Part shown: positions 1 to 56,136 of the stretch, piece by piece
Position numbering within the stretch: position 1 is the stretch's first letter
Layout of the letters: every line of letters starts with the position of its first letter
Source: a virus
Strand: one strand, 5' to 3'
IMG/VR virus record: IMGVR_UViG_3300042987_002630
Coordinates: 1 to 56,136 of that record
DNA length: 56,136 bases
Position numbers and translations under genes: made by a program
Notes under the pieces: generated by a model
Databases searched by the model: none
What the model saw: the letters and a program-made list of their open reading frames with translations, nothing else
Told to the model about the DNA's origin: nothing

Positions 1-979
1 ATGCACTGCAAGTTTGCGATGTGTATGCTGCATGTACGCGAGTTAACCGGACGCCGTTTTCTTCGCATGCATGTTCTATCCGTTGCTGGGCCAAGCCCAC
101 TCGCCAGAATTGATTTCGTCTACCCCATTTGTTACCTTGCTTGATTTCACTCAAGTCTTCCATTACCAAATGGCTGATTTCTTGCCAAGGTATATCGTTT
201 TTGATAGAGTAGTTTATTTGGTTTTTGAGTTCAGTTCTTGCCCTTGCATGAGATTTGCTGCGTTGCTTGCGACGGGCAATAACCTCTAATATGTCTTTGA
301 CTCTTTTACCAGTGGTATGGGTGGTTTCTATGTTGCCGTTGGAACAAGTGACCAACTTGTTTCTGCCCATGTCCACACCCATGATGGCTTGGTTGGGTCG
401 CAAGGCTACATCTTTGACAAAATAGATACCCAAGCTACCATCGGAATTAACACGCAAACAATTGGTTTTCATGACAAAACCACGTCGCATTAGGTCTTGC
501 ATGTGACGTGTGGGTGTGAATGGGATGAAATAACTACCACGAGGAAATGATGTGATCTTGATCCAGTGGCTGGCAATCTTGCTTGTTCGATTCTCTTGTA
601 TGTCAATAAATCTTGAATCTAGCTCAATGTTAACTGAATTGATGTCAATGGACAAGCTTTTGTTGTTCCATTTGTTTAGGATTTCTTGTTGGTATTTTTG
701 TAGGTTGTTGGCTTTTTGAGCCAATTTAACTTTCTCTTGAATTGATCTGACCATTGCGCTGGCTTGTTTGGCACACACCTGACTCAAACGAGCTGGCAAT
801 TGAATTTGATCAGTGACGTCTTTGTTGGCAAATTTGGTTATTTTATCTTGATATAACTGGTGATCAACTAGTTTTTGTAGTTCTCGTTTATAGATATCAA
901 ATGGCCGCATCAACATCAAGTGTTTGATGTGATTGGCTAGTTTGGGTCTGTAAGTTGATATCCTAGTAATCTTGCTCAT
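1..979 (-). CDS. tnpB: TnpB-like RNA-guided nuclease, partial (runs off left edge)
   Basis: An open frame of 326 codons starts at an ATG at 977-979 on the minus strand and has no stop before the window edge. It reads as a TnpB/IS605 OrfB protein: the RuvC-I aspartate lies in MGVDMGRNKL (about residue 208), the RuvC-II glutamate in HLVMEDLSEIK (about residue 277), and the frame ends just as the zinc ribbon begins (TSQTCSA). Family role: an RuvC-like nuclease guided by an RNA from the element's right end. That right end lies outside the window, so guide and element ends cannot be seen. The protein is clearly a different lineage from the four-copy TnpB family later in the window: the N-terminus and RuvC-I context differ, and the typical left-end sequence (CTCCCGCCGCGG) is missing upstream. 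It could be a domesticated or homing TnpB rather than an insertion sequence. The assignment is confident; mobility is unknown. Confidence 0.85.
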   Translation of the reverse strand, partial: MSKITRISTYRPKLANHIKHLMLMRPFDIYKRELQKLVDHQLYQDKITKFANKDVTDQIQLPARLSQVCAKQASAMVRSIQEKVKLAQKANNLQKYQQEILNKWNNKSLSIDINSVNIELDSRFIDIQENRTSKIASHWIKITSFPRGSYFIPFTPTRHMQDLMRRGFVMKTNCLRVNSDGSLGIYFVKDVALRPNQAIMGVDMGRNKLVTCSNGNIETTHTTGKRVKDILEVIARRKQRSKSHARARTELKNQINYSIKNDIPWQEISHLVMEDLSEIKQGNKWGRRNQFWRVGLAQQRIEHACEENGVRLTRVHAAYTSQTCSA

Positions 980-1183
980 TTGTTGTATTATTTATGTTTT
1001 ATAATCAATCAATTGTCTTTATTAGTAATGTCACACATATGATAATATATTTGAATTTATTGCCCATTTAATGGTTTATAACTGAATCAAGTAGTCTAAA
1101 TTGATTTCCCTGAATTCAAGGAGTCAGCCAAATAGGTAATCATATGTGTCTTTTATTGGTTTTTAATAATTGCATACAAACAC

Positions 1184-1211
1184 TTGCGAAATGAATGAAA
1201 ATATGTAATAC
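1184..1211 (+). promoter_or_regulatory. sigma70-like promoter of the structured RNA
   Basis: TTGCGA (1184-1189), a 16-bp spacer and TAATAC (1206-1211) lie just upstream of the structured RNA, predicting a start near 1218. The rest of 980-1183 is AT-rich and has no convincing gene. It separates this unit from the divergent TnpB gene. Confidence 0.5.
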
Positions 1212-1217
1212 TCCCTG

Positions 1218-1674
1218 TATATCTTCCACAGGTAGGCGCACGTATATGTGGTCTTGGGAAACCAAGATGTCGGAAGGGTATTAGAGGCCTATATAGGAGG
1301 ACTCTCGGTCAACACACATCAAACGCAAGCTGAGTTGCTAGGGTTATATAACCTTTTGCGAGGCCTAGCAGCCAATTTGTGGGACTAGTCCAACCTCAAG
1401 TAACTTGAGGTTGGAAACATTGCAGCAAAAATGACAGCGCGGTGGAGTACTACGCCGTATTGTAAGAGCCACGTATTGTGAGTAACCTGAGCTCTTCCAG
1501 TCTTACGGATTGCCCCTTCTGGGACTGGGAAAAAGCGCAGGAGTGAAATAATCTCTAGATGCGGTAGGCTTGGCAAGCTGTTTGAGCCCATTTTATTCTC
1601 TACTGAATCGGAATAGCAAGGTCCCTGCTGCAATCTGATCCCCATGCTTTGGCTAGCATGGGGATTATTTTTTT
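1218..1674 (+). ncRNA. large structured non-coding RNA, family not identified
   Basis: About 455 nt with no credible ORF, bounded by a sigma70-like promoter and an excellent intrinsic terminator. Visible structure: a perfect 6-bp stem capped by a GAAA tetraloop (1252-1257 with 1262-1267); AGAG/CTCT at 1283-1305 around a GGCCTATATAGG palindrome; GCTAGG/CCTAGC (1337-1342 with 1364-1369) crossing CGCAA/TTGCG (1324-1328 with 1356-1360), which would be a pseudoknot; an 11-bp perfect hairpin at 1390-1414; and CCAGTC/GACTGG (1497-1502 with 1523-1528). The density of helices and the GNRA loop indicate a folded RNA rather than a leader. Phage-associated families of comparable character are GOLLD and ROOL, but I cannot match it to either from memory. 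It lacks the conserved cores I would expect of RNase P or a group I intron. It lies divergent to a TnpB gene and about 190 nt before uvsW, and is separated from uvsW by its own terminator. Confidence 0.75.
1638..1674 (+). terminator. intrinsic terminator of the structured RNA
   Basis: A 10-bp perfect stem (ATCCCCATGC / GCATGGGGAT) has an 8-nt loop and is followed by TATTTTTTT. This is the strongest terminator in the window. Confidence 0.9.
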
Positions 1675-1746
1675 AAACCCCACTTGCCAACGCCTTGTTT
1701 TTTCCAAACAAATGACATGAGTGTTGATAGGTGTGTGATGAAAGAT

Positions 1747-1775
1747 TTGATTTGACCATTTGATAATGATATACT
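1747..1775 (+). promoter_or_regulatory. sigma70-like promoter upstream of uvsW
   Basis: TTGATT (1747-1752), a 17-bp spacer and TATACT (1770-1775) lie about 90 nt before the uvsW ATG. The rest of 1675-1867 holds nothing else I can recognise. Confidence 0.5.
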
Positions 1776-1867
1776 ACAGTCTGAGATTAATAACCTGCCA
1801 AATGCAATCATGAGAGCATTTTGTCAGCAACCAAGGCAATAATAATGACTCAAAGGAATATTCAAGC

Positions 1868-4438
1868 ATGACAGACGTTGCTCAAATTTTGATTGAAGAT
1901 GAAGTAAACATTCATATCAAAAATATTGATCTGCCTACCAAAAAAGCATTGGTAAATGCTGTAAAGTTCTTTCTGCCACAAGCCCGTTATTCCCCTGCCT
2001 ATAAACTGGGTAGATGGGACGGTTGCACAAGCTTTTGTACATTGGGTGGCAAAACCTATCTCAACACATTGGACCGTCTGTTGCCAGTACTTCAAGACAG
2101 GGGATATGAATTTGAGATTGAGGACCAACGTGCTTATCATAAATTTGATTTTGACACTATTGATGAAACCTATCTGAGTGACATAACTTGGCCTCATGGA
2201 CATAGATTTGCCTATGAGAAGATTATCCTGCGTGATTATCAGATAGATGCTATCAATACCTGCCTACAGAATCTACAGGGGGTAAATGTACTGCCCACCA
2301 GTGCTGGTAAATGTCAACCATTATATGCCAAAGTTAAAACCCCACATGGCTGGGCCACCATGGGCGATCTAAAAGTGGGTGATTGGGTAGTTACTCCCAA
2401 AGGCAATGCTGCACAAGTTCAAGCTGTATTTGAACCAGGGCATAAGGATGTATATGAGTTAACGTTCAAGGATGGCAGAAAGGTCAGATCTTGTGAAGAT
2501 CATATTTGGCCCATCTTCCACCATGATTGGCAGAATAAGACCAAATTGTTGAGCCTAAAGGACATTATCACATTAAAGAATAAAACCAAACGACGTATAG
2601 GTGTGCCATTGGCAACTATGAGTCAAGACGTTCAACCTAGGACTCTTTCTCTAGATCCTTACTTGTTGGGCGTTATGTTGGGTGACGGATCTTTCAGGCA
2701 TGGCATTGGTATTACTTCACAAGATCAATTCATTCTGGACAAAGTTTCCGGTTTGTTGCACTCTGACTATGTGTTGAAACATCATGATCAATATGATTGG
2801 TCTATTGTGTTTAAAGATCATCACACTCATATGAGCTATAGATCAGTGTATGCCAAAAATCAAAAGAGAGACATATGTGGCAAGATTATTAAGGGTCAAC
2901 AATTGCCATCATATCATCTCTATAAATCTGTCCTAAATGATCTGGGACTTATGGGCACATATAGCCACACCAAGTTTATCCCAGAAATCTATTTGAATGC
3001 ATCATATCCACAGAGGTTGGAATTACTCAAAGGTCTCATGGATACGGATGGTTACGTGGATGCTAGGGGTGGCTATTCATATACTACTGTGAGTCCACAG
3101 CTTGCGGCTGACTTTGTGTATTTGATCAGAAGCGTGGGCGGCATAGCTTATACTAAAGTGTTAAAGAACAGGTCATATGTGAATAAAACTGGTGATAGGA
3201 TAAGCACAAAAGATGCATACACCATCAGGATATATCATCCCACTCCTGAACTGTTGGTGTCCCTTCCTCGCAAGCTGGATAGACTCCGGAGTCAAACTGT
3301 GAGATCCATACCTGTTCTCCCAATTACTGACATCAAACAGGTATCACATGAGCCTGTCAAATGCATCATGATTGACGATCCTGATCATTTATATCTGACA
3401 GATGACTTTGTTATGACACATAACACCCTCGTGACAGCCACCTTGAGCAAGATTGTGGAACCATATGGCAGAACAATTGTGATTGTTCCCAACAAAAATC
3501 TTGTGCAACAAACTGAGGAAGATTATCGCAATATTGGTTTGGATGTGGGGGTGTTGTATGGTGACAGGAAAGAATATGATCGTAAACATACCATCTGCAC
3601 ATGGCAAAGTTTGAATGTGTTGGACAAAAAACACAAGGATGCTTTGGATAATCTACAAATGGATGTATTCCTCAAAGATCTCACAGCAATCATAGTTGAT
3701 GAGTGTCATGCTATAAAGGACTTGAATATCCTACACAAATTGTTGACCACAGTGTTCAAAAATATACCCATTCGCTGGGGTTTGACTGGCACCATTCCCG
3801 AAGAAGAATACAAACAAATGGGATTGTTTACAGCAATTGGGCCACAAATTGGCATTTTGACTGCCAAAGAGCTACAAGACAAAGGTGTTTTGGCACAATG
3901 TCATGTGACAGTATTGCAAACTCAAGAAACTCTACAATATGGCAATTATCAGGAAGAACTCAAACATTTGCTGACTAATGATCAGCGTTTGACATGGATG
4001 GCCGGCATTATAGAAGAGATTGCCAACAGTGGTAACACCCTGGTGTTGGTAGATAGGATTGAAACTGGACAAAAACTCTATAACCAATTGAGTGACAGTG
4101 TGTTTATCAGCGGTGAAATGAAAAGCCAAGACCGTAGAGAACACTACAAAGAGATCAATTTCAGCGACAACAAGATAATGGTTGCTACTTATGGCACAAC
4201 CAGCACAGGCATAAATATTTCAAGAATATTTAATCTTGTATTAGTAGAAGCCGGCAAAAGTTTTGTACGTACTATTCAAAGTATTGGACGTGGCCTGCGT
4301 ATGGCTGATGACAAGGACAGAGTGGAGATTTATGACCTATGCAGCCGAATGAAATTCTCAAACAATCACTTGAACAAACGCAAGCAGTTCTACAACAAAG
4401 CTCAATATCCTTATGTGATCAAAAAGATCACGTATTAG
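1868..4438 (+). CDS. uvsW: UvsW-like recombination helicase with an in-frame intein
   Basis: A superfamily 2 helicase of the UvsW type, which in T4 unwinds branched recombination and fork intermediates and R-loops. The extein comprises residues 1-148 and 520-856 (485 aa, close to T4 UvsW at about 500). Motifs in order: the Q-motif-like region LRDYQIDAI; Walker A PTSAGK-T, interrupted between K148 and T520 by the intein; DECH box (IIVDECHAIKD); GLTGT (motif III); QSIGRGLRM (motif VI). The helicase cannot bind ATP until the intein is spliced out, because the intein splits the GKT triplet. The start ATG follows a weak AAGGA-like site. The 3' end overlaps the frame of the downstream homing endonuclease. 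Confidence 0.93.
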   Translation: MTDVAQILIEDEVNIHIKNIDLPTKKALVNAVKFFLPQARYSPAYKLGRWDGCTSFCTLGGKTYLNTLDRLLPVLQDRGYEFEIEDQRAYHKFDFDTIDETYLSDITWPHGHRFAYEKIILRDYQIDAINTCLQNLQGVNVLPTSAGKCQPLYAKVKTPHGWATMGDLKVGDWVVTPKGNAAQVQAVFEPGHKDVYELTFKDGRKVRSCEDHIWPIFHHDWQNKTKLLSLKDIITLKNKTKRRIGVPLATMSQDVQPRTLSLDPYLLGVMLGDGSFRHGIGITSQDQFILDKVSGLLHSDYVLKHHDQYDWSIVFKDHHTHMSYRSVYAKNQKRDICGKIIKGQQLPSYHLYKSVLNDLGLMGTYSHTKFIPEIYLNASYPQRLELLKGLMDTDGYVDARGGYSYTTVSPQLAADFVYLIRSVGGIAYTKVLKNRSYVNKTGDRISTKDAYTIRIYHPTPELLVSLPRKLDRLRSQTVRSIPVLPITDIKQVSHEPVKCIMIDDPDHLYLTDDFVMTHNTLVTATLSKIVEPYGRTIVIVPNKNLVQQTEEDYRNIGLDVGVLYGDRKEYDRKHTICTWQSLNVLDKKHKDALDNLQMDVFLKDLTAIIVDECHAIKDLNILHKLLTTVFKNIPIRWGLTGTIPEEEYKQMGLFTAIGPQIGILTAKELQDKGVLAQCHVTVLQTQETLQYGNYQEELKHLLTNDQRLTWMAGIIEEIANSGNTLVLVDRIETGQKLYNQLSDSVFISGEMKSQDRREHYKEINFSDNKIMVATYGTTSTGINISRIFNLVLVEAGKSFVRTIQSIGRGLRMADDKDRVEIYDLCSRMKFSNNHLNKRKQFYNKAQYPYVIKKITY
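2312..3424 (+). other. LAGLIDADG intein within UvsW (371 aa)
   Basis: Intein residues 149-519 of the UvsW precursor run from Cys149 (block A, CQPLYAKVKTPHGWATMGDL) to the terminal His-Asn (block G, FVMTHN), followed by Thr as the +1 nucleophile. Block B contains RSCEDHIW. Two LAGLIDADG helices are visible: YLLGVMLGDGS and LLKGLMDTDGYVD. The endonuclease acidic residues (D of GDG and D of TDG) are present, so both splicing and homing look potentially active. The insertion point is the Walker A lysine/threonine, a typical intein site because repair without loss of function demands precise removal. Confidence 0.93.
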
Positions 4439-6246
4439 ATCTTATAGATCAAGCATTACAACTGTTCAAACGTGCAGACAAAGTCGTACAATATCTTAAA
4501 GACAACACTATATGGACATGGATTCAAGAACAAATTGATTCTAATCTACTATTAACTACAAAAGAAATTGAGATTCTCACAGTGTTCGTGAATGGCCCAG
4601 CACCTCAATGTAACCAAGGCAATAAAATCACCTACGCAAACTACTCAGTAGGATATAGGTTTTGTGGAACTGCTGCAAAATGTGAGTGTGCCAGACAGAG
4701 TGTGAGCACAAAGATGAGTGTGATCAAAAGCAATGAGACACAAGAGCAAAAAGATCAAAGTCTAGCCAAACGTCAAGAAACAAACGTTCATAGGTATGGT
4801 GTTGCAAATCCATTCCAAGATATAGAAAAAATCAAACAATCATATGTTAAAAAATTAGGTGCTACCAATCCAAACAAGTTGCCTAGTGTACGAAATAAAA
4901 TTAGAAAGTCATGTGTGGACAAATATGGAGGGCCAGCTCCTGCCTGTGACCCAGCCGTTCAAGAAAAAATTGCCCAAACCAACAAGACTAGATATGGATC
5001 TACAAACATATTTGATAACCCTCTAGTTCGCGAACAACAGATGTCTACTCTTATGCAAAATTATGGTGTGCGTTATCCTATTCAGAATCCTGAAATTGCA
5101 CAACAAATCAAACAGACCAATTTGAGCAGATATGGGTACGAAAATGCAAGCAAAAATCATGAAGTCATCCAAAAAATAAAAGCAAGCCAACAACACACAT
5201 TTTTGGACAATTTGAAGACTAGATTAGAACCACACAAAATATCACCATTGGGGCAATTTGATCAAGTTAGCAATCACAGTCAATGGATGTGTGAAGTGTG
5301 TGAAAATGAATTCATATCCACAGCAATAAATGGAAGAGTTCCTAGGTGTCCCTGTTGCTATCCCAGTTATATCAGCCATCCACAAAAGGAAATTGCTGAT
5401 TATATTGCTAGCCTGGTAGGCAGAGACAATGTCTATCATAATGATCGAACTCTTTTTTTAGATGCTGATGACCGAAGGCGCAGCAAGGAAATAGACATTG
5501 TAGTCAAAGGACACAATTTGGCTATCGAATTTTGTGGATTGAGATGGCATACTGAATTTTTTGGGAAAAAACATAAACATTATCATGCTCAAAAAACACA
5601 AGATTGTTTAAACAAAAATATTCAACTGTTGACCATCTGGGGAGATGAATGGGAACTAAACAGATCTTTGGTCAAAAGTGTCATTGCTGTTAGATTGGGT
5701 TTGGCCATGCACAAATATCATGCTCGCAAACTGTCACTCGCTAGGGTGGACAGCCCTATGGCTCGGCTATTTTTTGAGGCCAATCACATGCAAGGATATG
5801 TGAACAGTTCACAACATGTGGCACTTATGGATGGTGATCAAATCATCATGTGCATGGCATTCATCAAGAGCCGTTTTGACAAGAATCACCAATGGGAATT
5901 GAGCAGGATGGCCACACTCAAACATTCAGTTGTCATGGGAGGCGCCAGTAGGTTGTTCTCTTATGCACAAAAAGCATTTGATATGAGCAGTCTCATATCC
6001 TATTGCGATCTCAGATTTGGTGTTGGTGGGGTATATGATCAATTGGGGATGACCAAAATAGGCAAACCCACGCTAGGCTATGAATATGTGGACATCAACA
6101 ATCCCAGTTATCGAATCAATCGCATCAAACTACAAAAGCACAAACTGGGTGATATTGGTGATCAATCGGCTGATGAATATCTCCGATCACAGGGGGTTGA
6201 TAGGTTATGGGATTGTGGCCATCAAAAATACACTTGGCGAGCATAA
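4339..6246 (+). CDS. free-standing Vsr-like homing endonuclease next to uvsW
   Basis: A long protein with three parts. First, about residues 150-280 hold repeated short modules of the pattern RYG(x)n(N/P)xxQxxxI, which resemble the DNA-binding repeats of phage homing endonucleases. Second, a CxxC...CxxC zinc ribbon (CEVC / CPCC, about residues 318-345). Third, a Vsr/EDxHD-type nuclease core: KEIDIVVKGHNLAIEFCG, then WH, H and the LLTIWGDEW strand. A C-terminal domain of about 180 aa (NHMQGY, WELSRMA, YCDLRFG, DRLWDCG) is shared with the endonuclease inside the gp41 locus. Such nucleases occur as homing enzymes in fractured split-intein genes (Dassa et al. 2009). This one sits right behind uvsW, whose intein has its own LAGLIDADG nuclease, so it may target the uvsW 3' flank. 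The first 33 codons overlap uvsW and no ribosome site is obvious. The true start is therefore uncertain. Confidence 0.8.
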   Translation: MQPNEILKQSLEQTQAVLQQSSISLCDQKDHVLDLIDQALQLFKRADKVVQYLKDNTIWTWIQEQIDSNLLLTTKEIEILTVFVNGPAPQCNQGNKITYANYSVGYRFCGTAAKCECARQSVSTKMSVIKSNETQEQKDQSLAKRQETNVHRYGVANPFQDIEKIKQSYVKKLGATNPNKLPSVRNKIRKSCVDKYGGPAPACDPAVQEKIAQTNKTRYGSTNIFDNPLVREQQMSTLMQNYGVRYPIQNPEIAQQIKQTNLSRYGYENASKNHEVIQKIKASQQHTFLDNLKTRLEPHKISPLGQFDQVSNHSQWMCEVCENEFISTAINGRVPRCPCCYPSYISHPQKEIADYIASLVGRDNVYHNDRTLFLDADDRRRSKEIDIVVKGHNLAIEFCGLRWHTEFFGKKHKHYHAQKTQDCLNKNIQLLTIWGDEWELNRSLVKSVIAVRLGLAMHKYHARKLSLARVDSPMARLFFEANHMQGYVNSSQHVALMDGDQIIMCMAFIKSRFDKNHQWELSRMATLKHSVVMGGASRLFSYAQKAFDMSSLISYCDLRFGVGGVYDQLGMTKIGKPTLGYEYVDINNPSYRINRIKLQKHKLGDIGDQSADEYLRSQGVDRLWDCGHQKYTWRA

Positions 6247-6267
6247 TGTGATCTTTTTAAACCTTGT

Positions 6268-6813
6268 GTGAAATCAATTAAATATACAATATTTGATTAC
6301 AGGAGACCGGTCATTAGAATTTTAACTACCAGCAACCAGGCTTTTGATCTCAACCAGTTACCTGAACATGTGGAGGACATGGGCTATTGTGTACTGGATT
6401 ACAGTGACCAACACAATGTGGACTATTATTGGCCACCACTGGTATTTTTGGACATTTTCAATGCTCCTTGTGCTGATATTCGCATAGGCAGCTATAACAT
6501 TCAAATGCCCTTGAATTGGAGTGTGGTGGTGGGTGACAAACACGGGGGAGAATTGGAAACAATCAAACTTGTGGATGTCATGCACAAAGATTTTACAGTT
6601 TTTGTGTTCAATCCCATCAATGGTTATATGCCAGACTTCCTGCCCATAGAAATTGAAAATGTGTTTGCAGATGTCAAATGGTGTTTTCCCAAACTCAAAT
6701 CTGCCAATTTTCTGGCAGTGCCACTTCACAACCTACCACAGCCTCTTTGTGCATTTTTCATACAGGATGTGTCCAAAAACGTTGATCAATTGGATATTAG
6801 ATTGTTATTATAG
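6268..6813 (+). CDS. conserved hypothetical protein of T4-like phages
   Basis: 181 aa, soluble, no signal peptide or membrane segment. I recognise the style (YYWPPLVFLDIF, MPLNWSVVV, WCFPKL) as a protein common in cyanophage/pelagiphage-type T4-like genomes, but no function is known to me. The frame opens with GTG at 6268. A much better ribosome site (CAGGAG at 6299-6304) lies inside the frame, with no ATG, GTG or TTG codon at a normal distance behind it, so the start is uncertain. The gene follows the homing endonuclease, whose insertion may have displaced the original leader. It converges with the minus-strand virion genes. Confidence 0.65.
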   Translation: MKSIKYTIFDYRRPVIRILTTSNQAFDLNQLPEHVEDMGYCVLDYSDQHNVDYYWPPLVFLDIFNAPCADIRIGSYNIQMPLNWSVVVGDKHGGELETIKLVDVMHKDFTVFVFNPINGYMPDFLPIEIENVFADVKWCFPKLKSANFLAVPLHNLPQPLCAFFIQDVSKNVDQLDIRLLL

Positions 6814-6818
6814 TCAAA

Positions 6819-6860
6819 GCAAACCCCAACTGTTTGCTCCGGCTTGCAGTTGGGGTTTGC
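6819..6860. terminator. bidirectional hairpin between convergent genes
   Basis: A perfect 14-bp inverted repeat, GCAAACCCCAACTG (6819-6832) and CAGTTGGGGTTTGC (6847-6860), has a 14-nt loop and lies between converging genes. T-tracts are weak on both sides, but position and strength suggest a terminator for the minus-strand structural operon and the plus-strand unit. Confidence 0.7.
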
Positions 6861-6894
6861 GAGTCTGCCAGTTTACCACTCTGGCCAAAGGGTA

Positions 6895-7281
6895 TCAAGC
6901 ATTTTCTAGTTGTACAACCAATCCGCTTGCATCATCTGTAATATCCAACAACCAGGGTGCTTCATCACCGCTGTTCCATACAAAACCACTTCCGCCATCA
7001 GTGTCTTGTTCCAAAACAACCAAATGTGCTTCCAAATTTAGTACAAAATAAGTGCTGCCTAGCGCATCAGTTGCTGTGATGTAGGCTTGTCCTTCATCCG
7101 GGGTGTTGTCTGCAACAAGAGTGCAGATGCTTGTGCCACCAGCTGTGGTCATTTGATATTCGTTGTCGCTTGTTTGTTTGTCAATACTTGCGTTTCTCAC
7201 CTGATTGTCACCCACCACGTATGCATGTGCAATCAGCGCAGGTGAACCTGTGAAGTATTTGTGGTTAAGAGGTCTTCCCAT
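6895..7281 (-). CDS. virion structural protein, short paralogue
   Basis: 128 aa beginning MGRPLNHKYF, the same N-terminus as the upstream neighbour. The C-terminal half (AYVVGDNQ...TSDNEYQMTT...DGGSGFVWNSGDEAPW) repeats the C-terminal module of that neighbour (AYVVDGTQ...TSTNEYLMET...DGGSGFVYASGEDAPW). It therefore looks like a duplication in which the glycine/threonine-rich middle was lost or never gained. Short N-terminal MGRPL peptides followed by beta-rich domains are typical of structural proteins in T4-like environmental phages; the location in the virion is unknown. AGGA lies 10 nt before the ATG. It is the second gene of a two-gene late operon. Confidence 0.7.
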   Translation of the reverse strand: MGRPLNHKYFTGSPALIAHAYVVGDNQVRNASIDKQTSDNEYQMTTAGGTSICTLVADNTPDEGQAYITATDALGSTYFVLNLEAHLVVLEQDTDGGSGFVWNSGDEAPWLLDITDDASGLVVQLENA

Positions 7282-7305
7282 GATTTTAATTCCTAATAGA
7301 GGTGT

Positions 7306-8244
7306 TTACGCACTTTCGATTTGCACAGTGATACCACTGGGATCCACACTGGTCAATTCCAGGCTCCAGGGAGCATCCTCACCACTGGCATATACAAATC
7401 CACTGCCACCATCAGTCCATCTCTCTAGAACTGCCAAATGTGCAGTCAATTTGGTCACATAATAGGTGCTGCTGAGACTGTCAGTTGCCTTGATATAGGC
7501 TTGACCTGCACTCAAGCTGTTGCTGGCCACCAATGTTACAATACTTTGTCCTTCAGTGGTTTCCATCAGGTATTCGTTGGTGCTGGTTTGTTTGATGATG
7601 TCAGCGTCCAATGTTTGGGTACCATCCACCACATACGCATGTGCCAGGATCACATTTGTGCCAGTTGTGGTCAGTACACTTGCACCAGTGGCAGTACTTG
7701 TGCCAGCACTGAATGTGGGAGCAGCATCAGACACACTAATATAGCCAGCTCCTGGGTCAGTAATGGTCACACTCAAAACTCGCCAAGTGACATTTACTCT
7801 TGCATTATTACCAGTGCCGCCATCCAGGCTGAGATTGGTAGTATAGCTGCCACCTGTGACCTTTTGCGGTAGAGCTGAATAGGATCCTCTCACACTCAGT
7901 GTAGTAAAGCCAGTAATTTCACCACTGCCTCCCACTGTATCAACTTCAATCTCCGCTTGCACAGTATAAGTACCAGCTGTTGTATCTCCTACAACTGCTC
8001 CGCCACCAATCACTAATACATCACCAGCAGTGTAGGAACCACCAGCATTGTTGATGGCAACAGTTCTCAATTCCATTATCACACTGCCTGTGGTAGTTGT
8101 GCCGTTGGGCAATGCTGGAGGACTAAAGGTCACAGTTGCCAAAGCATTGTAGTTGCCCTGCCCTGTGACTGTTACAGATGCCACACCTTCACCATTGCTG
8201 GTGGGCACGGGATTGAAATATTTTGGATTTAACGGTCTTCCCAT
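7306..8244 (-). CDS. virion structural protein, long paralogue
   Basis: 312 aa from MGRPLNPKYF. I chose this start (8244) over an ATG at 8325 because it matches the paralogue's N-terminus, has AGGAG upstream, and because the late promoter at 8332-8339 would leave the 8325 ATG essentially leaderless. The middle is built of Gly/Thr/Ser-rich beta repeats (GxGNY..LATVTF, GGSYTAGDVLVIGG, GAGYISVSDAAPTF) similar to those in the large 28709-31207 virion protein. The C-terminus is the module shared with the short paralogue. It is probably a surface-exposed tail, neck or capsid-decoration protein; which one cannot be told. Confidence 0.75.
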   Translation of the reverse strand: MGRPLNPKYFNPVPTSNGEGVASVTVTGQGNYNALATVTFSPPALPNGTTTTGSVIMELRTVAINNAGGSYTAGDVLVIGGGAVVGDTTAGTYTVQAEIEVDTVGGSGEITGFTTLSVRGSYSALPQKVTGGSYTTNLSLDGGTGNNARVNVTWRVLSVTITDPGAGYISVSDAAPTFSAGTSTATGASVLTTTGTNVILAHAYVVDGTQTLDADIIKQTSTNEYLMETTEGQSIVTLVASNSLSAGQAYIKATDSLSSTYYVTKLTAHLAVLERWTDGGSGFVYASGEDAPWSLELTSVDPSGITVQIESA

Positions 8245-8331
8245 TGTTCTTGGTCTCCTACGTGGCGTTCTAGGCCATACGGGGCGGGTGTGTGTTCCCC
8301 ATAAAACTGCAACTGTTGCAGCCATCAGGGT

Positions 8332-8339
8332 TATTTATA
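8332..8339 (-). promoter_or_regulatory. T4-type late promoter TATAAATA
   Basis: A perfect TATAAATA on the minus strand (within CTATAAATAACC) upstream of the two MGRPL structural genes. This is the core recognised by T4-type late sigma (gp55 homologue). Confidence 0.75.
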
Positions 8340-8412
8340 GAAAACTTGGCTCAACAGTTGAGTTTGTGAGCAAGATAACTATAATCAACAAACAAACTTT
8401 GAGTGATCACTG

Positions 8413-8931
8413 ATGGCCAAACAAACACAAGCCAAACGAACTTACAAGCTGGATATCATGACAGTGTTGGAGGCAGCTGACAGAGGGGCCAAAGATTTTT
8501 ACAACAACCTAACTGAGGAGGAACAAAAAGCCTTTGCTCCTCGAGTTTTGATCAGATGGTTGAGTGCAGTCAGTGACAAAAACAATCTACAGAGTTACAG
8601 TATTTTGGCTGTGAATGATCTTGTAAACTTGGGAATGTACAGTCTCAGCAAACATCCTGAATTGATTTGGTTGTTGATGTCAGTTGCTGGTACAGGAAAA
8701 AAACAATACCATCAATGGATTCCCATGGCCAAGAGTGGAGTCACCACTCCACATTTGGACAAATTGATTGAGCAGATTTATCCGCATACAAATACCACTG
8801 AAAGAAACATACTCAAAAAAATGCGTCTAGAGGAGCAATGGCTACAATTGGCTAGAGATGCTGGCTACAATGACAAAAGCATTAGGGATCTACAAAATGA
8901 GCTCAAAAAAATCCAACCTGGGGTTGATTGA
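8413..8931 (+). CDS. conserved hypothetical, possibly clamp-loader small subunit (gp62-like)
   Basis: 172 aa, mostly helical. The order of features (an ALEAAxxxxxDFYxxL start, then FAPRVLIRWLSAV, VNDLVNLGMYSLSKHPELIWLL, and a basic GTGKKQYHQW) resembles the clamp-loader A subunit of environmental T4-like phages, which with gp44 loads the sliding clamp. The similarity is by memory and weak. gp44, gp45 and the polymerase are not in the window to support it. It heads a plus-strand run of small genes. The next gene begins 35 nt before its stop. Confidence 0.4.
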   Translation: MAKQTQAKRTYKLDIMTVLEAADRGAKDFYNNLTEEEQKAFAPRVLIRWLSAVSDKNNLQSYSILAVNDLVNLGMYSLSKHPELIWLLMSVAGTGKKQYHQWIPMAKSGVTTPHLDKLIEQIYPHTNTTERNILKKMRLEEQWLQLARDAGYNDKSIRDLQNELKKIQPGVD

Positions 8932-9628
8932 CCTACAAAAACCCCACACATGTGAATTTTGTCACAAAAATTTTGCCAGAGAAAGCACTTTGATCAGTCA
9001 TGTTTGTGAACAAAAACGCAGGTGGCAAAATCAAAAATGCAGCTATGTGCAATCAGCTTATCTAGCCTACAAACAGTTTCACAGCAGTTGTCACCCTCTC
9101 CGCCAAACCCAACCTCCCACCTATCAGGAGTTCAGCAGCAGCAATTATTATGGGGCATTTGTTAAATTTGGTAATTGGTGTCAACAGCAACAAGTGCAAG
9201 AATATCAGCAATTTGTTGCTTGGTTGTTGAACAACAATCTGCCCCTTGATAATTGGTGCGATCACACAGCCTATCAGCTGTTTTTGCAGCAGTTGCTCAA
9301 CCAAGAATCTTCCGAACAAGCCATCAAGCGTAGTTTGGCCACCATCTTTGAATGGAGCTGGACAACAGGTCAATCACACAGTAAATTTTTCCAATTGGCA
9401 CATCCCAATGTGTTGCTCAATTGGATTTTGCAAGGCAGGATCAGTGTGTGGTTGATCTATAATTGTGAAAGTGCATTGGTGTTTTTGGGCAAATGCACAA
9501 GCGAACAATTGCAAATGCTCAACAACCACGCTCCCATGCACAAATGGAAGATCAAGTTTCTCAGAAATTCATCAGAATGTTTGGCTATCAAACAAACTCT
9601 TGCGCAGGTGTTTGACCCACCTATATAA
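8897..9628 (+). CDS. C2H2-type zinc-finger phage protein
   Basis: 243 aa. The N-terminus carries a classical-looking zinc finger, CEFCHKNFARESTLISHVC, at about residues 19-37, followed by a basic stretch (EQKRRWQ) and a helical region containing SSNYYGAFVKFGNWC. Proteins with this finger and the following YxAFVKFG motif recur in cyanophage-type T4-like genomes; their role is unknown to me, and nucleic-acid binding is the natural guess. The start at 8897 is preferred to the ATG at 8858 because it begins just before the finger and has AGGG upstream. It overlaps the preceding gene by 35 nt, suggesting translational coupling. Confidence 0.65.
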   Translation: MSSKKSNLGLIDLQKPHTCEFCHKNFARESTLISHVCEQKRRWQNQKCSYVQSAYLAYKQFHSSCHPLRQTQPPTYQEFSSSNYYGAFVKFGNWCQQQQVQEYQQFVAWLLNNNLPLDNWCDHTAYQLFLQQLLNQESSEQAIKRSLATIFEWSWTTGQSHSKFFQLAHPNVLLNWILQGRISVWLIYNCESALVFLGKCTSEQLQMLNNHAPMHKWKIKFLRNSSECLAIKQTLAQVFDPPI

Positions 9629-9649
9629 TCAATTAACCAGGAGCAAAAT

Positions 9650-9955
9650 ATGAGTACAATATTAAGCCAAATGTATGGGGTCACATCCAACCAACAGCCC
9701 ACATCATTATCGCGAGCCCATCCTCATTCTGTTCAATCAATGGGCAGGTATGTTCAATTGCAAGTGGAAAATCAACAAGTGTTGGTGGTGCATCCACAAG
9801 TAATTGACTCGCTTGTCAACACAATGAGAGAACAAGAAAGGATCATCCTGGATCTTAGGGATAGAATGATCAGGCTACAACAACAATGCACACAACAACA
9901 GAACCGTATTCTAAGGTTGGAAAACCAAACACAACAGGGAGGCATATTTGACTGA
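9650..9955 (+). CDS. small coiled-coil protein
   Basis: 101 aa with a good ribosome site (AGGAG, 6 nt before ATG). Residues 50-95 form a heptad-like glutamine/arginine/leucine-rich segment (MREQERIILDLRDRMIRLQQ), predicted as a coiled coil. Function unknown. It overlaps the next gene by 8 nt, so the two are probably co-translated. Confidence 0.65.
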   Translation: MSTILSQMYGVTSNQQPTSLSRAHPHSVQSMGRYVQLQVENQQVLVVHPQVIDSLVNTMREQERIILDLRDRMIRLQQQCTQQQNRILRLENQTQQGGIFD

Positions 9956-10553
9956 TCAAACTCTACAACTGGGCGATATTGACATTGACACACCTGACCG
10001 TAACAAATTGCTGAACATGTTGGCACATGTTCCAGCAAGAGTAAACATCAAAGGCAAGGCCTCTCGTCACAATACAGGAGTTTACTTTCATCAGGTTCCG
10101 CAGGATCCTTTTACCAAATGGTGTAGTTTGCCTTATGATCAGGCACAACAAATGGGCTGCTACAAAATTGATCTGCTCAACAATCATGTGTATGCTGGAG
10201 TCAAAAACAGTGTTCATTTACAGCGCCTGATGCGAACCCCTCCCATGTGGCAACTGTTGGAACATGAGGAATTTGTGCAGAACTTGGCACATGTGAATCA
10301 ACATGCTGATTTGGTCAAAAAGTTGCGTCCACAAAGTGTACAACAGTTGGCCATGGTGTTGGCTCTTATACGTCCAGGCAAACGACATTTGGTGCACAAA
10401 TGTCATCAGCAAGGATGGCACAGCATTGAACCAGAAATTTGGCAGCCAACATCAGACAGCTACAGTTTCAAAAAATCACATGCCATCAGTTTGGCATGGA
10501 CTATTGTGATTCAGATCAATTTATTAATTGAAAATTTGAGTGGTGTGTGCTAG
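9948..10553 (+). CDS. mini-DnaE-like protein (Pol III alpha palm/finger motifs)
   Basis: 201 aa with a TTG start (9948) preceded by GGGAGG at an ideal distance. Collinear motifs of bacterial DNA polymerase III alpha can be read: DIDIDTPDRNKLL (palm, the D-x-D aspartates), KASRHNTGVYF (compare RHAAGVV), MGCYKIDLLN (compare KFDFLGL, third catalytic Asp), LRPQSVQQLAMVLALIRPGK (compare ALYRPG) and FKKSHAISLAW (compare FNKSHAxAYA). All three active-site aspartates are thus present in a protein one-fifth the size of DnaE; the PHP, OB and beta-binding regions are absent. It may be an ancient polymerase fragment reused for another role, such as interference with host Pol III or primer handling. Function is inference. 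Confidence 0.55.
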   Translation: MTDQTLQLGDIDIDTPDRNKLLNMLAHVPARVNIKGKASRHNTGVYFHQVPQDPFTKWCSLPYDQAQQMGCYKIDLLNNHVYAGVKNSVHLQRLMRTPPMWQLLEHEEFVQNLAHVNQHADLVKKLRPQSVQQLAMVLALIRPGKRHLVHKCHQQGWHSIEPEIWQPTSDSYSFKKSHAISLAWTIVIQINLLIENLSGVC

Positions 10554-10594
10554 CATGCATTCATATTATTCATCCTAGCAGGAAACAACATCAC

Positions 10595-11056
10595 ATGCGC
10601 AAAAAAATGAAATTCCACAAGAGTGAAAATATTCTAGGCCACACATGTGAAATTGTTCAGGGAGATCAAAAATTTGTTTTGGTAAGCCATTCAGAAACAC
10701 CTGTGTTGGCGCAAAAAGCAAGGGTCAAATCTGGGTATTATTGGTTTAGGGCTCCCAGGATCACACTTGAGCAGTTGGAAATCACAGCACAAAATCTAGC
10801 ACACATGGAGCACAAGTTTGAATTTGATATTTGGATGCACACACAAGATCCACACAACCCACAGTTTGATGCCAGCTTGAAGATCAGCGATCCCACAGAT
10901 GCAGCTACCTTTGTGTGGGCTCATACTGAAATGTGGATCAAATGGGACAGTGAACAGGAAAAATCCTTGCTGTCGCAACACAAGACTGTCAAGGTTGGCA
11001 AAAACAAGGATGGCAGTGTGCGTGTGACTGTCACAGTTTCCACATTGGAAGACTGA
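10595..11056 (+). CDS. hypothetical protein
   Basis: 153 aa, soluble, no recognised motif. Start at 10595 (ATG, with AGGA 11 nt upstream) is chosen over the upstream frame opening at 10547; the ATG at 10607 is also possible. The sequence is rich in aromatic and charged residues (KSGYYWFRAP, FEFDIWMHTQD, WAHTEMWIKW) and ends in an alternating basic/beta strand (GSVRVTVTVS). It converges with the minus-strand gene ending at 11064. Confidence 0.55.
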   Translation: MRKKMKFHKSENILGHTCEIVQGDQKFVLVSHSETPVLAQKARVKSGYYWFRAPRITLEQLEITAQNLAHMEHKFEFDIWMHTQDPHNPQFDASLKISDPTDAATFVWAHTEMWIKWDSEQEKSLLSQHKTVKVGKNKDGSVRVTVTVSTLED

Positions 11057-11063
11057 CCTGGTC

Positions 11064-11444
11064 CTAGGAGGTTTTCACCAGTTGAACTGTGCGTTTTTTG
11101 CTGCGCCTGTTGATCAGTGTGTCCAAGCTGGGCATGGGCCCACTGATCCAACACACCTCTTTGGTGCTGAATATTTTCAATTGTGATTTGAATGCATGAA
11201 ATTTTTGCCCCAAAAACACATTGATGGGCAATTGTCTATTGCTTTCCCACCAATAAAGTTCACCGCAACACATGAACTCCTGTTTCTGTTCTCTGGTCAT
11301 AGTTTGTTCAATAACATACATGTGTACAAAATTGCTATCACTGTTTTGTACTATGCCCCAATACTCTTTGCCCAGGTATTGAATATGAGTGAGATAGGGC
11401 CACTGCTGTGGATCATTGGTTGGTTGTGAAAGAGATTGTGTCAT
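11064..11444 (-). CDS. conserved hypothetical protein of T4-like phages
   Basis: 126 aa, a single compact beta-rich domain (HIQYLGKEYWGIVQNS, RQLPINVFLG, SGPMPSLDTL) with a basic tail (RRSKKRTVQLVK). This pattern is familiar from small cyanophage/pelagiphage proteins of unknown function. A late-promoter core (TAAATA, minus strand, 11450-11455) lies immediately upstream, so expression is probably late, divergent from the structural gene at 11500. Confidence 0.65.
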   Translation of the reverse strand: MTQSLSQPTNDPQQWPYLTHIQYLGKEYWGIVQNSDSNFVHMYVIEQTMTREQKQEFMCCGELYWWESNRQLPINVFLGQKFHAFKSQLKIFSTKEVCWISGPMPSLDTLINRRSKKRTVQLVKTS

Positions 11445-11449
11445 TTGTA

Positions 11450-11469
11450 TATTTAGAATGATCTAAATA
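11450..11469. promoter_or_regulatory. divergent late promoters (TAAATA cores)
   Basis: The minus strand carries CTAAATA (core 11450-11455) 6 nt before the ATG at 11444. The plus strand carries CTAAATA (11463-11469) about 30 nt before the structural gene at 11500. Both match the T4-type late core. Confidence 0.55.
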
Positions 11470-11499
11470 GGCACAGACATTTTTTATTGCGTTGTTGGC

Positions 11500-12324
11500 A
11501 TGACATTGATCACCCTCTACAGTTACCATTTGCCCTATCAGTTGAGCTTGACCAATCATGGTGCACCGCCACATTTGAACAGACCCATGTACAATTATCC
11601 TCAAAAAGTATACAAAAACAATTACAATATTATTGACCTGGTTGTCAGAGACAATGATCGCAAACCTGTTCGTTTGATTGATGCGCATTTGCAGGTGATT
11701 GTATCCAACCAACAAACTGGATTGACTGTTTTGGAAAAACCAGTACAGGTGACTGATGAAATTCAAGGCAGAGCACAAATGATCATCACAGCAAGTGAAA
11801 CTGAAAATTGGACATTGGGTGGTTATCAATTCAACGTCAAACTCACTGATCATCATGGACGCCAGGAATTTTTGTATGTGGATATCAACAATCAAATTGG
11901 CGGAACTTTTGAACTTTTGCCAAGTGTGGGTGGAGATCTTGTGCCTGCACAAACCATTCTGGGCAGTGCATTCACACCCACCAGTTACAACTGGGACACA
12001 AATGATGACTGGTATGTGAGCGGCGCATTGGTTGCACAAAATCCTGTGGGTGCCCATCAAGGAAATTATACTATAGCTGTATATACAAACCTTTGGCAAG
12101 GCACATTTAGAATTCAGGCCAGTTTACAAAATCTAGCTCCCACGGAACGCAGTTGGTTCTGGATTCCATTGGTGGCTGCACAACCTGATTTAGAAATTGA
12201 TCTGCAAACGTCCAGTGTGTTCAGTTTGGGGTTTACAGTCAATGCACAATGGATCAGATTTATGTATAAACCTCACCCAAACAATCTGGGTAGTTTTGAC
12301 AAGGTTGTATATAAAATAATCTAA
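11500..12324 (+). CDS. virion structural protein, BppU-like N-terminal domain
   Basis: 274 aa, beta-rich. Residues 40-130 (IIDLVVRDNDRKPVRLIDAH..VIVSNQQTG...YQFNVKLTDHHGRQEFLYVD) follow the pattern of baseplate upper-protein domains, in which an immunoglobulin-like fold opens with VxDxxxKPVxL. The C-terminal half is another beta domain (NYTIAVYTNLWQGTFRIQASL). It is preceded by a late-promoter core at 11463-11469. Probably baseplate or tail; no catalytic motif seen. Confidence 0.65.
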   Translation: MTLITLYSYHLPYQLSLTNHGAPPHLNRPMYNYPQKVYKNNYNIIDLVVRDNDRKPVRLIDAHLQVIVSNQQTGLTVLEKPVQVTDEIQGRAQMIITASETENWTLGGYQFNVKLTDHHGRQEFLYVDINNQIGGTFELLPSVGGDLVPAQTILGSAFTPTSYNWDTNDDWYVSGALVAQNPVGAHQGNYTIAVYTNLWQGTFRIQASLQNLAPTERSWFWIPLVAAQPDLEIDLQTSSVFSLGFTVNAQWIRFMYKPHPNNLGSFDKVVYKII

Positions 12325-12346
12325 TTATGTGATATAATCAGCTGTT

Positions 12347-13360
12347 ATGGAAATCAAACAGCTTATACTTCAACACCTACCAGCCAAACGCAGAACCAGC
12401 CCCCAGGGTTGGATTGTGTTCAATGCTCCTTGCTGTCATCATCGTGGGCACAGAGCAGATACTCGTAGCAGAGGCAATGTAAAGTTCAGTGAAGATGGCA
12501 CAATAGGCGGCAACTGCTATAATTGCAATTTTAAATTTAGATTTGATGGAGAACATCTCAGTGACAATTTCGCAAATTGGTTGACTTGGCTGGGAGTGGA
12601 GAGATCTGCTATTCAAGCCATCAAATTACAATTGCTGGCACAAGAAATCCAAGGATCTGACCATCCCAAAAATATCACCAAGGAGCAACTGCCTTCACTT
12701 ACGCCCATGGAATTGCCCGCTGATAGTGAAAATATTCTCACATTGTTGGACATGGGCTGTGATGATCCTGATTTCCTAGCTTGTGTGGAGTATTTGGCTG
12801 GTAGAGGCGAAGAAATATTCATGGGTCATGAATATTATTGGAGTCCGCAAACACAGCATCAGATGAAAAATCGAATATTGATACCCTTTTATCACAACAC
12901 AGATATTGTGGGATATACTGGCAGATATGCTGGCTCAGCACCTCCTGGTGTTCCCAAATATTACAACAGCCAAGTGCCCTCAGGTTATTTGTTCAATCAC
13001 AACATATTACAAAAGAACAGACAATTTGTTATGATTGTGGAAGGACCTTTTGATGCGATTGCTGCCCAATCAGTGGCAGCATTGGGCAGCACGCTGAGTG
13101 ATCTACAAATATTGGCTATCGTCAACAGTGATCAAACTCCCATAATCCTACCAGACAGACAGGGCAAAAATCAACACTTGATTGATATTGCATTGGAATT
13201 TGGTTGGTATGTTAGCTTTCCAGATTGGGAAGCACATGTTAAAGATGCAGCTGATGCTTGTAAGGCTTATGGGCAGATATATACAATCACAAGTGCGTTG
13301 GCTGCTCGCACACAAAACCCAATTGAAATTGGGCTCAAACGCAAGCTGTTTCAAGGATAA
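12347..13360 (+). CDS. gp61: DNA primase, gp61/DnaG-like
   Basis: 337 aa. Primase that makes RNA primers with the gp41 helicase in the T4 primosome. The N-terminal zinc-binding region shows CC-H and CYNC (NAPCCHHRG ... GGNCYNCNFKF). The central part has a DnaG-type segment (MKNRILIPFYHNTDIVGYTGRY). The TOPRIM domain has VEGPFDAIAA (catalytic Glu and acidic pair) followed by an IVNSD strand. Length agrees with T4 gp61 (342 aa). It lies 3 nt before the gp41 helicase gene, the physical and functional partner; T4 also keeps 41 and 61 as interacting products. Confidence 0.9.
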   Translation: MEIKQLILQHLPAKRRTSPQGWIVFNAPCCHHRGHRADTRSRGNVKFSEDGTIGGNCYNCNFKFRFDGEHLSDNFANWLTWLGVERSAIQAIKLQLLAQEIQGSDHPKNITKEQLPSLTPMELPADSENILTLLDMGCDDPDFLACVEYLAGRGEEIFMGHEYYWSPQTQHQMKNRILIPFYHNTDIVGYTGRYAGSAPPGVPKYYNSQVPSGYLFNHNILQKNRQFVMIVEGPFDAIAAQSVAALGSTLSDLQILAIVNSDQTPIILPDRQGKNQHLIDIALEFGWYVSFPDWEAHVKDAADACKAYGQIYTITSALAARTQNPIEIGLKRKLFQG

Positions 13361-13363
13361 CGG

Positions 13364-14650
13364 ATGTCAGCAACTACTAGGGATTACAGCGAAGACGTAC
13401 AAAAAATGCTGATCAGTGTATTGTTGAGTGATGAGGAAATTTTTGCACGTTGCCAAAACATTCTACAGGCCAAATATTTTGTCAACAAATTGCGTCCAGT
13501 TGTGAGATTCATGATGGAATTTGCCAACCAATACAGAGCTGTGCCCAAACATGAGCAGATCAAGGCACAATTTGGTATTGAATTGGACAAAATGGATCGA
13601 ATAAACCCAGCCCTACAACAAGCATTTTTGGATCAGATCGAAGAATTTTGTAAGAACAGAGCTTTGGCTGATGCTGTGTTGAGTGCAGGTGATTTGATTG
13701 CCAAGGGTAATTATGGAGAAGTTGAAAAGCGAGTGAGAGAAGCCATTTTGGTGGGTCTCAACAGCAATATTGGTATCCGTTATTATGATGATCCTAGGGA
13801 AAGGTTGATGCGTATCAAGAATAGTAATGGACAGGTCAGCAGCAGTTGGAAGAGTGTGGATAGCAAGCTGTATGGTGGGGTGAATAGAAAAGAACTGACG
13901 ATCTGGTGTGCTGGCAGTGGTGGCGGCAAGAGTGTGACCATGCAAAACATGGCTGTAAACATGAGCCGTGCCGGGTTGAATGTGATCTATATCAGTCTAG
14001 AACTCAGTGAAGAAATGATCAGCATGCGACTGGACAGCATGGTGAGCGGTGTTGCCACACATGAAATCTTCAAACGACTGGATGATGTGGAAATCAAGGT
14101 TTTATCAGCAGGCAAACGAGCGTCGGATCTACATGTGAGACAGATGCCACAGGGATCAACAACAAATGATTTGCGTGCATATCTCAAGAATTATGAAATT
14201 GAAACTGGACACAAATGTGATGTGTTGATTGTGGATTATTTGGATCTAATGTTTCCCAACAACAAGAAAATTGATGTCAGCAATTTGTATATCAAGGATA
14301 AATATATAACGGAGGAGTTGAGAGGTTTAGCCATGGAAAAAAACATGGTGGCCATCACAGCTTCTCAGTTGGGACGTTGTTTGACCATGGATACCCAAAT
14401 TGAACTGGCTACAGGACAAATCACCACTATTGATCAAATTCAAGAGGGTGATTTCATACAAGGATCCCAAGGTCCGGTTCAAGTCTTGAATGTGTTTCCA
14501 AGGGCCAAACAACTTGTGTTCAAAATTAAGACCAAAAGTGGCAAAGAGATACAAGCTACTGCGCAACACAAATTCCCAACTACAAACGGAACAAGGAGCT
14601 TGGAACATGGACTCGCAATTGGACAAAAACTCTATATCAAAAATACTTGA
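13364..14650 (+). CDS. gp41: replicative helicase gp41, N-terminal part fused to split-intein N half
   Basis: 428 aa: extein residues 1-338, then IntN residues 339-428. The extein is the DnaB-family helicase: N-terminal helical domain, Walker A GSGGGKSVTMQN (about residue 185), Walker B VLIVDYLDL, and the motif ending AITASQLGR where the intein begins. Joined by trans-splicing to the product of 16102-16617, the helicase would be 469 aa (T4 gp41 is 475). The stop codon comes after the IntN domain, and a homing endonuclease gene fills the gap between the two halves. This is the fractured gene arrangement first described for metagenomic phages. Confidence 0.93.
   Translation: MSATTRDYSEDVQKMLISVLLSDEEIFARCQNILQAKYFVNKLRPVVRFMMEFANQYRAVPKHEQIKAQFGIELDKMDRINPALQQAFLDQIEEFCKNRALADAVLSAGDLIAKGNYGEVEKRVREAILVGLNSNIGIRYYDDPRERLMRIKNSNGQVSSSWKSVDSKLYGGVNRKELTIWCAGSGGGKSVTMQNMAVNMSRAGLNVIYISLELSEEMISMRLDSMVSGVATHEIFKRLDDVEIKVLSAGKRASDLHVRQMPQGSTTNDLRAYLKNYEIETGHKCDVLIVDYLDLMFPNNKKIDVSNLYIKDKYITEELRGLAMEKNMVAITASQLGRCLTMDTQIELATGQITTIDQIQEGDFIQGSQGPVQVLNVFPRAKQLVFKIKTKSGKEIQATAQHKFPTTNGTRSLEHGLAIGQKLYIKNT
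14378..14647 (+). other. split intein IntN of gp41 (90 aa)
   Basis: It begins with Cys339 (CLTMDTQIELATGQITTIDQ, block A) after extein SQLGR. Block B-like AQHKFPTT carries the TxxH-type histidine. It ends KLYIKNT-stop. Sequence and size are very close to the published gp41-8 split intein family, which also interrupts gp41 at this position. Confidence 0.92.
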
Positions 14651-16100
14651 GGAACTCTGGACTAGGAATCAAGGACGGGGTGCTCAATCAACTCTAATAT
14701 CCAAACATAAACACATCACGCACATATTAGACACCACTTATCCTACGATAACGCACTATGGGCAAAAGGCTTATTTGTGGGTCAACAACATGAACTCACC
14801 GCCTTGCTGTTATTGTGGCCAATATGCTAACTTCAAAAGTTATTCAAGAGGTTACGGGGATTATTGCAGCATTAAGTGCATGAGCAACTGCCCTACCACA
14901 TTGACCAAACGATCAAATACTTTGCTGGAAAAGTTCGGAGTCACACATTTCTCAAAATCTACATTATACAAAGACAAATTCAAGCAAACATGCTTGGATC
15001 GATATGGGGTTATCAATCCTGGTCAGATCCAACACCTTAAGGTCAAACGGGCAAAAGCGAAGAGCCAAACATTTATCACAAATTTGATTGCTAACAATTC
15101 TCAATATCTTCCCAAGTTCTCAGTTATAGATTTTGGTGGTGTGTATAAATCAACTGATTGGCATTGTACAACATGTGAATCTCAATTCACCCTACCCAAC
15201 CTCATTCGAGGAGTCCAATGCCCAGAGTGCTATCCCCAGCAAGCACTTGTGGGTGAAAGCAAACAAGAAATACAAATTGCCGAATGGATTCAATCTCTTG
15301 GGGTAACAATGGAACGGAAAAATAGGCAGATATTGGGAAAAAAAGAAATTGATATTTGGCTACCAGACAACAATTTGGCAATAGAAATATGTGGCTCGTA
15401 TTGGCATAGCGACAGGTTTGTTCCCAAACAATATCATCAAGACAAAATGATCAATTGTGAGGACAAGGGCATACAACTGATCACGTTGTTTGATTTTGAC
15501 CTAAAAAATTCTGAGATAGTCAATGACATGTTGCTTCACAAATTAGGTCGTAATAATAAACCTAAATTCAATCCACGTCAGGGAGTCCTATTAGAAATAG
15601 ACGGGCACCAAGCCAAACAGTTCAACATTCAATATCATTTGCGTGCGCATGCAGCAGCCACATATCATTTTGGTTTCTTTGTGGATAGAGAACTAATTGC
15701 GGTGTCGAGTTGGAGCAAATCACGATTTGATAAACAAAGCAACGCTCTTGAATTAGTGAGGTTGTGTAGCAAATATCCTGTTCGAGGAATCCTTGGTAAG
15801 ATGACATCTCATGTTAGTAGAACATTGGGATATGAAACTATACATTCATATGTTGATTTGCGATATGGACAAGGCAACAGTTATTTGGCATCTGGATATA
15901 ATTTGGTTCGAACAACCAAACCAGGATATTGGTATGTTGATCAAACTTGTACATGTTATCACAGGTCATCATTCACAAAATCTAAACTTAAAAATATGAT
16001 CAATCACAACGTCAATAAGACTGAATTTGAAATAATGGATGATCTAGGGTATCATAGAATATGGGATTGCGGAAACAGATTATATGAGTGGAGAGCTTGA
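14607..16100 (+). CDS. Vsr-like homing endonuclease between the split-intein halves
   Basis: 497 aa. Start at 14607 has AAGGAG upstream and lies 44 nt inside the IntN reading frame. Domains: an N-terminal zinc cluster (CCYCGQ, CSIKCMSNC), RYGV-type DNA-binding repeats, a second CxxC/CxxC ribbon (CTTCESQF, CPECYP), a Vsr/EDxHD nuclease core (KEIDIWLPDNNLAIEICG, WHSD, QLITLFDF), and the same C-terminal domain as the uvsW-linked endonuclease (WSKSRFD, LELVRLCS, YVDLRYGQG, HRIWDCG). Its stop overlaps the ribosome site of the C-terminal gp41 gene. The two Vsr-like enzymes of this phage are clearly homologous over their full length but diverged. Confidence 0.88.
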   Translation: MDSQLDKNSISKILEELWTRNQGRGAQSTLISKHKHITHILDTTYPTITHYGQKAYLWVNNMNSPPCCYCGQYANFKSYSRGYGDYCSIKCMSNCPTTLTKRSNTLLEKFGVTHFSKSTLYKDKFKQTCLDRYGVINPGQIQHLKVKRAKAKSQTFITNLIANNSQYLPKFSVIDFGGVYKSTDWHCTTCESQFTLPNLIRGVQCPECYPQQALVGESKQEIQIAEWIQSLGVTMERKNRQILGKKEIDIWLPDNNLAIEICGSYWHSDRFVPKQYHQDKMINCEDKGIQLITLFDFDLKNSEIVNDMLLHKLGRNNKPKFNPRQGVLLEIDGHQAKQFNIQYHLRAHAAATYHFGFFVDRELIAVSSWSKSRFDKQSNALELVRLCSKYPVRGILGKMTSHVSRTLGYETIHSYVDLRYGQGNSYLASGYNLVRTTKPGYWYVDQTCTCYHRSSFTKSKLKNMINHNVNKTEFEIMDDLGYHRIWDCGNRLYEWRA

Positions 16101-16101
16101 C

Positions 16102-16221
16102 ATGGATGAATTTGAAGAAGATGAAATTGTTGAAATTGAAATAGTTGGTTGGCTAGACACTATAGATATTGAAGTATCTGATGATCATTTGTTTTTGGCC
16201 AACGGCATCCTTACCCACAAT
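16102..16221 (+). other. split intein IntC of gp41 (40 aa)
   Basis: Block F (DTIDIEVSDDHLFLANG) and block G (ILTHN) precede Ser as the +1 residue. An acidic N-terminus (MDEFEEDE) faces IntN, as expected for charge-driven association of natural split inteins. Confidence 0.92.
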
Positions 16222-16617
16222 AGTTCAGTCAACGAACTGGAACATGATCACAGTCACATTGCTGGTGGTATCAGCAAGATTCAAACTGCGGATAATGTGA
16301 TCAGTATTTTAGCCACCCCAGCCATGAGAGAACGTGGCCAATATCAATTCCAGTTTTTGAAAACTCGCAGCAGCAGTGGTGTGGGCAGCAAGATCATCAT
16401 GGGTTATGATCAGGAAACTTTGCGTATTTTTGATCTTGAAGAAGGGGATGCAGACGTGCCAGTTAAAACGGCCCAAGACATGTTGGCTGATTTGCGCAGA
16501 AAAAACAACACAAGTGCAAATAATGATCAAGACAACAAAAAACCGGACCAACCTTCAGCTGATCCGGTCAAAAGTGTGGCCACTCTACAAGAGTTGACCC
16601 GATTGATCAAACGTTAG
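16102..16617 (+). CDS. gp41: replicative helicase gp41, C-terminal part fused to split-intein C half
   Basis: 171 aa: IntC 1-40, then extein from Ser41. GGAG lies 9 nt before the ATG at 16102, which I prefer to the ATG at 16084. The extein continues the DnaB fold: SSVNELEHDHSHIAGGISKIQTADNVISI and the arginine-finger region FLKTRSSSGVGSKI, then a charged tail. With the N part it restores a complete gp41. The gene converges with the minus-strand gene ending at 16614 (4-nt overlap). Confidence 0.92.
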   Translation: MDEFEEDEIVEIEIVGWLDTIDIEVSDDHLFLANGILTHNSSVNELEHDHSHIAGGISKIQTADNVISILATPAMRERGQYQFQFLKTRSSSGVGSKIIMGYDQETLRIFDLEEGDADVPVKTAQDMLADLRRKNNTSANNDQDNKKPDQPSADPVKSVATLQELTRLIKR

Positions 16618-16955
16618 TCTTGTGGATGATGTCTGTGGATTCTCTTGAGTATGACCATGGCTTTTTGAGTATCCTCAGGTTCCGCAGCCAACAGTCTCTC
16701 AAATGCAATGGCTACTTCTGTCATTTCCGGACGGCTAATGCTATGCCCATCACGTATTTTTCTAATAGCCCTTTGAAATAAACTAGTATCTCTCAATCCC
16801 AGGATGTCAGCCAATTGTTTGGGGTTGATATTGCCTTCAAGCTCTTCTTGAGGCATTTCGTCTGTATGTAAATCATCTTGTGATTGCGGGGTCACATTCA
16901 ATTCTTCCAGCCTTCTGGCAAGGCTGCGCATTTGTTCTGCCAAAAATTCAGTCAT
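16614..16955 (-). CDS. conserved small phage protein, function unknown
   Basis: 113 aa from the ATG at 16955, chosen because GGAGGA lies 8 nt upstream; the longer frame to 17060 has no ribosome site. Helical and charged: an N-terminal coiled-coil-like segment (EQMRSLARRLEEL) and a C-terminal domain (QLADILGLRDTSLFQRAIRKI ... EMTEVAIAFERLL). A TAAATA core on the minus strand (about 16980-16986) suggests late expression, so a virion or assembly role is likely. Not recognised beyond that. Confidence 0.65.
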   Translation of the reverse strand: MTEFLAEQMRSLARRLEELNVTPQSQDDLHTDEMPQEELEGNINPKQLADILGLRDTSLFQRAIRKIRDGHSISRPEMTEVAIAFERLLAAEPEDTQKAMVILKRIHRHHPQD

Positions 16956-17047
16956 AACGGATATCCTCCAATATTTGTATGTATTTATTGAATTGTTCCA
17001 AATCTTCATTGTTGGATAAATATACCAAACTGACTGGAAATTTTGAG

Positions 17048-17311
17048 TTGAAGAATACAAAAAACATCATAGAGGAATTGGGTCAGCTGGTGCCTGTGAA
17101 AAACAAGCACACTGTCATGGAAGCAAGAGCCATGCATGTGATCAGCAGTGCTATCAATCTGATTGAAAGCCTTAAGGCCAATTATTCTTCAGAACTAGCG
17201 GAAGATCTAGCCAAACGCTTGATCAAAAGCATCATTAGCGAAGATCCTCAAAAATTTCAACGCAAACTCGTTCAAATCAAAAAGCAGGAAAAACAAAATG
17301 GCAAGCAATGA
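17048..17311 (+). CDS. small helical protein, start uncertain
   Basis: The frame is open from 16979, but a late-promoter-like GATAAATA at 17012-17019 lies inside it. A start downstream of this is therefore more likely, for example TTG at 17048 with GGA upstream (87 aa). Sequence is helical (NIIEELGQLVPVKNKHTVME, SSAINLIESL, EDLAKRLIKSI) with a basic tail. The stop overlaps the next ATG by 14 nt. No function recognised; the gene heads a run of probable virion or assembly genes. Confidence 0.55.
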   Translation: MKNTKNIIEELGQLVPVKNKHTVMEARAMHVISSAINLIESLKANYSSELAEDLAKRLIKSIISEDPQKFQRKLVQIKKQEKQNGKQ

Positions 17312-18074
17312 TGCTGAATTAATTCGTAAAATGATCAATGTTGTGGAGAAAACAAAAGATATTCAATCTACTGCTCTAATGGAAGGGCAAGAGGTTGAAG
17401 AAGCTTTTCCAGTTCTCAAACAAGCTGTCCAGAGTAAATTACTTGGACTAGCTGGCAAATTCAGCCGACGTATGGAAGGCCAAAATCAGGCTAAAAAGGC
17501 ATTAGTTCCCTATCTTAAAATGTTTGTCACCCAAATGGGCAGAAAAAATCAAGATTGGGATACAGTAACTTGGCGCACAGTATTGAATTACATGATCAGC
17601 AATGCAAGTTTAAGATTGCCATTGGGTGAATTTGAACCTCAGCAATTGAAATCACAAGACATAACAAACATCATTGCGGATGATCTTGCGCGCAAGAGAA
17701 TTCAAAAATATATGGGAAGTCAAGGCCCTTTGTTGAACAGCCTTATGCCAAAAAATATTTCCAGCAAAATGAACATGCCTGTTGCTGGAAACCAGGGTAA
17801 AGCAGCGGCACAAAACTTGATCACAGGGTTGTTTATGGAAGCCATTCAAGTGATGTTTGATAAGGCACAAGAATCACCAGAATATAAGGGGCCAGCACAA
17901 CCCCAGGCTGCGCCTGCCGCAGCCCCAGTACCAGCACAGCCAAGTACAACCCCTGCAGCACCAACAAGTGGAGGAGCACCAACGTCAGCAGCCGGAGCAG
18001 GTGGGGCACCAGCAGGAACACCAGCTCTTACAGCTGCTGAAATTACAACTATCAAGCAATTGTTAGGATTGTGA
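17298..18074 (+). CDS. protein with Ala/Pro-rich C-terminal linker
   Basis: 258 aa. Residues 1-195 are helical and mixed. Residues 200-245 are a low-complexity Pro/Ala/Gly linker (for example APVPAQPSTTPAAPTSGGAP), ending in a short helix LTAAEITTIKQLLGL. Such linkers are common in internal head or scaffold-like proteins of environmental T4-like phages. Local GC rises in the linker because of the Ala/Pro/Gly codons. Its stop is 1 nt before the next ATG. Function unknown. Confidence 0.6.
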   Translation: MASNDAELIRKMINVVEKTKDIQSTALMEGQEVEEAFPVLKQAVQSKLLGLAGKFSRRMEGQNQAKKALVPYLKMFVTQMGRKNQDWDTVTWRTVLNYMISNASLRLPLGEFEPQQLKSQDITNIIADDLARKRIQKYMGSQGPLLNSLMPKNISSKMNMPVAGNQGKAAAQNLITGLFMEAIQVMFDKAQESPEYKGPAQPQAAPAAAPVPAQPSTTPAAPTSGGAPTSAAGAGGAPAGTPALTAAEITTIKQLLGL

Positions 18075-18075
18075 A

Positions 18076-19317
18076 ATGACAACCACTATCCTATTTGAAG
18101 ATATCAGAGCCAATAAATTCAAAGATACTCTGTTTGAAACTGTTAGCCATGAGCCCTGGAGTTTGGAATACAAGATCATATTCCTAGAAACTCGTAAAGA
18201 ATTGGGTGTGTTGATCACAGAATGGCTGGATACGTGTGAAAAATATATGCTGTTGACGGAAGCTGCTGATGCAATGACAGATGAGCAAGCTGATGAAATT
18301 ATCAACAGATTCCTTGCTCGCAAGACCTTGCCTCGTACAGCTATTGACAATTTGCATGACAAATTGTCTGGGGGAGCAGAGGGTAAAAAGGGCTGGCTTC
18401 AAAAAACCTTGCAGTCACTAGCATCCAAGTTTTTTGCACCTATTCGCACGGGTTTGGACAAATTAAACAAAATTACTACCTATGCTCCAGTAGATGATTC
18501 CATCCAAATCTTGATTGCCAAGATTGATAGCAAGACCAGTGACAAGATGGTCAAAAAATTGTTGAATATGATTCGCAGCTTCAGCAAAAATAAGAAAGCC
18601 AGTTGGTTGACAAGCGCCGTTTTGATGATCTTGGGTGTGGTACAGTCAATGTGGAGTTTACCGTTTATAGGTACAACCATAATTGGATTGACTGTTTTGA
18701 CTGCGGCAATTCGTATAATTTCCGATCTCATGCAGGGAAAGAGCATAGGATACGCTGTTGGTAAAGCTGTTACACTATTTGGTGCTGGATATGCAGCCAA
18801 AGAACTTTTTGACATGGGCATGAGCTTGTTGAATCAGGTTGAGAATTTACCAATTCCTCCAAAGCCACCCTTAGGAGATATTAGTAGTGATAGTGCCCTA
18901 ATGAACCCTGAAGATCTTGCCGGTCCGGCACGGCCAGCATCTGCTCCGCCGTCAGCGGAGGAGGTGCCGGTGATCCAGCCGGACGATCGCCCCATCCGTG
19001 TCAAGCCCGAGGAGGTTTCGGTCGGAAACGGTCCGTTTGACCCTGAGTCAGCATCTCTTCCGTCAACCGGCAATCCGTACATTGATAAATTACAGGATTT
19101 ATACAGAATGCCTATCAAATCCTATTCTGGCAGTTTCCGTGATGCCTTTGCGGCTGCAAGGAAAGACTTGGGGAGTGGGGGCATATTTTCCTGGACTGAT
19201 CCTGCTACAGGACAAATAAAACCCTTCACTACTAATACAAGAGGAGAAGGGCAATTTGCCAATCTGGCTACAGACGTAGTGAATTACCTCCCGCCGCGGA
19301 AAGCCAGGCGCCTTTAG
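18076..19317 (+). CDS. probable virion protein, 3' end replaced by a TnpB element
   Basis: 413 aa. N-terminal half helical; residues about 175-250 hold two or three hydrophobic segments (SWLTSAVLMILGVVQSMW, IGTTIIGLTVLTAAI). After about residue 280 there is a GC-rich Pro/Ala/Glu segment, then a C-terminal motif SFRDAFAAARKDLG...FSW that recurs at the ends of T4-like environmental-phage virion proteins (a short AFxxARK/FxWxG tail). The final residues YLPPRKARRL-stop are encoded by the left end of the downstream TnpB element, so the native C-terminus has been exchanged for element sequence. Whether much was lost is unclear, because the conserved tail motif is present. Confidence 0.65.
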   Translation: MTTTILFEDIRANKFKDTLFETVSHEPWSLEYKIIFLETRKELGVLITEWLDTCEKYMLLTEAADAMTDEQADEIINRFLARKTLPRTAIDNLHDKLSGGAEGKKGWLQKTLQSLASKFFAPIRTGLDKLNKITTYAPVDDSIQILIAKIDSKTSDKMVKKLLNMIRSFSKNKKASWLTSAVLMILGVVQSMWSLPFIGTTIIGLTVLTAAIRIISDLMQGKSIGYAVGKAVTLFGAGYAAKELFDMGMSLLNQVENLPIPPKPPLGDISSDSALMNPEDLAGPARPASAPPSAEEVPVIQPDDRPIRVKPEEVSVGNGPFDPESASLPSTGNPYIDKLQDLYRMPIKSYSGSFRDAFAAARKDLGSGGIFSWTDPATGQIKPFTTNTRGEGQFANLATDVVNYLPPRKARRL

Positions 19318-20573
19318 GCCCTGGATGGATAGCGGCTTTTTGAATAGATTATATAAATAGATTTATGAAACAGCGATATCGATACAGGATTTATCCAACC
19401 CCTGCTCAAGAACAACAGATGCGTTCTGTGGGCGGAGCAGTGCGATATCTATACAATCATTTCCTACGTGTAAACATTGATGAATATCAATTGAACAAAA
19501 AATTTGTTTGGCAGTTTGACATGTGCAAACAACTGACTGAATTGAAGAAACACAACAAATGGTTATCAGATACCTACAGTCAAGTACTACAACAAAGCAT
19601 AAGTGACTTGGATACAGCACTGAAAAATATGAAAAAGACAGGTGCTGGATTCCCCAAATTCAAAAGCAAATGCACAACACCTGTTAGCTTTAGATATCAA
19701 CAAAATGTGAGAGTTGACAACAACAAGCTATATCTACCCAAGATTGGTCACATCAAGATTGTATTGCATAGGGATTTGCCCACATTCAAGGGTGTGACTG
19801 TAACTCAAACACCACGTGGTTGGTATGCAAGCTTTGTGGTGGATGTGGCAGAACTGCCATTGGTTCAGAACATAACCAACCCGGTGGGGGTGGATGTCAA
19901 CAGCAAATTCACGGCATTGAGCACTGGTGAATTGATTGCCAATCCCAAGCCATTGGGGAAGAAACAAGCACGTATCCGACTGCTACAACGCAAACTATCC
20001 AGAAAACAAAAAGCAAGTAGAAATAGAACCAAAGCAAAACAAAAACTGGCACGAACTCACGATCTGGTTCGCTGCCAAAGAACTAACCATATACATCAGA
20101 CAAGTGCGAGAATAGCCAAATCACATGACCTGGTGTCAGTTGAAACACTGAAAATTGATGAGATGAGACGCAAGAGCAAGCCCATAGCCAAGTGTATAGC
20201 TGATGCTGGTTGGGCTATGTTGATTGGTGCATTGGCCTACAAGTGCCAAAGGCAAGGCCATCATCTCATTCGTATCAATCAGTGGCTACCCAGCAGCAAG
20301 ACCTGCTCCTCATGTGGTGCACGCAAAAGTCACATGGATCTCAAGCAAAGAGAATATCATTGTGATCATTGCGGAATAACTCAGCACAGGGACACTAATG
20401 CAGCCATCAATATTCGCAATTGGGGACATCAACAATGGACAATAGATCATGCAGGGCAGGAACTGCCCCAAGCGCCTGTGGATGTGATGGCAGATATTCT
20501 CGCCAATTGGGGTCAGATATCAGCCACTACGATGAAGCAGGAAGCCACAGCCCTTTAGGGCGTGGTAGTTCAC
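19288..20573 (+). mobile_element. TnpB-only IS200/IS605-like element, complete copy (copy A)
   Basis: About 1286 bp with left end CTCCCGCCGCGG and a CCAGG/CCTGG hairpin region, directly preceded by TTAC (19284-19287), the insertion tetranucleotide known for IS608. The right end carries the CCAC-GCCC/GGGC-GTGG hairpin and terminates TAGTTCAC. It contains tnpB only. Comparison with the copies at 25594, 33690, 54775 and 55200 defines the ends. The last roughly 110 bp, conserved in all copies, overlap the tnpB 3' end and are the expected place of the guide (omega) RNA. A T4-type late promoter TATAAATA (19352-19359) lies inside the element 6 nt before the tnpB ATG. Confidence 0.85.
19365..20558 (+). 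CDS. tnpB: TnpB, RNA-guided nuclease of copy A
   Basis: 397 aa, a normal TnpB length. N-terminal MKQRYRYRIYPTPAQEQQM is the usual OrfB start. RuvC-I Asp in NPVGVDVNSKF; RuvC-II Glu in DLVSVETLKI; zinc ribbon CSSC...CDHC; RuvC-III Asp in QHRDTNAAINI. All catalytic and metal residues are in place, so the nuclease should be active. With no TnpA in the window, its likely role is to cut empty sites and so retain the element, or to act as a homing nuclease among phages. The TATAAATA promoter just before it suggests expression at late times. Confidence 0.93.
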   Translation: MKQRYRYRIYPTPAQEQQMRSVGGAVRYLYNHFLRVNIDEYQLNKKFVWQFDMCKQLTELKKHNKWLSDTYSQVLQQSISDLDTALKNMKKTGAGFPKFKSKCTTPVSFRYQQNVRVDNNKLYLPKIGHIKIVLHRDLPTFKGVTVTQTPRGWYASFVVDVAELPLVQNITNPVGVDVNSKFTALSTGELIANPKPLGKKQARIRLLQRKLSRKQKASRNRTKAKQKLARTHDLVRCQRTNHIHQTSARIAKSHDLVSVETLKIDEMRRKSKPIAKCIADAGWAMLIGALAYKCQRQGHHLIRINQWLPSSKTCSSCGARKSHMDLKQREYHCDHCGITQHRDTNAAINIRNWGHQQWTIDHAGQELPQAPVDVMADILANWGQISATTMKQEATAL

Positions 20574-20592
20574 TTTAGGGGTAGAAAATAAA

Positions 20593-21183
20593 ATGGCAAG
20601 AGATTGGAGAAGTGAATTAGTAGATTTGGGCGATCGCGTGGACGCCCAAGCTATTGTAGATGCAATGACACGTGCAGGATACAACAAACAACAAATCGCA
20701 AAAACATTGGAGGCATTTATGGCAGAAACTCCTGCAGCTGGTCCTGAGGCCAAACCCGATACCGGAACTGTACTAACTGTAGAACAGTTTATTGCTATGG
20801 TAAAAGACCCCAGCAAGATTGAAGAACTCAAACAGATACTTGCCAAGATGGATCCCAAGGCAGTGGCTGATCTTAAAGCCAAAATTGCTCCATTACTTAC
20901 ATCCTCTGATATAAATGCAAAATATGCTCAAGCTCTATCAGCTATGAGAAAATTTACAGCGTTGACAGGTAAAAAATTCTTACCCGCCAAATTATTTGCT
21001 ACTATCTTGGATAACCTGCAAAAAGGACAATATAATAAAGATTATGCAGTAATGGCAGCTAATCAAATTATGACATCGGGCCAGAGGGGATACAATGTGG
21101 CTCGGTTGCACAAACTGTGGGTAGCATACAACAAACTGGGTGCTAAAAAGGGTGGTCCCATGGAAGAGGATTATTCCTACTAA
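20593..21183 (+). CDS. hypothetical protein, possible virion component
   Basis: 196 aa, helical, Ala/Lys-rich, no recognised motif (VDAMTRAGYNKQQIAKTL, MRKFTALTGKKFLP). It begins 19 nt after the end of TnpB copy A, so the element sits directly against its ribosome site and probably supplies or disturbs its upstream transcription. Its TAATG junction with the next gene indicates translational coupling. It lies in the block 17298-22354 of consecutive hypothetical genes with late-gene character. Confidence 0.6.
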   Translation: MARDWRSELVDLGDRVDAQAIVDAMTRAGYNKQQIAKTLEAFMAETPAAGPEAKPDTGTVLTVEQFIAMVKDPSKIEELKQILAKMDPKAVADLKAKIAPLLTSSDINAKYAQALSAMRKFTALTGKKFLPAKLFATILDNLQKGQYNKDYAVMAANQIMTSGQRGYNVARLHKLWVAYNKLGAKKGGPMEEDYSY

Positions 21184-21944
21184 TGAAAATTACTGAAAGC
21201 AGTCTCCTACATAGTATCAGCAGTGCCAGGCGCTACAATGCCCTAGATATTGCTGATTTGTGCTTTTTGTATATGATCACATTGCACATATTGAGATGTG
21301 AATTTGAGTTTGCACCCATGGCAAGAGCATATGCTCATAAAACTTTGGGTTCAGGAGCCTTCAGCCATGTGCATATCAACAACACTGATTTGTATCAATT
21401 GTTGAACATCCTGTTGGCACAAAATGTATTGTGGACGCAAGAATTGAAAAATGCAGAAGCCAGTCATACATTTTTGAGTGACATTTATTTGAACCAATCT
21501 GATGTGATCAAGTTCCTGCGCAACATACAGCAAGGTGGATTCAATGCAGACATGAGCGCTAGACTGTTGTTGAAAATGGAACAGCAATTGAGAATCAGTG
21601 TTACCAACTACAAAAGTGTGAGAAGAATAGCCAGCGACTGGTTAGAGGCACATGTGGACAAGCATGCCAAAGCGTTGGTGGTTACCAGATTATTACAAGC
21701 ATTACGGCACAAAGCCGTCAGCGGGGATTTGAGAACCCAGTTGGAAAAATTAGCCCACAAGCAAGATCTGGAATACAAGGATGCTTGCGATCAAGAAACT
21801 GGCAAAAATTGCACAATTACGCCCACACCAGTTGTAAAACCAAAATCTCCGAGTTTGCTCAAGCAATTGGCAGTGGGCGCGGGATTGGGAGTGGGGGCAT
21901 ATTTGTTGGGCAAGGCCATGTTTGGTCCCAAGGATAACAAATGA
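21183..21944 (+). CDS. hypothetical protein with C-terminal glycine-rich hydrophobic segment
   Basis: 253 aa. Mostly helical (SLLHSISSARRYNALDIADL, LNILLAQNVLWTQELK). The last 30 residues contain LAVGAGLGVGAYLLGKAMFG, a short glycine-rich hydrophobic stretch that may insert into or touch a membrane. It is coupled to both neighbours by start/stop overlaps. Function unknown; possibly an injected or internal virion protein. Confidence 0.6.
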   Translation: MKITESSLLHSISSARRYNALDIADLCFLYMITLHILRCEFEFAPMARAYAHKTLGSGAFSHVHINNTDLYQLLNILLAQNVLWTQELKNAEASHTFLSDIYLNQSDVIKFLRNIQQGGFNADMSARLLLKMEQQLRISVTNYKSVRRIASDWLEAHVDKHAKALVVTRLLQALRHKAVSGDLRTQLEKLAHKQDLEYKDACDQETGKNCTITPTPVVKPKSPSLLKQLAVGAGLGVGAYLLGKAMFGPKDNK

Positions 21945-22354
21945 AAATACGTGAATTACAAGAGGCCATCAAAGGTTGGAAACATGCAGCAAGTGATATT
22001 GCTAGAATGAAAAAAGCAAAATCAGACGCTAAAAAACCAGCCAGGTTGGTAACCCTCAAAAAAAATGGTGCAGAAAGCAAGATGCACGATGCTGTGAGTT
22101 ATTTCCACAGTGAACAAGAAGCTAGAGATCGTCACGCATCAATTGTTAAATTAAATCCAGGGCGTAATATCCGTCACAATCTGTATATAGATGACAAATT
22201 TGTGGAAGTGTTGAATGAAACTGGCAGTGGGGGAGGCACCAGTTCAGGGGCCATAGCCAGTGTTGCCAACCCATTTGGGATTGTCATGCGACGTCCCAGC
22301 TTGTTTGGATATGTTCCTGCAAAAAAACGCAGCAAATCTAGGCAAAACAAGTAA
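21941..22354 (+). CDS. hypothetical protein
   Basis: 137 aa beginning MKIRELQEAIKGWKHAASDI, the MxxxELxEA type of N-terminus common to phage genes translated in series. The middle has a small alpha/beta region (AVSYFHSEQEARDRHASIVKLNPG) and the C-terminus is basic (KKRSKSRQNK). ATGA overlap with the previous gene. Last gene before a late promoter and the beta-rich structural gene. Not recognised. Confidence 0.6.
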   Translation: MKIRELQEAIKGWKHAASDIARMKKAKSDAKKPARLVTLKKNGAESKMHDAVSYFHSEQEARDRHASIVKLNPGRNIRHNLYIDDKFVEVLNETGSGGGTSSGAIASVANPFGIVMRRPSLFGYVPAKKRSKSRQNK

Positions 22355-22357
22355 AAT

Positions 22358-22365
22358 TATAAATA
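22358..22365 (+). promoter_or_regulatory. T4-type late promoter TATAAATA
   Basis: A perfect TATAAATA followed by G, 38 nt before the start of the structural gene at 22403. Confidence 0.75.
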
Positions 22366-22402
22366 GTCATGCAACAATGCAACCTTAACAAGGAGATAAA
22401 TT

Positions 22403-23098
22403 ATGGCCTACGGTCAAACTAACGTAAATGAAGGCGCACGTGGTGGTGAATTCCTCACTGGTGATCTCAGTTACTTCACTATCAAAACTGTTGTTCCTTG
22501 CTATCCTACCAATGTCAAGGCCCCTCTTGCTACTGCCCTCAAGGCACGCAACTGGACCAGCCTCTCTGCTGCCCGCACCATAACCGTGGTGGACGGCAAT
22601 GGAGCTAGTGTTACTTATGACACCGATGCAGAATACACAAGTGCCTACAACAAGCAACAGAATTTGGATACTCTGATGGCTGTGTTTTCAACTGGTGCCA
22701 ATCCAGTTGTTGTCAACATCAGTGCCGCAATCAGTGCCGATCCCAGCGCTGCAAATGCTGCATTCCCAGCTACTGCTACAGGCGTAGCCGACAATGAATT
22801 CGGTGCTACATACAACTCAGCCAACACCGCAATCTACACAATCAACATTGTTACTGAAAAATATCGTAGTTGGTTAGTAACAGGTGTTGGTGCAGGGTCA
22901 AATGCCAATGGGTATGAGTTGTTGTATGCATTGGATGGTGTGCCTGTGTTAGACACAACTGCAACAACTCCTGCAGGTCCGCAAGATGCAACAGGTATTG
23001 CTATTTCTGTGGCTACTGGTGCATTTGTTGTGGCTGGTGCAAGTGCAGACAACAACATCGTTGCTATTGCTAGCGACACACTACCCAAAGTTGCCTAA
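22403..23098 (+). CDS. abundant-type virion structural protein
   Basis: 231 aa, Ala/Thr/Asn/Val-rich and beta-like (GGEFLTGDLSYFTIKTVV, TGANPVVVNISAAIS, TGIAISVATGAFVVAGAS). It has an optimal ribosome site (AAGGAGAT, 6 nt before ATG), its own perfect late promoter and its own terminator, so it is a monocistronic, probably highly expressed late gene. Codons are more GC-rich and regular (ACC, GCC, AAC) at the 5' end than in neighbouring genes, consistent with high expression. Probably a capsid, decoration or tail-surface protein; identity not resolved. Confidence 0.7.
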   Translation: MAYGQTNVNEGARGGEFLTGDLSYFTIKTVVPCYPTNVKAPLATALKARNWTSLSAARTITVVDGNGASVTYDTDAEYTSAYNKQQNLDTLMAVFSTGANPVVVNISAAISADPSAANAAFPATATGVADNEFGATYNSANTAIYTINIVTEKYRSWLVTGVGAGSNANGYELLYALDGVPVLDTTATTPAGPQDATGIAISVATGAFVVAGASADNNIVAIASDTLPKVA

Positions 23099-23121
23099 CC
23101 TACCTGGGTAGATCATCCTTC

Positions 23122-23145
23122 AAAAGGCGCAGCAATGCGCCTTTT
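23122..23145 (+). terminator. intrinsic terminator after the structural gene
   Basis: AAAAGGCGCA / TGCGCCTTTT 10-bp stem with a GCAA tetraloop, ending in TTTTGTTGT. Confidence 0.85.
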
Positions 23146-23181
23146 GTTGTCTCTGGTAGAATATCTCTTAAATAGCTGATC

Positions 23182-23340
23182 ATGAAAGTAGACAATCTCG
23201 ACAACAAACTTTGTAAGACTGTGTTTGTTCGCAAAAATGGCGCAGTCAAGGCAGTCAAAATTCCCATAAAAGTCAAACCAGTTTTGGCTCAAACCCCCAT
23301 GTTCCCTATTGAAAGGCCCACCACAGATGGCACAAAATGA
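23182..23340 (+). CDS. small basic protein (52 aa)
   Basis: ATG at 23182 follows a CTTAAATAG late-type core (about 23167-23175). The product is short and basic with alternating strands (KTVFVRKNGAVKAVKIPIKV). Its 3' end overlaps the start of the next gene (MAQNEL, ATG 23327) by 14 nt, which supports real translation. Not recognised. Confidence 0.5.
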   Translation: MKVDNLDNKLCKTVFVRKNGAVKAVKIPIKVKPVLAQTPMFPIERPTTDGTK

Positions 23341-24280
23341 ACTAGCAAAAAAGGTCAGTAGCCTTGTAGATCTCAGCATAAGTCGTGTGAAGGCAAGCAT
23401 GGACAAACTGCATGTTGAAGAATTGATCAATCTGTCTGCAGCCGTGGATCAACAAGATCAATCAGCTGTAAGAGCTATTTTGGATCAGGCCCAGCCAGAA
23501 ACCCAACTCAAGTTGACTGCCCAACAAACTCTCCGAGAGATCAATCGTATGGGCAAAGATTTGCTGAAAAAACACCAGCCCTTGGACAAAGTATGGGAAT
23601 TGATTGGCAACACCAATATAAATGACTGGAAAATCATGTGGCCAGCTATAGATCAGGATATCATGATATCTTTGTATGTACTAGCAGCTGATCAAGAAAC
23701 TGACAGTATTAGTGCAGATCAAGCAGCAGAAATTCATGATTATGGCCAAGATTTTGTCACCGAATCTCATGTGATTTATCGCAACCAATTATGCGAAGTT
23801 ACAGTTCCTAGAGGACCCAGTCATACCCTGGGGATCAATTATTTGGGGAAAACAAAAATGGTATCACGATCAGAAGTGCAAAAAATACAAGAACATGTGT
23901 TGGGAATGACACAAATGCCTCATTTGGGTAGAATGATGGAATTGGCTGGCATTGGATCCACGCCCAGTGTGCTTGATCATGGCATGACGGAAGATCATTT
24001 GCTTGCTACTCCACATGTGATTGTGCAACTGGATGTGCTGGACCCTTACCAAACTAGAGTGAAGGTGCCCAACCTGGATGGCACCACCACACTCAAAGGG
24101 TTGCAACTGAGAATAAATCGTTTGCAAAAGGAACTACAAGCACAAATCAACAAAAGTTTGTATGATCATGCAGAACACACATGCGAGCGGTTGAAAAACA
24201 GCTTGTATGCCATGCGTGTTGCCTTGGATTATTTGGACACCCAAACCACCCTTCAAGAGATGTCCAGTGAAAATCGTTGA
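23327..24280 (+). CDS. hypothetical protein, helical
   Basis: 317 aa from MAQNELAKKV (23327), preferred to an in-frame ATG at 23309 which would add six residues. Helical N-terminus; a central region with HVIYRNQLCEVTVPRGP and NYLGKTKMV that could be a small SH3-like beta barrel; a C-terminal coiled coil (LQLRINRLQKELQAQINKSL). Probably part of the same late transcription unit as the small basic protein and the two genes that follow. No function recognised. Confidence 0.6.
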   Translation: MAQNELAKKVSSLVDLSISRVKASMDKLHVEELINLSAAVDQQDQSAVRAILDQAQPETQLKLTAQQTLREINRMGKDLLKKHQPLDKVWELIGNTNINDWKIMWPAIDQDIMISLYVLAADQETDSISADQAAEIHDYGQDFVTESHVIYRNQLCEVTVPRGPSHTLGINYLGKTKMVSRSEVQKIQEHVLGMTQMPHLGRMMELAGIGSTPSVLDHGMTEDHLLATPHVIVQLDVLDPYQTRVKVPNLDGTTTLKGLQLRINRLQKELQAQINKSLYDHAEHTCERLKNSLYAMRVALDYLDTQTTLQEMSSENR

Positions 24281-24287
24281 ACTCATA

Positions 24288-24500
24288 ATGGGCATAAACA
24301 CCATGCTCAGCAATGAGCAATATGCACTCTTGAAACACATACAACAACATCATCAGGGGTGTGTGTTACGCAAGCTCCTAAGTGAACGTGATCAAATGGT
24401 TGCCAACCAATTGGTCCACATGCAGGTGTTGACAAGAATACTTGATCAAGGCAAAATATGTTATCAGTTGCCTGACATTGACCAATCTTGGAGGTTATAA
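24288..24500 (+). CDS. small helical protein (70 aa)
   Basis: The start is ATG 24288 or 24303. Helical, with MLSNEQYALLKHIQQHH and LLSERDQMVANQLVHM, resembling a winged-helix-sized mini domain but without a clear motif. It lies between two tightly packed genes, and its stop is 1 nt before the next ATG. Confidence 0.45.
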   Translation: MGINTMLSNEQYALLKHIQQHHQGCVLRKLLSERDQMVANQLVHMQVLTRILDQGKICYQLPDIDQSWRL

Positions 24501-24501
24501 T

Positions 24502-25173
24502 ATGAGCACAGTGAGTTTGCAAGAACAACAGGCTATGGCAAGACTGTTGGCCATCATGAATGGTCAAACTCCTCCACCTTTGAATGAACAGTTCCACACA
24601 GCTAGTTCTGCACCCGTGGAATTGGCTGGTGCTGGCCAAATAACTGACCAAGACAAAACAGCCATGAAACAAATTTTGTTGAAGTTGGAACAAGCTGTAA
24701 GTGACACTAGCGCGGCCATGCTCAATGAGAGTGCCCAGAATATGCGTGTGCAGGAAGCCCTGGCTACACAGTCTGTGAATAGTGGTGTACGCATTGGAAT
24801 TTACAAAATTGAACAACAAAGGGACGAAAGCCGCATTGCTGGTAAACAGTTCTACAATGTGATCAACAGTGTTAGTAACCATATTGTTGCGCATGAACTC
24901 AGCTTGTATGAGGCAGCTCATGCACTGGTGCGTTATCTAAACAACGGCAAATATTTCAACAGTCCAGAAATTATCCAACTTTTGGAAGCAGAAAGGGCCT
25001 ATACCAGTCACAAAATTGACGCAGTGCGCTATCATCGCATGATGCAACGCGCGATCATAAACCAACAGCACAACAAAGCCCATCTCATGGAAACTCGCAA
25101 ACAGGCCAGCATGGACAGGGCCATGGTTCACAAACAACAAATCAAAAACATACATAACACGCAAATACTATGA
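24502..25173 (+). CDS. hypothetical protein, probable virion/assembly
   Basis: 223 aa from ATG 24502 with GGAGG upstream. N-terminal LQEQQAMARLLAIMNGQ and a long helical C-terminus rich in Gln/His/Met (MMQRAIINQQHNKAHLMETR). ATGA overlap with the IscA-like gene behind it. Function not recognised. Confidence 0.6.
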   Translation: MSTVSLQEQQAMARLLAIMNGQTPPPLNEQFHTASSAPVELAGAGQITDQDKTAMKQILLKLEQAVSDTSAAMLNESAQNMRVQEALATQSVNSGVRIGIYKIEQQRDESRIAGKQFYNVINSVSNHIVAHELSLYEAAHALVRYLNNGKYFNSPEIIQLLEAERAYTSHKIDAVRYHRMMQRAIINQQHNKAHLMETRKQASMDRAMVHKQQIKNIHNTQIL

Positions 25174-25472
25174 TTGTGACCCCTGCTGCCCTTGAGCACA
25201 TACAACAGCATGTGTGTGATCACACGCCCTGGTTTAGGATCACCATACAAGCTGGTGGATGTAACGGGTTTGAAAAAAAATTTCAGCTTACTGATCACAC
25301 AGATCCTGATGATATTACACTCTCTAATATGATTGTTCTGGATCCAATCACCTTTCAAATGCTAGACCATGCTGTGTTGGATTATGAGTGTTTGTTGCAT
25401 CATCAGGGATTGATTTTAAAGATACCACAAGCTACCAGCACATGCGGCTGTGGCAAAAGTTTTGATATTTGA
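25170..25472 (+). CDS. iscA: IscA/ErpA-type iron-sulfur carrier
   Basis: 100 aa, the usual size of A-type carriers. It has the N-terminal VTPAALEHI start, RITIQAGGCNGFEKKFQL with the first conserved cysteine, and the C-terminal CGCGKSF pair. All three Fe-S ligand cysteines are present. Family role: accepts and delivers [Fe-S] clusters to target enzymes. Such genes occur in several environmental T4-like phages. In this genome the only obvious metalloenzymes are ribonucleotide reductase (di-iron) and possibly nucleases, so the client is unknown. It is translationally coupled to the preceding gene. Confidence 0.85.
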   Translation: MIVTPAALEHIQQHVCDHTPWFRITIQAGGCNGFEKKFQLTDHTDPDDITLSNMIVLDPITFQMLDHAVLDYECLLHHQGLILKIPQATSTCGCGKSFDI

Positions 25473-25593
25473 TTGTCAGACATGCGAAAAATTTAGAGAT
25501 GGTGTTTGGTGCAACATACCAACAAATTTTCTTAGCTTCAATCACTCATCCTAATCTGTTGTCTTGGGTGTGAATAGTCTTTGGCAAGAAGAT

Positions 25594-25824
25594 GTGAACT
25601 ACCATGCCCTAAAGGGACGTGGCCTCCTGCTTGATCGTGGTGGCTGACAGCAGACCCCAATGAGTGAGAATATCTGTGACCACATCCACAGAACGTATCT
25701 GTTGTTCCTGTTGTGGGGTTGGCTAAATCCAATATCTCAATTTCATATCTTGTCGATATATATAATAGAGTCCATTGCCGCTATCCATCCAAGGGGTCTA
25801 GCACCCTGGCTTTCCGCGGCGGGA
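25594..25824 (-). mobile_element. internally deleted TnpB element (copy B, MITE-like, 231 bp)
   Basis: On the minus strand, the left end (CCGCGG core at 25814-25819) and right end (GTGAACTACC at 25594) of the TnpB family bracket only a tnpB start and end. MKLRYWI-stop-PTPQQEQQIRSV joins directly to VDVVTDILTHWGLLSATTIKQEATSL. The deletion removed about 1 kb of tnpB but kept both hairpin ends and the putative guide-RNA region. An in-frame stop near the N-terminus shows that it is not translated as one protein. The flanking 25473-25593 holds no gene. The outer edge abuts CATAAATAG (25825-25833), the late promoter of the next structural gene. Confidence 0.8.
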
Positions 25825-25857
25825 CATAAATAGGAACAAACAAACCGAGTTTGGACC

Positions 25858-28176
25858 ATGTTTATCAATACCCTGGATAGCCCTTCACACAAACTACAGC
25901 AGTTGCTACACACGCTCAAGCATGTACATCAGTTTGAGTTTGTAAGCCGTGAGCCTACTTATTTGCAAGAAGCACATGAGCATTACCAATCTGTTCAAGA
26001 TCAAATAGTCACCTCAAGTGCTTTCAACAGTTATCATTCCAATCCTGAATATACCAAAGCAGCTTTGATCACTGAAGCTGTAAAAATGCTATTGGAAATT
26101 GCCCCCAAGAGAAGGAAGAAATCTGCCGTGGAGGAAAGTAAAAAGAAGCACCCCAAACCTGACTTTTTGGATGTTGATCATGATGGCGATAAACAAGAGT
26201 CATTTAAAAAAGCTGTGGCAGATAAAGCCCAGGCAAGCAAACTAGATGAGAAATGGGGAACCAAGATGAAGACTGCTCCCAAAGATATGGGCAAATGGGA
26301 TGGATGGACCATCGCTGAACTGAAGGCTCGCAAGAAAAAGCTCATGGACAAAGAGGATCGTACTGCTGCCCAAAGCAAGGAAGTAAGACAAATCAATTTT
26401 GCTATTCGTGCCAAACAACAAGATAGTTTCGGCAAGATCAAGCAAGAAAGCATGCTCATGGAAGATGAAAATCTGGACAAGGCAGAAACATTATTGGCTG
26501 CAAAAGATTTGAGTGACCGTCTACAAAATATGGCCGAAGATGCAGCCAAGATGGCTGTGGATCGTTTGATGCCCTTGGTGGACATTATGAAGAGCCAATT
26601 TGGTCAAGAACCTGCAGATGGATTTAATTCTGTGGTCAAAGCACAACTACAAACTGTGTTGGATACTATTATTGCAGCCAAAGATCAAACTGATAATGCA
26701 ATTTTGTCCTTGCAGGGAGGTCAGATCCCCAGTCAGGCTGGTATTGCAGATATCAGCCAACCTTTGCCTGGTTCCGAGCTACCTGCACAACAGCCTGTAA
26801 CTGGTCCTGTTGGTGGACAAGAAGAATTCACAGCCACTCCTGCCACAGCTGGTCCAGCACAAGAACCCTTGGGTCGTAGCATGAAAGAGCCCATGGCAGA
26901 AACAATTCAAGTGGGGGACAATGTGCAATTTGCTTTTGTTAAAGGAATGACTCCTCTCAGAGGCACAGTTTTGGAATTTGTAAAAGTACGTAAAACACAA
27001 GAAAATCATTATGGATATATGGTTGATATCCGCAGTGACAACGTGATCTACAGCGTGCATCCAGATCATGCCCAAAAGTTGATGGAAGGCAGCGTGCCTG
27101 AATTTGTACCCACACCAAAAAAAGGTAGTGTACCCACTTTTGTTCCTGGCAATAAAAAACCTACCATTAGACCCACCAACACTAGCAAACACACACCTGA
27201 TAATAAAAAAGATCAGGAGTCAGCAGAACAGAAACAAGCTCCTGGTGGCAGAGATAATTATCAACAACAAAGTTTCACAGATTTCATGAACATGTTTAGT
27301 GAAAGCAAGAAAACTTGTATGGAATGTGGACAAGGATCATATATGGAAGCAGATGACGGAAAACTCAAATGCACAGAATGCGGCCATTTGATTTCCGAAA
27401 CTGCTCTCCCTTCCACCACACAACAATTGCAGAATATGGCTACCAAAGGCAAGGACGCAAATGGCAAGCCTTTGACTCCACAGCAAAAACAAGCTGCCAA
27501 AAAGGCAGCCAATGAACTAGCCAAAGCCAACTTGGAAGAAAAGCTAACCAAAAAAATGACAGCTGGTGAAATTATCAGTGATTTTCTGGCAAGTGATGAT
27601 CCCAAGTTCCAAGGCAAGAGCAAGGCTGAGCGTACCAAGATGGCACTGGGAGCATACTATAGCCTGCATCCAGAAAAGAGTAAACAACAAGAGAGTTTGA
27701 ATAATTTGAAAGCGGTTGTTGAATCACTAACAACTGAATACAACAACCTAAGGGTAAAATTTTCGGCTCACAAACAGGAATTTCAATATCAATTAAATCA
27801 AGGTCTAGTACAAGATATCCTGAATGAAGGATATGGTCTACAAGGAGCAGCTATTTTGGAACAAATCAAACTAATCAAACAACAACTGAAAGAAAAAAGA
27901 CAGCAACTACAACAAATCAGCCGAGATCTACATGCCCAATTGGATCTGGACCAAAAAATTATTGAGCGCGCACAAAGATTGCATGAACAAGTCCACAAGC
28001 TACCTTATGGAATTGTGGGACTTCTAACAGATAATACAAAATTCAAGAAATTTTTTGAATCAGAGCATGCAAGAGCAACATGGACAGAATTTAATCAAAG
28101 TACAATCAAAGAAAGTGTATTAATAGACCCCCAAGATCTATCAAGAATTAGCCAACGACTGACTGATACAATCTAA
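25858..28176 (+). CDS. large prohead/virion core protein
   Basis: 772 aa. About residue 85: basic stretch PKRRKKSAVEESKKKHPKP, followed by DFLDVDHDGDKQESFKKA, an EF-hand-like DxDxDGD loop seen in many T4-like environmental-phage head proteins. Residues 200-300 are helical; then a Pro/Gln linker, a small SH3-like domain (VGDNVQFAFVKGMTPLRGTV), a CxxC...CxxC zinc ribbon (CMECGQ ... CTECGH, about residue 480), a GKSKAERTKMALGAYY motif typical of the same family, and a long C-terminal coiled coil. It is preceded by a CATAAATAG late promoter and followed by a strong hairpin. Probably a prohead scaffold/core or internal protein; no protease or enzyme motif. Confidence 0.7.
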   Translation: MFINTLDSPSHKLQQLLHTLKHVHQFEFVSREPTYLQEAHEHYQSVQDQIVTSSAFNSYHSNPEYTKAALITEAVKMLLEIAPKRRKKSAVEESKKKHPKPDFLDVDHDGDKQESFKKAVADKAQASKLDEKWGTKMKTAPKDMGKWDGWTIAELKARKKKLMDKEDRTAAQSKEVRQINFAIRAKQQDSFGKIKQESMLMEDENLDKAETLLAAKDLSDRLQNMAEDAAKMAVDRLMPLVDIMKSQFGQEPADGFNSVVKAQLQTVLDTIIAAKDQTDNAILSLQGGQIPSQAGIADISQPLPGSELPAQQPVTGPVGGQEEFTATPATAGPAQEPLGRSMKEPMAETIQVGDNVQFAFVKGMTPLRGTVLEFVKVRKTQENHYGYMVDIRSDNVIYSVHPDHAQKLMEGSVPEFVPTPKKGSVPTFVPGNKKPTIRPTNTSKHTPDNKKDQESAEQKQAPGGRDNYQQQSFTDFMNMFSESKKTCMECGQGSYMEADDGKLKCTECGHLISETALPSTTQQLQNMATKGKDANGKPLTPQQKQAAKKAANELAKANLEEKLTKKMTAGEIISDFLASDDPKFQGKSKAERTKMALGAYYSLHPEKSKQQESLNNLKAVVESLTTEYNNLRVKFSAHKQEFQYQLNQGLVQDILNEGYGLQGAAILEQIKLIKQQLKEKRQQLQQISRDLHAQLDLDQKIIERAQRLHEQVHKLPYGIVGLLTDNTKFKKFFESEHARATWTEFNQSTIKESVLIDPQDLSRISQRLTDTI

Positions 28177-28181
28177 TCACT

Positions 28182-28212
28182 GGGCGAAGATGTGCCCAAC
28201 ACATCTTCGCCC
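28182..28212 (+). terminator. strong hairpin terminator
   Basis: A 13-bp perfect stem GGGCGAAGATGTG / CACATCTTCGCCC with loop CCCAA, followed by TTGCTCT, lies 5 nt after the core-protein stop. Confidence 0.8.
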
Positions 28213-28336
28213 TTGCTCTATGAACACAAAAGAACCAGGCATCAACTATCTAATCATCATATATAAAGGGCTTGTGAGTCCAGCAGGTGTAGTCTACTGT
28301 TGGGCTGAAGCCACAACAGGCTTGCATGGCGAAGGA

Positions 28337-28343
28337 CTAAATA
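28337..28343 (+). promoter_or_regulatory. late promoter core CTAAATA
   Basis: CTAAATAT just upstream of the ATG at 28350. The spacing is short, so the leader would be only a few nucleotides. Confidence 0.45.
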
Positions 28344-28349
28344 TGTGCT

Positions 28350-28709
28350 ATGAGAGCATATGAATTTATAACAGAGCAAGCATGGGCAAAACAAGTGAGA
28401 GATCAATTGATCACTTACTTGACCACATTGCATGCTATGGGCATACAACAAGTGAGCATTGATCAATTGATCACTAGCATGCAACAAGACAAATACACAG
28501 TGGATTATCCTTATGTGATTGATATTGCCAAAAAAATGCAAATAGTTGATCAACAAGCCAGTGACAATGACACTATAGTATTCACGGATCCCAGTGGCAA
28601 ACCCCAAGATCTTGGGAGCTCTAGACCTGATCAAGCTAACCAACCTCCCAACAATCAAACAGTAGTAGACAAAATGGCCAAGAGTGCTATTGATAAAAGG
28701 ATTCCCTAA
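28350..28709 (+). CDS. MRAYEF-type small phage protein
   Basis: 119 aa starting MRAYEFITEQ, a signature N-terminus of many T4-like environmental-phage proteins. A winged-helix-like region follows (QLITYLTTLHAMGIQQVSID, YVIDIAKKMQIVD), then a Pro/Gln-rich tail. The TAATG junction couples it to the large virion protein. Function unknown. Confidence 0.6.
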   Translation: MRAYEFITEQAWAKQVRDQLITYLTTLHAMGIQQVSIDQLITSMQQDKYTVDYPYVIDIAKKMQIVDQQASDNDTIVFTDPSGKPQDLGSSRPDQANQPPNNQTVVDKMAKSAIDKRIP

Positions 28710-31207
28710 TGGTAACAGCAAGCTGGTTCTTGAGTGCGACTGAGGCACGCAACAATATTGTCAAATGCATCGCTGTGCACAGTGAGATCAGTGCTATTGA
28801 AGATCAAGTTTTGTTGGCCATCCAACAAGGATACTATCAAACAACGGTGAGTGGTGGCACGTTGATGACCAACAGCACTACAAATTCCAGCCGCACTTTC
28901 ACAGTCAACCCATCCTCCAACATACTCACTATCATCAACCACAATTTTAGCACAGGGGATGCCGTATTGGTGAGTAGCACAGGTGAACTACCTCCTCCCT
29001 TGTTGGCCTTGACTTATTACTATGTGATATTTGTAGATTCCAACAGCATAAGATTGGCAACTAGTGTGGCCAATGCCCAAGCAGGTCAAGCAATCAGCAT
29101 AGACATTGATGCCGGCGTAAGCGCTGTATCCCTAGACAACGTGGGCAGCGGTTATCTCACTGCTCCCACAGTAAGTTTCACTGGAGGAACTCCCACTGAT
29201 GTTGCGCAAGCACGAGCAGTTCTGGAAACTTTTGGCAATGTATATAGTGTTAGCATGCAAACTCTGGGTAGCGGATTTGTTGCTGCGCCCAGTGTAGCTA
29301 TAAATGCTGCTGGCAGTGGTGCAAGTGCAGGCACAATATTGTTCAAACTTGTCAGTGCCAGTGTGAGTTTTGGTGGCTCGGGATTCAATGTAGGAGACGA
29401 ACTGCTGACACTGTTTGGTAACCAAACAGGTGTGTTGAAAGTTATCAGTGTGAGTGGTGGATCAGTCACTGGTGTGCAAATAACCACAGCAGGTGTGTTT
29501 ACCCAGGCTCAATTGCCTGTGCCTTTGACTGGTGTGTTGATGAACAACACAGGCACTGGCAGCGGTTGTACTCTTAATCTGGTCATGGGCATTGCCAGCA
29601 TTGCTGTAGCCAGTGCTGGTTTGAACTATGTGAATGCACCATTGGTTACCATCACAGGAGGCGCAGGCAGCCAAGCCACTGCACGAGCCATATTGGTGGG
29701 TGGCACCGTCAGCAGTTTTCTCATAACCAATCCAGGCACAGGATACACAGGCACTCCCACTGTTAATATCACCAGTGGTAGTGGTGCCACAGCAGTGGCA
29801 GTGCTTACACCATCTGATGTGAGTGCCATTTACCTGCAAAATCCAGGATCTGCAGTGGGCAATCCGCCATCAGTACAGCTTACAACACCAGGATCAGGTG
29901 CAACAGTGGGCACTATTACTCTCCAAGTTGTGTTGGCACAAGTCAACAACAGAGGCATTGGCTATACACTGGGAGACTCACTATTGGTGAGTGGAGGTGC
30001 TGGATTGAGCAATTGCACTATTCAAGTTACTGAAATTGATGCAAACGGTACAATTAGAGGGTTTAATATAACAGCTAGAGGCAGTTATACAAGTTTGCCT
30101 GTTCTAACTGCCAATAATGCTTATGGTGGTACAGGTGCAGGCGCCAGCTTTGATTTGGTTTTTGGTATTAATACAGTCAGTGTACAAACATCAGGCAGTG
30201 GATATCCTGTCCCGCCCCTGGTTATTTTCAGCGGAGGCAATGGCTCAGGCGCACAAGCACAAACTGTTTTGTCCGGAACTGCTGTGCAAAGTGTTGAGGT
30301 GACCAGTCCAGGAACTGGCTATACTAGTGTTCCCACCGCTGTTTTCACTCTGGGCAGTGGGGCCACCGCACAAGCACATTTGATTCCCAGTGCTTTGGAT
30401 AATTTGTATATTGTAAGCGGCCAAGGCGGGAGTGGTTACAATGATCTCAGTCCCCCGTCTGTTACAATCACTGGAGGCGGCGGTCAAGGTGCCACAGGCA
30501 GCGTTCAAGTCACAGGGGGTGTGGTCACAAGCATTAGCTTGACCAACGCAGGCAGTGGATACACCAGTTTGCCCACAGTTGTGATTGACCCGCCTGTGAG
30601 TGGCACACAAGCACAAGCGTTGGCGGGCATGCTAACCTACATTGATCATGTGACTGTTCTCAATTCCGGTAGCAATTATATTATTGCTCCCACTGTGGAA
30701 TTTGCCTATGGTGGAGCCCAAGCCTACAGCTTGTTGGAACCCACCAGCGTGGCTAGTATTAGAGTTTTGACCGGAGGCAGCAATTATACTGCCAATCCCA
30801 CACTGTCTTATACCGCAGCTCCACAACAAGTGGATCTGCCCACCTATCCTATAGCAAGTGTGAATCGTAGTTTTAGTGTCAATAGTATTGTTGTCACCAA
30901 CAGCGGAAGTGGGTATGACCTTACACCCACTGTTGCCTTGAGTGCACCTGCCAGCGGTGGCACACAATCTCTAGCCACTGCAACATTGGGGTATGGAACA
31001 GGAATCTTCACCATACAAGAAATCAATGCCAGTGTGGACTATTATCAAGTGTGGAGCAATTGTGCTGCCAGCAATACATTGTTGGTGAGACCCTATCAAG
31101 ATCAAATTGCAGCAGTTATCAAATATTTCACAGATTTGGGATACGTGATCAGTCAGAGTGTGAACCCTGCAACTGGCAATACATTTGTTTGGACAATCAA
31201 ATGGTAG
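28709..31207 (+). CDS. large beta-repeat virion protein (tail fibre/neck type)
   Basis: 832 aa. The N-terminus (ASWFLSATEARNNIVKCIAV, IEDQVLLAIQQGYYQTTVSG) and the C-terminus (YYQVWSNCAASNTLL, VIKYFTDLGYVISQ...FVWTIKW) are the terminal modules of a known family of T4-like phage structural proteins. Between them are about 13 copies of a degenerate repeat, GSGYTSxPTVxxxxGxGxGAxAxAxL, roughly 45-55 aa apart and predicted all-beta. Repeat number is therefore variable material for adaptation. Similar repeats occur in the minus-strand 7306-8244 protein. Likely a surface-exposed fibre or collar. Confidence 0.75.
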   Translation: MVTASWFLSATEARNNIVKCIAVHSEISAIEDQVLLAIQQGYYQTTVSGGTLMTNSTTNSSRTFTVNPSSNILTIINHNFSTGDAVLVSSTGELPPPLLALTYYYVIFVDSNSIRLATSVANAQAGQAISIDIDAGVSAVSLDNVGSGYLTAPTVSFTGGTPTDVAQARAVLETFGNVYSVSMQTLGSGFVAAPSVAINAAGSGASAGTILFKLVSASVSFGGSGFNVGDELLTLFGNQTGVLKVISVSGGSVTGVQITTAGVFTQAQLPVPLTGVLMNNTGTGSGCTLNLVMGIASIAVASAGLNYVNAPLVTITGGAGSQATARAILVGGTVSSFLITNPGTGYTGTPTVNITSGSGATAVAVLTPSDVSAIYLQNPGSAVGNPPSVQLTTPGSGATVGTITLQVVLAQVNNRGIGYTLGDSLLVSGGAGLSNCTIQVTEIDANGTIRGFNITARGSYTSLPVLTANNAYGGTGAGASFDLVFGINTVSVQTSGSGYPVPPLVIFSGGNGSGAQAQTVLSGTAVQSVEVTSPGTGYTSVPTAVFTLGSGATAQAHLIPSALDNLYIVSGQGGSGYNDLSPPSVTITGGGGQGATGSVQVTGGVVTSISLTNAGSGYTSLPTVVIDPPVSGTQAQALAGMLTYIDHVTVLNSGSNYIIAPTVEFAYGGAQAYSLLEPTSVASIRVLTGGSNYTANPTLSYTAAPQQVDLPTYPIASVNRSFSVNSIVVTNSGSGYDLTPTVALSAPASGGTQSLATATLGYGTGIFTIQEINASVDYYQVWSNCAASNTLLVRPYQDQIAAVIKYFTDLGYVISQSVNPATGNTFVWTIKW

Positions 31208-31390
31208 ACGGTCACATGCCAAAGACTGGTCAATTGCCAATCAATCAAAGGTGGCTAGGGCATGTTTGTGCATGGAGGATTGCAGCAGGCAATCTTTGCA
31301 TTTGGTTGTCAACAATTGTGCATGCATGCTTGAGAACAATAGATCTCTCAAGCACACTAGCATGCGCTTGGTTAGGTGAAAGGTTTGACC

Positions 31391-31888
31391 ATGCGTAGTG
31401 ATCGCCATCCTTATTTTCTCTTGCGTGCAAGCAAAAAACCACAAGTTTTAGAATGGTTGATTCGAGCTGAAAACATGACCATGGAGCAAGTGGATCAACT
31501 CAACATCAAGCCAGACCTCAAAAAGGCCATGTGTTATGTTGTAGAGCAAAAACAATTTCAACAGAGCGATCAAAAAGCTCAACGGTTGGCTGATCTTATG
31601 ATGCAAAATGATCAACCTCATCAACAAGAGTTTCAAATATATAGATATCAGGGACCCACTACATTTGCCCAAACAACAACCCAAACGCAATTGGAGATCC
31701 CCCAAGGAATTTTCTGGGGATTATACAACAACCAAATGTTTATAAATCATTGTTGGATCAACTTGCAGGACAATTGGGATATTTTCTCCCTCAGTGTATT
31801 CAACAGCGTGGGCATTGCATCAACCATTAATTTTTTCAACAGCAACAAATACGAATTGGCTCTTGATAGACTGAAAAATATCTTGTAG
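31391..31888 (+). CDS. hypothetical protein
   Basis: 165 aa from ATG 31391 (GAAAGG upstream), rather than the GTG at 31376. It starts with a helical region (KPQVLEWLIRAENMTMEQVDQ) and ends with an alpha/beta part (GIFWGLYNNQMFINHCW, VFNSVGIASTINFFNS). No motif recognised. The preceding 31208-31390 contains no gene; it carries a TTGAGA/TCTCAA hairpin with GCATGC on either side (about 31318-31366), possibly a terminator for the structural gene. Confidence 0.6.
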   Translation: MRSDRHPYFLLRASKKPQVLEWLIRAENMTMEQVDQLNIKPDLKKAMCYVVEQKQFQQSDQKAQRLADLMMQNDQPHQQEFQIYRYQGPTTFAQTTTQTQLEIPQGIFWGLYNNQMFINHCWINLQDNWDIFSLSVFNSVGIASTINFFNSNKYELALDRLKNIL

Positions 31889-31920
31889 AATTTATACAAA
31901 TTCTTGGATCAATCAAAAAC

Positions 31921-33024
31921 ATGGATAGTTTGACTGTGGGTATTTTGGGAGGTGGACAATTGGCCCAAATGCTTTGTTTACAAGCACACAACTTGGGATT
32001 GCACACATTGGTTGTCAGTGATCAAGAACAATCTTGTGCAAAATCAGTTTGCACTCAGTTTGTACATGCTTCATGGCACGACATTGATAAAATTAAAAAG
32101 TTTGTTACACAAAGTGATGTAATTGCATTTGAATTTGAAAATATACCACAACACATTTTGGACCAGCTGCCTCCCAACAAGGTGTACAACAACAGCCATG
32201 CACTGCATGTTTGCCAAAATCGTATTAGAGAAAAACAATTGTGCAATCAACTGTCCATCAAGACTGCTGAATGGGTCATAGTAGAAAATTTACAGCATGC
32301 CCACAGTGTGGCAGAACAAATGGATTACCAGTGTGTGTTTAAAACAGCCATGTGGGGCTATGATGGCAAGGGGCAAATAAGTGTAAGCAGGCCACAAGAT
32401 GTTGCACAGGTAGAGTCTTTGTTACAACATCCACATGGTATCATATGTGAAAAATTGGTGCCTTTTGATTATGAAATCAGTATCGTTGTGGCAAGAGATA
32501 CCCAATCGAAATTGCAATTTTTTGACCCAAGTGTCAATTATCATGTGAATCATGTGTTGGATCAAAGTATTGTGGATGACAGTATTCCTCACGTTCTAGT
32601 GGCTCAGGCCAAGACCTATGCACAAATGCTGGCTCAACAACTACAGATAGTAGGATTGTTGGCAGTGGAGATGTTTGTGGTGAATGATCAAATTTTGGTC
32701 AATGAACTGGCCCCACGTCCTCACAACAGTGCCCATTGGAGCCAGGATGCTTGTATGCACAGTCAATTTGATTTGCATTTACGAGCTCTTGCGTGCCTGC
32801 CTTTGGTGAGCCCCATGCGCACACACAATGTTGTCATGCAAAATTTGGTTGGTACAAACAGCATGCAGCGACTGTTGGCAAGCCACTCCACAACCCAAGC
32901 TATTCCACACTGGTATCACAAAAATCAAGCCCTGGAAGGAAGAAAAATGGGTCATGTAAATTGTTTGTATGATATCATGCAACCCTTGTATGCTCTACAA
33001 GGCAGTGTGAATGTGGGATTTTGA
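31921..33024 (+). CDS. purK: PurK, 5-(carboxyamino)imidazole ribonucleotide synthase
   Basis: 367 aa, full length for PurK. The enzyme carboxylates AIR to N5-CAIR using ATP and bicarbonate in de novo purine synthesis. Motifs: N-terminal VGILGGGQLAQMLCLQA, FEFENIP, the ATP-grasp lysine region FKTAMWGYDGKGQ, and the metal-site signature NELAPRPHNSAHW. An auxiliary metabolic gene, probably boosting purine nucleotides together with NrdA/B. No PurE partner is visible in the window, so the host enzyme would have to take the product. The overlapping downstream gene is a nuclease, not a purine gene. Confidence 0.92.
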   Translation: MDSLTVGILGGGQLAQMLCLQAHNLGLHTLVVSDQEQSCAKSVCTQFVHASWHDIDKIKKFVTQSDVIAFEFENIPQHILDQLPPNKVYNNSHALHVCQNRIREKQLCNQLSIKTAEWVIVENLQHAHSVAEQMDYQCVFKTAMWGYDGKGQISVSRPQDVAQVESLLQHPHGIICEKLVPFDYEISIVVARDTQSKLQFFDPSVNYHVNHVLDQSIVDDSIPHVLVAQAKTYAQMLAQQLQIVGLLAVEMFVVNDQILVNELAPRPHNSAHWSQDACMHSQFDLHLRALACLPLVSPMRTHNVVMQNLVGTNSMQRLLASHSTTQAIPHWYHKNQALEGRKMGHVNCLYDIMQPLYALQGSVNVGF

Positions 33025-33026
33025 CC

Positions 33027-33716
33027 ATGCAATTGTGTTTGGACCTTTTTGACTATAGTTCTGTGAAAAGATTGGAAGAATCCACTGGAAGAAAATATGT
33101 AAACAATTTGGGACAAAAAATTCCCAGTGTGACTACCATACTCAGTCATACTCAAGACAAAACACAGTTGTTGGCTTGGCGCAAACGTGTGGGTGACCAA
33201 GTGGCTGATCAAATCAGTCAAGAAAGCACTAGTTTGGGCACACTCATGCACACACACTTGGAAAACTATTTGCTGGGTAAGGATAGACCTGGTGGTACAA
33301 ACTTTGGTAGAAAAATGGCCCATCAAATGGCTGATCAAATCATCCATAATGGACTGAAGAATGTGGATCAAGTGTGGGGTATTGAGGTACCATTGTGTTA
33401 TGAAAATTTATGGGCTGGCACCGCTGACCTAATAGGTGTTCACAAAGGTGAACCTGCCATCATGGATTTCAAAACAACCAAAAAACCCAAAACTAGAAGT
33501 CGCATTGATGAATATCGACTGCAATTGACTGCATATAGAATGTGTCACGATCTCTCCTTCAATACTAACATTCGTAAACTTGTGGTTTTTATGTGCAGTA
33601 GAGATTTGCAATATCAAGAATTTGTATATGAATTTGACAACTTTGATCAGGATAGTACTGATTGGCTTTGGCGTGTGCATGATTACTATCTCCCACGGAA
33701 AGCCGGAGAGCTGTAG
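33027..33716 (+). CDS. PD-(D/E)XK (Cas4/RecB-like) exonuclease, end replaced by TnpB element
   Basis: 229 aa from ATG 33027, which follows the purK stop by 2 nt. Nuclease motifs: GTLMHTHLENYL (helix with His/Glu), WGIEVPLCYENLWAGTADLIG (the Asp), IMDFKTTKKPK (D-x-K core), YRLQLTAYRM (motif with Gln). This layout is the standard single-domain RecB-like nuclease of cyanophage-type T4 relatives. The last residues (YLPRKAGEL) are encoded in the left end of TnpB copy C, so the native C-terminal few residues are gone, as in the 18076 gene. Catalytic core intact. Confidence 0.82.
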   Translation: MQLCLDLFDYSSVKRLEESTGRKYVNNLGQKIPSVTTILSHTQDKTQLLAWRKRVGDQVADQISQESTSLGTLMHTHLENYLLGKDRPGGTNFGRKMAHQMADQIIHNGLKNVDQVWGIEVPLCYENLWAGTADLIGVHKGEPAIMDFKTTKKPKTRSRIDEYRLQLTAYRMCHDLSFNTNIRKLVVFMCSRDLQYQEFVYEFDNFDQDSTDWLWRVHDYYLPRKAGEL

Positions 33717-34917
33717 ATCTGGACCTTGGGCGGCTGATGGTTGAATTTTATAAATAGATTTATGAAACTGCCATATCTCTATAGGAACCATCAATTCCCA
33801 CAACAGGACCTACAGATGCAGTCTGTGGGCAATGCAGTGCGATACCCCTACAATCATTTCCTCCAGGTTAACATTGATGAAAATCAATTGATCAAAAAGT
33901 TTTTTTGGCAAGCGGACATGTGCAAGCACTTGACCCAGTTGAACACAGCCCACAAGTGGACAAATCCAACGTACAGTCAGGTAATACAACCATGCATAAG
34001 TGACTTGGTTTGTGCACTGAAAGACATAGGTGCTGGTTTACCCAAATTTAAGAACAAATATATTACACCTGTTATTTTTAGATGTCCACAAAATGTCTCA
34101 ATCACTAACGATAGATTATATCCAGCCAAGATTGGTCACATCAAGATTGTATTGTATGGAGATTTGACCTCATTCAAAGGTGTGGCTGTCATACAAACAC
34201 CATCACGTGTTTGGTTGGCAAATTTTGTAGTAGATGGGTTGGAACAGCCCTTGGTGGAAAACATAACCCAGCCAGTGGTTGGGGACGTCAACAGCAAATT
34301 AACCATCCTATCAACTAGTGTAATATTGTCCACGCACAAGCCATTAGTGAAAAAACCATCAGGTATCCGACTGCTACATGGCAAACTATCAAGCAAGCAA
34401 AACGCAGGTAAGGATAACATCCAAGACAAAAACAAGCAGCTGAGGACTCATGATCTGGTTCGCTGCCCAAGATCAAACCATCTATCTCAGACCAGTGCGA
34501 GAATAGTCAAATCACATGACCCAAGCTCAGTTGCAACACTCAATGCAGATGCTGGTTGGACTGTATTAGCTGGTTCATTAGCCTACAAGTTGCCTAGGCC
34601 AGGGCACCTTGTTAGACGTATAAATCAGTGGTTACTAAGCAGCAAACCCTGTGCTGCAACTGTTGCACACAAAAGTCACTGGAATCTCACGCAACGAGAA
34701 TACTATTATGATGATTGCACAATCACACAGCACAGGCACTTGAATGCAGAGGTCAGAATCAGCAACTGGGAACATCAACAGTGCAGTATGGGTCATGCAG
34801 GGTTGGAAATGCTCCAAGAGCATGTGGATGTGGTAACACACAATCTAACTGATTGGGGTCTGATGTCAAGCACGACGTTAGAACAAGAAGTCACAGCCCC
34901 TAGGGCGTGGTAGTTCA
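33690..34917 (+). mobile_element. degenerate full-length TnpB element (copy C)
   Basis: About 1228 bp. The left end CTCCCACGGAAAGCCGG is a mutated form of the consensus, with TTAC 3-6 nt before it. An internal late promoter TATAAATA is retained (33749-33756). The right end keeps the hairpin (CCCCTAGGG) and TAGTTCA. Numerous substitutions relative to copies A and E show that it is the oldest copy, yet its reading frame is open throughout. Confidence 0.8.
33762..34913 (+). CDS. nuclease-dead TnpB with intact reading frame
   Basis: 383 aa from ATG 33762. It aligns along its whole length with the copy A TnpB, but the RuvC-II segment SVETLKIDEM has become SVATLNADAG with a small deletion (catalytic Glu lost). 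The zinc-ribbon cysteines CSSC are CAAT, the second CDHC is DDC (only one Cys left), and the RuvC-III HRDTNA is HRHLNA (Asp lost). Only the RuvC-I Asp survives. No stop or frameshift has appeared despite heavy divergence. It is either simply decaying, or kept as an RNA-binding protein without cutting, as in TnpB-derived repressors (TldR). The next gene is a tail fibre. Could also be listed as a pseudogene. Confidence 0.7.
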   Translation: MKLPYLYRNHQFPQQDLQMQSVGNAVRYPYNHFLQVNIDENQLIKKFFWQADMCKHLTQLNTAHKWTNPTYSQVIQPCISDLVCALKDIGAGLPKFKNKYITPVIFRCPQNVSITNDRLYPAKIGHIKIVLYGDLTSFKGVAVIQTPSRVWLANFVVDGLEQPLVENITQPVVGDVNSKLTILSTSVILSTHKPLVKKPSGIRLLHGKLSSKQNAGKDNIQDKNKQLRTHDLVRCPRSNHLSQTSARIVKSHDPSSVATLNADAGWTVLAGSLAYKLPRPGHLVRRINQWLLSSKPCAATVAHKSHWNLTQREYYYDDCTITQHRHLNAEVRISNWEHQQCSMGHAGLEMLQEHVDVVTHNLTDWGLMSSTTLEQEVTAPRAW

Positions 34918-34918
34918 A

Positions 34919-34972
34919 AAGGAATATCAACACATGGCTGTTAGCACAAGGAATATCAACACATGGCTGTTA
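34919..34972 (+). repeat. tandem duplication of the tail-fibre start region
   Basis: 25 identical bases (AAGGAATATCAACACATGGC and the next 5) occur at 34919-34943 and again at 34948-34972, with a 29-bp period. Each copy carries a ribosome-site-like AAGGA and an ATG. The second ATG (34963) opens the tail fibre; the first opens a 15-codon frame ending at a TAG. It lies directly behind the right end of TnpB copy C. Confidence 0.85.
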
Positions 34973-36507
34973 CCACTATAGCTCGCATACAGCATAGAAG
35001 AGGACTCAAGGAAGATTTACCACCCAGCTTGGCCGAAGGCGAACTGGGATTTTGCATGGACACTAGAGAACTGTTCATTGGCAATAGTGCAGCAAGCTCT
35101 GGTAACACACAGGTGTTGACTGATACAAGTGACGTTGTACAATCTATTCCCTATGAATTTTTAAGCAGCACTAGTGTGGTCAGTCAAACTGGCGCCAACA
35201 TGAACGAACCTGTAGTTAGAACTTTGCAACAACAGTTGGATGATCAATGGGTTAATATTCGGGCATATGGTGCACAAGGAGATGGACAAACTGATGACAC
35301 TGCTGCTATAAACAGAGCCATCCAAGATTTGAGTACCAAAAATCTGAGTGTTGCAGAAAGTGTTTGGCAAGCACGCAAAGCATTGTGGTTCCCCAGTGGA
35401 ACATATTTGATTACCAGCAGTTTGTTGGTGTATCCGTGGGTAAGACTGGTGGGCGAACATCAAACAAGCACCCAGATACAACTGACAACTGGTCTACTCT
35501 CACCCACTACACTTTTTACCACAGTGGACAGTCAAGGACAAACTGGGGTTAGTATTGGCAACAATGGTGCTGTGGCTCCTCAACAAATTTATGTGAGTGA
35601 TCTGTCCTTTACAACCAGTGAAGATCATGATTTAATTTTGTTGACAAGAGCCCAACATGTTTCCTTTGAAAGGTGTACGTTTAGTGCTGCATGGAATTTG
35701 GGGGATCCTATTCCCTCACCTGCACCCATTGCTGTGCAAATAGAAAAATTGGGTGGAGCTATTGACTGTGAACATTATCAATTCACAGAATGCACCTTCC
35801 AAAACATACCTAGGGCATTCAATTGTGAAGATATTGTGAATTATGTGACCTGGGATAGATGCACGTTCAACACCTTGCATTTGGGTATTCGGTCTGACAA
35901 TCAGGCGACTGAACCTGGTGTGAGCTGGGCCGCTGTCAGCAACAGTGTGTTTGTGGATATAGAAAGTTTTGGTATTCAATGGTTGAGTAGTAATACTGGT
36001 GCTGGTCCTGGAATTGCCAGTAGTGCTTGCCGATTTATCAACGTGGGTGCAAGCATGCCTGATAATTGTATATTATGGGGTGTCGAGAGTAACAGTTGTA
36101 GCAGTATGGGTGACCAATTTGACTTGTCAATAGTTACTGTGCCTATACATGATCAAGGCACTGGCAATATGATTGTTGATGCACAATACAACAGTATTAC
36201 CACCAATACCAGTTTGACCTTAGCTGCCACTGATCCTTATGTAATTACTCCCACTGACATTGTGGTGATTGTTCCAACAGATATACTCACAAACCCCGAG
36301 ATCACACTTCCTGCATCACCTGCTAATGGTAGACTGGTTCACATCAAAGATGGGCGAGGACTGGCATCCACCAACAACATTAATGTCAATCCCAATGGAA
36401 AATCCATCGAAAGTTTGGGAGTAGGTATAAATTACATAATCAACACCAACTATCAAAGTACTACTTTGGTTTATGAAAGCACTGTTCAGAGATGGCACAT
36501 AATCTAA
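34963..36507 (+). CDS. tail fibre/tailspike with pectate-lyase-like beta-helix
   Basis: 514 aa. The N-terminus TIARIQHRRGLKEDLPPSLAEGELGF...LFIG is the virion-attachment peptide repeated in many T4-like environmental tail fibres. From about residue 95, VNIRAYGAQGDGQTDDTAAI is the signature opening of the pectate-lyase superfamily, followed by right-handed beta-helix repeats (VSFERCTFS, YQFTECTFQNI, VTWDRCTFNTL). The C-terminal part is another beta domain ending LVYESTVQRWHII. It probably binds or degrades a host surface polysaccharide. Expression is likely late; the start region is tandemly duplicated just downstream of a TnpB element. Confidence 0.82.
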   Translation: MAVTTIARIQHRRGLKEDLPPSLAEGELGFCMDTRELFIGNSAASSGNTQVLTDTSDVVQSIPYEFLSSTSVVSQTGANMNEPVVRTLQQQLDDQWVNIRAYGAQGDGQTDDTAAINRAIQDLSTKNLSVAESVWQARKALWFPSGTYLITSSLLVYPWVRLVGEHQTSTQIQLTTGLLSPTTLFTTVDSQGQTGVSIGNNGAVAPQQIYVSDLSFTTSEDHDLILLTRAQHVSFERCTFSAAWNLGDPIPSPAPIAVQIEKLGGAIDCEHYQFTECTFQNIPRAFNCEDIVNYVTWDRCTFNTLHLGIRSDNQATEPGVSWAAVSNSVFVDIESFGIQWLSSNTGAGPGIASSACRFINVGASMPDNCILWGVESNSCSSMGDQFDLSIVTVPIHDQGTGNMIVDAQYNSITTNTSLTLAATDPYVITPTDIVVIVPTDILTNPEITLPASPANGRLVHIKDGRGLASTNNINVNPNGKSIESLGVGINYIINTNYQSTTLVYESTVQRWHII

Positions 36508-36510
36508 CCC

Positions 36511-36963
36511 ATGCCCAATCCATTTTTATCTGATCCAAAATCCAGGTTGCAATCTTGGAAAAGCTTGCGAGAAACCTTGCAAGCTCAATCCAATGCTGTG
36601 GATCAAATAGACATGTGTGTGCAATTTTTCAAACAAGCAGGATTTGAAAATTATTATTTGGATTGGGACAAGCATAGCGATTGGCCAGGTGCGTGGGATC
36701 TCATTTGGAACAACAATTTTTGTCCCAGCAGTTTAAGTTTGGCAGTGGCATACACACTGTTGTTGGCAGCACCTGGTACCTTTGAAAATCTGAGCTTGAG
36801 ATTGATTTTGGATCGAACCAACAGCATTCAAAAAATAATTGTTGACTGGGACGATTGGTGGATAAACTACAACTACCTTGACAGAACAGACAAAAACAAG
36901 CTAAAAACAAGTGTAACACTCAATCAATGGATTTATCAAAACAAATCATGGCAACAGCAATGA
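36511..36963 (+). CDS. conserved hypothetical downstream of the tail fibre
   Basis: 150 aa, rich in Trp (YYLDWDKHSDWPGAWDLIWNN, WDDWWINYNYLD). Small Trp-rich proteins of this pattern sit near tail fibre genes in related phages, and I take it as a structural or assembly accessory; function unknown. 3 nt after the tail fibre stop, so co-transcribed. The following 36964-37079 has a TAAATA core (about 37009-37014) and no gene. Confidence 0.6.
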   Translation: MPNPFLSDPKSRLQSWKSLRETLQAQSNAVDQIDMCVQFFKQAGFENYYLDWDKHSDWPGAWDLIWNNNFCPSSLSLAVAYTLLLAAPGTFENLSLRLILDRTNSIQKIIVDWDDWWINYNYLDRTDKNKLKTSVTLNQWIYQNKSWQQQ

Positions 36964-37079
36964 CCAAAATAATTTGTAATCTTTATAGAGAATAGGGGTT
37001 GAGTGTTTTTAAATAACTCCACCTACAGTAGACTTGATACTGTACAATCCACAAACCAATAATTCCAAGGGATACGCTG

Positions 37080-38009
37080 ATGACTGCTAGATCTGGTGAG
37101 CCTATCTTTGTTGAAAAAAGAAATGGCGACAAAGAACCACTTAATATCGACAAAATTCATAGACAGGTCATGTGGGCCACTGAGGGCCTGAGTGGTGTAA
37201 GTGCCAGTGAAGTAGAGATCAAAACTCAACTACAATTTTACAACCGAATCCGAACTGTGGACATTCAAGAAACTTTGATCAAGGCTGCTGCCGATCTGAT
37301 CAGCTTGGATGCACCCAACTATCAATTTGTTGCAGCTAGATTGGTCAATCATCACATACGCAAAGAAGCTTATGGTGATTTTGCTGTTCCAGATCTTTTG
37401 CCTCATGTGAAAAAAGTAGTGGAGGCTGGATTTTATACCACAGAATTGCTGGAATGGTACACACCTGAAGAGTTTGACATCCTGGACACCTATATTGATC
37501 ATACTAGAGATTTTGATCTCACATTTGCTGCCATGGAACAATGGCGAGGCAAATATCTGGTGAAAAATCGTGTGACAGGTCAATTGTTTGAAACTCCTCA
37601 AATGGCCTATATGTTGATTGCTGCCACATTATTTCATAACTATCCCAAACACAGCCGACTCAAATGGGTCAAAGATTTTTATGACAGCATCAGTTTGCAT
37701 GATATTAGCTTGCCCACACCCATCATGGCAGGTGTGAGAACCACACAAAAACAATTCAGTTCATGTGTGTTGATTGAAAGTGATGATAGCTTGGATAGTA
37801 TCAGTGCTGTGAGCCATGCTATTGTACGTTATGTTAGCCGTAAAGCAGGTATCGGTTTGAACGTTGGTCGTATTCGGGCAATTAATTCACCCATTAGAGG
37901 TGGGGATGCCTATCACACAGGTGTGACTCCTTTTATCAAGTTGTTCCAGGCATCAGTCAAGAGTTGTGCTGATGAAAACACATGGGTTGAAATTATTGAT
38001 GAAGAATAA
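37080..38009 (+). CDS. nrdA: ribonucleotide reductase NrdA, N-terminal part ending in a 14-residue split intein
   Basis: 309 aa: extein 1-295, IntN 296-309. Class Ia large subunit: ATP-cone IFVEKRNGDKEPLNIDKIHR, then the ten-strand barrel start, with KQFSSCVLIESDDSLDSI containing the first redox cysteine (E. coli C225). The extein stops at FIKLFQASVKS; the next residue in uninterrupted NrdA is the Cys of the second gene (T4: VKSCSQGG). AAGGGA lies 7 nt before the ATG. The reading frame ends in TAA after 14 intein residues, and the rest of the protein is encoded by a second gene 47 nt downstream with its own ribosome site. Confidence 0.92.
   Translation: MTARSGEPIFVEKRNGDKEPLNIDKIHRQVMWATEGLSGVSASEVEIKTQLQFYNRIRTVDIQETLIKAAADLISLDAPNYQFVAARLVNHHIRKEAYGDFAVPDLLPHVKKVVEAGFYTTELLEWYTPEEFDILDTYIDHTRDFDLTFAAMEQWRGKYLVKNRVTGQLFETPQMAYMLIAATLFHNYPKHSRLKWVKDFYDSISLHDISLPTPIMAGVRTTQKQFSSCVLIESDDSLDSISAVSHAIVRYVSRKAGIGLNVGRIRAINSPIRGGDAYHTGVTPFIKLFQASVKSCADENTWVEIIDEE
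37965..38006 (+). other. very short split-intein N fragment in NrdA (14 aa)
   Basis: CADENTWVEIIDEE-stop, beginning with the nucleophilic Cys296 right after extein VKS. The complement is the 131-aa IntC of the next gene. The break lies within block A, an atypical N-terminal split site like the AceL/VidaL-type inteins, not the usual endonuclease position. Confidence 0.85.
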
Positions 38010-38056
38010 TCACCCTAGAGACATTCAGACAACCATTCAACCAAAGGCATTCAAAC

Positions 38057-38449
38057 ATGAAGACTAAAAGAATACAACTCAAAGATTTGAAACCAGGGAT
38101 GCGAATCAAGAGTTTTGATGGAAACAATCATGTGTTTCAAAAAGTAGTGGATGTTTGGCAGACAATTGTGGACCCTCAAGACCGCCTGATTCTCACCTTC
38201 ACCAACGGTACCAAGCTCAAATGTAGCGCAAGGCATCCTATTATGGTGCTAGAGGATGATCAATTGATCCAAGTGATGCCCAAAGAACTAACACAATTTC
38301 ATGAAATTGTAACTGACACTGGCACCTGTTATTTGGAATCCCTGGAATCTGATTCCTCAGATGTTCGATATCTGGATCTGGAAGTGGAAAACACAAACAC
38401 TTTTTTTGCAAGTGCGGAAAAAGCCGACCCCTTGATTTTAACACATAAT
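38057..38449 (+). other. split-intein C fragment in NrdA (131 aa)
   Basis: MKTKRIQLKDLKPGMRIKSF continues block A; KLKCSARHPIMV is block B with the conserved His; RYLDLEVENTNTFFAS and LILTHN are blocks F and G, followed by Cys. There is no endonuclease domain, so homing would depend on an enzyme in trans or has been lost. Confidence 0.87.
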
Positions 38450-40333
38450 TGCAACCAAGGTGGTGTGCGATCCGGCGCCGCCACAGCTTATTTCCCATTC
38501 TGGCATCTTGAATTTGATGATCTAATTGTGTTGAAAAACAACAAGGGCACAGAAGAAAATCGTGCCAGGCACATGGATTATGGTGTGCAATTCAACAAAC
38601 TAGCCTACGAACGGTTGCTGTCAGGTGGTAACATCACACTGTTCAGTCCCAGTGATGTGCCTGGCTTGTATGATGCTTTTTTTGCTGACCAAAACCTATT
38701 CCAAGAATTGTATGAGAAATATGAATCTGATTCCAAGATCCGCAAAAAAACTATCAGGGCAGTGGATTTGTTCACCACATTCATGAACGAACGCAAGAAC
38801 ACTGGCCGTGTGTATATAATGAATGTGGATCATGCCAACACACATGGTTCATATATAGAACATTTGGCTCCTATCAGACAGAGCAATCTGTGCCTCACAG
38901 GTGATTCACAACTTAACATTCAGCACACAGATGGTATTGAGAAGTCCATGGACTTGGCTAGCTTTGTGCAAGCCTGGAACTATGGTGACATGAATAATGT
39001 GAAGGTACGCAGCTACAACACAGAAACTGGAGAGTTTGTGTGGAGTCAAGTGAGTGCTGCTGCCTGGACTGCCACAGTAACTGAACTTGTGGAGATTGAG
39101 GATGACAAGGGCAACGTGATCCGTTGCACTCCTGATCATCAAATCTGGACCAAGAACAGGAGCTGGGTGATGGCCAAAGATTTGGCAGAAACTGATCTGG
39201 TATGTACTGACACAAATCTTACACAAGACAGATACGTGGGACTCAAATTTCACAAAATTCAAGTGGAACCAACTCGTGTGTATGATATCACTGTACCAGA
39301 AACTTCTGCATTTGTGGCCAACAATGTGGTGGTTCACAATTGTGCAGAAATATCTTTGCCCACTCTACCACTTCAAAGCATTGACGATGAAAGCCCTGCT
39401 GTGGCACTCTGTACTCTTGCAGCTATAAATTGGGGCAAGATACGTGAACCCAAGGATTTTGAAAAGCCTTGCCGGCTGGCAGTAAGAGCATTGGATGCAC
39501 TCTTGGACTATCAGGAATATCCAGTCAAGGCAGCAGAGGCACACACCAGGAAATTTCGCCCACTGGGAATAGGCATTATCTCTTTGGCGTACTGGATTGC
39601 CAAGATGGGTTTCAAATACAGTGACGACAGCGCACTTGCCTCCTTGGATGAATATGCTGAGGCCTGGAGTTATTATATGATAAGAGCCAGTGTAGATTTG
39701 GCCAAGGAACGCGGTGCACCTGAGGGGTCAAAATTAACCAAATACCATGAGGGTATTGTGCCCATTGACACACGCAAACGAGATACTGATGAACTGGTGG
39801 GCTATGCTGAAAGATTGCCCTGGGATAAATTGCGCGAAGATCTCCGAGCATATGGCATTCGCAACACAACACTGTTGGCTTGCATGCCCAGTGAGGCATC
39901 CAGCTTGATCAGCAATTCCACCAATGGTATCGAACCACCCCGTAGCTTGATTTCCGTCAAACAAAGCAAAGATGGCGTGATGAAACAAGTGGTTCCAGAA
40001 TATCGCCGACTGAAAAACCGTTATGAACTGCTTTGGGATCAAAAAAGTCCTGAAGGATATCTCAAGATTGTGGCAGTTCTACAGCGTTGGATGGATCAAA
40101 CCATCAGTGCCAACACCAGTTACAATCCCAATTTCTATCCTGATGGACAGTTGCCCATGAGTGAAATGCTACGTCATATGCTGCTGATGTACAAATGGGG
40201 TATAAAAACCGCGTACTATTTCAACGTATTGGATGGGCAAGAAGAATTGAATGTTGACAAGCTGATGCTGGAACAAAATTCAGATCTCCTAGACAAAACA
40301 GATCCAGCAGAATGCGAAGCTTGCACCATTTGA
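38057..40333 (+). CDS. nrdA: ribonucleotide reductase NrdA, C-terminal part, with IntC and a second intein
   Basis: 758 aa: IntC 1-131, extein 132-278, mini-intein 279-428, extein 429-758. AAAGG lies 11 nt before ATG. Extein landmarks: CNQGGVRSGAATAYFPFWH, FSPSDVPGLYDAFF, HLAPIRQSNL joined to CAEISLPT (N437-L-C439-x-E441 of E. coli, the thiyl radical site), ALCTLAAINWG (C462), SNATNG-type glycine-rich loop (ISNSTNGIEPPR), and the C-terminal ECEACTI redox pair. Mature NrdA would be 295 + 477 = 772 aa (T4: 754). Trans-splicing at VKS/C and cis-splicing at SNL/C are both needed to give an active enzyme. Confidence 0.92.
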   Translation: MKTKRIQLKDLKPGMRIKSFDGNNHVFQKVVDVWQTIVDPQDRLILTFTNGTKLKCSARHPIMVLEDDQLIQVMPKELTQFHEIVTDTGTCYLESLESDSSDVRYLDLEVENTNTFFASAEKADPLILTHNCNQGGVRSGAATAYFPFWHLEFDDLIVLKNNKGTEENRARHMDYGVQFNKLAYERLLSGGNITLFSPSDVPGLYDAFFADQNLFQELYEKYESDSKIRKKTIRAVDLFTTFMNERKNTGRVYIMNVDHANTHGSYIEHLAPIRQSNLCLTGDSQLNIQHTDGIEKSMDLASFVQAWNYGDMNNVKVRSYNTETGEFVWSQVSAAAWTATVTELVEIEDDKGNVIRCTPDHQIWTKNRSWVMAKDLAETDLVCTDTNLTQDRYVGLKFHKIQVEPTRVYDITVPETSAFVANNVVVHNCAEISLPTLPLQSIDDESPAVALCTLAAINWGKIREPKDFEKPCRLAVRALDALLDYQEYPVKAAEAHTRKFRPLGIGIISLAYWIAKMGFKYSDDSALASLDEYAEAWSYYMIRASVDLAKERGAPEGSKLTKYHEGIVPIDTRKRDTDELVGYAERLPWDKLREDLRAYGIRNTTLLACMPSEASSLISNSTNGIEPPRSLISVKQSKDGVMKQVVPEYRRLKNRYELLWDQKSPEGYLKIVAVLQRWMDQTISANTSYNPNFYPDGQLPMSEMLRHMLLMYKWGIKTAYYFNVLDGQEELNVDKLMLEQNSDLLDKTDPAECEACTI
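38891..39340 (+). other. contiguous mini-intein in NrdA next to the radical cysteine (150 aa)
   Basis: It starts CLTGDSQLNIQ (block A) after extein RQSNL. Block B CTPDHQIWTKNRSW. Blocks F and G: RVYDITVPETSAFVANN and VVVHN, then Cys, which is the catalytic thiyl cysteine of NrdA. This is the same insertion site as the known NrdA-2 split intein, but here the two halves are fused and there is no endonuclease. Confidence 0.92.
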
Positions 40334-40405
40334 ATGTAGGCACATGATTGAGTTGATCAACAATATCCTTTAAACTAGCTGGCAGATATAGGAAACCCAC
40401 CCAAG

Positions 40406-41539
40406 ATGACTTTTCAAACACTAGCAAGTGATGTTCAAAAAGATCATGTGAAAAATCTGGCATTTTTGGATGACAGTGGTACCACCACAGTTGCCCGCTA
40501 TGACCGTATCAAATATCGTGTGTTTGATCGTTTGACTGAAGAGCAGCTGAGCTTCTTTTGGCGTCCCAGCGAGATTGATCTAGGCAAAGACAGCAAGGAC
40601 TTTCGATCGTTGACAGCGCACGAGCAACACATATTTACCAGCAACCTCAAAAGGCAGATTGTGTTGGATAGCGTGCAAGGCCGTGCGCCCAATACTGCCT
40701 TTCTCACACTCACATCGTTACCTGAGCTGGAAATTTGGTTGCAGACTTGGGCCTTCAGTGAGACTATTCATTCCAAAAGCTACACACATATCCTTCGCAA
40801 TGTCTACAGTGATCCCAGCAAAGTATTGGACGAGCTCATGGATGTTGAGGAGATTGTGGATTGTGCAAGGGACATCACCAAACACTATGATGATCTCATC
40901 AATTATACCATGCAGTATCATGTGTTGGGAGAAGGCAGTCACAATGTGAACGGCAACATTCTCACAATCAGCAAGCGTGAACTCAAAAAGCGTATCTGGA
41001 TGGCACTCAACAGTGTGAATGCTTTAGAGGGGGTGAGGTTCTATGTGAGTTTTGCCTGTTCATTTGCCTTTGCTGAACTCAAGAAGATGGAAGGTAATGC
41101 CAAGATCATCAAGCTTATATGTCGTGATGAGAATCTGCATTTGGGCAGCACACAAACCTTGATCAAACTGTTGCCCAAGGATGATCCTGAATTTGCAGAA
41201 ATAAGAGATCAAAATATTGCCCAATGTCAACAATTATTTGAATCAGCAGTCAGCCAGGAAAAATCCTGGGCAGGTTACCTGTTCAAGGATGGAAGTATGA
41301 TTGGTCTCAATGCTGCACTATTGCAAGACTATATTGAATATATCGCCGGAGTGCGCATGGAAAGTATAGGGCTCAAAAACCCTTATGGAAGGAAACCCAA
41401 TCCTCTTCCCTGGACACAAAAATGGATCAGTGGCAAAGAGGTGCAAGTGGCTCCTCAGCAAACGCAAATTTCCAGCTACAGAATTGGTGATGCCAAGATG
41501 GACGTAAATGACACAACATTCAAGGGTCTCACACTCTAA
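40406..41539 (+). CDS. nrdB: ribonucleotide reductase small subunit NrdB
   Basis: 377 aa (T4 NrdB 388). Di-iron/tyrosyl-radical protein pairing with NrdA. Motifs: FWRPSEIDLGKD; SETIHSKSYTHILRN with the E-x-x-H ligands and the radical Tyr; VNALEGVRFYVSFACSFAF; and ICRDENLHL with the second E-x-x-H. The C-terminal tail that docks NrdA is present (VNDTTFKGLTL). Intein-free, unlike nrdA. Lies 72 nt behind nrdA, probably the same operon. Confidence 0.95.
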   Translation: MTFQTLASDVQKDHVKNLAFLDDSGTTTVARYDRIKYRVFDRLTEEQLSFFWRPSEIDLGKDSKDFRSLTAHEQHIFTSNLKRQIVLDSVQGRAPNTAFLTLTSLPELEIWLQTWAFSETIHSKSYTHILRNVYSDPSKVLDELMDVEEIVDCARDITKHYDDLINYTMQYHVLGEGSHNVNGNILTISKRELKKRIWMALNSVNALEGVRFYVSFACSFAFAELKKMEGNAKIIKLICRDENLHLGSTQTLIKLLPKDDPEFAEIRDQNIAQCQQLFESAVSQEKSWAGYLFKDGSMIGLNAALLQDYIEYIAGVRMESIGLKNPYGRKPNPLPWTQKWISGKEVQVAPQQTQISSYRIGDAKMDVNDTTFKGLTL

Positions 41540-41551
41540 TCTGCAATTGCC

Positions 41552-41953
41552 ATGTCCTGGATACACAGCCAGCCTCAAACCCCAACCCAAATGAACTTGA
41601 GAATACCTTCACTGTCCAAAAACGTGGTGCAATTGTGTAAAACTTTGCACTGCTCGTGGGTAGGCTGGGTCCCCGTTATTACGCAACCTCACTGCCGTGT
41701 GTGGGATTGTCATAACAACAGTTTGTATTATACCTCCTGGTATGGAGGACTGAGAGTAATCGGTTATTATTTACTGGAATGTGTGGATTCAGGAAGAATT
41801 GTAGCAATACTTCATAGTATTGTTCAAAAAGAAAATCAAAAAATGATAGATATAACACCTTTTGATGATAACCGCACTTATAATCTTTTTGCTGTGCTTA
41901 AAAATCAAACGCCTGATTATTCTCGGCAAGAGATTTGGTGGCCCCACAAATGA
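41552..41953 (+). CDS. conserved small phage protein
   Basis: 133 aa, a single alpha/beta domain (YGGLRVIGYYLLECVDSGRIVAI, KMIDITPFDDNRTYNLFAVL). The DITP-type motif resembles a recurring small domain of environmental T4-like phages of unknown function. Follows nrdB by 12 nt. After it, 41954-42063 contains a T-rich run (ten T at about 42042-42051) just before the glutaredoxin ribosome site. Confidence 0.55.
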   Translation: MSWIHSQPQTPTQMNLRIPSLSKNVVQLCKTLHCSWVGWVPVITQPHCRVWDCHNNSLYYTSWYGGLRVIGYYLLECVDSGRIVAILHSIVQKENQKMIDITPFDDNRTYNLFAVLKNQTPDYSRQEIWWPHK

Positions 41954-42063
41954 ATATCCACGCTAATCCCAAGAGTTTTTTTCTACAATAATTGGCTGAT
42001 GCCTTTGGAACACAGCCCCCTTGGGTTGTTTGATACACTTATTTTTTTTTTGAGGAGATAATT

Positions 42064-42369
42064 ATGCAAGCTGAAATTTATACCAAGGACATGTGTCCCT
42101 ATTGTGTGAAGGCCAAGGAACTTTTACGTGAGCTCAATATTGATTATGTGGAATACAAAATTAGTGCGGGTTTGGATGAATCCACACTGGAAAAAAATCA
42201 ATTTTATGTTACCAAAGCGGATCTTTTGGAAAAACTACCCACTGCTCGTACTGTTCCCCAAATTTGGATTGATGGCGAACATGTGGGTGGTTTTGACAAC
42301 TTGTGTGCTATGCATGCAAGTGGCCAATTGGACAAATTGATGGACAAGATCAGCTTGCCTATTAAATAG
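42064..42369 (+). CDS. glutaredoxin
   Basis: 101 aa. Active site CPYC in YTKDMCPYCVKAKELL, cis-Pro loop RTVPQIWIDGEHVGGFDNL, both diagnostic of the dithiol glutaredoxin family. Likely the electron donor for the phage NrdA/NrdB, as T4 NrdC is. The ribosome site GAGGAGAT is optimal. Comparable in role, not necessarily in ancestry, to T4 nrdC. Confidence 0.93.
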   Translation: MQAEIYTKDMCPYCVKAKELLRELNIDYVEYKISAGLDESTLEKNQFYVTKADLLEKLPTARTVPQIWIDGEHVGGFDNLCAMHASGQLDKLMDKISLPIK

Positions 42370-42373
42370 GCTT

Positions 42374-43204
42374 ATGCGATTACAATATCTTCAAGAAGCC
42401 ATACGTTTCAGCCCAGCTGACTATCCAAGTATCATGCATGATCCTCTGTTGAGAGTGGGTTATGAAATAGAATTCATAGGCATCAAAGATCATTACTCTG
42501 TAATGTTGGACAAGCTGGCGCAAGATCTCAATCTGTCAGTAAAATGGAATCCAAGCACCAAGCAAGTTACTGGTGGGATGTGGGGCCTGGTGTACGATCA
42601 AAGCATAGAACCTGATTATCCTTTCCGGGAGCAGGGCTGGGAGTTGATCAGTCCACCTTTGCCTGTGGAGCAGGCTTTGATTCATCTCAAGGATATCTTT
42701 GGATGGATAGAAGCAAACAAATATTATACTAATAATACATGCGGGTTTCATGTGAATGTCAGCTATGGCAACAAAACACAGAAAGCTGATAGCCTCAAAT
42801 TGATCCTGCTGTTGGGAGAACAATACTTGGCTGATTTGTTCCAGAGGGCAACAAATGAATTCGCAGCCAGCCATATTCAAGAACTCAAGGCAAAAATTCT
42901 CAAAAATCCCCAAATAGTTGTATCAGCAGATACTGATATAAACCAACTGAAAAAAGTTTTGAGGAAAATGCTCAGCCAAGAGAAAAAACGAACCGTCAAT
43001 TTGGGTAAACTGGCCGAAAAAGGTTATCTGGAATTCAGGATAGCTGGAGGCGCCAAATACCATACACAGTATCAAAGAATCCTTGATGTAATTTTGCGTT
43101 ATGCGTTTGTGCTCAAAGCTAGTTTGGATCCCAATAGTTTCAAGAGAGAGTATGCACAAGAGCTGGCTAGGTTGATCATGCAAGCAAGATCAACCAAGGA
43201 GTGA
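42374..43204 (+). CDS. putative amidoligase (COOH-NH2 ligase, glutamine-synthetase fold)
   Basis: 276 aa. The conserved order is visible: RVGYEIEFIG (the N-terminal E-x-E metal/ATP motif), DQSIEPDYPFREQGWELISPPLP (D..S.E / G-x-E-L-I-S-P), a helix, CGFHVNVS, and EFRIAGG (arginine/glutamate motif). This is the signature of the Amidoligase_2 group, which joins carboxylates to amines in peptide or cell-wall modification. It could tag phage or host proteins or modify peptidoglycan. The MRLQYLQEA start is typical of this phage's small genes. No accessory peptidase or gamma-glutamyl-cyclotransferase gene is next to it. Confidence 0.7.
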   Translation: MRLQYLQEAIRFSPADYPSIMHDPLLRVGYEIEFIGIKDHYSVMLDKLAQDLNLSVKWNPSTKQVTGGMWGLVYDQSIEPDYPFREQGWELISPPLPVEQALIHLKDIFGWIEANKYYTNNTCGFHVNVSYGNKTQKADSLKLILLLGEQYLADLFQRATNEFAASHIQELKAKILKNPQIVVSADTDINQLKKVLRKMLSQEKKRTVNLGKLAEKGYLEFRIAGGAKYHTQYQRILDVILRYAFVLKASLDPNSFKREYAQELARLIMQARSTKE

Positions 43205-43208
43205 TAAC

Positions 43209-44435
43209 ATGACAATCACACCAGAACAGAGACAAAGATTGCAATTGGAAAAGGATGCACTCCTACAAGAAGCTGCTAGCATTAGGTCCCAAGCCCAAGA
43301 GCTCAAATCACAAGGAAGTTCAGCTACCACAGCTGAACAAATGGAGGACATTAACAGCAGGCAAGAATCACTTGTTGCCCGTGTCAAACAAATCAGCTCA
43401 AGGCTCAACGAAATCAATCAACAACTTGCGCAAGAAACATTCCCACCAGCACAAGGTGCACAATTTACTGTAACCAATTACGTGACTTTGCAGGTGTTGG
43501 AAACCAACAACAGCCCCAATTACGGAGACCCCAACAAGGCATTGCAATCGCAAGTGAACGCAGCATATAATACTCCCAGTGTTCAAGCTTCAGGTATTAC
43601 AACTCCCACAGTAAGCACTATTGCCAATCCTGCGGCTGATTTGATGGCTGCTGCCAGATCCAGTTCGCAGATAAGTGCTGAGCAGCTTCTGCAGCTGAAT
43701 GCCAGCTTGGGGTCTCTGTCACAAGTGGGTCAAGTCCCCACCTTGCTCACCAACATGAGCAGTCATGCTCAAAATGTGTTGGACCAACCCACTAGAGTTT
43801 TTGATGCAATCAATTTGACCTTTCAGCCTGACCAAGCTGGCACAGTGGGCAGGTGCCAGACCCTGGGAGGGTTTATTGGCAGCATTCAAGGAGCATTTAA
43901 TGGCACTTTGGGCGCAATCACAGCTGGATTGAACAATATTACCAGCGCACTAGTAGCCGTGCCACAAGCTATTCTTGCAGGATTTACAACTGCCACAAGT
44001 GCTGCCATTGCGGCAATCACCAGTGGTGTTCAACAAGTGATCAACACAACCATCCAAGCAGTTACGCAAGTAACCAGCGGATTGTTCAATGCATTGGGTA
44101 GTGCAGTGACCAGTCTTGTGGATACTGTGGGGCAAGCTGTGGGTACTGTAGCTCAAGCTATCAATTTGGAAATTAAAAATGTAAGCGATGCTCTCAACAG
44201 CATGTTGCAAAATGCCTTTCGACTGGTGGTGCCAAACACAACACCATGTGTGGGCAATATTTTTGCAGCAAGCAATCCCGCCAGCAGCAATTGGACTTTT
44301 CTCACCCCCAGCGGACAGGGTATGAGCATGAGTAACACTGTCAATTATGACAATTTGACTGATTTGCAAAAACAATTGAGAGCAGACACAGCCAAAGCCA
44401 GTGCAAGCATTCAACAATTCAATAGTTTGTTTTGA
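43209..44435 (+). CDS. structural protein with coiled coil and Ala/Thr amphipathic region
   Basis: 408 aa. N-terminal coiled coil (EQRQRLQLEKDALLQEAASI), a beta-like linker, then about 150 residues of weakly hydrophobic Ala/Thr/Val/Ile repeats (GALGAITAGLNNITSALVAVP-like; FTTATSAAIAAITSGV) suggesting an amphipathic helical rod, and a C-terminal coil (DLQKQLRADTAKASASIQQF). No enzyme motif. Probably virion-internal or injected. GGAGTGATAAC precedes the ATG. Last gene before the tmRNA. Confidence 0.6.
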   Translation: MTITPEQRQRLQLEKDALLQEAASIRSQAQELKSQGSSATTAEQMEDINSRQESLVARVKQISSRLNEINQQLAQETFPPAQGAQFTVTNYVTLQVLETNNSPNYGDPNKALQSQVNAAYNTPSVQASGITTPTVSTIANPAADLMAAARSSSQISAEQLLQLNASLGSLSQVGQVPTLLTNMSSHAQNVLDQPTRVFDAINLTFQPDQAGTVGRCQTLGGFIGSIQGAFNGTLGAITAGLNNITSALVAVPQAILAGFTTATSAAIAAITSGVQQVINTTIQAVTQVTSGLFNALGSAVTSLVDTVGQAVGTVAQAINLEIKNVSDALNSMLQNAFRLVVPNTTPCVGNIFAASNPASSNWTFLTPSGQGMSMSNTVNYDNLTDLQKQLRADTAKASASIQQFNSLF

Positions 44436-44443
44436 CTTTTCAT

Positions 44444-44472
44444 TTGACATCCTGATCACATTGTCATAAATT
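44444..44472 (+). promoter_or_regulatory. sigma70 promoter of the tmRNA gene
   Basis: A consensus TTGACA (44444-44449), a 17-bp spacer and TAAATT (44467-44472) predict a start near 44479, at the first hairpin of the tmRNA precursor. Confidence 0.6.
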
Positions 44473-44478
44473 ATATCA

Positions 44479-44846
44479 GTTGCTGTTTGTGTGTGACCAG
44501 TCACACACAAGAAAGTTAGACAAATAAGCTGGACAAGACGGGGTTTTCGAATACCCCCGGCTCCACCAGCAAACACGCGGGAAGCCCAATGTGTCTATAA
44601 ATCGGGCGTAATATGTGTGACACCAGTCCCGTGTGTTTGCTTGTGGGGCCGACAGGGATAGATTGACAGTAGTAAGGTCAAAACTAGGTAATCGGTAAGA
44701 TACGACCGCTCGTAAGAGATTTGTTCATCATTATAATGGCCAACGACAACGTTGCCCTTGCAGTGGCTGCCTAAACAGCATTGCAGCGTGTGGTTCACGT
44801 GGTAACAGAACGAACCCGGAAAGGGCGGCATTGCCGCCCTTTCTGT
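44479..44846 (+). ncRNA. ssrA: two-piece (circularly permuted) tmRNA
   Basis: tmRNA rescues stalled ribosomes and tags the nascent chain for proteolysis. Gene order is permuted: the acceptor piece comes first, ending in a T-arm (GGGG..TTCGAAT..CCCC) and CGGCTCCACCA at 44558-44568. The coding piece follows, starting GGGGCCG at 44645-44651. These two pair as a 7-bp acceptor stem with G3-U70, the alanine identity wobble. The excised spacer (44569-44644) is closed by a 14-bp helix (44569-44582 with 44627-44640). The tag frame GCC-AAC-GAC-AAC...GCT-GCC-TAA (44739-44774) encodes ANDNVALAVAA, with the ANDN start and hydrophobic VAA end of ClpXP-degraded tags. A 5' hairpin (44487-44510) precedes the acceptor piece. 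The T-stem has one irregularity (an extra T or a T/C mismatch). A proteobacterial origin is likely. Confidence 0.9.
44821..44846 (+). terminator. terminator of tmRNA, possibly shared with the convergent gene
   Basis: AAGGGCGGCATTGCCGCCCTTT forms a compact GC-rich hairpin followed by CTGTC. It lies 18 nt from the stop of the convergent minus-strand gene, so it can serve both strands. Confidence 0.75.
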
Positions 44847-44863
44847 CAAAAATGTTTGCCATT

Positions 44864-45664
44864 TCAGTCCTTGGGTGGCAAGTGGTGTGGCAAATGTGGA
44901 TGATTGACCACAATGAATTCACTTTGAAGCGCTCGGTCAGTTATCCAAATAATATCGTGCACGCTCACGCTTTTTGTTCTTATCTGCTTGAGTTTCAATT
45001 TCACTTTGTCCAACAAGTTTTGGCGGTCTTGTTGCATGCTGAGAAATTCTTGCTCTAGATCGTCTCCATCTGTTATATGACTACCATGAGCATCATAAAT
45101 GTCATAATAATATTCATCCACTTGTGGATCATGTGTGGGTGTCTGTGTGCGCACATAGGTGCGTGATTGAAATTTCACCAGTCCTTGGGATTGATATTCA
45201 TCAACAGCTTGAGCTATAGCTTGATCACTTATGGGTTTCAAATTAAGCAGTCTTGTATCTACACCAAGCATTTGTGCAGCCACATACCAATCACTAGTGA
45301 AACTGAGAGTGTTACGGGGTGATTCGCCTACTTCCAGAGGTGGTTGAGCTCTAAACAATAAAATGTGACTGCCATGAGTTCGCTCTAAAATTTCTCTTAT
45401 GGGTGCAAAAGCTCTTGTCAACTGTTGTCTGATTTTTTGGCCCTTGGGGCTGGGATTCAAACTGTAAGCATCTTCCAATTGCCTGCTTTGCATGATACCA
45501 AAGTCTACCCCTGCTTGTGCTGCTCCAGGGAGCATGCCCACAAATAGATTGATTGCCTGAGCGGCAGGATCCTTCAGCTGATGATCGGCTTGCAGAACCT
45601 GTTGAGCAATCCCCAGTTGTTTTAAATTAGCACCCCCAGGGGCTTTCAGATCTTGAATTTTCAT
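44864..45664 (-). CDS. putative ADP-ribosyltransferase
   Basis: 266 aa from MKIQDLKAPG (ATG 45664), which follows a CTAAATATTAAT late-type promoter; the frame extends to 45694. The three motifs of the R-S-E transferase family can be read in order: Arg in HILLFRAQPP (about residue 100), the aromatic-Thr-Ser motif in NTLSFTSDWYVAAQML, and Q-x-E in ALQSEFIVVN near the C-terminus. T4 uses three such enzymes (Alt, ModA, ModB) on host RNA polymerase and ribosomal proteins. The N-terminal 90 residues are helical, with no signal peptide. Late expression would suit a packaged, co-injected enzyme like Alt. The family call is inference from motifs only. Confidence 0.5.
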   Translation of the reverse strand: MKIQDLKAPGGANLKQLGIAQQVLQADHQLKDPAAQAINLFVGMLPGAAQAGVDFGIMQSRQLEDAYSLNPSPKGQKIRQQLTRAFAPIREILERTHGSHILLFRAQPPLEVGESPRNTLSFTSDWYVAAQMLGVDTRLLNLKPISDQAIAQAVDEYQSQGLVKFQSRTYVRTQTPTHDPQVDEYYYDIYDAHGSHITDGDDLEQEFLSMQQDRQNLLDKVKLKLKQIRTKSVSVHDIIWITDRALQSEFIVVNHPHLPHHLPPKD

Positions 45665-45682
45665 ATTAATATTTAGGTTTGG

Positions 45683-45711
45683 TTGATTTGTCAACTGAAA
45701 ACTGTTAGAAT
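45683..45711 (+). promoter_or_regulatory. sigma70-like promoter of the BI-1 gene
   Basis: TTGATT (45683-45688), a 17-bp spacer and TAGAAT (45706-45711) upstream of AGGAGG and ATG 45736. Confidence 0.55.
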
Positions 45712-45735
45712 CATGTGTTGATTAGGAGGTCTCGC

Positions 45736-46449
45736 ATGTTGGATAATAGTTCAGTTGTGTATGTGACAGCTCACAACAATCCACAGGTGATGGATGGTTT
45801 GAGATTGTTCATGCGTTCAGTTTACAATCAGATGGTTGCTGCCTTGGCTATAAGTGGAGTCAGTGCTTGGTTGACCATGATAATCCTGGGCCCTTGGCTC
45901 AGTGGGTGGTTTGCCTTGCTTTTGGCTTTGGTTCCATTGCCATTTGTGTTTGTTCTCAGTTATGGCATATATAATTTTCAATACAATACAGCCAAACTTT
46001 TGTTTGTACTTTTTGCCATCAGCATGGGAATGAGCATGAGTTTGTTGTTCCTGATGTTTACAGCAGAAAGCATTGTTGTGGTATTTTTTATCACTGCTGC
46101 CACGTTTGCAAGTGCCAGTATTGTGGGATACACCACAAAACGTGATCTCAGCGGCTGGGGAAATTTTCTCATCATGGGGTTGGTGGGAATTTTGATTGCC
46201 AGCATTGTTAACATTTGGTTGATGAGCAGCATGCTGAGTTTTGTAGTCAGTGTGTTGGCAGTGTTGATTTTTACTGCACTCACTGCATGGGACACACAAA
46301 ACCTCAAAAACGATTATTTGACCAATGGAGATGTGTTGGGTTATGACAGCCCTGAACGCAGTGCCTTGTATGGCGCACTCAGCTTGTATCTCAATTTTGT
46401 GAACATTTTCCAGGCGTTGTTGAGTCTACTGGGGGATAGAGACGATTGA
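45736..46449 (+). CDS. Bax inhibitor-1/YccA-family membrane protein
   Basis: 237 aa from ATG 45736 (AGGAGG 7 nt upstream; the frame opens earlier at a GTG without a ribosome site). It has a short cytoplasmic N-terminus, then about seven hydrophobic segments, including MVAALAISGVSAWLTMIILG, ISMGMSMSLLFLMFTAESIV, LIMGLVGILIASIVNIWLM and FVVSVLAVLIFTALTAWDTQ. It ends in YGALSLYLNFVNIFQALLSLLGDRDD, the conserved BI-1 C-terminus. E. coli YccA of this family binds and inhibits the membrane protease FtsH. A phage copy may protect phage proteins from FtsH, or affect calcium or pH homeostasis. Own promoter and terminator. Confidence 0.88.
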   Translation: MLDNSSVVYVTAHNNPQVMDGLRLFMRSVYNQMVAALAISGVSAWLTMIILGPWLSGWFALLLALVPLPFVFVLSYGIYNFQYNTAKLLFVLFAISMGMSMSLLFLMFTAESIVVVFFITAATFASASIVGYTTKRDLSGWGNFLIMGLVGILIASIVNIWLMSSMLSFVVSVLAVLIFTALTAWDTQNLKNDYLTNGDVLGYDSPERSALYGALSLYLNFVNIFQALLSLLGDRDD

Positions 46450-46475
46450 ATTTTGAACACGTGAACCACCACCCA

Positions 46476-46498
46476 GGGCGGACTGTGTCCGCCCTTTT
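46476..46498 (+). terminator. intrinsic terminator after the BI-1 gene
   Basis: GGGCGGAC / GTCCGCCC stem, TGT loop, then TTTTG. Confidence 0.85.
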
Positions 46499-46502
46499 GC
46501 TG

Positions 46503-46531
46503 TTGACGCACACAACAAACTCTCCTACACT
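46503..46531 (+). promoter_or_regulatory. sigma70-like promoter of topoisomerase large subunit
   Basis: TTGACG (46503-46508), a 17-bp spacer and TACACT (46526-46531) lie directly after the BI-1 terminator, 26 nt before the gene. Confidence 0.6.
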
Positions 46532-46557
46532 CTTAACATCAATTACAAGAATATCAC

Positions 46558-48441
46558 ATGGCCAAAGATCAAATTCGTAAATTAAGTGATGGTGCTCATA
46601 TCCGTTTGAGAACGGAGATGTATTTGGGCAGCCGTAGCCCACACACACAAATTGTCATCAATTGGGACGGCAGCCGACTGGCTCCTCAAGAGGTCACCTG
46701 GGTGCCCGCAATTTATACAGCATTCAGGGAAATCCTGGACAACAGTTTGGATGAGTTGTTGGGTCATGGGCATGGAAACCGTATTGATATCGATTATGAT
46801 ATACAAACATGTACCTTCAAGGTTCGCGACAACGGCAGAGGCATTCCTTTGGATTGGGATGAACAAGAAAAAATGCACAAAGCCACTATGGTTTTGGTAA
46901 GCCCTCGAGCTGGTAGAAATTTTGATGAACGGGAAGTGGTACGTGGTACAAATGGTATTGGTGCAAGTGCCACCATTCACACCAGCAGCCAGGCTCATGT
47001 GACAGTTTGGCGAAATGGGGAAAAATTTCAACAAACTTTCCAAGAACCCACTGCTGTACTGCCTGATCTGCAAATCAGTAAACCCAAGATTACCAAAATC
47101 ACTAGTGACAAAAGTGGCACAGAGATTGAGTTCACACCCAGCCAGCAAGTTTTCAAAACTCTCACACTGCCTGTGGATTTTATACGTGCGAGAATAACAG
47201 AAGTGGCTGCCAATCATCCGCAGGTCAAGTTTTATTTCAATGGTGAAAAAATCTCAGTCAAGGCCACCCTGGACAAAACATTTTTTGAACATGTGGATTT
47301 CGTCAAAGTAGCAGTCAACCAAGACAAATTTGAGAGCGTGTTTTATCTTGTTCCTCAATTTGCTGAGGAAGGTGAATTTGTTCACAGCACTGTGAACGAT
47401 ATTCCTGCATTCAATGGCGGCAATCACATTGATGTGTTCAAGAGAACATTTTTTGGCAACCTGCTCAAGACTCTGGAAAGAGAAAGCAAGCGTAGAGGAT
47501 TGGTGCCCAATCGTAGCGATGTAAGCGAAGGCATTTTGGTTTACAATGTGACCACCATGCATGCTCCCAATTTTGACAGCCAGAGCAAAACTCGTTTGAT
47601 CAACGAGGAAGTGGAAACTCATGTGCGAGCAACCCTGGATGATGAAAAACTTTACAAACGCATCATCAAGGAGCACAAATCATGGATTGATCATATCTAT
47701 GCACGATGTGCTGCAAGGACCCAAAAGAAGGATGATGCAGAAACTGCCAAGCTGGCACGCAAAGTTTTGAGAAACAAGGTACCCAAACTCATGGATGCCA
47801 CTGGCAAAGATCGCACCAAATGTATATTGCTTTTAACGGAAGGCGATAGCGCTATTAGCATGGCATCAGCAGTGAGAGATCCAGAAGTGCATGGTGGATT
47901 GCCTTTGCGGGGCAAGATTCTCAATGTGCGAGGAGAAACCAACAAAACAATCTTGGACAACCAGATTTGCCAGGATATCATGAGCAGTATTGGGCTAGTG
48001 TTGGCACAAAAAGTAGATAGGAATCAATTACGTTATGGGCAAGTATGGATCACTTGTGATGCTGATACTGATGGTGCCAACATCATGGCGCTGCTGACCA
48101 ATTTCTTCTATCTACACTGGCCTGAATTGTTTGACATCAACCAACCACCATTCTTCTTGGTGTTCAGCACACCATTTATTATCCAAGAAGACAAAAAGAA
48201 ACATCGTCACTATTGGTACAGCGATGATTGGCAAAACTATAATGGTGATGATTGGTCTGGCTGCCCCAAACCCACTCGCGCCAAAGGTTTGGGTAGTTTG
48301 GAGGAAGTGGACTGGGTCAACAGCTTGGCCAAGCCTAGGTTGATCCCCCTGTTGGACGATGGTCAAATGAGCGATACACTGGACCTACTTTTTAACAAAA
48401 CTCGCGCTGATGCACGCAAAGAATGGATGGCTCTGCATTAA
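46558..48441 (+). CDS. gp39: type II topoisomerase large subunit (gp39+gp60 fused)
   Basis: 627 aa. GyrB/ParE-like ATPase: REILDNSLDELLG (motif I, Glu/Asn), VRDNGRGIPLDW (motif II, Bergerat fold), GTNGIGAS (ATP lid). Transducer domain, then the TOPRIM half: LLLTEGDSAISMASA and WITCDADTDGANI (acidic triad). In T4 these halves are separate genes 39 and 60 with a translational bypass in 60; here they are one normal reading frame, as in most other T4-like phages. Acts with gp52 to relax DNA and help start replication. Complete, with its own promoter and terminator. Confidence 0.93.
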   Translation: MAKDQIRKLSDGAHIRLRTEMYLGSRSPHTQIVINWDGSRLAPQEVTWVPAIYTAFREILDNSLDELLGHGHGNRIDIDYDIQTCTFKVRDNGRGIPLDWDEQEKMHKATMVLVSPRAGRNFDEREVVRGTNGIGASATIHTSSQAHVTVWRNGEKFQQTFQEPTAVLPDLQISKPKITKITSDKSGTEIEFTPSQQVFKTLTLPVDFIRARITEVAANHPQVKFYFNGEKISVKATLDKTFFEHVDFVKVAVNQDKFESVFYLVPQFAEEGEFVHSTVNDIPAFNGGNHIDVFKRTFFGNLLKTLERESKRRGLVPNRSDVSEGILVYNVTTMHAPNFDSQSKTRLINEEVETHVRATLDDEKLYKRIIKEHKSWIDHIYARCAARTQKKDDAETAKLARKVLRNKVPKLMDATGKDRTKCILLLTEGDSAISMASAVRDPEVHGGLPLRGKILNVRGETNKTILDNQICQDIMSSIGLVLAQKVDRNQLRYGQVWITCDADTDGANIMALLTNFFYLHWPELFDINQPPFFLVFSTPFIIQEDKKKHRHYWYSDDWQNYNGDDWSGCPKPTRAKGLGSLEEVDWVNSLAKPRLIPLLDDGQMSDTLDLLFNKTRADARKEWMALH

Positions 48442-48447
48442 CCTATC

Positions 48448-48475
48448 ATGGAGAAGACTTCTTTTTCTTCTCCAT
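48448..48475 (+). terminator. intrinsic terminator after gp39
   Basis: ATGGAGAAGA / TCTTCTCCAT stem with CTTCTTTT loop, followed by AGTTTCCTTTCTCTTTG, 6 nt after the stop. Confidence 0.75.
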
Positions 48476-48585
48476 AGTTTCCTTTCTCTTTGCGGCTATT
48501 TCTGCTTTTTTATCCGTGAATATAATGCAATCTTTCTACTATAGAGCCGTCGGGTTCTGACCAACCATGGACGGCAAGCCTAACG

Positions 48586-48614
48586 TTGTGTTAGCCGTTT
48601 ATTTAGTCTATAAT
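48586..48614 (+). promoter_or_regulatory. sigma70-like promoter of gp52
   Basis: TTGTGT (48586-48591), a 17-bp spacer and a perfect TATAAT (48609-48614). The -35 overlaps a CTAAC/GTTAG hairpin (48580-48594), preceded by another hairpin, GCCGTC/GACGGC (48546-48575); both could bind a regulator or be part of a terminator region. Confidence 0.6.
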
Positions 48615-48629
48615 GATTAATACCAAGAA

Positions 48630-50048
48630 ATGGATGACAATCTAATGGCAAAACAAGCAAGCAAGACAACCACACAAACACAGGCAACAGTTGTCCCTCA
48701 GATTGTCTCCACTGTAAGTAGTGACTTTATCAAAACCAGCAGTAGAGAATATGCCATATATACTGCACAGAATAGAGCAATCCCTAGTATCTGTGACGGA
48801 TTGAAAGACGGGCAACGCAAAGCAATTTGGGGAATTCGCAATCTCAAAGAGAAGATCAAGGTGATCAGTCTCTCAGGTTCGATTATAGCCGAGGGTTGGT
48901 TCTTACACGGTGATGTGAGTGCCAGCGATACCATCAGCAGATTGGCAGCACCCTATCTCAACAATGTAACATTACTGGAAGGCGTGGGTGCATTTGGCAC
49001 CAGAGTCACACCAGACGGGTGGGGTGCTCCACGTTACACGTATGTGAAAAAGAACAAGGCCACTCAGGCTTTGCTTTATCCTGACTTGGATATTGTGCCA
49101 CTCAAGCCCAATTATGACGGTAGTGTCATGGAACCCTGCAACTTTTTGCCCTTGATTCCTCTAGTGCTGCTGAATGGCATCAGCGGCATTGCTGTGGGTT
49201 GGAGTACAGACATCCTACCTCACAGTCTCCAGGACATTGTCTCAGCGACCATCGCTGCCATTGATAACAAACCCATCCCCAAAATCCTACCCAAATTTGA
49301 TTGCATGAATGTGCAAACAAAAGATCTGGGCGACAACAGTTATGAGTTTTCTGGCAGAGCAACTGTGGAAAGTGCCACTACTGTACGTGTAACCGAACTA
49401 CCACCTGACCTATCCTTGGAACGATTCAAGGCTCGCTTGAACACCATGGAAGATGAGGGATTGATAAACACTTACACAGATCGTAGCACAAAAACAATTG
49501 ATGTGGAAATCCGCTTCAAAAGGGGATCAATTGACAACTGGCAAGAACAGGATGCTATCAACTTCCTCAAGCTCAAAAGCAAGGCCAGTGAACGTTTTGT
49601 TGTGTTGGATTTCAACAACAGCAGCATCAGGCAATATGAGAATACTGAAGACCTAGTCAAAAGCTTTGTGGAATGGCGACTGGGTTGGTTCACAGTTCGA
49701 TTCCAAAAACAGATTGCAGACTTGACAAAAGAGTTGAATTTTGCATGCGGTGTAAAAGCATGTGTGGACAAAGGCTTGCCCAAATTCCTGCCCATTGCCC
49801 CCAACAAAAGTAGTGTGGAAGATCAAGTGCGCAAAATTTGCACCAAGATCAAGTTGGATGACAGCCAGATCGAACGTTTGGTGAGCTTTCCCAGCTATCG
49901 TTGGGCACAAGACAGTGTCTCCAAGATCGAACAGGAGATTGTGGATTTGGGCAACCAAATTGTTGCCTTGGAAGACATTTTGAATGATCCCAAGCAGATC
50001 AAATCAATTTACAAACAAGAAGTACAAGCACTTTTGAAGTTGTGTTAG
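48630..50048 (+). CDS. gp52: type II topoisomerase medium subunit
   Basis: 472 aa (T4 gp52 442). GyrA/ParC-like cleavage subunit: SREYAIYTAQNRAIPSICDG, LKDGQRKAIWGI, GDVSASDTISRLAAPYLNNV, and the catalytic tyrosine in WGAPRYTYV, with GAFGTR ahead. Tower and coiled-coil regions follow, ending at about the length of T4 gp52, with no C-terminal DNA-wrapping barrel. Start at 48630 (AAGAA upstream); ATG 48645 is an alternative. The N-terminal 20 residues are Thr/Gln-rich and probably disordered. Confidence 0.93.
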   Translation: MDDNLMAKQASKTTTQTQATVVPQIVSTVSSDFIKTSSREYAIYTAQNRAIPSICDGLKDGQRKAIWGIRNLKEKIKVISLSGSIIAEGWFLHGDVSASDTISRLAAPYLNNVTLLEGVGAFGTRVTPDGWGAPRYTYVKKNKATQALLYPDLDIVPLKPNYDGSVMEPCNFLPLIPLVLLNGISGIAVGWSTDILPHSLQDIVSATIAAIDNKPIPKILPKFDCMNVQTKDLGDNSYEFSGRATVESATTVRVTELPPDLSLERFKARLNTMEDEGLINTYTDRSTKTIDVEIRFKRGSIDNWQEQDAINFLKLKSKASERFVVLDFNNSSIRQYENTEDLVKSFVEWRLGWFTVRFQKQIADLTKELNFACGVKACVDKGLPKFLPIAPNKSSVEDQVRKICTKIKLDDSQIERLVSFPSYRWAQDSVSKIEQEIVDLGNQIVALEDILNDPKQIKSIYKQEVQALLKLC

Positions 50049-50180
50049 TGCATGTTCTCTCAGATGTGGAAGAGTTGTTACACATATATACCTTGCATTT
50101 TTTGCATAGATCATTGTAAGCTATACATTTTTTGCATACCTGTGTAAGCAGCTTTCTGTATTATCTCTTGGGTATTCATG

Positions 50181-50209
50181 TTGCAACGCAGCATATATAG
50201 TGTATTATA
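50181..50209 (+). promoter_or_regulatory. sigma70-like promoter of the small-gene pair
   Basis: TTGCAA (50181-50186), a 17-bp spacer and ATTATA (50204-50209), followed by AAGGAGG and ATG 50228. The rest of 50049-50180 carries two TTTTTTGCAT repeats (about 50097 and 50129) and no gene. Confidence 0.5.
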
Positions 50210-50227
50210 TACGCAAGGAGGTATATT

Positions 50228-50350
50228 ATGTTCAAAAAATTATGTAGCACACTTATTGCATGTGTACAAGTTTTAAACGAAGCTCGTGCACTACAATACA
50301 CGCTAATGCACGAATATCGGAATCCCAACACTAAGGAGAACACAAAATGA
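50228..50350 (+). CDS. small protein (40 aa), first of a coupled pair
   Basis: MFKKLCSTLIACVQVLNEAR begins a 40-aa basic product with an excellent ribosome site (AAGGAGG, 7 nt). The stop overlaps the next ATG as ATGA. Not recognised; its length and arrangement are those of small early host-takeover proteins. Confidence 0.65.
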   Translation: MFKKLCSTLIACVQVLNEARALQYTLMHEYRNPNTKENTK

Positions 50351-50526
50351 AATTCTGGAATAGCCTTGAACAATGGGTTAGGGCATGGACTCAAACTTGT
50401 GAAGAGAGATATCTCAACCAATCTTGTGATATTAGTGATCTTGAGCAACGTATGCGCAATATCGAATACAGTCGTTGGCAACAACGCAATGGCAATGGTA
50501 GATTTGATCATAGATTCATCCTTTGA
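50347..50526 (+). CDS. DUF3563-like small protein (59 aa)
   Basis: MKFWNSLEQWVRAWTQTCEE start, then ERYLNQSCDISDLEQRMRNIE, which matches the (R/E)RYLxxSxDxxDLExRMRxLE core of the small DUF3563 proteins found mainly in beta- and alpha-proteobacteria. Function of that family is unknown. It was probably acquired from the host, and so hints at host taxonomy. AGGAG lies 8 nt before the ATG. Expressed from the sigma70-like promoter upstream, hence probably early. Confidence 0.65.
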   Translation: MKFWNSLEQWVRAWTQTCEERYLNQSCDISDLEQRMRNIEYSRWQQRNGNGRFDHRFIL

Positions 50527-50557
50527 CATTTTTGTTCTAATAGGCTAGATTGATCAT

Positions 50558-51382
50558 ATGAAATTTATTTTAATCAGTGACGTTCATGTGGACCACCAAA
50601 ATTGGCAATGGAATTTGCTGGATGGGCTAGACAAACATGTTCCTATTGTGGTGGCCGGAGACATCAGCAACGATGTATTGGTAACCAGCCATTGGCTGGT
50701 TCAACTACGCAAGAGATTCAACAGTGTAATTTGGGTAGCAGGAAATCATTGCTGTTACAATAGTGGACTACATCAAACACGTTTGCGCGATCCTGAATTT
50801 GATAAAAAATGGCCCTATCCTACCAATATACAACAGATTTATGACCATTACTCTAGATGGAGTGCTGAGCATGACATTCATTTTTTAAATCGAACCAGTG
50901 TGGTCATCCACGGTGTGGAGTTTCTGGGCGCCACAGGCTGGCACAATTTTGATGCCCATGAACATCTTTCTCAGCAAAGCCAAATAGATGCTTGGAACCA
51001 ATTTATGTGGGACAGTCAATGTGTTCACTGGGATCATCCTCAGCCACATCTGGCTGTTTTGGATCAAGCACAAAAGGATGCTGATTGGATAAGAACAACT
51101 ATCAAATCCAATCAGCTGCCCAAAGTGATTGTAACTCATCATATTCCACAACAACGATTTGTCAAATTCACCAACAGTGTGGAGTGGAATTTGTTGAATG
51201 GTAGTTTTCTCAACACATGGTTGAGTGATTGTGTTGATGAGAGTGTGAGGTGTTGGTGTTTTGGTCACACGCATTTTAGAACAAGAGAAACTTATTTGGG
51301 AGTAGATTTCATCAACAATGCTCGAGGGTATGGTCATGAAAACGCCAACTGGCAGCCCTTGGAGGTTGAAATTGCGTGCTAG
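50558..51382 (+). CDS. calcineurin-like metallophosphoesterase
   Basis: 274 aa. All metal-binding motifs are present in order: ISDVHVDH (D-x-H), VVAGDIS (GD), WVAGNHCCY (GNH), VTHHIPQ (H), CWCFGHTHFR (GHTH). Family members hydrolyse phosphomono- or diesters; substrates range from nucleotides and cyclic nucleotides to nucleic acids. Size and short N-terminus resemble small phage or bacterial phosphoesterases of unknown substrate. Monocistronic by its neighbours. Confidence 0.85.
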   Translation: MKFILISDVHVDHQNWQWNLLDGLDKHVPIVVAGDISNDVLVTSHWLVQLRKRFNSVIWVAGNHCCYNSGLHQTRLRDPEFDKKWPYPTNIQQIYDHYSRWSAEHDIHFLNRTSVVIHGVEFLGATGWHNFDAHEHLSQQSQIDAWNQFMWDSQCVHWDHPQPHLAVLDQAQKDADWIRTTIKSNQLPKVIVTHHIPQQRFVKFTNSVEWNLLNGSFLNTWLSDCVDESVRCWCFGHTHFRTRETYLGVDFINNARGYGHENANWQPLEVEIAC

Positions 51383-51443
51383 AATCAGGCGGGCCACAAA
51401 CTACTCTTGGTAGTGACTTTTCAACTAGAAATTTAGATTCTTG

Positions 51444-51472
51444 TTGACACAATTAAAAAACTAGCCTAATAT
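51444..51472 (+). promoter_or_regulatory. near-consensus sigma70 promoter
   Basis: TTGACA (51444-51449), a 17-bp spacer and TAATAT (51467-51472): the best sigma70 promoter in the window. It drives transcription into a stretch without an intact gene. Confidence 0.75.
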
Positions 51473-51478
51473 ACGAAC

Positions 51479-51790
51479 AAGGGTTGCATACAGCAAAAAC
51501 AAGCTTTGGAACAGCACTAGGTCAACCCGACAGCCTACCCATGGATCATTACAGCATAATTTTACGGATTTGATGGATTCGATACCATCTATGATCCAGT
51601 TCAAAAAGGTTTTGGTAAAGGATGGATACAGCAAACCCCTGAGAGCATATCTCTCCATATTGCCTTGCTTGATGAGGCTAGTGTTGATAGAATATCAACT
51701 ATAGTAGATGATAGACTGACAAGTTTCTAGAGCTTGTTGGAGGGCCTACTAGAAAAAAATCAATCCCTGCTATCAACCATCCTGTCTAAA
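51479..51790 (+). other. transcribed region without intact gene; possible gene remnant
   Basis: About 310 nt between the promoter and the Cys-rich gene. There is no ORF with a start and ribosome site. A frame ending at the TAG of 51728-51730 reads convincingly as protein (GFDTIYDPVQKGFGKGWIQQ, then LHIALLDEASVDRIS) but has a stop just upstream. The adjacent frame carries TSFGTALGQPDSLPMDHYSI, so one frameshift would join them. It is either a decayed gene or an RNA leader. CTAAATA (51786-51792) next to the following ATG is a late-type core. Confidence 0.4.
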
Positions 51791-51796
51791 TAATTA

Positions 51797-52231
51797 ATGC
51801 GTGATCTAATCAAACTAGTTGAGCTAGCTCAGCACTCCGGAGATCGAATTCCCCGGAGTGCTTTTCTTTATTTGCCGCCTCAAGGCGATCCAACCAAATT
51901 TGCTCAGTGTGGCAGTTGTGGTATGTTTATCCCCAACAAGCAAAGATGCTGGTTGTTTGGTGATGATGACCTTGTTGTGGCCAATGCCAGTTGCGGTTTG
52001 TATATTCAGGGCAAGCCCAGCAATGATCAACAGCCACAACACAAAGTGACTCCTGAGCAAGCTGGATATAACCTGGGACAGGTTAGATGTGAAAACTGCA
52101 AATGGTTCACAGGCAGTGAATGCGATCTTTTTGTTTTGCTTAATCAACAAATGCCCAATATTTTTGATCTGGATACAAACGTGGAAAGCCAAGCCTGTTG
52201 CAACGCCTGGCAACAAAATCTTTCTGATTAA
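51797..52231 (+). CDS. small protein with two cysteine-rich modules
   Basis: 144 aa. Two similar four-cysteine units: CGSCGMF..KQRCWLFG..ASCGLY (about residues 38-75) and CENCKWF..SECDLF..SQACCNAW (about 101-138). Their layout (C-x2-C...C...C before an aromatic) resembles metal-binding or HiPIP-like mini-domains widespread in phage head-associated proteins. Probably binds zinc or an iron-sulfur cluster. It follows a CTAAATA late core by 4 nt. Confidence 0.65.
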   Translation: MRDLIKLVELAQHSGDRIPRSAFLYLPPQGDPTKFAQCGSCGMFIPNKQRCWLFGDDDLVVANASCGLYIQGKPSNDQQPQHKVTPEQAGYNLGQVRCENCKWFTGSECDLFVLLNQQMPNIFDLDTNVESQACCNAWQQNLSD

Positions 52232-52292
52232 TTCGACATAGTTGGGGTTTTGGGTTATATTGGCATGAACAGAACGTGAAGGATCTCATGTC

Positions 52293-53807
52293 ATGACCAC
52301 TTTTGCCCATGCACTGGAACTGTCGCAATCCATGCCTGTAGCCACAACTGCCAATGGTATGCCAACCAATGCCAGCACAGGTAATGCAGTTTTGAACTGT
52401 TTCTTCATTTTGGGCTCCAGTCGTGGCCAAGACATAAGTGCTCAATTTCAGGCAGCATTGGATGAAAATCCTGTGTTGGCTGTCAAAGCACTTTTTTGGG
52501 CACGTGACGTGCGCGGAGGTGCAGGGGAACGCGAAACCTTCCGGAAATTGCTTACTGTGCTGGAAAAGCATGATGGGGAAATGACTAGACGCGTGATCCC
52601 TTTGATTGCCGAATATGGTAGGTATGATGACCTTCATGTATTCCACACTGATCTAGCCCAAAAACTAGCAATCCAAACACATGCAGATGCTATCCGTTCG
52701 GGCAATGGTTTGGCAAGCAAATGGGCGCCACGCAAAGGTCCCATTGCCAATCAGCTACGTAAAGCTCTTGGTATGGATCCCAAAACCTATCGCAAAACCA
52801 TTGTGGGTTTCACAAAAGTTGTGGAAACTCAGATGTGTGCCCAACAATGGGATAGTATCAACTATAGTCATGTTCCTAGTGTGGCTAGTGCTCGTTATCA
52901 AAAATCTTTCTCTAGACATGATCCTGTGCGTTATGCTGAGTTCAAAGCATCAGCTCTCAAAGGAGCAGTCAAAATCAATGCTGGCACCCTGTTCCCCTAC
53001 GATGTGCTCAAGAGTGTGCGTAGTGGTGATCCTGTTGCTGCACTGGCTCAGTGGGAGGCACTGCCCAACTACCTGGGTGACAATGGATTTATCCTGCCTG
53101 TGATTGACGTCAGCGGCAGCATGAACAGCCGAGTGGGCGATGCCAAGAGCACGCTCTCCTGTATGGATGTGGCCATCAGCCTGGGCCTTTACCTGGCGGA
53201 CAAGCAGAAGGGTGCGTTCAAGGACATGTTCCTCAACTTCCACACCAACAGCAAGATCCACCACCTCCAGGGTAACCTGCTGGAGAAGATCAACCAGATC
53301 CAGCGCAGTGACTGGGGCGGAAGCACAAACCTGGAAAGTGCCTTCAAGGAGATCCTGCGTGTGGCAGTCGGCAGCAATGTTCCCCCAAATGAAATGCCAC
53401 GATACCTTCTGGTAATTACAGATCTAGGATTTGATCCCAGCAGCAACAATGCAGGTCAAGGAGCGATGGCAATGGCAAAAGATATTTTTGCTAGGCATAA
53501 TTATTCGTTGCCAAATGTTATCTGGTGGAACGTAGCACATAGGCCAGGTGGATACGGTGGTGATAATAATTTTCCTGTTACTCAGCATGAGAGTGGTTCA
53601 GCCCTGGTATCAGGATTCAGTCCCTCTATCGTCAAAAGCGTCTTGAGCTCCACATCGATTACTCCTTATGACATAATGCTAGAAACTCTTGACAATCCTC
53701 GGTATGAACTTGTAGGTAATGTAGTAGACCATTACCAGAAAGAAAATTTGAACAGTAGCAAAATCCAAGGATCATGCCATGATGTTTTTAAAACTCAATG
53801 TCAGTAA
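52293..53807 (+). CDS. DUF2828/TROVE-like protein with vWA domain
   Basis: 504 aa. The helical-repeat N-terminus contains ALFWARDVRGGAGERETFR and IPLIAEYGRYDD, the hallmark of DUF2828, a family allied to TROVE/Ro60 RNA-binding proteins. The C-terminal von Willebrand A domain carries a complete MIDAS: PVIDVSGSMNSR (D-x-S-x-S), WGGSTN (Thr site) and ITDLGFD (Asp). Ro60 binds Y RNAs and misfolded RNA in RNA quality control; an analogous phage role is possible but unproven. Codon use changes sharply to GC-rich codons between about 53040 and 53390 and back again, indicating a recombinant internal segment. Ribosome site GAAGGAT. Confidence 0.78.
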   Translation: MTTFAHALELSQSMPVATTANGMPTNASTGNAVLNCFFILGSSRGQDISAQFQAALDENPVLAVKALFWARDVRGGAGERETFRKLLTVLEKHDGEMTRRVIPLIAEYGRYDDLHVFHTDLAQKLAIQTHADAIRSGNGLASKWAPRKGPIANQLRKALGMDPKTYRKTIVGFTKVVETQMCAQQWDSINYSHVPSVASARYQKSFSRHDPVRYAEFKASALKGAVKINAGTLFPYDVLKSVRSGDPVAALAQWEALPNYLGDNGFILPVIDVSGSMNSRVGDAKSTLSCMDVAISLGLYLADKQKGAFKDMFLNFHTNSKIHHLQGNLLEKINQIQRSDWGGSTNLESAFKEILRVAVGSNVPPNEMPRYLLVITDLGFDPSSNNAGQGAMAMAKDIFARHNYSLPNVIWWNVAHRPGGYGGDNNFPVTQHESGSALVSGFSPSIVKSVLSSTSITPYDIMLETLDNPRYELVGNVVDHYQKENLNSSKIQGSCHDVFKTQCQ

Positions 53808-54075
53808 TCCTTTTTTTCGGCAGCAAGACTGCTTTGAATCCACAATTGATTTTTTTAAAGAATTCAAATTAACAAAAAATAAACATTTGGAAATCCAATT
53901 AGGCAGGTTTGAGCTGCACGATCTTATAGGAATTGAATTAGATCTCCGCTGGAAAGGTAGTGATCACCAAGGACCTGCATTGGAAATCCTAATATTGGGC
54001 TTGTTTTTCAGAATCAATATTTATGACCAGAGGCATTGGGATTATAGCCAGCATGGTTGGCAAAATGTGCCATGA
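53779..54075 (+). CDS. conserved hypothetical small protein
   Basis: 98 aa. HLEIQLGRFELHDLIGIELDLRWKG, then SDHQGPALEILILGLFFRINIYDQRHW, a pattern shared by small phage proteins of unknown function. It starts within the last 29 nt of the vWA gene. First of three coupled genes. Confidence 0.6.
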   Translation: MMFLKLNVSNPFFRQQDCFESTIDFFKEFKLTKNKHLEIQLGRFELHDLIGIELDLRWKGSDHQGPALEILILGLFFRINIYDQRHWDYSQHGWQNVP

Positions 54076-54320
54076 CTGCATTAACAGACAGATGGCCATA
54101 CAGTGTGCCCAATCCTTTTGGGTATGGCACCTGTGACTATCTTGACATGTGTGCGTGGTTACGGAAAACCATGGGTAATCCTGGCCAGGCATATACATGG
54201 CAATACAGTGATCTACTTTTGTTTGCTACCCAGGAAGATGCAATTTTTTTCTCTCTCAGCTGGAACATTGTACAACCTGTTGAACAACAGGGTCCCAAGG
54301 ATCAGGAACACGTCTTATGA
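54072..54320 (+). CDS. conserved hypothetical small protein
   Basis: 82 aa from MTALTDRWPYSVPNPFGYGT (ATG 54072, overlapping the previous stop by 4 nt). AWLRKTMGNPGQAYTWQYSD and LLFATQEDAIFFSLSW give a compact alpha/beta fold typical of a recurrent phage domain. Function unknown. Confidence 0.6.
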   Translation: MTALTDRWPYSVPNPFGYGTCDYLDMCAWLRKTMGNPGQAYTWQYSDLLLFATQEDAIFFSLSWNIVQPVEQQGPKDQEHVL

Positions 54321-54664
54321 ATTATGTTTGTGATGGAAAAGTGGGAGTGATCATTCATCGTGGTTGGGGATCAGGATGGAGCACAGGCACGCAACCAGAA
54401 CATAGAAACATCCTTTTGTTTCATCCCTTGCTGGTGGAAGCTGTACACAAATTCCAAAAGGGAATTTGTGACATTTCACAACTTTATGCTGATATCTATT
54501 TTGCTTTCCAAATGTTAGGATTGGACATAAAATTTTTGGACGGATATAGATTGGAAAAACTGGTTGTGTTGTGGTTGGATCCTGGGTGTGAATTCCTAGT
54601 GCAGGAATATGATGGTGTGGAAACAATTTTAAAGAAAGAATCCACAAATTGGATCCAAGTGTGA
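54317..54664 (+). CDS. conserved hypothetical small protein
   Basis: 115 aa; KVGVIIHRGWGSGWSTG...LLFHPLLVEAVH and a C-terminal LWLDPGCEFLVQEYDGVETI. This G-W-G-S-G-W / EYDGxE pattern is a small domain I recognise from environmental phages without known function. Overlaps the preceding gene by 4 nt. The following 54665-54774 contains a TAACTA/TAGTTA hairpin and no gene. Confidence 0.6.
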   Translation: MNYVCDGKVGVIIHRGWGSGWSTGTQPEHRNILLFHPLLVEAVHKFQKGICDISQLYADIYFAFQMLGLDIKFLDGYRLEKLVVLWLDPGCEFLVQEYDGVETILKKESTNWIQV

Positions 54665-54774
54665 ACCACTGTGGAGTGAACTACTTTTGGTCTGACCCAA
54701 CAGGGTTGCGCGGCTAAGGACTAACTATAAACAAATGGCTAGTTATGTTCGAATTATAGTAGCTCACAAGTTAC

Positions 54775-55145
54775 CTCCCGCCGCGGAAAGTCAGGGCGCT
54801 AGAACCCCTGGATGGATAGCGAGTGGTATAAATATTGATAATGAAAAATATAGGATCTATCCAACCCCACAGCAGGAACAACGGATCTAGTCAGTTGGTG
54901 GTTCAGTGCGATATCTATACAACCACTTCCTCAAGATCAACATTGATGAATACCAATTGACCAAGAAAAATGCAGCAGTGAACATCCACCACTGGGGACA
55001 TCAACCGTGGACAATAGATCATGCAGGGCAGGAACTGCCCCCTGCGCCTGTGGATGTGATAACAGATATTCTCACTCATTGGGGTCTGCTGTCAGCCAAT
55101 ACGATCAAGCAGGAAGCCACAGCCCTTTAGGGCGTGATAGTTCAC
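54775..55145 (+). mobile_element. internally deleted TnpB element (copy D, 371 bp)
   Basis: The left end CTCCCGCCGCGG follows TTAC (54771-54774). An internal late promoter TATAAATA (54827-54834), a frameshifted or stop-broken tnpB start, and then the intact tnpB 3' end (NAAVNIHHWGHQPWTIDHAG to KQEATAL-stop) precede the hairpin right end TAGTTCAC. About 0.9 kb is missing. No functional TnpB can be made, but the putative guide-RNA region is complete and nearly identical to copy E. Confidence 0.85.
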
Positions 55146-55199
55146 CTATCTGCAAAAATAAAGTGAAACTTCTTGATTAGAAATCATAATAACACTATA

Positions 55200-56136
55200 G
55201 TGAACTACCACGCCCTAAAGGGCTGTGGCTTCCTGCTTGATCGTATTGGCTGACAGCAGACCCCAATGAGTGAGAATATCTGTTATCACATCCACAGGCG
55301 CAGGGGGCAGTTCCTGCCCTGCATGATCTATTGTCCATTGTTGATGTCCCCAGTTGCGAATATTGATGGCTGCATTAGTGTCCCTGTGCTGAGTTATTCC
55401 GCAATGATCACAATGATATTCTCTTTGCTTGAGATCCATGTGACTTTTGCGGGTGCCACATGCACTACAGGTCTTGCTACTGGGTAGCCACTGATTGATC
55501 TTGATGAAATGGTGGCCTTGGCGTTGGCATTTGTAGGCCAATACACCAATCAACATAGCCCAACCCGCATCTGCTATGGCCTTGGCTGTGGGCTTGCTCT
55601 TGCGTCTCAGCTGATCAATTTTCAGTGTTTCAACTGACACCAGGTCATGTGATTTGGCTATTCTCACACTTGTCTGATGTATATGGTCCAGTCTTTGGCA
55701 GAGAACCAGATCATGGGTTCTTGCCAGTCGTGTTTTTGCTTTCAGTCTATTCCTACTTGCTTTTTGTTTTCTGGATAGCTTGCGTTGTAACAGTCGGATA
55801 CGTGCTTGTTTCTTCACCAATGGCTTGGGATTTGGAACTAGCTCACCAGTTGATAGTGCTGTGAACTTGCTGTTGACGTCCACACCCACTGAATTGGTTA
55901 TGTTTTGAACCAATGGCAGTTCCAAGACATCAACCACAAATGAGGCATACCAACCACGTGGTGTTTGAATCACAGTCACACCCTTAAACTTGGGAAGATC
56001 TCGATGGAGTACAATCTTGACGTCTCCAATCTTGGGTAGATATAGCTTGTTGTTGTCAACTCTCACGTTTTGTGGATATCTAAAGCTAACAGGAGTTGTG
56101 TATTTGCTTTTGAATCGTGGGAATCCAGCACCTGTC
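55200..56136 (-). mobile_element. TnpB element, right part, continuing past the window edge (copy E)
   Basis: The right end TAGTTCAC (minus strand) begins at 55200. It is tail-to-tail with copy D, leaving only 54 bp between the two right ends. The left end is outside the window. Confidence 0.85.
55215..56136 (-). CDS. tnpB: TnpB, RNA-guided nuclease, partial (runs off right edge)
   Basis: About 307 codons, open to the window edge (the upstream codons read AGFPRFKSKYTTPVSFRYPQ, so the ATG near 56066 is internal). RuvC-I Asp in NSVGVDVNSKF, RuvC-II Glu in DLVSVETLKID, zinc ribbon CSAC...CDHC, and RuvC-III HRDTNA are all intact. Very close to copy A by eye (differences such as KIDQLRRKSKP versus KIDEMRRKSKP). 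It could provide TnpB in trans for copies B and D. Confidence 0.93.
   Translation of the reverse strand, partial: TGAGFPRFKSKYTTPVSFRYPQNVRVDNNKLYLPKIGDVKIVLHRDLPKFKGVTVIQTPRGWYASFVVDVLELPLVQNITNSVGVDVNSKFTALSTGELVPNPKPLVKKQARIRLLQRKLSRKQKASRNRLKAKTRLARTHDLVLCQRLDHIHQTSVRIAKSHDLVSVETLKIDQLRRKSKPTAKAIADAGWAMLIGVLAYKCQRQGHHFIKINQWLPSSKTCSACGTRKSHMDLKQREYHCDHCGITQHRDTNAAINIRNWGHQQWTIDHAGQELPPAPVDVITDILTHWGLLSANTIKQEATAL

Follow-up and report, generated by a model that had tools for sequence, protein, structure and literature searches.

Among the large structured RNAs of bacteriophages, GOLLD is reported to assemble into an RNA-only 14-mer cage, and a ribosome pull-down is mentioned for it, while ROOL is described as a large phage RNA with pseudoknots and no known role (PMC12286853). 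The locus considered here is found at positions 1184-1674 of a window comprising a whole virus record of 56,136 bases. A sequence-only reading of this window had proposed a structured phage RNA, roughly 450 nt long and closed by a terminator, without a catalogued family, and this proposal is supported by the two checks put forward with it, covariation and the lack of a conserved peptide. The RNA almost certainly represents a new family, absent from Rfam 15, which is of the same kind as the large orphan phage RNAs.

Relation to GOLLD, ROOL and other RNA families

In agreement with the earlier failure to match the RNA to a known class, no Rfam 15 family was found at 1184-1674 at gathering or permissive thresholds, the latter being set at E 10 in the window and E 5 in the homologous loci L037, L036 and L014. 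The GOLLD model (RF02032; gathering score: 150 bits) gave zero matches in the window, and GOLLD matches at 182-203 bits in the homologous loci L023, L036 and L037 served as positive controls. The ROOL model had no match in the Rfam searches of the window, L037, L036, L014 or the GOLLD-bearing loci, and no tmRNA, RNase P, group I or II intron or self-cleaving ribozyme was detected at the RNA in the window, L037, L036 and L014. Since no Rfam 15 family matches it, the RNA is neither GOLLD nor ROOL, and the likeness to these two that had been drawn from size and phage setting does not extend to family membership.

The RNA resembles GOLLD in that both are large structured, apparently stand-alone phage RNAs which occur in the same phages, sometimes next door to one another. 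GOLLD differs, however, in having a tRNA inside, which the RNA of the window lacks, and in its 416-position model for the conserved part, as opposed to a core of 210-280 nt across the sequences described here. With ROOL it shares the size class, phage origin and pseudoknots, but not a model match. The alpha-type permuted tmRNA (RF01849/RF04321) is likewise a structured RNA of the same phages, but forms a separate gene, with no tmRNA match at 1184-1674. In the window this tmRNA is located at 44440-44820 on the plus strand (RF04321: 78.2 bits; RF01849: 69.7 bits), where it is not seen by ARAGORN; it is also above the cut-off in the carrier records G007 and G009 and in Sinorhizobium phage Phosso, and below it in G008.

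In L036, L023 and L037, Rfam identified a GOLLD RNA with a tRNA inside, situated 5′ of the RNA and in the same orientation, at distances of 0.36 kb (L037) to approximately 1.3 kb. GOLLD is present in three of ten carrier records, most of those without it being short, while a carrier record of 452,799 bases, which may be incomplete, contains the RNA and no GOLLD. A hairpin and T-run can be read by eye between GOLLD and the RNA in L037, although the scan of this stretch does not list it; the two are thus separate genes, frequently found as neighbours. No second match of the RNA model occurs in the GOLLD-bearing loci, and as judged by sequence comparison the RNA is linked to GOLLD by neighbourhood rather than by homology. 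A frame between GOLLD and the RNA in L036 (2058-2618, plus strand), which lies on the other strand, presumably resembles a GIY-YIG homing endonuclease, going by its motif. Phosso also harbors a GOLLD RNA (L074; 33533-34001, plus strand; 186.6 bits), which is absent from the feature table of the record.

Homologues and carrier phages

The search for homologues started from eleven loci with a gene related to that of the helicase downstream of the RNA, five of which (L003-L007) carry a segment sharing 72% identity with window positions 1416-1634 (E-value: 1.9e-21). Patterns built from the conserved strings added L017, L014/L019, L022, L023, L036 and L037, and the last pattern scans of viral records yielded no further true member. 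By covariance model, the RNA is present in 13 of the 17 virus records searched, at one copy per record, while a fourteenth match, in G016 (E-value: 0.998), is attributed to chance. The thirteen carriers fall into seven distinct sequence groups, namely the window, L007 with five near copies, L014/L019, L022 (with its 5′ end cut), L023, L036 and L037, and five of the six contigs in the L007 group show no more than three letter differences in this region. The pattern matches L024-L035 and L038-L067, judged to be chance by reading and by the model, were left out of the counts, the best of them scoring 19.3 bits under the model versus 113-144 bits for the true members. Those from the genome collection (L033-L035) lack the rest of the motif.

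Among named phages, DNA similarity searches with the window, L037, L036 and L014 returned nothing or chance pieces, and a plasmid search with the L037 core gave only chance similarity (two pieces, E 0.8). The RNA model had no match in Phosso or in three further large phages, and a 21-bit match in Agrobacterium phage Atu_ph07 was rejected, being situated inside a ribonucleotide reductase gene. Among the titles listed in the open-licence PMC literature on GOLLD, ROOL, jumbo phages, Atu_ph07, phage tmRNA and phage-RNA covariation, none describes the RNA.

The window encodes T4-like myovirus genes, including topoisomerase II, ribonucleotide reductase and tail and baseplate proteins. Among named phages, its topoisomerase large subunit is best matched by those of Phosso (469 kb) and Atu_ph07 (490 kb), at 53-54% identity, while identity to the five larger carrier records is 57-64%. 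On sequence grounds, the larger carriers are placed among jumbo T4-like phages akin to these two, and the affinity of the topoisomerase suggests that the host of the window phage is probably an alphaproteobacterium. The ribonucleotide reductase large subunit is split over two plus-strand frames (37080-38009 and 38057-40333), perhaps by a mobile element. Four TnpB/Cas12f-like frames are furthermore found in the window (1-979 and 55215-56135 on the minus strand, 19365-20558 and 33741-34913 on the plus strand), of which that at 33741-34913 matches below the Pfam cut-off, as is a gene for a Bax-inhibitor-1-like membrane protein (45715-46449, plus strand), here carried by a phage.

Conserved core and its structure

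The conserved core, which like the other elements of the RNA lies on the plus strand, spans 1419-1634 and is closed by the 9-bp helix P1 (1419-1427 with 1626-1634); neither the core and its closing helix nor the loop pseudoknot PKb had featured in the sequence-only reading. P1 is fully paired, with differing letters, in each of the six sequences extending to it (shuffle p: 0.0165 for the window and, for the other five, 0.0165 (two), 0.0005, 0.0055 and 0.129). Hairpin P2 (1439-1458; 1439-1444 with 1453-1458) adjoins the invariant motif CAGCGC (1435-1440), and its pairing ranges from 4/5 to 6/6 in six sequences, which tests it weakly because there is little variation. Helix P3 (1521-1625; 1521-1526 with 1620-1625) has 100% of cells paired and two-sided change in five of its six pairs. 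Its 5′ strand is followed by the invariant GGAAAAAGCGCAG (1528-1540), identical in all seven sequences, and by hairpin P4 (1540-1556; loop UGAAAUAAU), with 100% of cells paired and two-sided change in three of four pairs. Helix P5 (1560-1590; 1560-1564 with 1586-1590) is paired in 80% of cells and has two positions that do not pair in the window, while the inner hairpin P5a (1567-1569 with 1577-1579; loop UUGGCAA) is paired in 100%. Hairpin P6 (1594-1609; 88.6% of cells paired) shows two-sided change in two of five pairs, and its loop (1600-1602) pairs with 1614-1616 to form PKb (1600-1616; 90.5% of cells paired), the middle pair of which is CG, AU or UA, depending on the sequence. A pseudoknot had been predicted for this RNA, and PKb provides a covarying one; the crossing pair named in that prediction, CGCAA (1324-1328) with TTGCG (1356-1360), exists as two five-base strings, for which no counterpart could be seen by eye in the nearest homologue, L007.

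The core is conserved by compensatory change in seven distinct sequences, a small number, with the letters of the stems varying. Taken together, P3, P4, P5, P5a, P6 and PKb pair in 92.9% of 182 cells, with two-sided change in at least one sequence for 17 of the 26 pairs. When partners are slid by one to three columns, pairing drops to 26.9-47.7%, a comparison that favours the proposed structure over its slid versions, as this was derived from the same seven-sequence alignment that was used for the counts. For pairing, for the numbers of pairs and of cells with two-sided change and for the covariation score, none of 500 shuffles attained the observed value, while a fifth covariation measure, further pair types, was reached by 75 of the 500. 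RNAalifold, to which the structure was not supplied, recovered P3, P4, P5, P5a and P6, and a leave-one-out model constructed from the other six sequences and the RNAalifold structure identified the RNA as its sole hit in the window (104.7 bits; E-value: 1e-23). The 3′ part of the seven sequences comprises 51 invariant columns of 135, 42 of which lie outside helices by our own count.

A further pseudoknot, PKa, is suggested between the P2 loop and a strand 5′ of P3, with 6-7 perfect pairs in five sequences and four in the window, where it is no better than shuffled sequence (p: 0.91; for comparison, 0.001 in L007 and 0.22-0.39 in the remaining four), although these strands were picked by eye, which biases the contrast between own and cross pairings. 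The strings CAGCGC and GCGCAG, both of them invariant, may also pair.

The earlier statement that the stretch has no ORF holds with little qualification: an ORF of 86 amino acids on the minus strand (1385-1645) is the longest to overlap it. Among the seven homologues no open frame is common to all, and the distances separating conserved blocks do not vary in multiples of three; no conserved peptide is therefore indicated.

Flanking elements and transcription signals

The region has a fold energy of -171 kcal/mol, against -144.1 kcal/mol (sd 6.0) in shuffled sequences (z: -4.49), with none of 100 shuffles equally stable. Several local elements of the sequence-only reading were recovered, including the GAAA-capped stem (1252-1267), present in the sequence and the minimum-energy fold, with no equivalent seen in the homologues, and the 11-bp hairpin with loop UAA just 5′ of the core (1390-1414), also evident in both. 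At the position of the latter, hairpins of other sequence can be seen by eye in L007, L014 and L037. The 5′ domain (1231-1319) is less conserved, its strings GGTAGGC (1231-1237), GCCTAT (1287-1292) and GGTCAACACACAT (1307-1319) recurring slightly altered and in the same order in L007, as read by eye.

The predicted intrinsic terminator is likewise present (1636-1674), as a 13-pair stem (1636-1667) followed by a T-run. The promoter postulated for the window was not retrieved, a scan of positions 900-2000 listing no site of sigma-70 type on the plus strand ahead of 1570. L007 has a perfect TTGACA-16-TATAAT promoter (3325-3352) approximately 230 nt upstream of the core and, after the core, a terminator with 13 pairs (3796-3826), a spacing which corresponds to a transcript of about 470 nt, as in the window. 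The probable extent of the window transcript is 1206-1674 on the plus strand, its 3′ end being set by the terminator and its 5′ end by length in comparison with L007. Promoter-like sites matching 10 of 12 and 9 of 12 consensus positions precede the RNA in L023 and L014, respectively, such consensus matches not in themselves proving use. The scans found no promoter-like site in the right place in L036 and L037, and no hairpin terminator after the RNA in L014, L036, L023 and L037. Within 650 nt upstream of the RNA in the six sequences scanned, no exact copy of the T4-type late promoter TATAAATA occurs, and four of the six have copies with one mismatch. Because promoter and terminator bracket the L007 homologue, the RNA is probably a stand-alone transcript.

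Neighbouring genes

In the window, the RNA is followed, after the strong terminator and approximately 190 nt, by a gene for a ResIII/DEAD-type helicase, while in L007 the helicase gene starts about 1,200 nt past the RNA, behind two frames on the other strand. No constant class of 3′ gene was found across the seven groups: a helicase is encoded in two, small frames and then a CTP synthase in two, and other genes elsewhere, such that five of the seven have neighbours other than the helicase. Conversely, the RNA is absent from the 3.3-3.9 kb upstream of the helicase in loci L009-L011, and there is no model match in L008, L012 and L013, where 0 to 2.3 kb of upstream sequence is present, so the RNA is not tied to the helicase gene. 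A DUF2828 protein, considered as a partner, is encoded in four of nine records, but its window copy has relatives in 680 phage records, and this link is not specific for that reason. The window helicase (1868-4438, plus strand) contains an internal, intein-like LAGLIDADG domain, and a DnaB-like helicase (13364-14650, plus strand) has a weak Hint-domain match at its end.

Alternative explanations and proposed function

One alternative is a leader acting in cis, which would respond to some signal and regulate the 3′ gene, the hairpin after the core serving as an attenuator. Such a leader would suit L014 and L037, where the start of an open frame lies close to the 3′ end of the core without an intervening hairpin terminator, and where small frames and then CTP synthase follow in both. 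The 3′ genes differ among groups, however, and the helicase is separated from the RNA by a strong terminator and about 190 nt in the window and by some 1,200 nt and two opposite-strand frames in L007, leaving the leader improbable. The same can be said of an accessory that works only together with, or in the assembly of, the GOLLD RNA: the same-strand GOLLD 5′ of the RNA in L036, L023 and L037, 0.36 to about 1.3 kb away, is what would be expected of it, but GOLLD occurs in only three of the ten carriers, is missing from the 452,799-base record, which may be incomplete, and is present in Phosso, which has no match to the RNA model. The helicase itself, of ResIII/DEAD type in the window and L007, recalls UvsW of T4, which acts at origin R-loops, and might be taken to indicate a DNA element such as a replication origin rather than a working RNA; with other neighbours in five of the seven groups, compensatory pair changes that include G-U pairs, and a promoter and terminator bracketing the L007 copy, we consider this most improbable.

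A stand-alone transcript with invariant unpaired loops could also be a 6S-type decoy or an antisense regulator, with RNA polymerase or target messages as what it binds. In the window, L037, L036 and L014, however, neither 6S nor any other small-RNA family attains its threshold, and the 6S fold, a long bulged hairpin, is unlike that found here, so that we regard such a regulator as having little likelihood. Many invariant unpaired bases surround the pseudoknot, as might befit a new ribozyme folded by pseudoknots, but no intron, RNase P or self-cleaving family is matched and nothing marks a cleavage site, making a ribozyme very unlikely.

The explanation that we favour overall, with some confidence, is a new stand-alone non-coding RNA family of jumbo T4-like phages, probably of alphaproteobacterial hosts, which acts in trans as a scaffold. 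Differing neighbours and the hairpin terminator that two groups possess point to action in trans, and that the RNA stands alone and works in this manner is considered likely. Stems that change freely while unpaired loops stay fixed are characteristic of an RNA in which the fold serves to present constant contacts. By this scaffold explanation, host RNA polymerase would transcribe the RNA at an early stage of infection, starting at a sigma-70 promoter and stopping at the RNA's own terminator, to give a transcript of about 290-490 nt. The product would be a rigid folded RNA acting in trans, the invariant unpaired loops of which may bind a partner, as is supposed for GOLLD, and so assist the phage in taking control of gene expression in its host. 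By analogy with GOLLD, a scaffold in host takeover is the most likely role. A target in the host translation or RNA machinery is a tentative proposal, for which the ribosome would be the favoured partner in a first test. We think it rather unlikely that the RNA is a wholly new multi-copy RNA machine alongside GOLLD, with PKb and perhaps the PKa and CAGCGC/GCGCAG pseudoknots and an early consensus host promoter; copies of such a machine could even be held together, through the palindromic GCGC elements that are invariant, as a particle made of RNA alone.

Few large structured phage RNAs are known, and GOLLD and ROOL are still without a settled role. The new family comes with a compact core, a consensus structure and a covariance model, and one homologue has both promoter and terminator, so the RNA is amenable to expression and probing. 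That it recurs next to GOLLD furthermore provides a handle on what such RNAs do.

Follow-up and report, generated by a model that had tools for sequence, protein, structure and literature searches.

A complete circularly permuted tmRNA gene of the alphaproteobacterial type, carrying a rare bacterial tag, in a virus record related to jumbo phages

tmRNA is an RNA that frees stuck ribosomes and marks incomplete proteins for destruction. The locus analysed here raises the question whether a phage carries an intact two-piece form of this RNA, and how its tag peptide relates to those of bacteria. Phage-encoded tmRNAs are on record: a survey of 18,146 phage genomes found 402 with tmRNA, representing 133 unique structures, of which ARAGORN classed 53 as two-piece (PMC9004378), a 2020 paper described huge phages that have SmpB as well as tmRNA (PMC7162821), and a tmRNA is present in the related jumbo phage AP-J-162 of Sinorhizobium (PMC11242549). 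The window, i.e. the whole stretch of DNA that was analysed, is a 56-kb IMG/VR virus record (G000; 56,136 nt), for which an initial annotation had proposed a two-piece tmRNA with its own promoter.

Judged by its sequence, the region 44444-44846 contains an entire tmRNA gene in the circularly permuted, two-piece arrangement typical of alphaproteobacteria. In a cmscan search against all Rfam models it was matched by tmRNA_permuted (RF04321; 78.2 bits, E 2.5e-13) and alpha_tmRNA (RF01849; 69.7 bits, E 5.1e-17), both above the curated gathering cut-offs of 47 and 50, respectively, and these were the sole above-cut-off matches in the 56 kb. The two-piece reading thus holds against two covariance models, and every element that had been named for it is present in the sequence. 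The model score is low, at 78 bits compared with 137-157 in bacteria with the same tag. ARAGORN, which had likewise been suggested as a check, reported nothing in the window, and among 14 tmRNAs of related phages it recovered nine, giving one of these a tag that is clearly incorrect; used by itself, it overlooks some phage two-piece tmRNAs (the window gene and five of the 14 relatives). The 8-nt T-loop described below may well be a reason for the miss in the window. No match to the tmRNA gene was obtained by blastn in 50,697 phage records, and the one-piece model RF00023 gave none above its cut-off in 14 related phage records.

All features of the gene lie on the + strand. The acceptor piece ends with the 3' strand of the acceptor stem, CGGCUCC, followed by discriminator A and an encoded CCA (44558-44568), and lies upstream of the coding piece, as had been proposed. 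The 5' part of the latter (44645-44738) comprises the acceptor 5' strand GGGGCCG (44645-44651), a D-loop-like region and the region preceding the resume codon. Both acceptor strands pair at 7/7 positions, including the G3-U70 pair of alanine tRNA-like ends. The intervening sequence of 76 nt (44569-44644), whose removal from the precursor is expected, extends the acceptor stem by a 15-bp helix; a spacer-closing helix had been noted before and is present, its length being 15 rather than the 14 pairs counted then. Spacer and acceptor stem together form one long hairpin with 15 unbroken pairs (-49.3 kcal/mol, z -6.54), and none of 200 shuffles was equally stable. The long spacer hairpin was considered as a special feature and rejected as such, since spacers measure 5-87 nt in 42 alphaproteobacteria; in related phages the range is 3-410 nt, with the extremes at 3 nt (L114, L115), 222 nt (L099) and 410 nt (L098, the tmRNA of Sinorhizobium phage Phosso). 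The L115 tmRNA has no encoded CCA. Close to the transcript's 5' end, an 11-bp hairpin (44486-44511; fold z -2.85) is located where RF01849 also has a hairpin. Towards the 3' end of the coding piece an element GGUUC...GUGGUAACAGAAC...GAACC (44792-44816) contains the conserved motif AACAGAA, which is also part of the RF01849 consensus; AACA(G/U)AA occurs in 13 of 15 phage tmRNAs, in one of them in the AACAUAA form. It is followed by a strong terminator-like hairpin of 13 bp with a short U-containing tail (44817-44845; z -4.22 for the fold of 44780-44850), at which a strict terminator scan made no call.

A sigma-70-like promoter, TTGACA-N17-TAAATT with 10/12 consensus matches, is located at 44444-44472. 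Since this single site is equalled by 3% of per-locus shuffles, the claim of an own promoter is carried by comparative evidence: in a strict scan a pair of promoter-like boxes was found 49-91 nt upstream of the acceptor strand at 12 of 15 phage tmRNA loci. The loci without a strict box pair are L114, where TTGACA is present and the -10 box is poorer, L100, where the tmRNA is situated among tRNA genes, and L099. A frequent form of the promoter, TATAAATA, is also similar to a T4 late promoter.

For comparison, related viral contigs were collected via the window proteins. Matches to RF04321 above its cut-off were obtained for 18 of 36 and for 3 of 46 related records, which include numerous short fragments, and fifteen different phage tmRNAs, window included, were aligned. 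The acceptor-stem pairing and the tag frame are both kept in the 14 related phage tmRNAs. The acceptor stems are fully paired in all 15 with compensatory changes, pairs 4, 5 and 6 occurring in 2, 4 and 3 forms; with shuffled partners a mean of 85% was paired, and full pairing was reached in 0 of 2000 trials. G3-U70 is invariant (15/15). In the tmRNAs of L113 and L135 (those of G028 and G057/G058) about 45 nt are missing from the part that joins the D-loop region to the resume codon, at the expected place of pseudoknot 1; all other tmRNAs compared have these nucleotides. The tags of the two, ANDNFAPSGYALAA and ANSNFAPSDYALAA, are still intact.

The genomic setting is that of a phage. The large topoisomerase subunit of the window shares 53-54% identity with its counterparts in two phages, Phosso of Sinorhizobium (469 kb) and Atu_ph07 of Agrobacterium (490 kb); the window is thus in all likelihood part of the genome of a related jumbo phage. 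The neighbouring genes encode NrdA, split by intein pieces, NrdB, glutaredoxin, an amidoligase, a Bax1-I protein and both topoisomerase subunits. In three relatives (G001, G010, G015) the tmRNA gene occupies the same position, between nrdB and the topoisomerase genes, with the p43209 homologue on one side and the Bax1-I/topoisomerase genes on the other. The Bax1-I family membrane protein (45715-46449) keeps its position in four related phage contigs. Further observations were made on the surrounding genes. Intein pieces interrupt a DnaB-like helicase gene (13364-16617), within which an endonuclease-like ORF is located (14490-16100), as well as nrdA (37080-40333); in the close relative L011 a topoisomerase gene (8001-11896) is interrupted likewise, and these genes resemble fractured genes with split inteins. 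By appearance, L011 also has homing-endonuclease-like ORFs on either side of its tmRNA gene (4774-5553 and 5802-6992). IS605 OrfB/TnpB-type genes are located at 19365-20558 and 55215-56066 of the window (both confirmed by Pfam), with an apparent diverged copy, judged by eye, at 33741-34913. In addition, the window encodes a PurK-like ATP-grasp protein (31921-33024) and a DUF2828/DUF7788 protein with a VWA-like C-terminal part (52293-53807), the latter kept in L007.

An intact phage-borne permuted tmRNA (ssrA) gene working in ribosome rescue is the account that we prefer and hold to be likely. Some tRNA-like features deviate from it. The T arm (44540-44557) consists of a 5-bp stem, GGGGU/ACCCC, and an 8-nt loop, UUUCGAAU, which is unique among the 57 tmRNAs compared, the 56 others having a loop of 7 nt; the resume codon is located 94 nt from G1, compared with 80-88 in most other tmRNAs, and in the alignment with related phage tmRNAs the D-loop is diverged. 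Together with the low Rfam scores, these deviations would also be compatible with partial decay of the gene or with a wrong base in the T run. In the former case the gene would be a once functional tmRNA in the process of losing its tRNA-like features, and the branch of the window in the tree is indeed very long (2.5). Such a pseudogene is nevertheless unlikely, as the acceptor stem pairs at 7/7 positions with a pair combination of its own, the tag frame, stop codon, CCA, spacer hairpin, 3' motif and promoter are all intact, and the additional T, which belongs to a stretch of four, might stem from a sequencing error. The odd TLD elements might also be expected of a dominant-negative or decoy tmRNA, which would occupy SmpB or alanyl-tRNA synthetase and thereby disturb host ribosome rescue; a tag-less form inhibiting host tmRNA is on record for phage DS6A (PMC11915505). 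A decoy needs no tag, however, whereas the tag frame here is intact and its sequence is that of a genuine bacterial tag, so that we regard this explanation as improbable.

The tag frame ANDNVALAVAA proposed in the initial annotation was confirmed at 44739-44774 (GCC AAC GAC AAC GTT GCC CTT GCA GTG GCT GCC TAA), with an alanine resume codon, a hydrophobic end in -AA and a stop codon TAA. A degenerate pattern of the tag had 13 matches in 84,980 species genomes, all of which fall in alphaproteobacterial tmRNA genes above the Rfam cut-off; 12 are exact and one (L143) has F for L, and 11 of the 13 come from records that bear the name Acetobacteraceae or Rhodospirillales. Among 385 genomes drawn across the class of the same-tag bacteria the tag was found in the centre genome alone. 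The tag is thus rare and genuinely bacterial. Its DNA, exact or degenerate, had no match in the viral contigs, a collection that may lack near relatives of the window, and the tag strings had none in the literature searched. The suggestion that the phage retags host proteins was left unsupported, and the tag is one that Acetobacteraceae/Rhodospirillales bacteria already use.

In a tree calculated without the tag columns, one branch (99/96) separates the 15 phage tmRNAs from the others, and the window pairs with the syntenic L104 (100/97), on long branches. Constraining the window with the same-tag bacteria fell narrowly short of rejection (p-AU 0.063); direct transfer from Acetobacteraceae is disfavoured by this tree. 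A bacterial ssrA on a wrongly assembled contig, or one acquired from the host very recently, would account for the letter-for-letter identity of the tag and for the lack of a formal rejection, but is very improbable given this grouping and the phage genes on both flanks, in an order common to three other phage contigs with a tmRNA there. We read the gene as a phage-lineage RNA body that carries a tag of the kind probably used by its host, and the tag provides a lead to a host within the Acetobacteraceae/Rhodospirillales. It is conceivable, if doubtful, that the tag was kept or made identical to that of the host group, the phage fitting its degron to the host protease. The Sinorhizobium tag, which we take to be ANDNYAEARLAA, differs from the Phosso tag ANDNVSTKVALAA, and this would count against a host-matched tag.

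SmpB was found in none of 19 phage records, fragments included, and in all of 10 bacterial controls; host SmpB therefore presumably serves. Clp genes are absent from the 56-kb window. As the window is a fragment, little can be concluded from its lack of SmpB and Clp genes. In jumbo relatives (L096, L137-L140) ClpX and ClpP are encoded; full-length ClpX is located at 9734-10993 of L096 (573.5 bits to NF003745), and clpX adjoins the topoisomerase genes in Phosso and Atu_ph07. The ClpX of Phosso scores above the NCBIfam equivalog cut-off. ClpP is encoded by Phosso and some relatives, and its occurrence does not regularly coincide with that of tmRNA: Atu_ph07 has ClpX-like and ClpP genes and no permuted tmRNA, while G015 has a tmRNA and no ClpP match. 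An obligate module of tmRNA and phage ClpXP was rejected as a rule. In the jumbo relatives, ClpX and ClpP could form with the phage tmRNA a tagging-and-degradation set in which only SmpB is missing.

From the gene anatomy, conservation and synteny demonstrated here and the absence of SmpB from the phage records searched, we infer the following course of events. Host RNA polymerase would most likely transcribe the tmRNA from its own promoter, and the precursor would fold with the acceptor stem and spacer as a long hairpin. After excision of the spacer by host tRNA-processing enzymes, the acceptor RNA and the coding RNA would be separate molecules joined through base pairing, and the tRNA-like end would be charged with alanine. 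Delivered to stalled ribosomes by host SmpB, the tmRNA would append ANDNVALAVAA to the unfinished protein, which a ClpXP-type protease would degrade, either that of the host or a phage ClpXP if encoded in the missing part of the genome. Extra ribosome rescue in infection is the probable benefit to the phage.

With the permuted tmRNA of alphaproteobacteria (RF01849; merged model RF04321, PMC11915505) the window gene shares the acceptor-first order, G3-U70, the encoded CCA, a tag starting with ANDN and ending with AVAA, and the 3' motif AACAGAA; it differs in being phage-borne, in its 8-nt T-loop and altered D-loop, and in a resume codon about 8 nt farther from G1. Some aquatic phages, among them the T4-like OM43 phage Melnitz, likewise have a two-piece tmRNA of the alphaproteobacterial type with its own promoter (PMC9004378). 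The phage lineage and tag context of Melnitz differ, and its tmRNA is reportedly under a glutamine riboswitch (PMC9004378), whereas the window had no Rfam riboswitch match. AP-J-162 (PMC11242549) and Phosso (PV764938) belong to the same broad jumbo-phage lineage as the window; Phosso also has a permuted tmRNA (113.3 bits), in contrast at another genome location, with the 410-nt spacer and its own tag. As in huge phages (PMC7162821), ribosome-rescue parts are supplied by the phage, but SmpB was not found in the lineage of the window.

Two-piece tmRNAs of phages are already published, and the window gene is a well-supported further example, not a new kind of system. New here is that a rare tag, confined in the species genomes searched to alphaproteobacterial tmRNA genes, is combined with an RNA body that groups with phage tmRNAs. 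If the tag mirrors that of the host, phage tags would be readable as host signatures and serve as a cheap host predictor, and the locus would offer a testable case of a virus adapting its degron to the host protease. Moreover, the comparative evidence indicates that jumbo phages of alphaproteobacteria often bring their own two-piece ribosome-rescue RNA, which in one jumbo sub-lineage is encoded at a fixed site beside DNA-synthesis genes.
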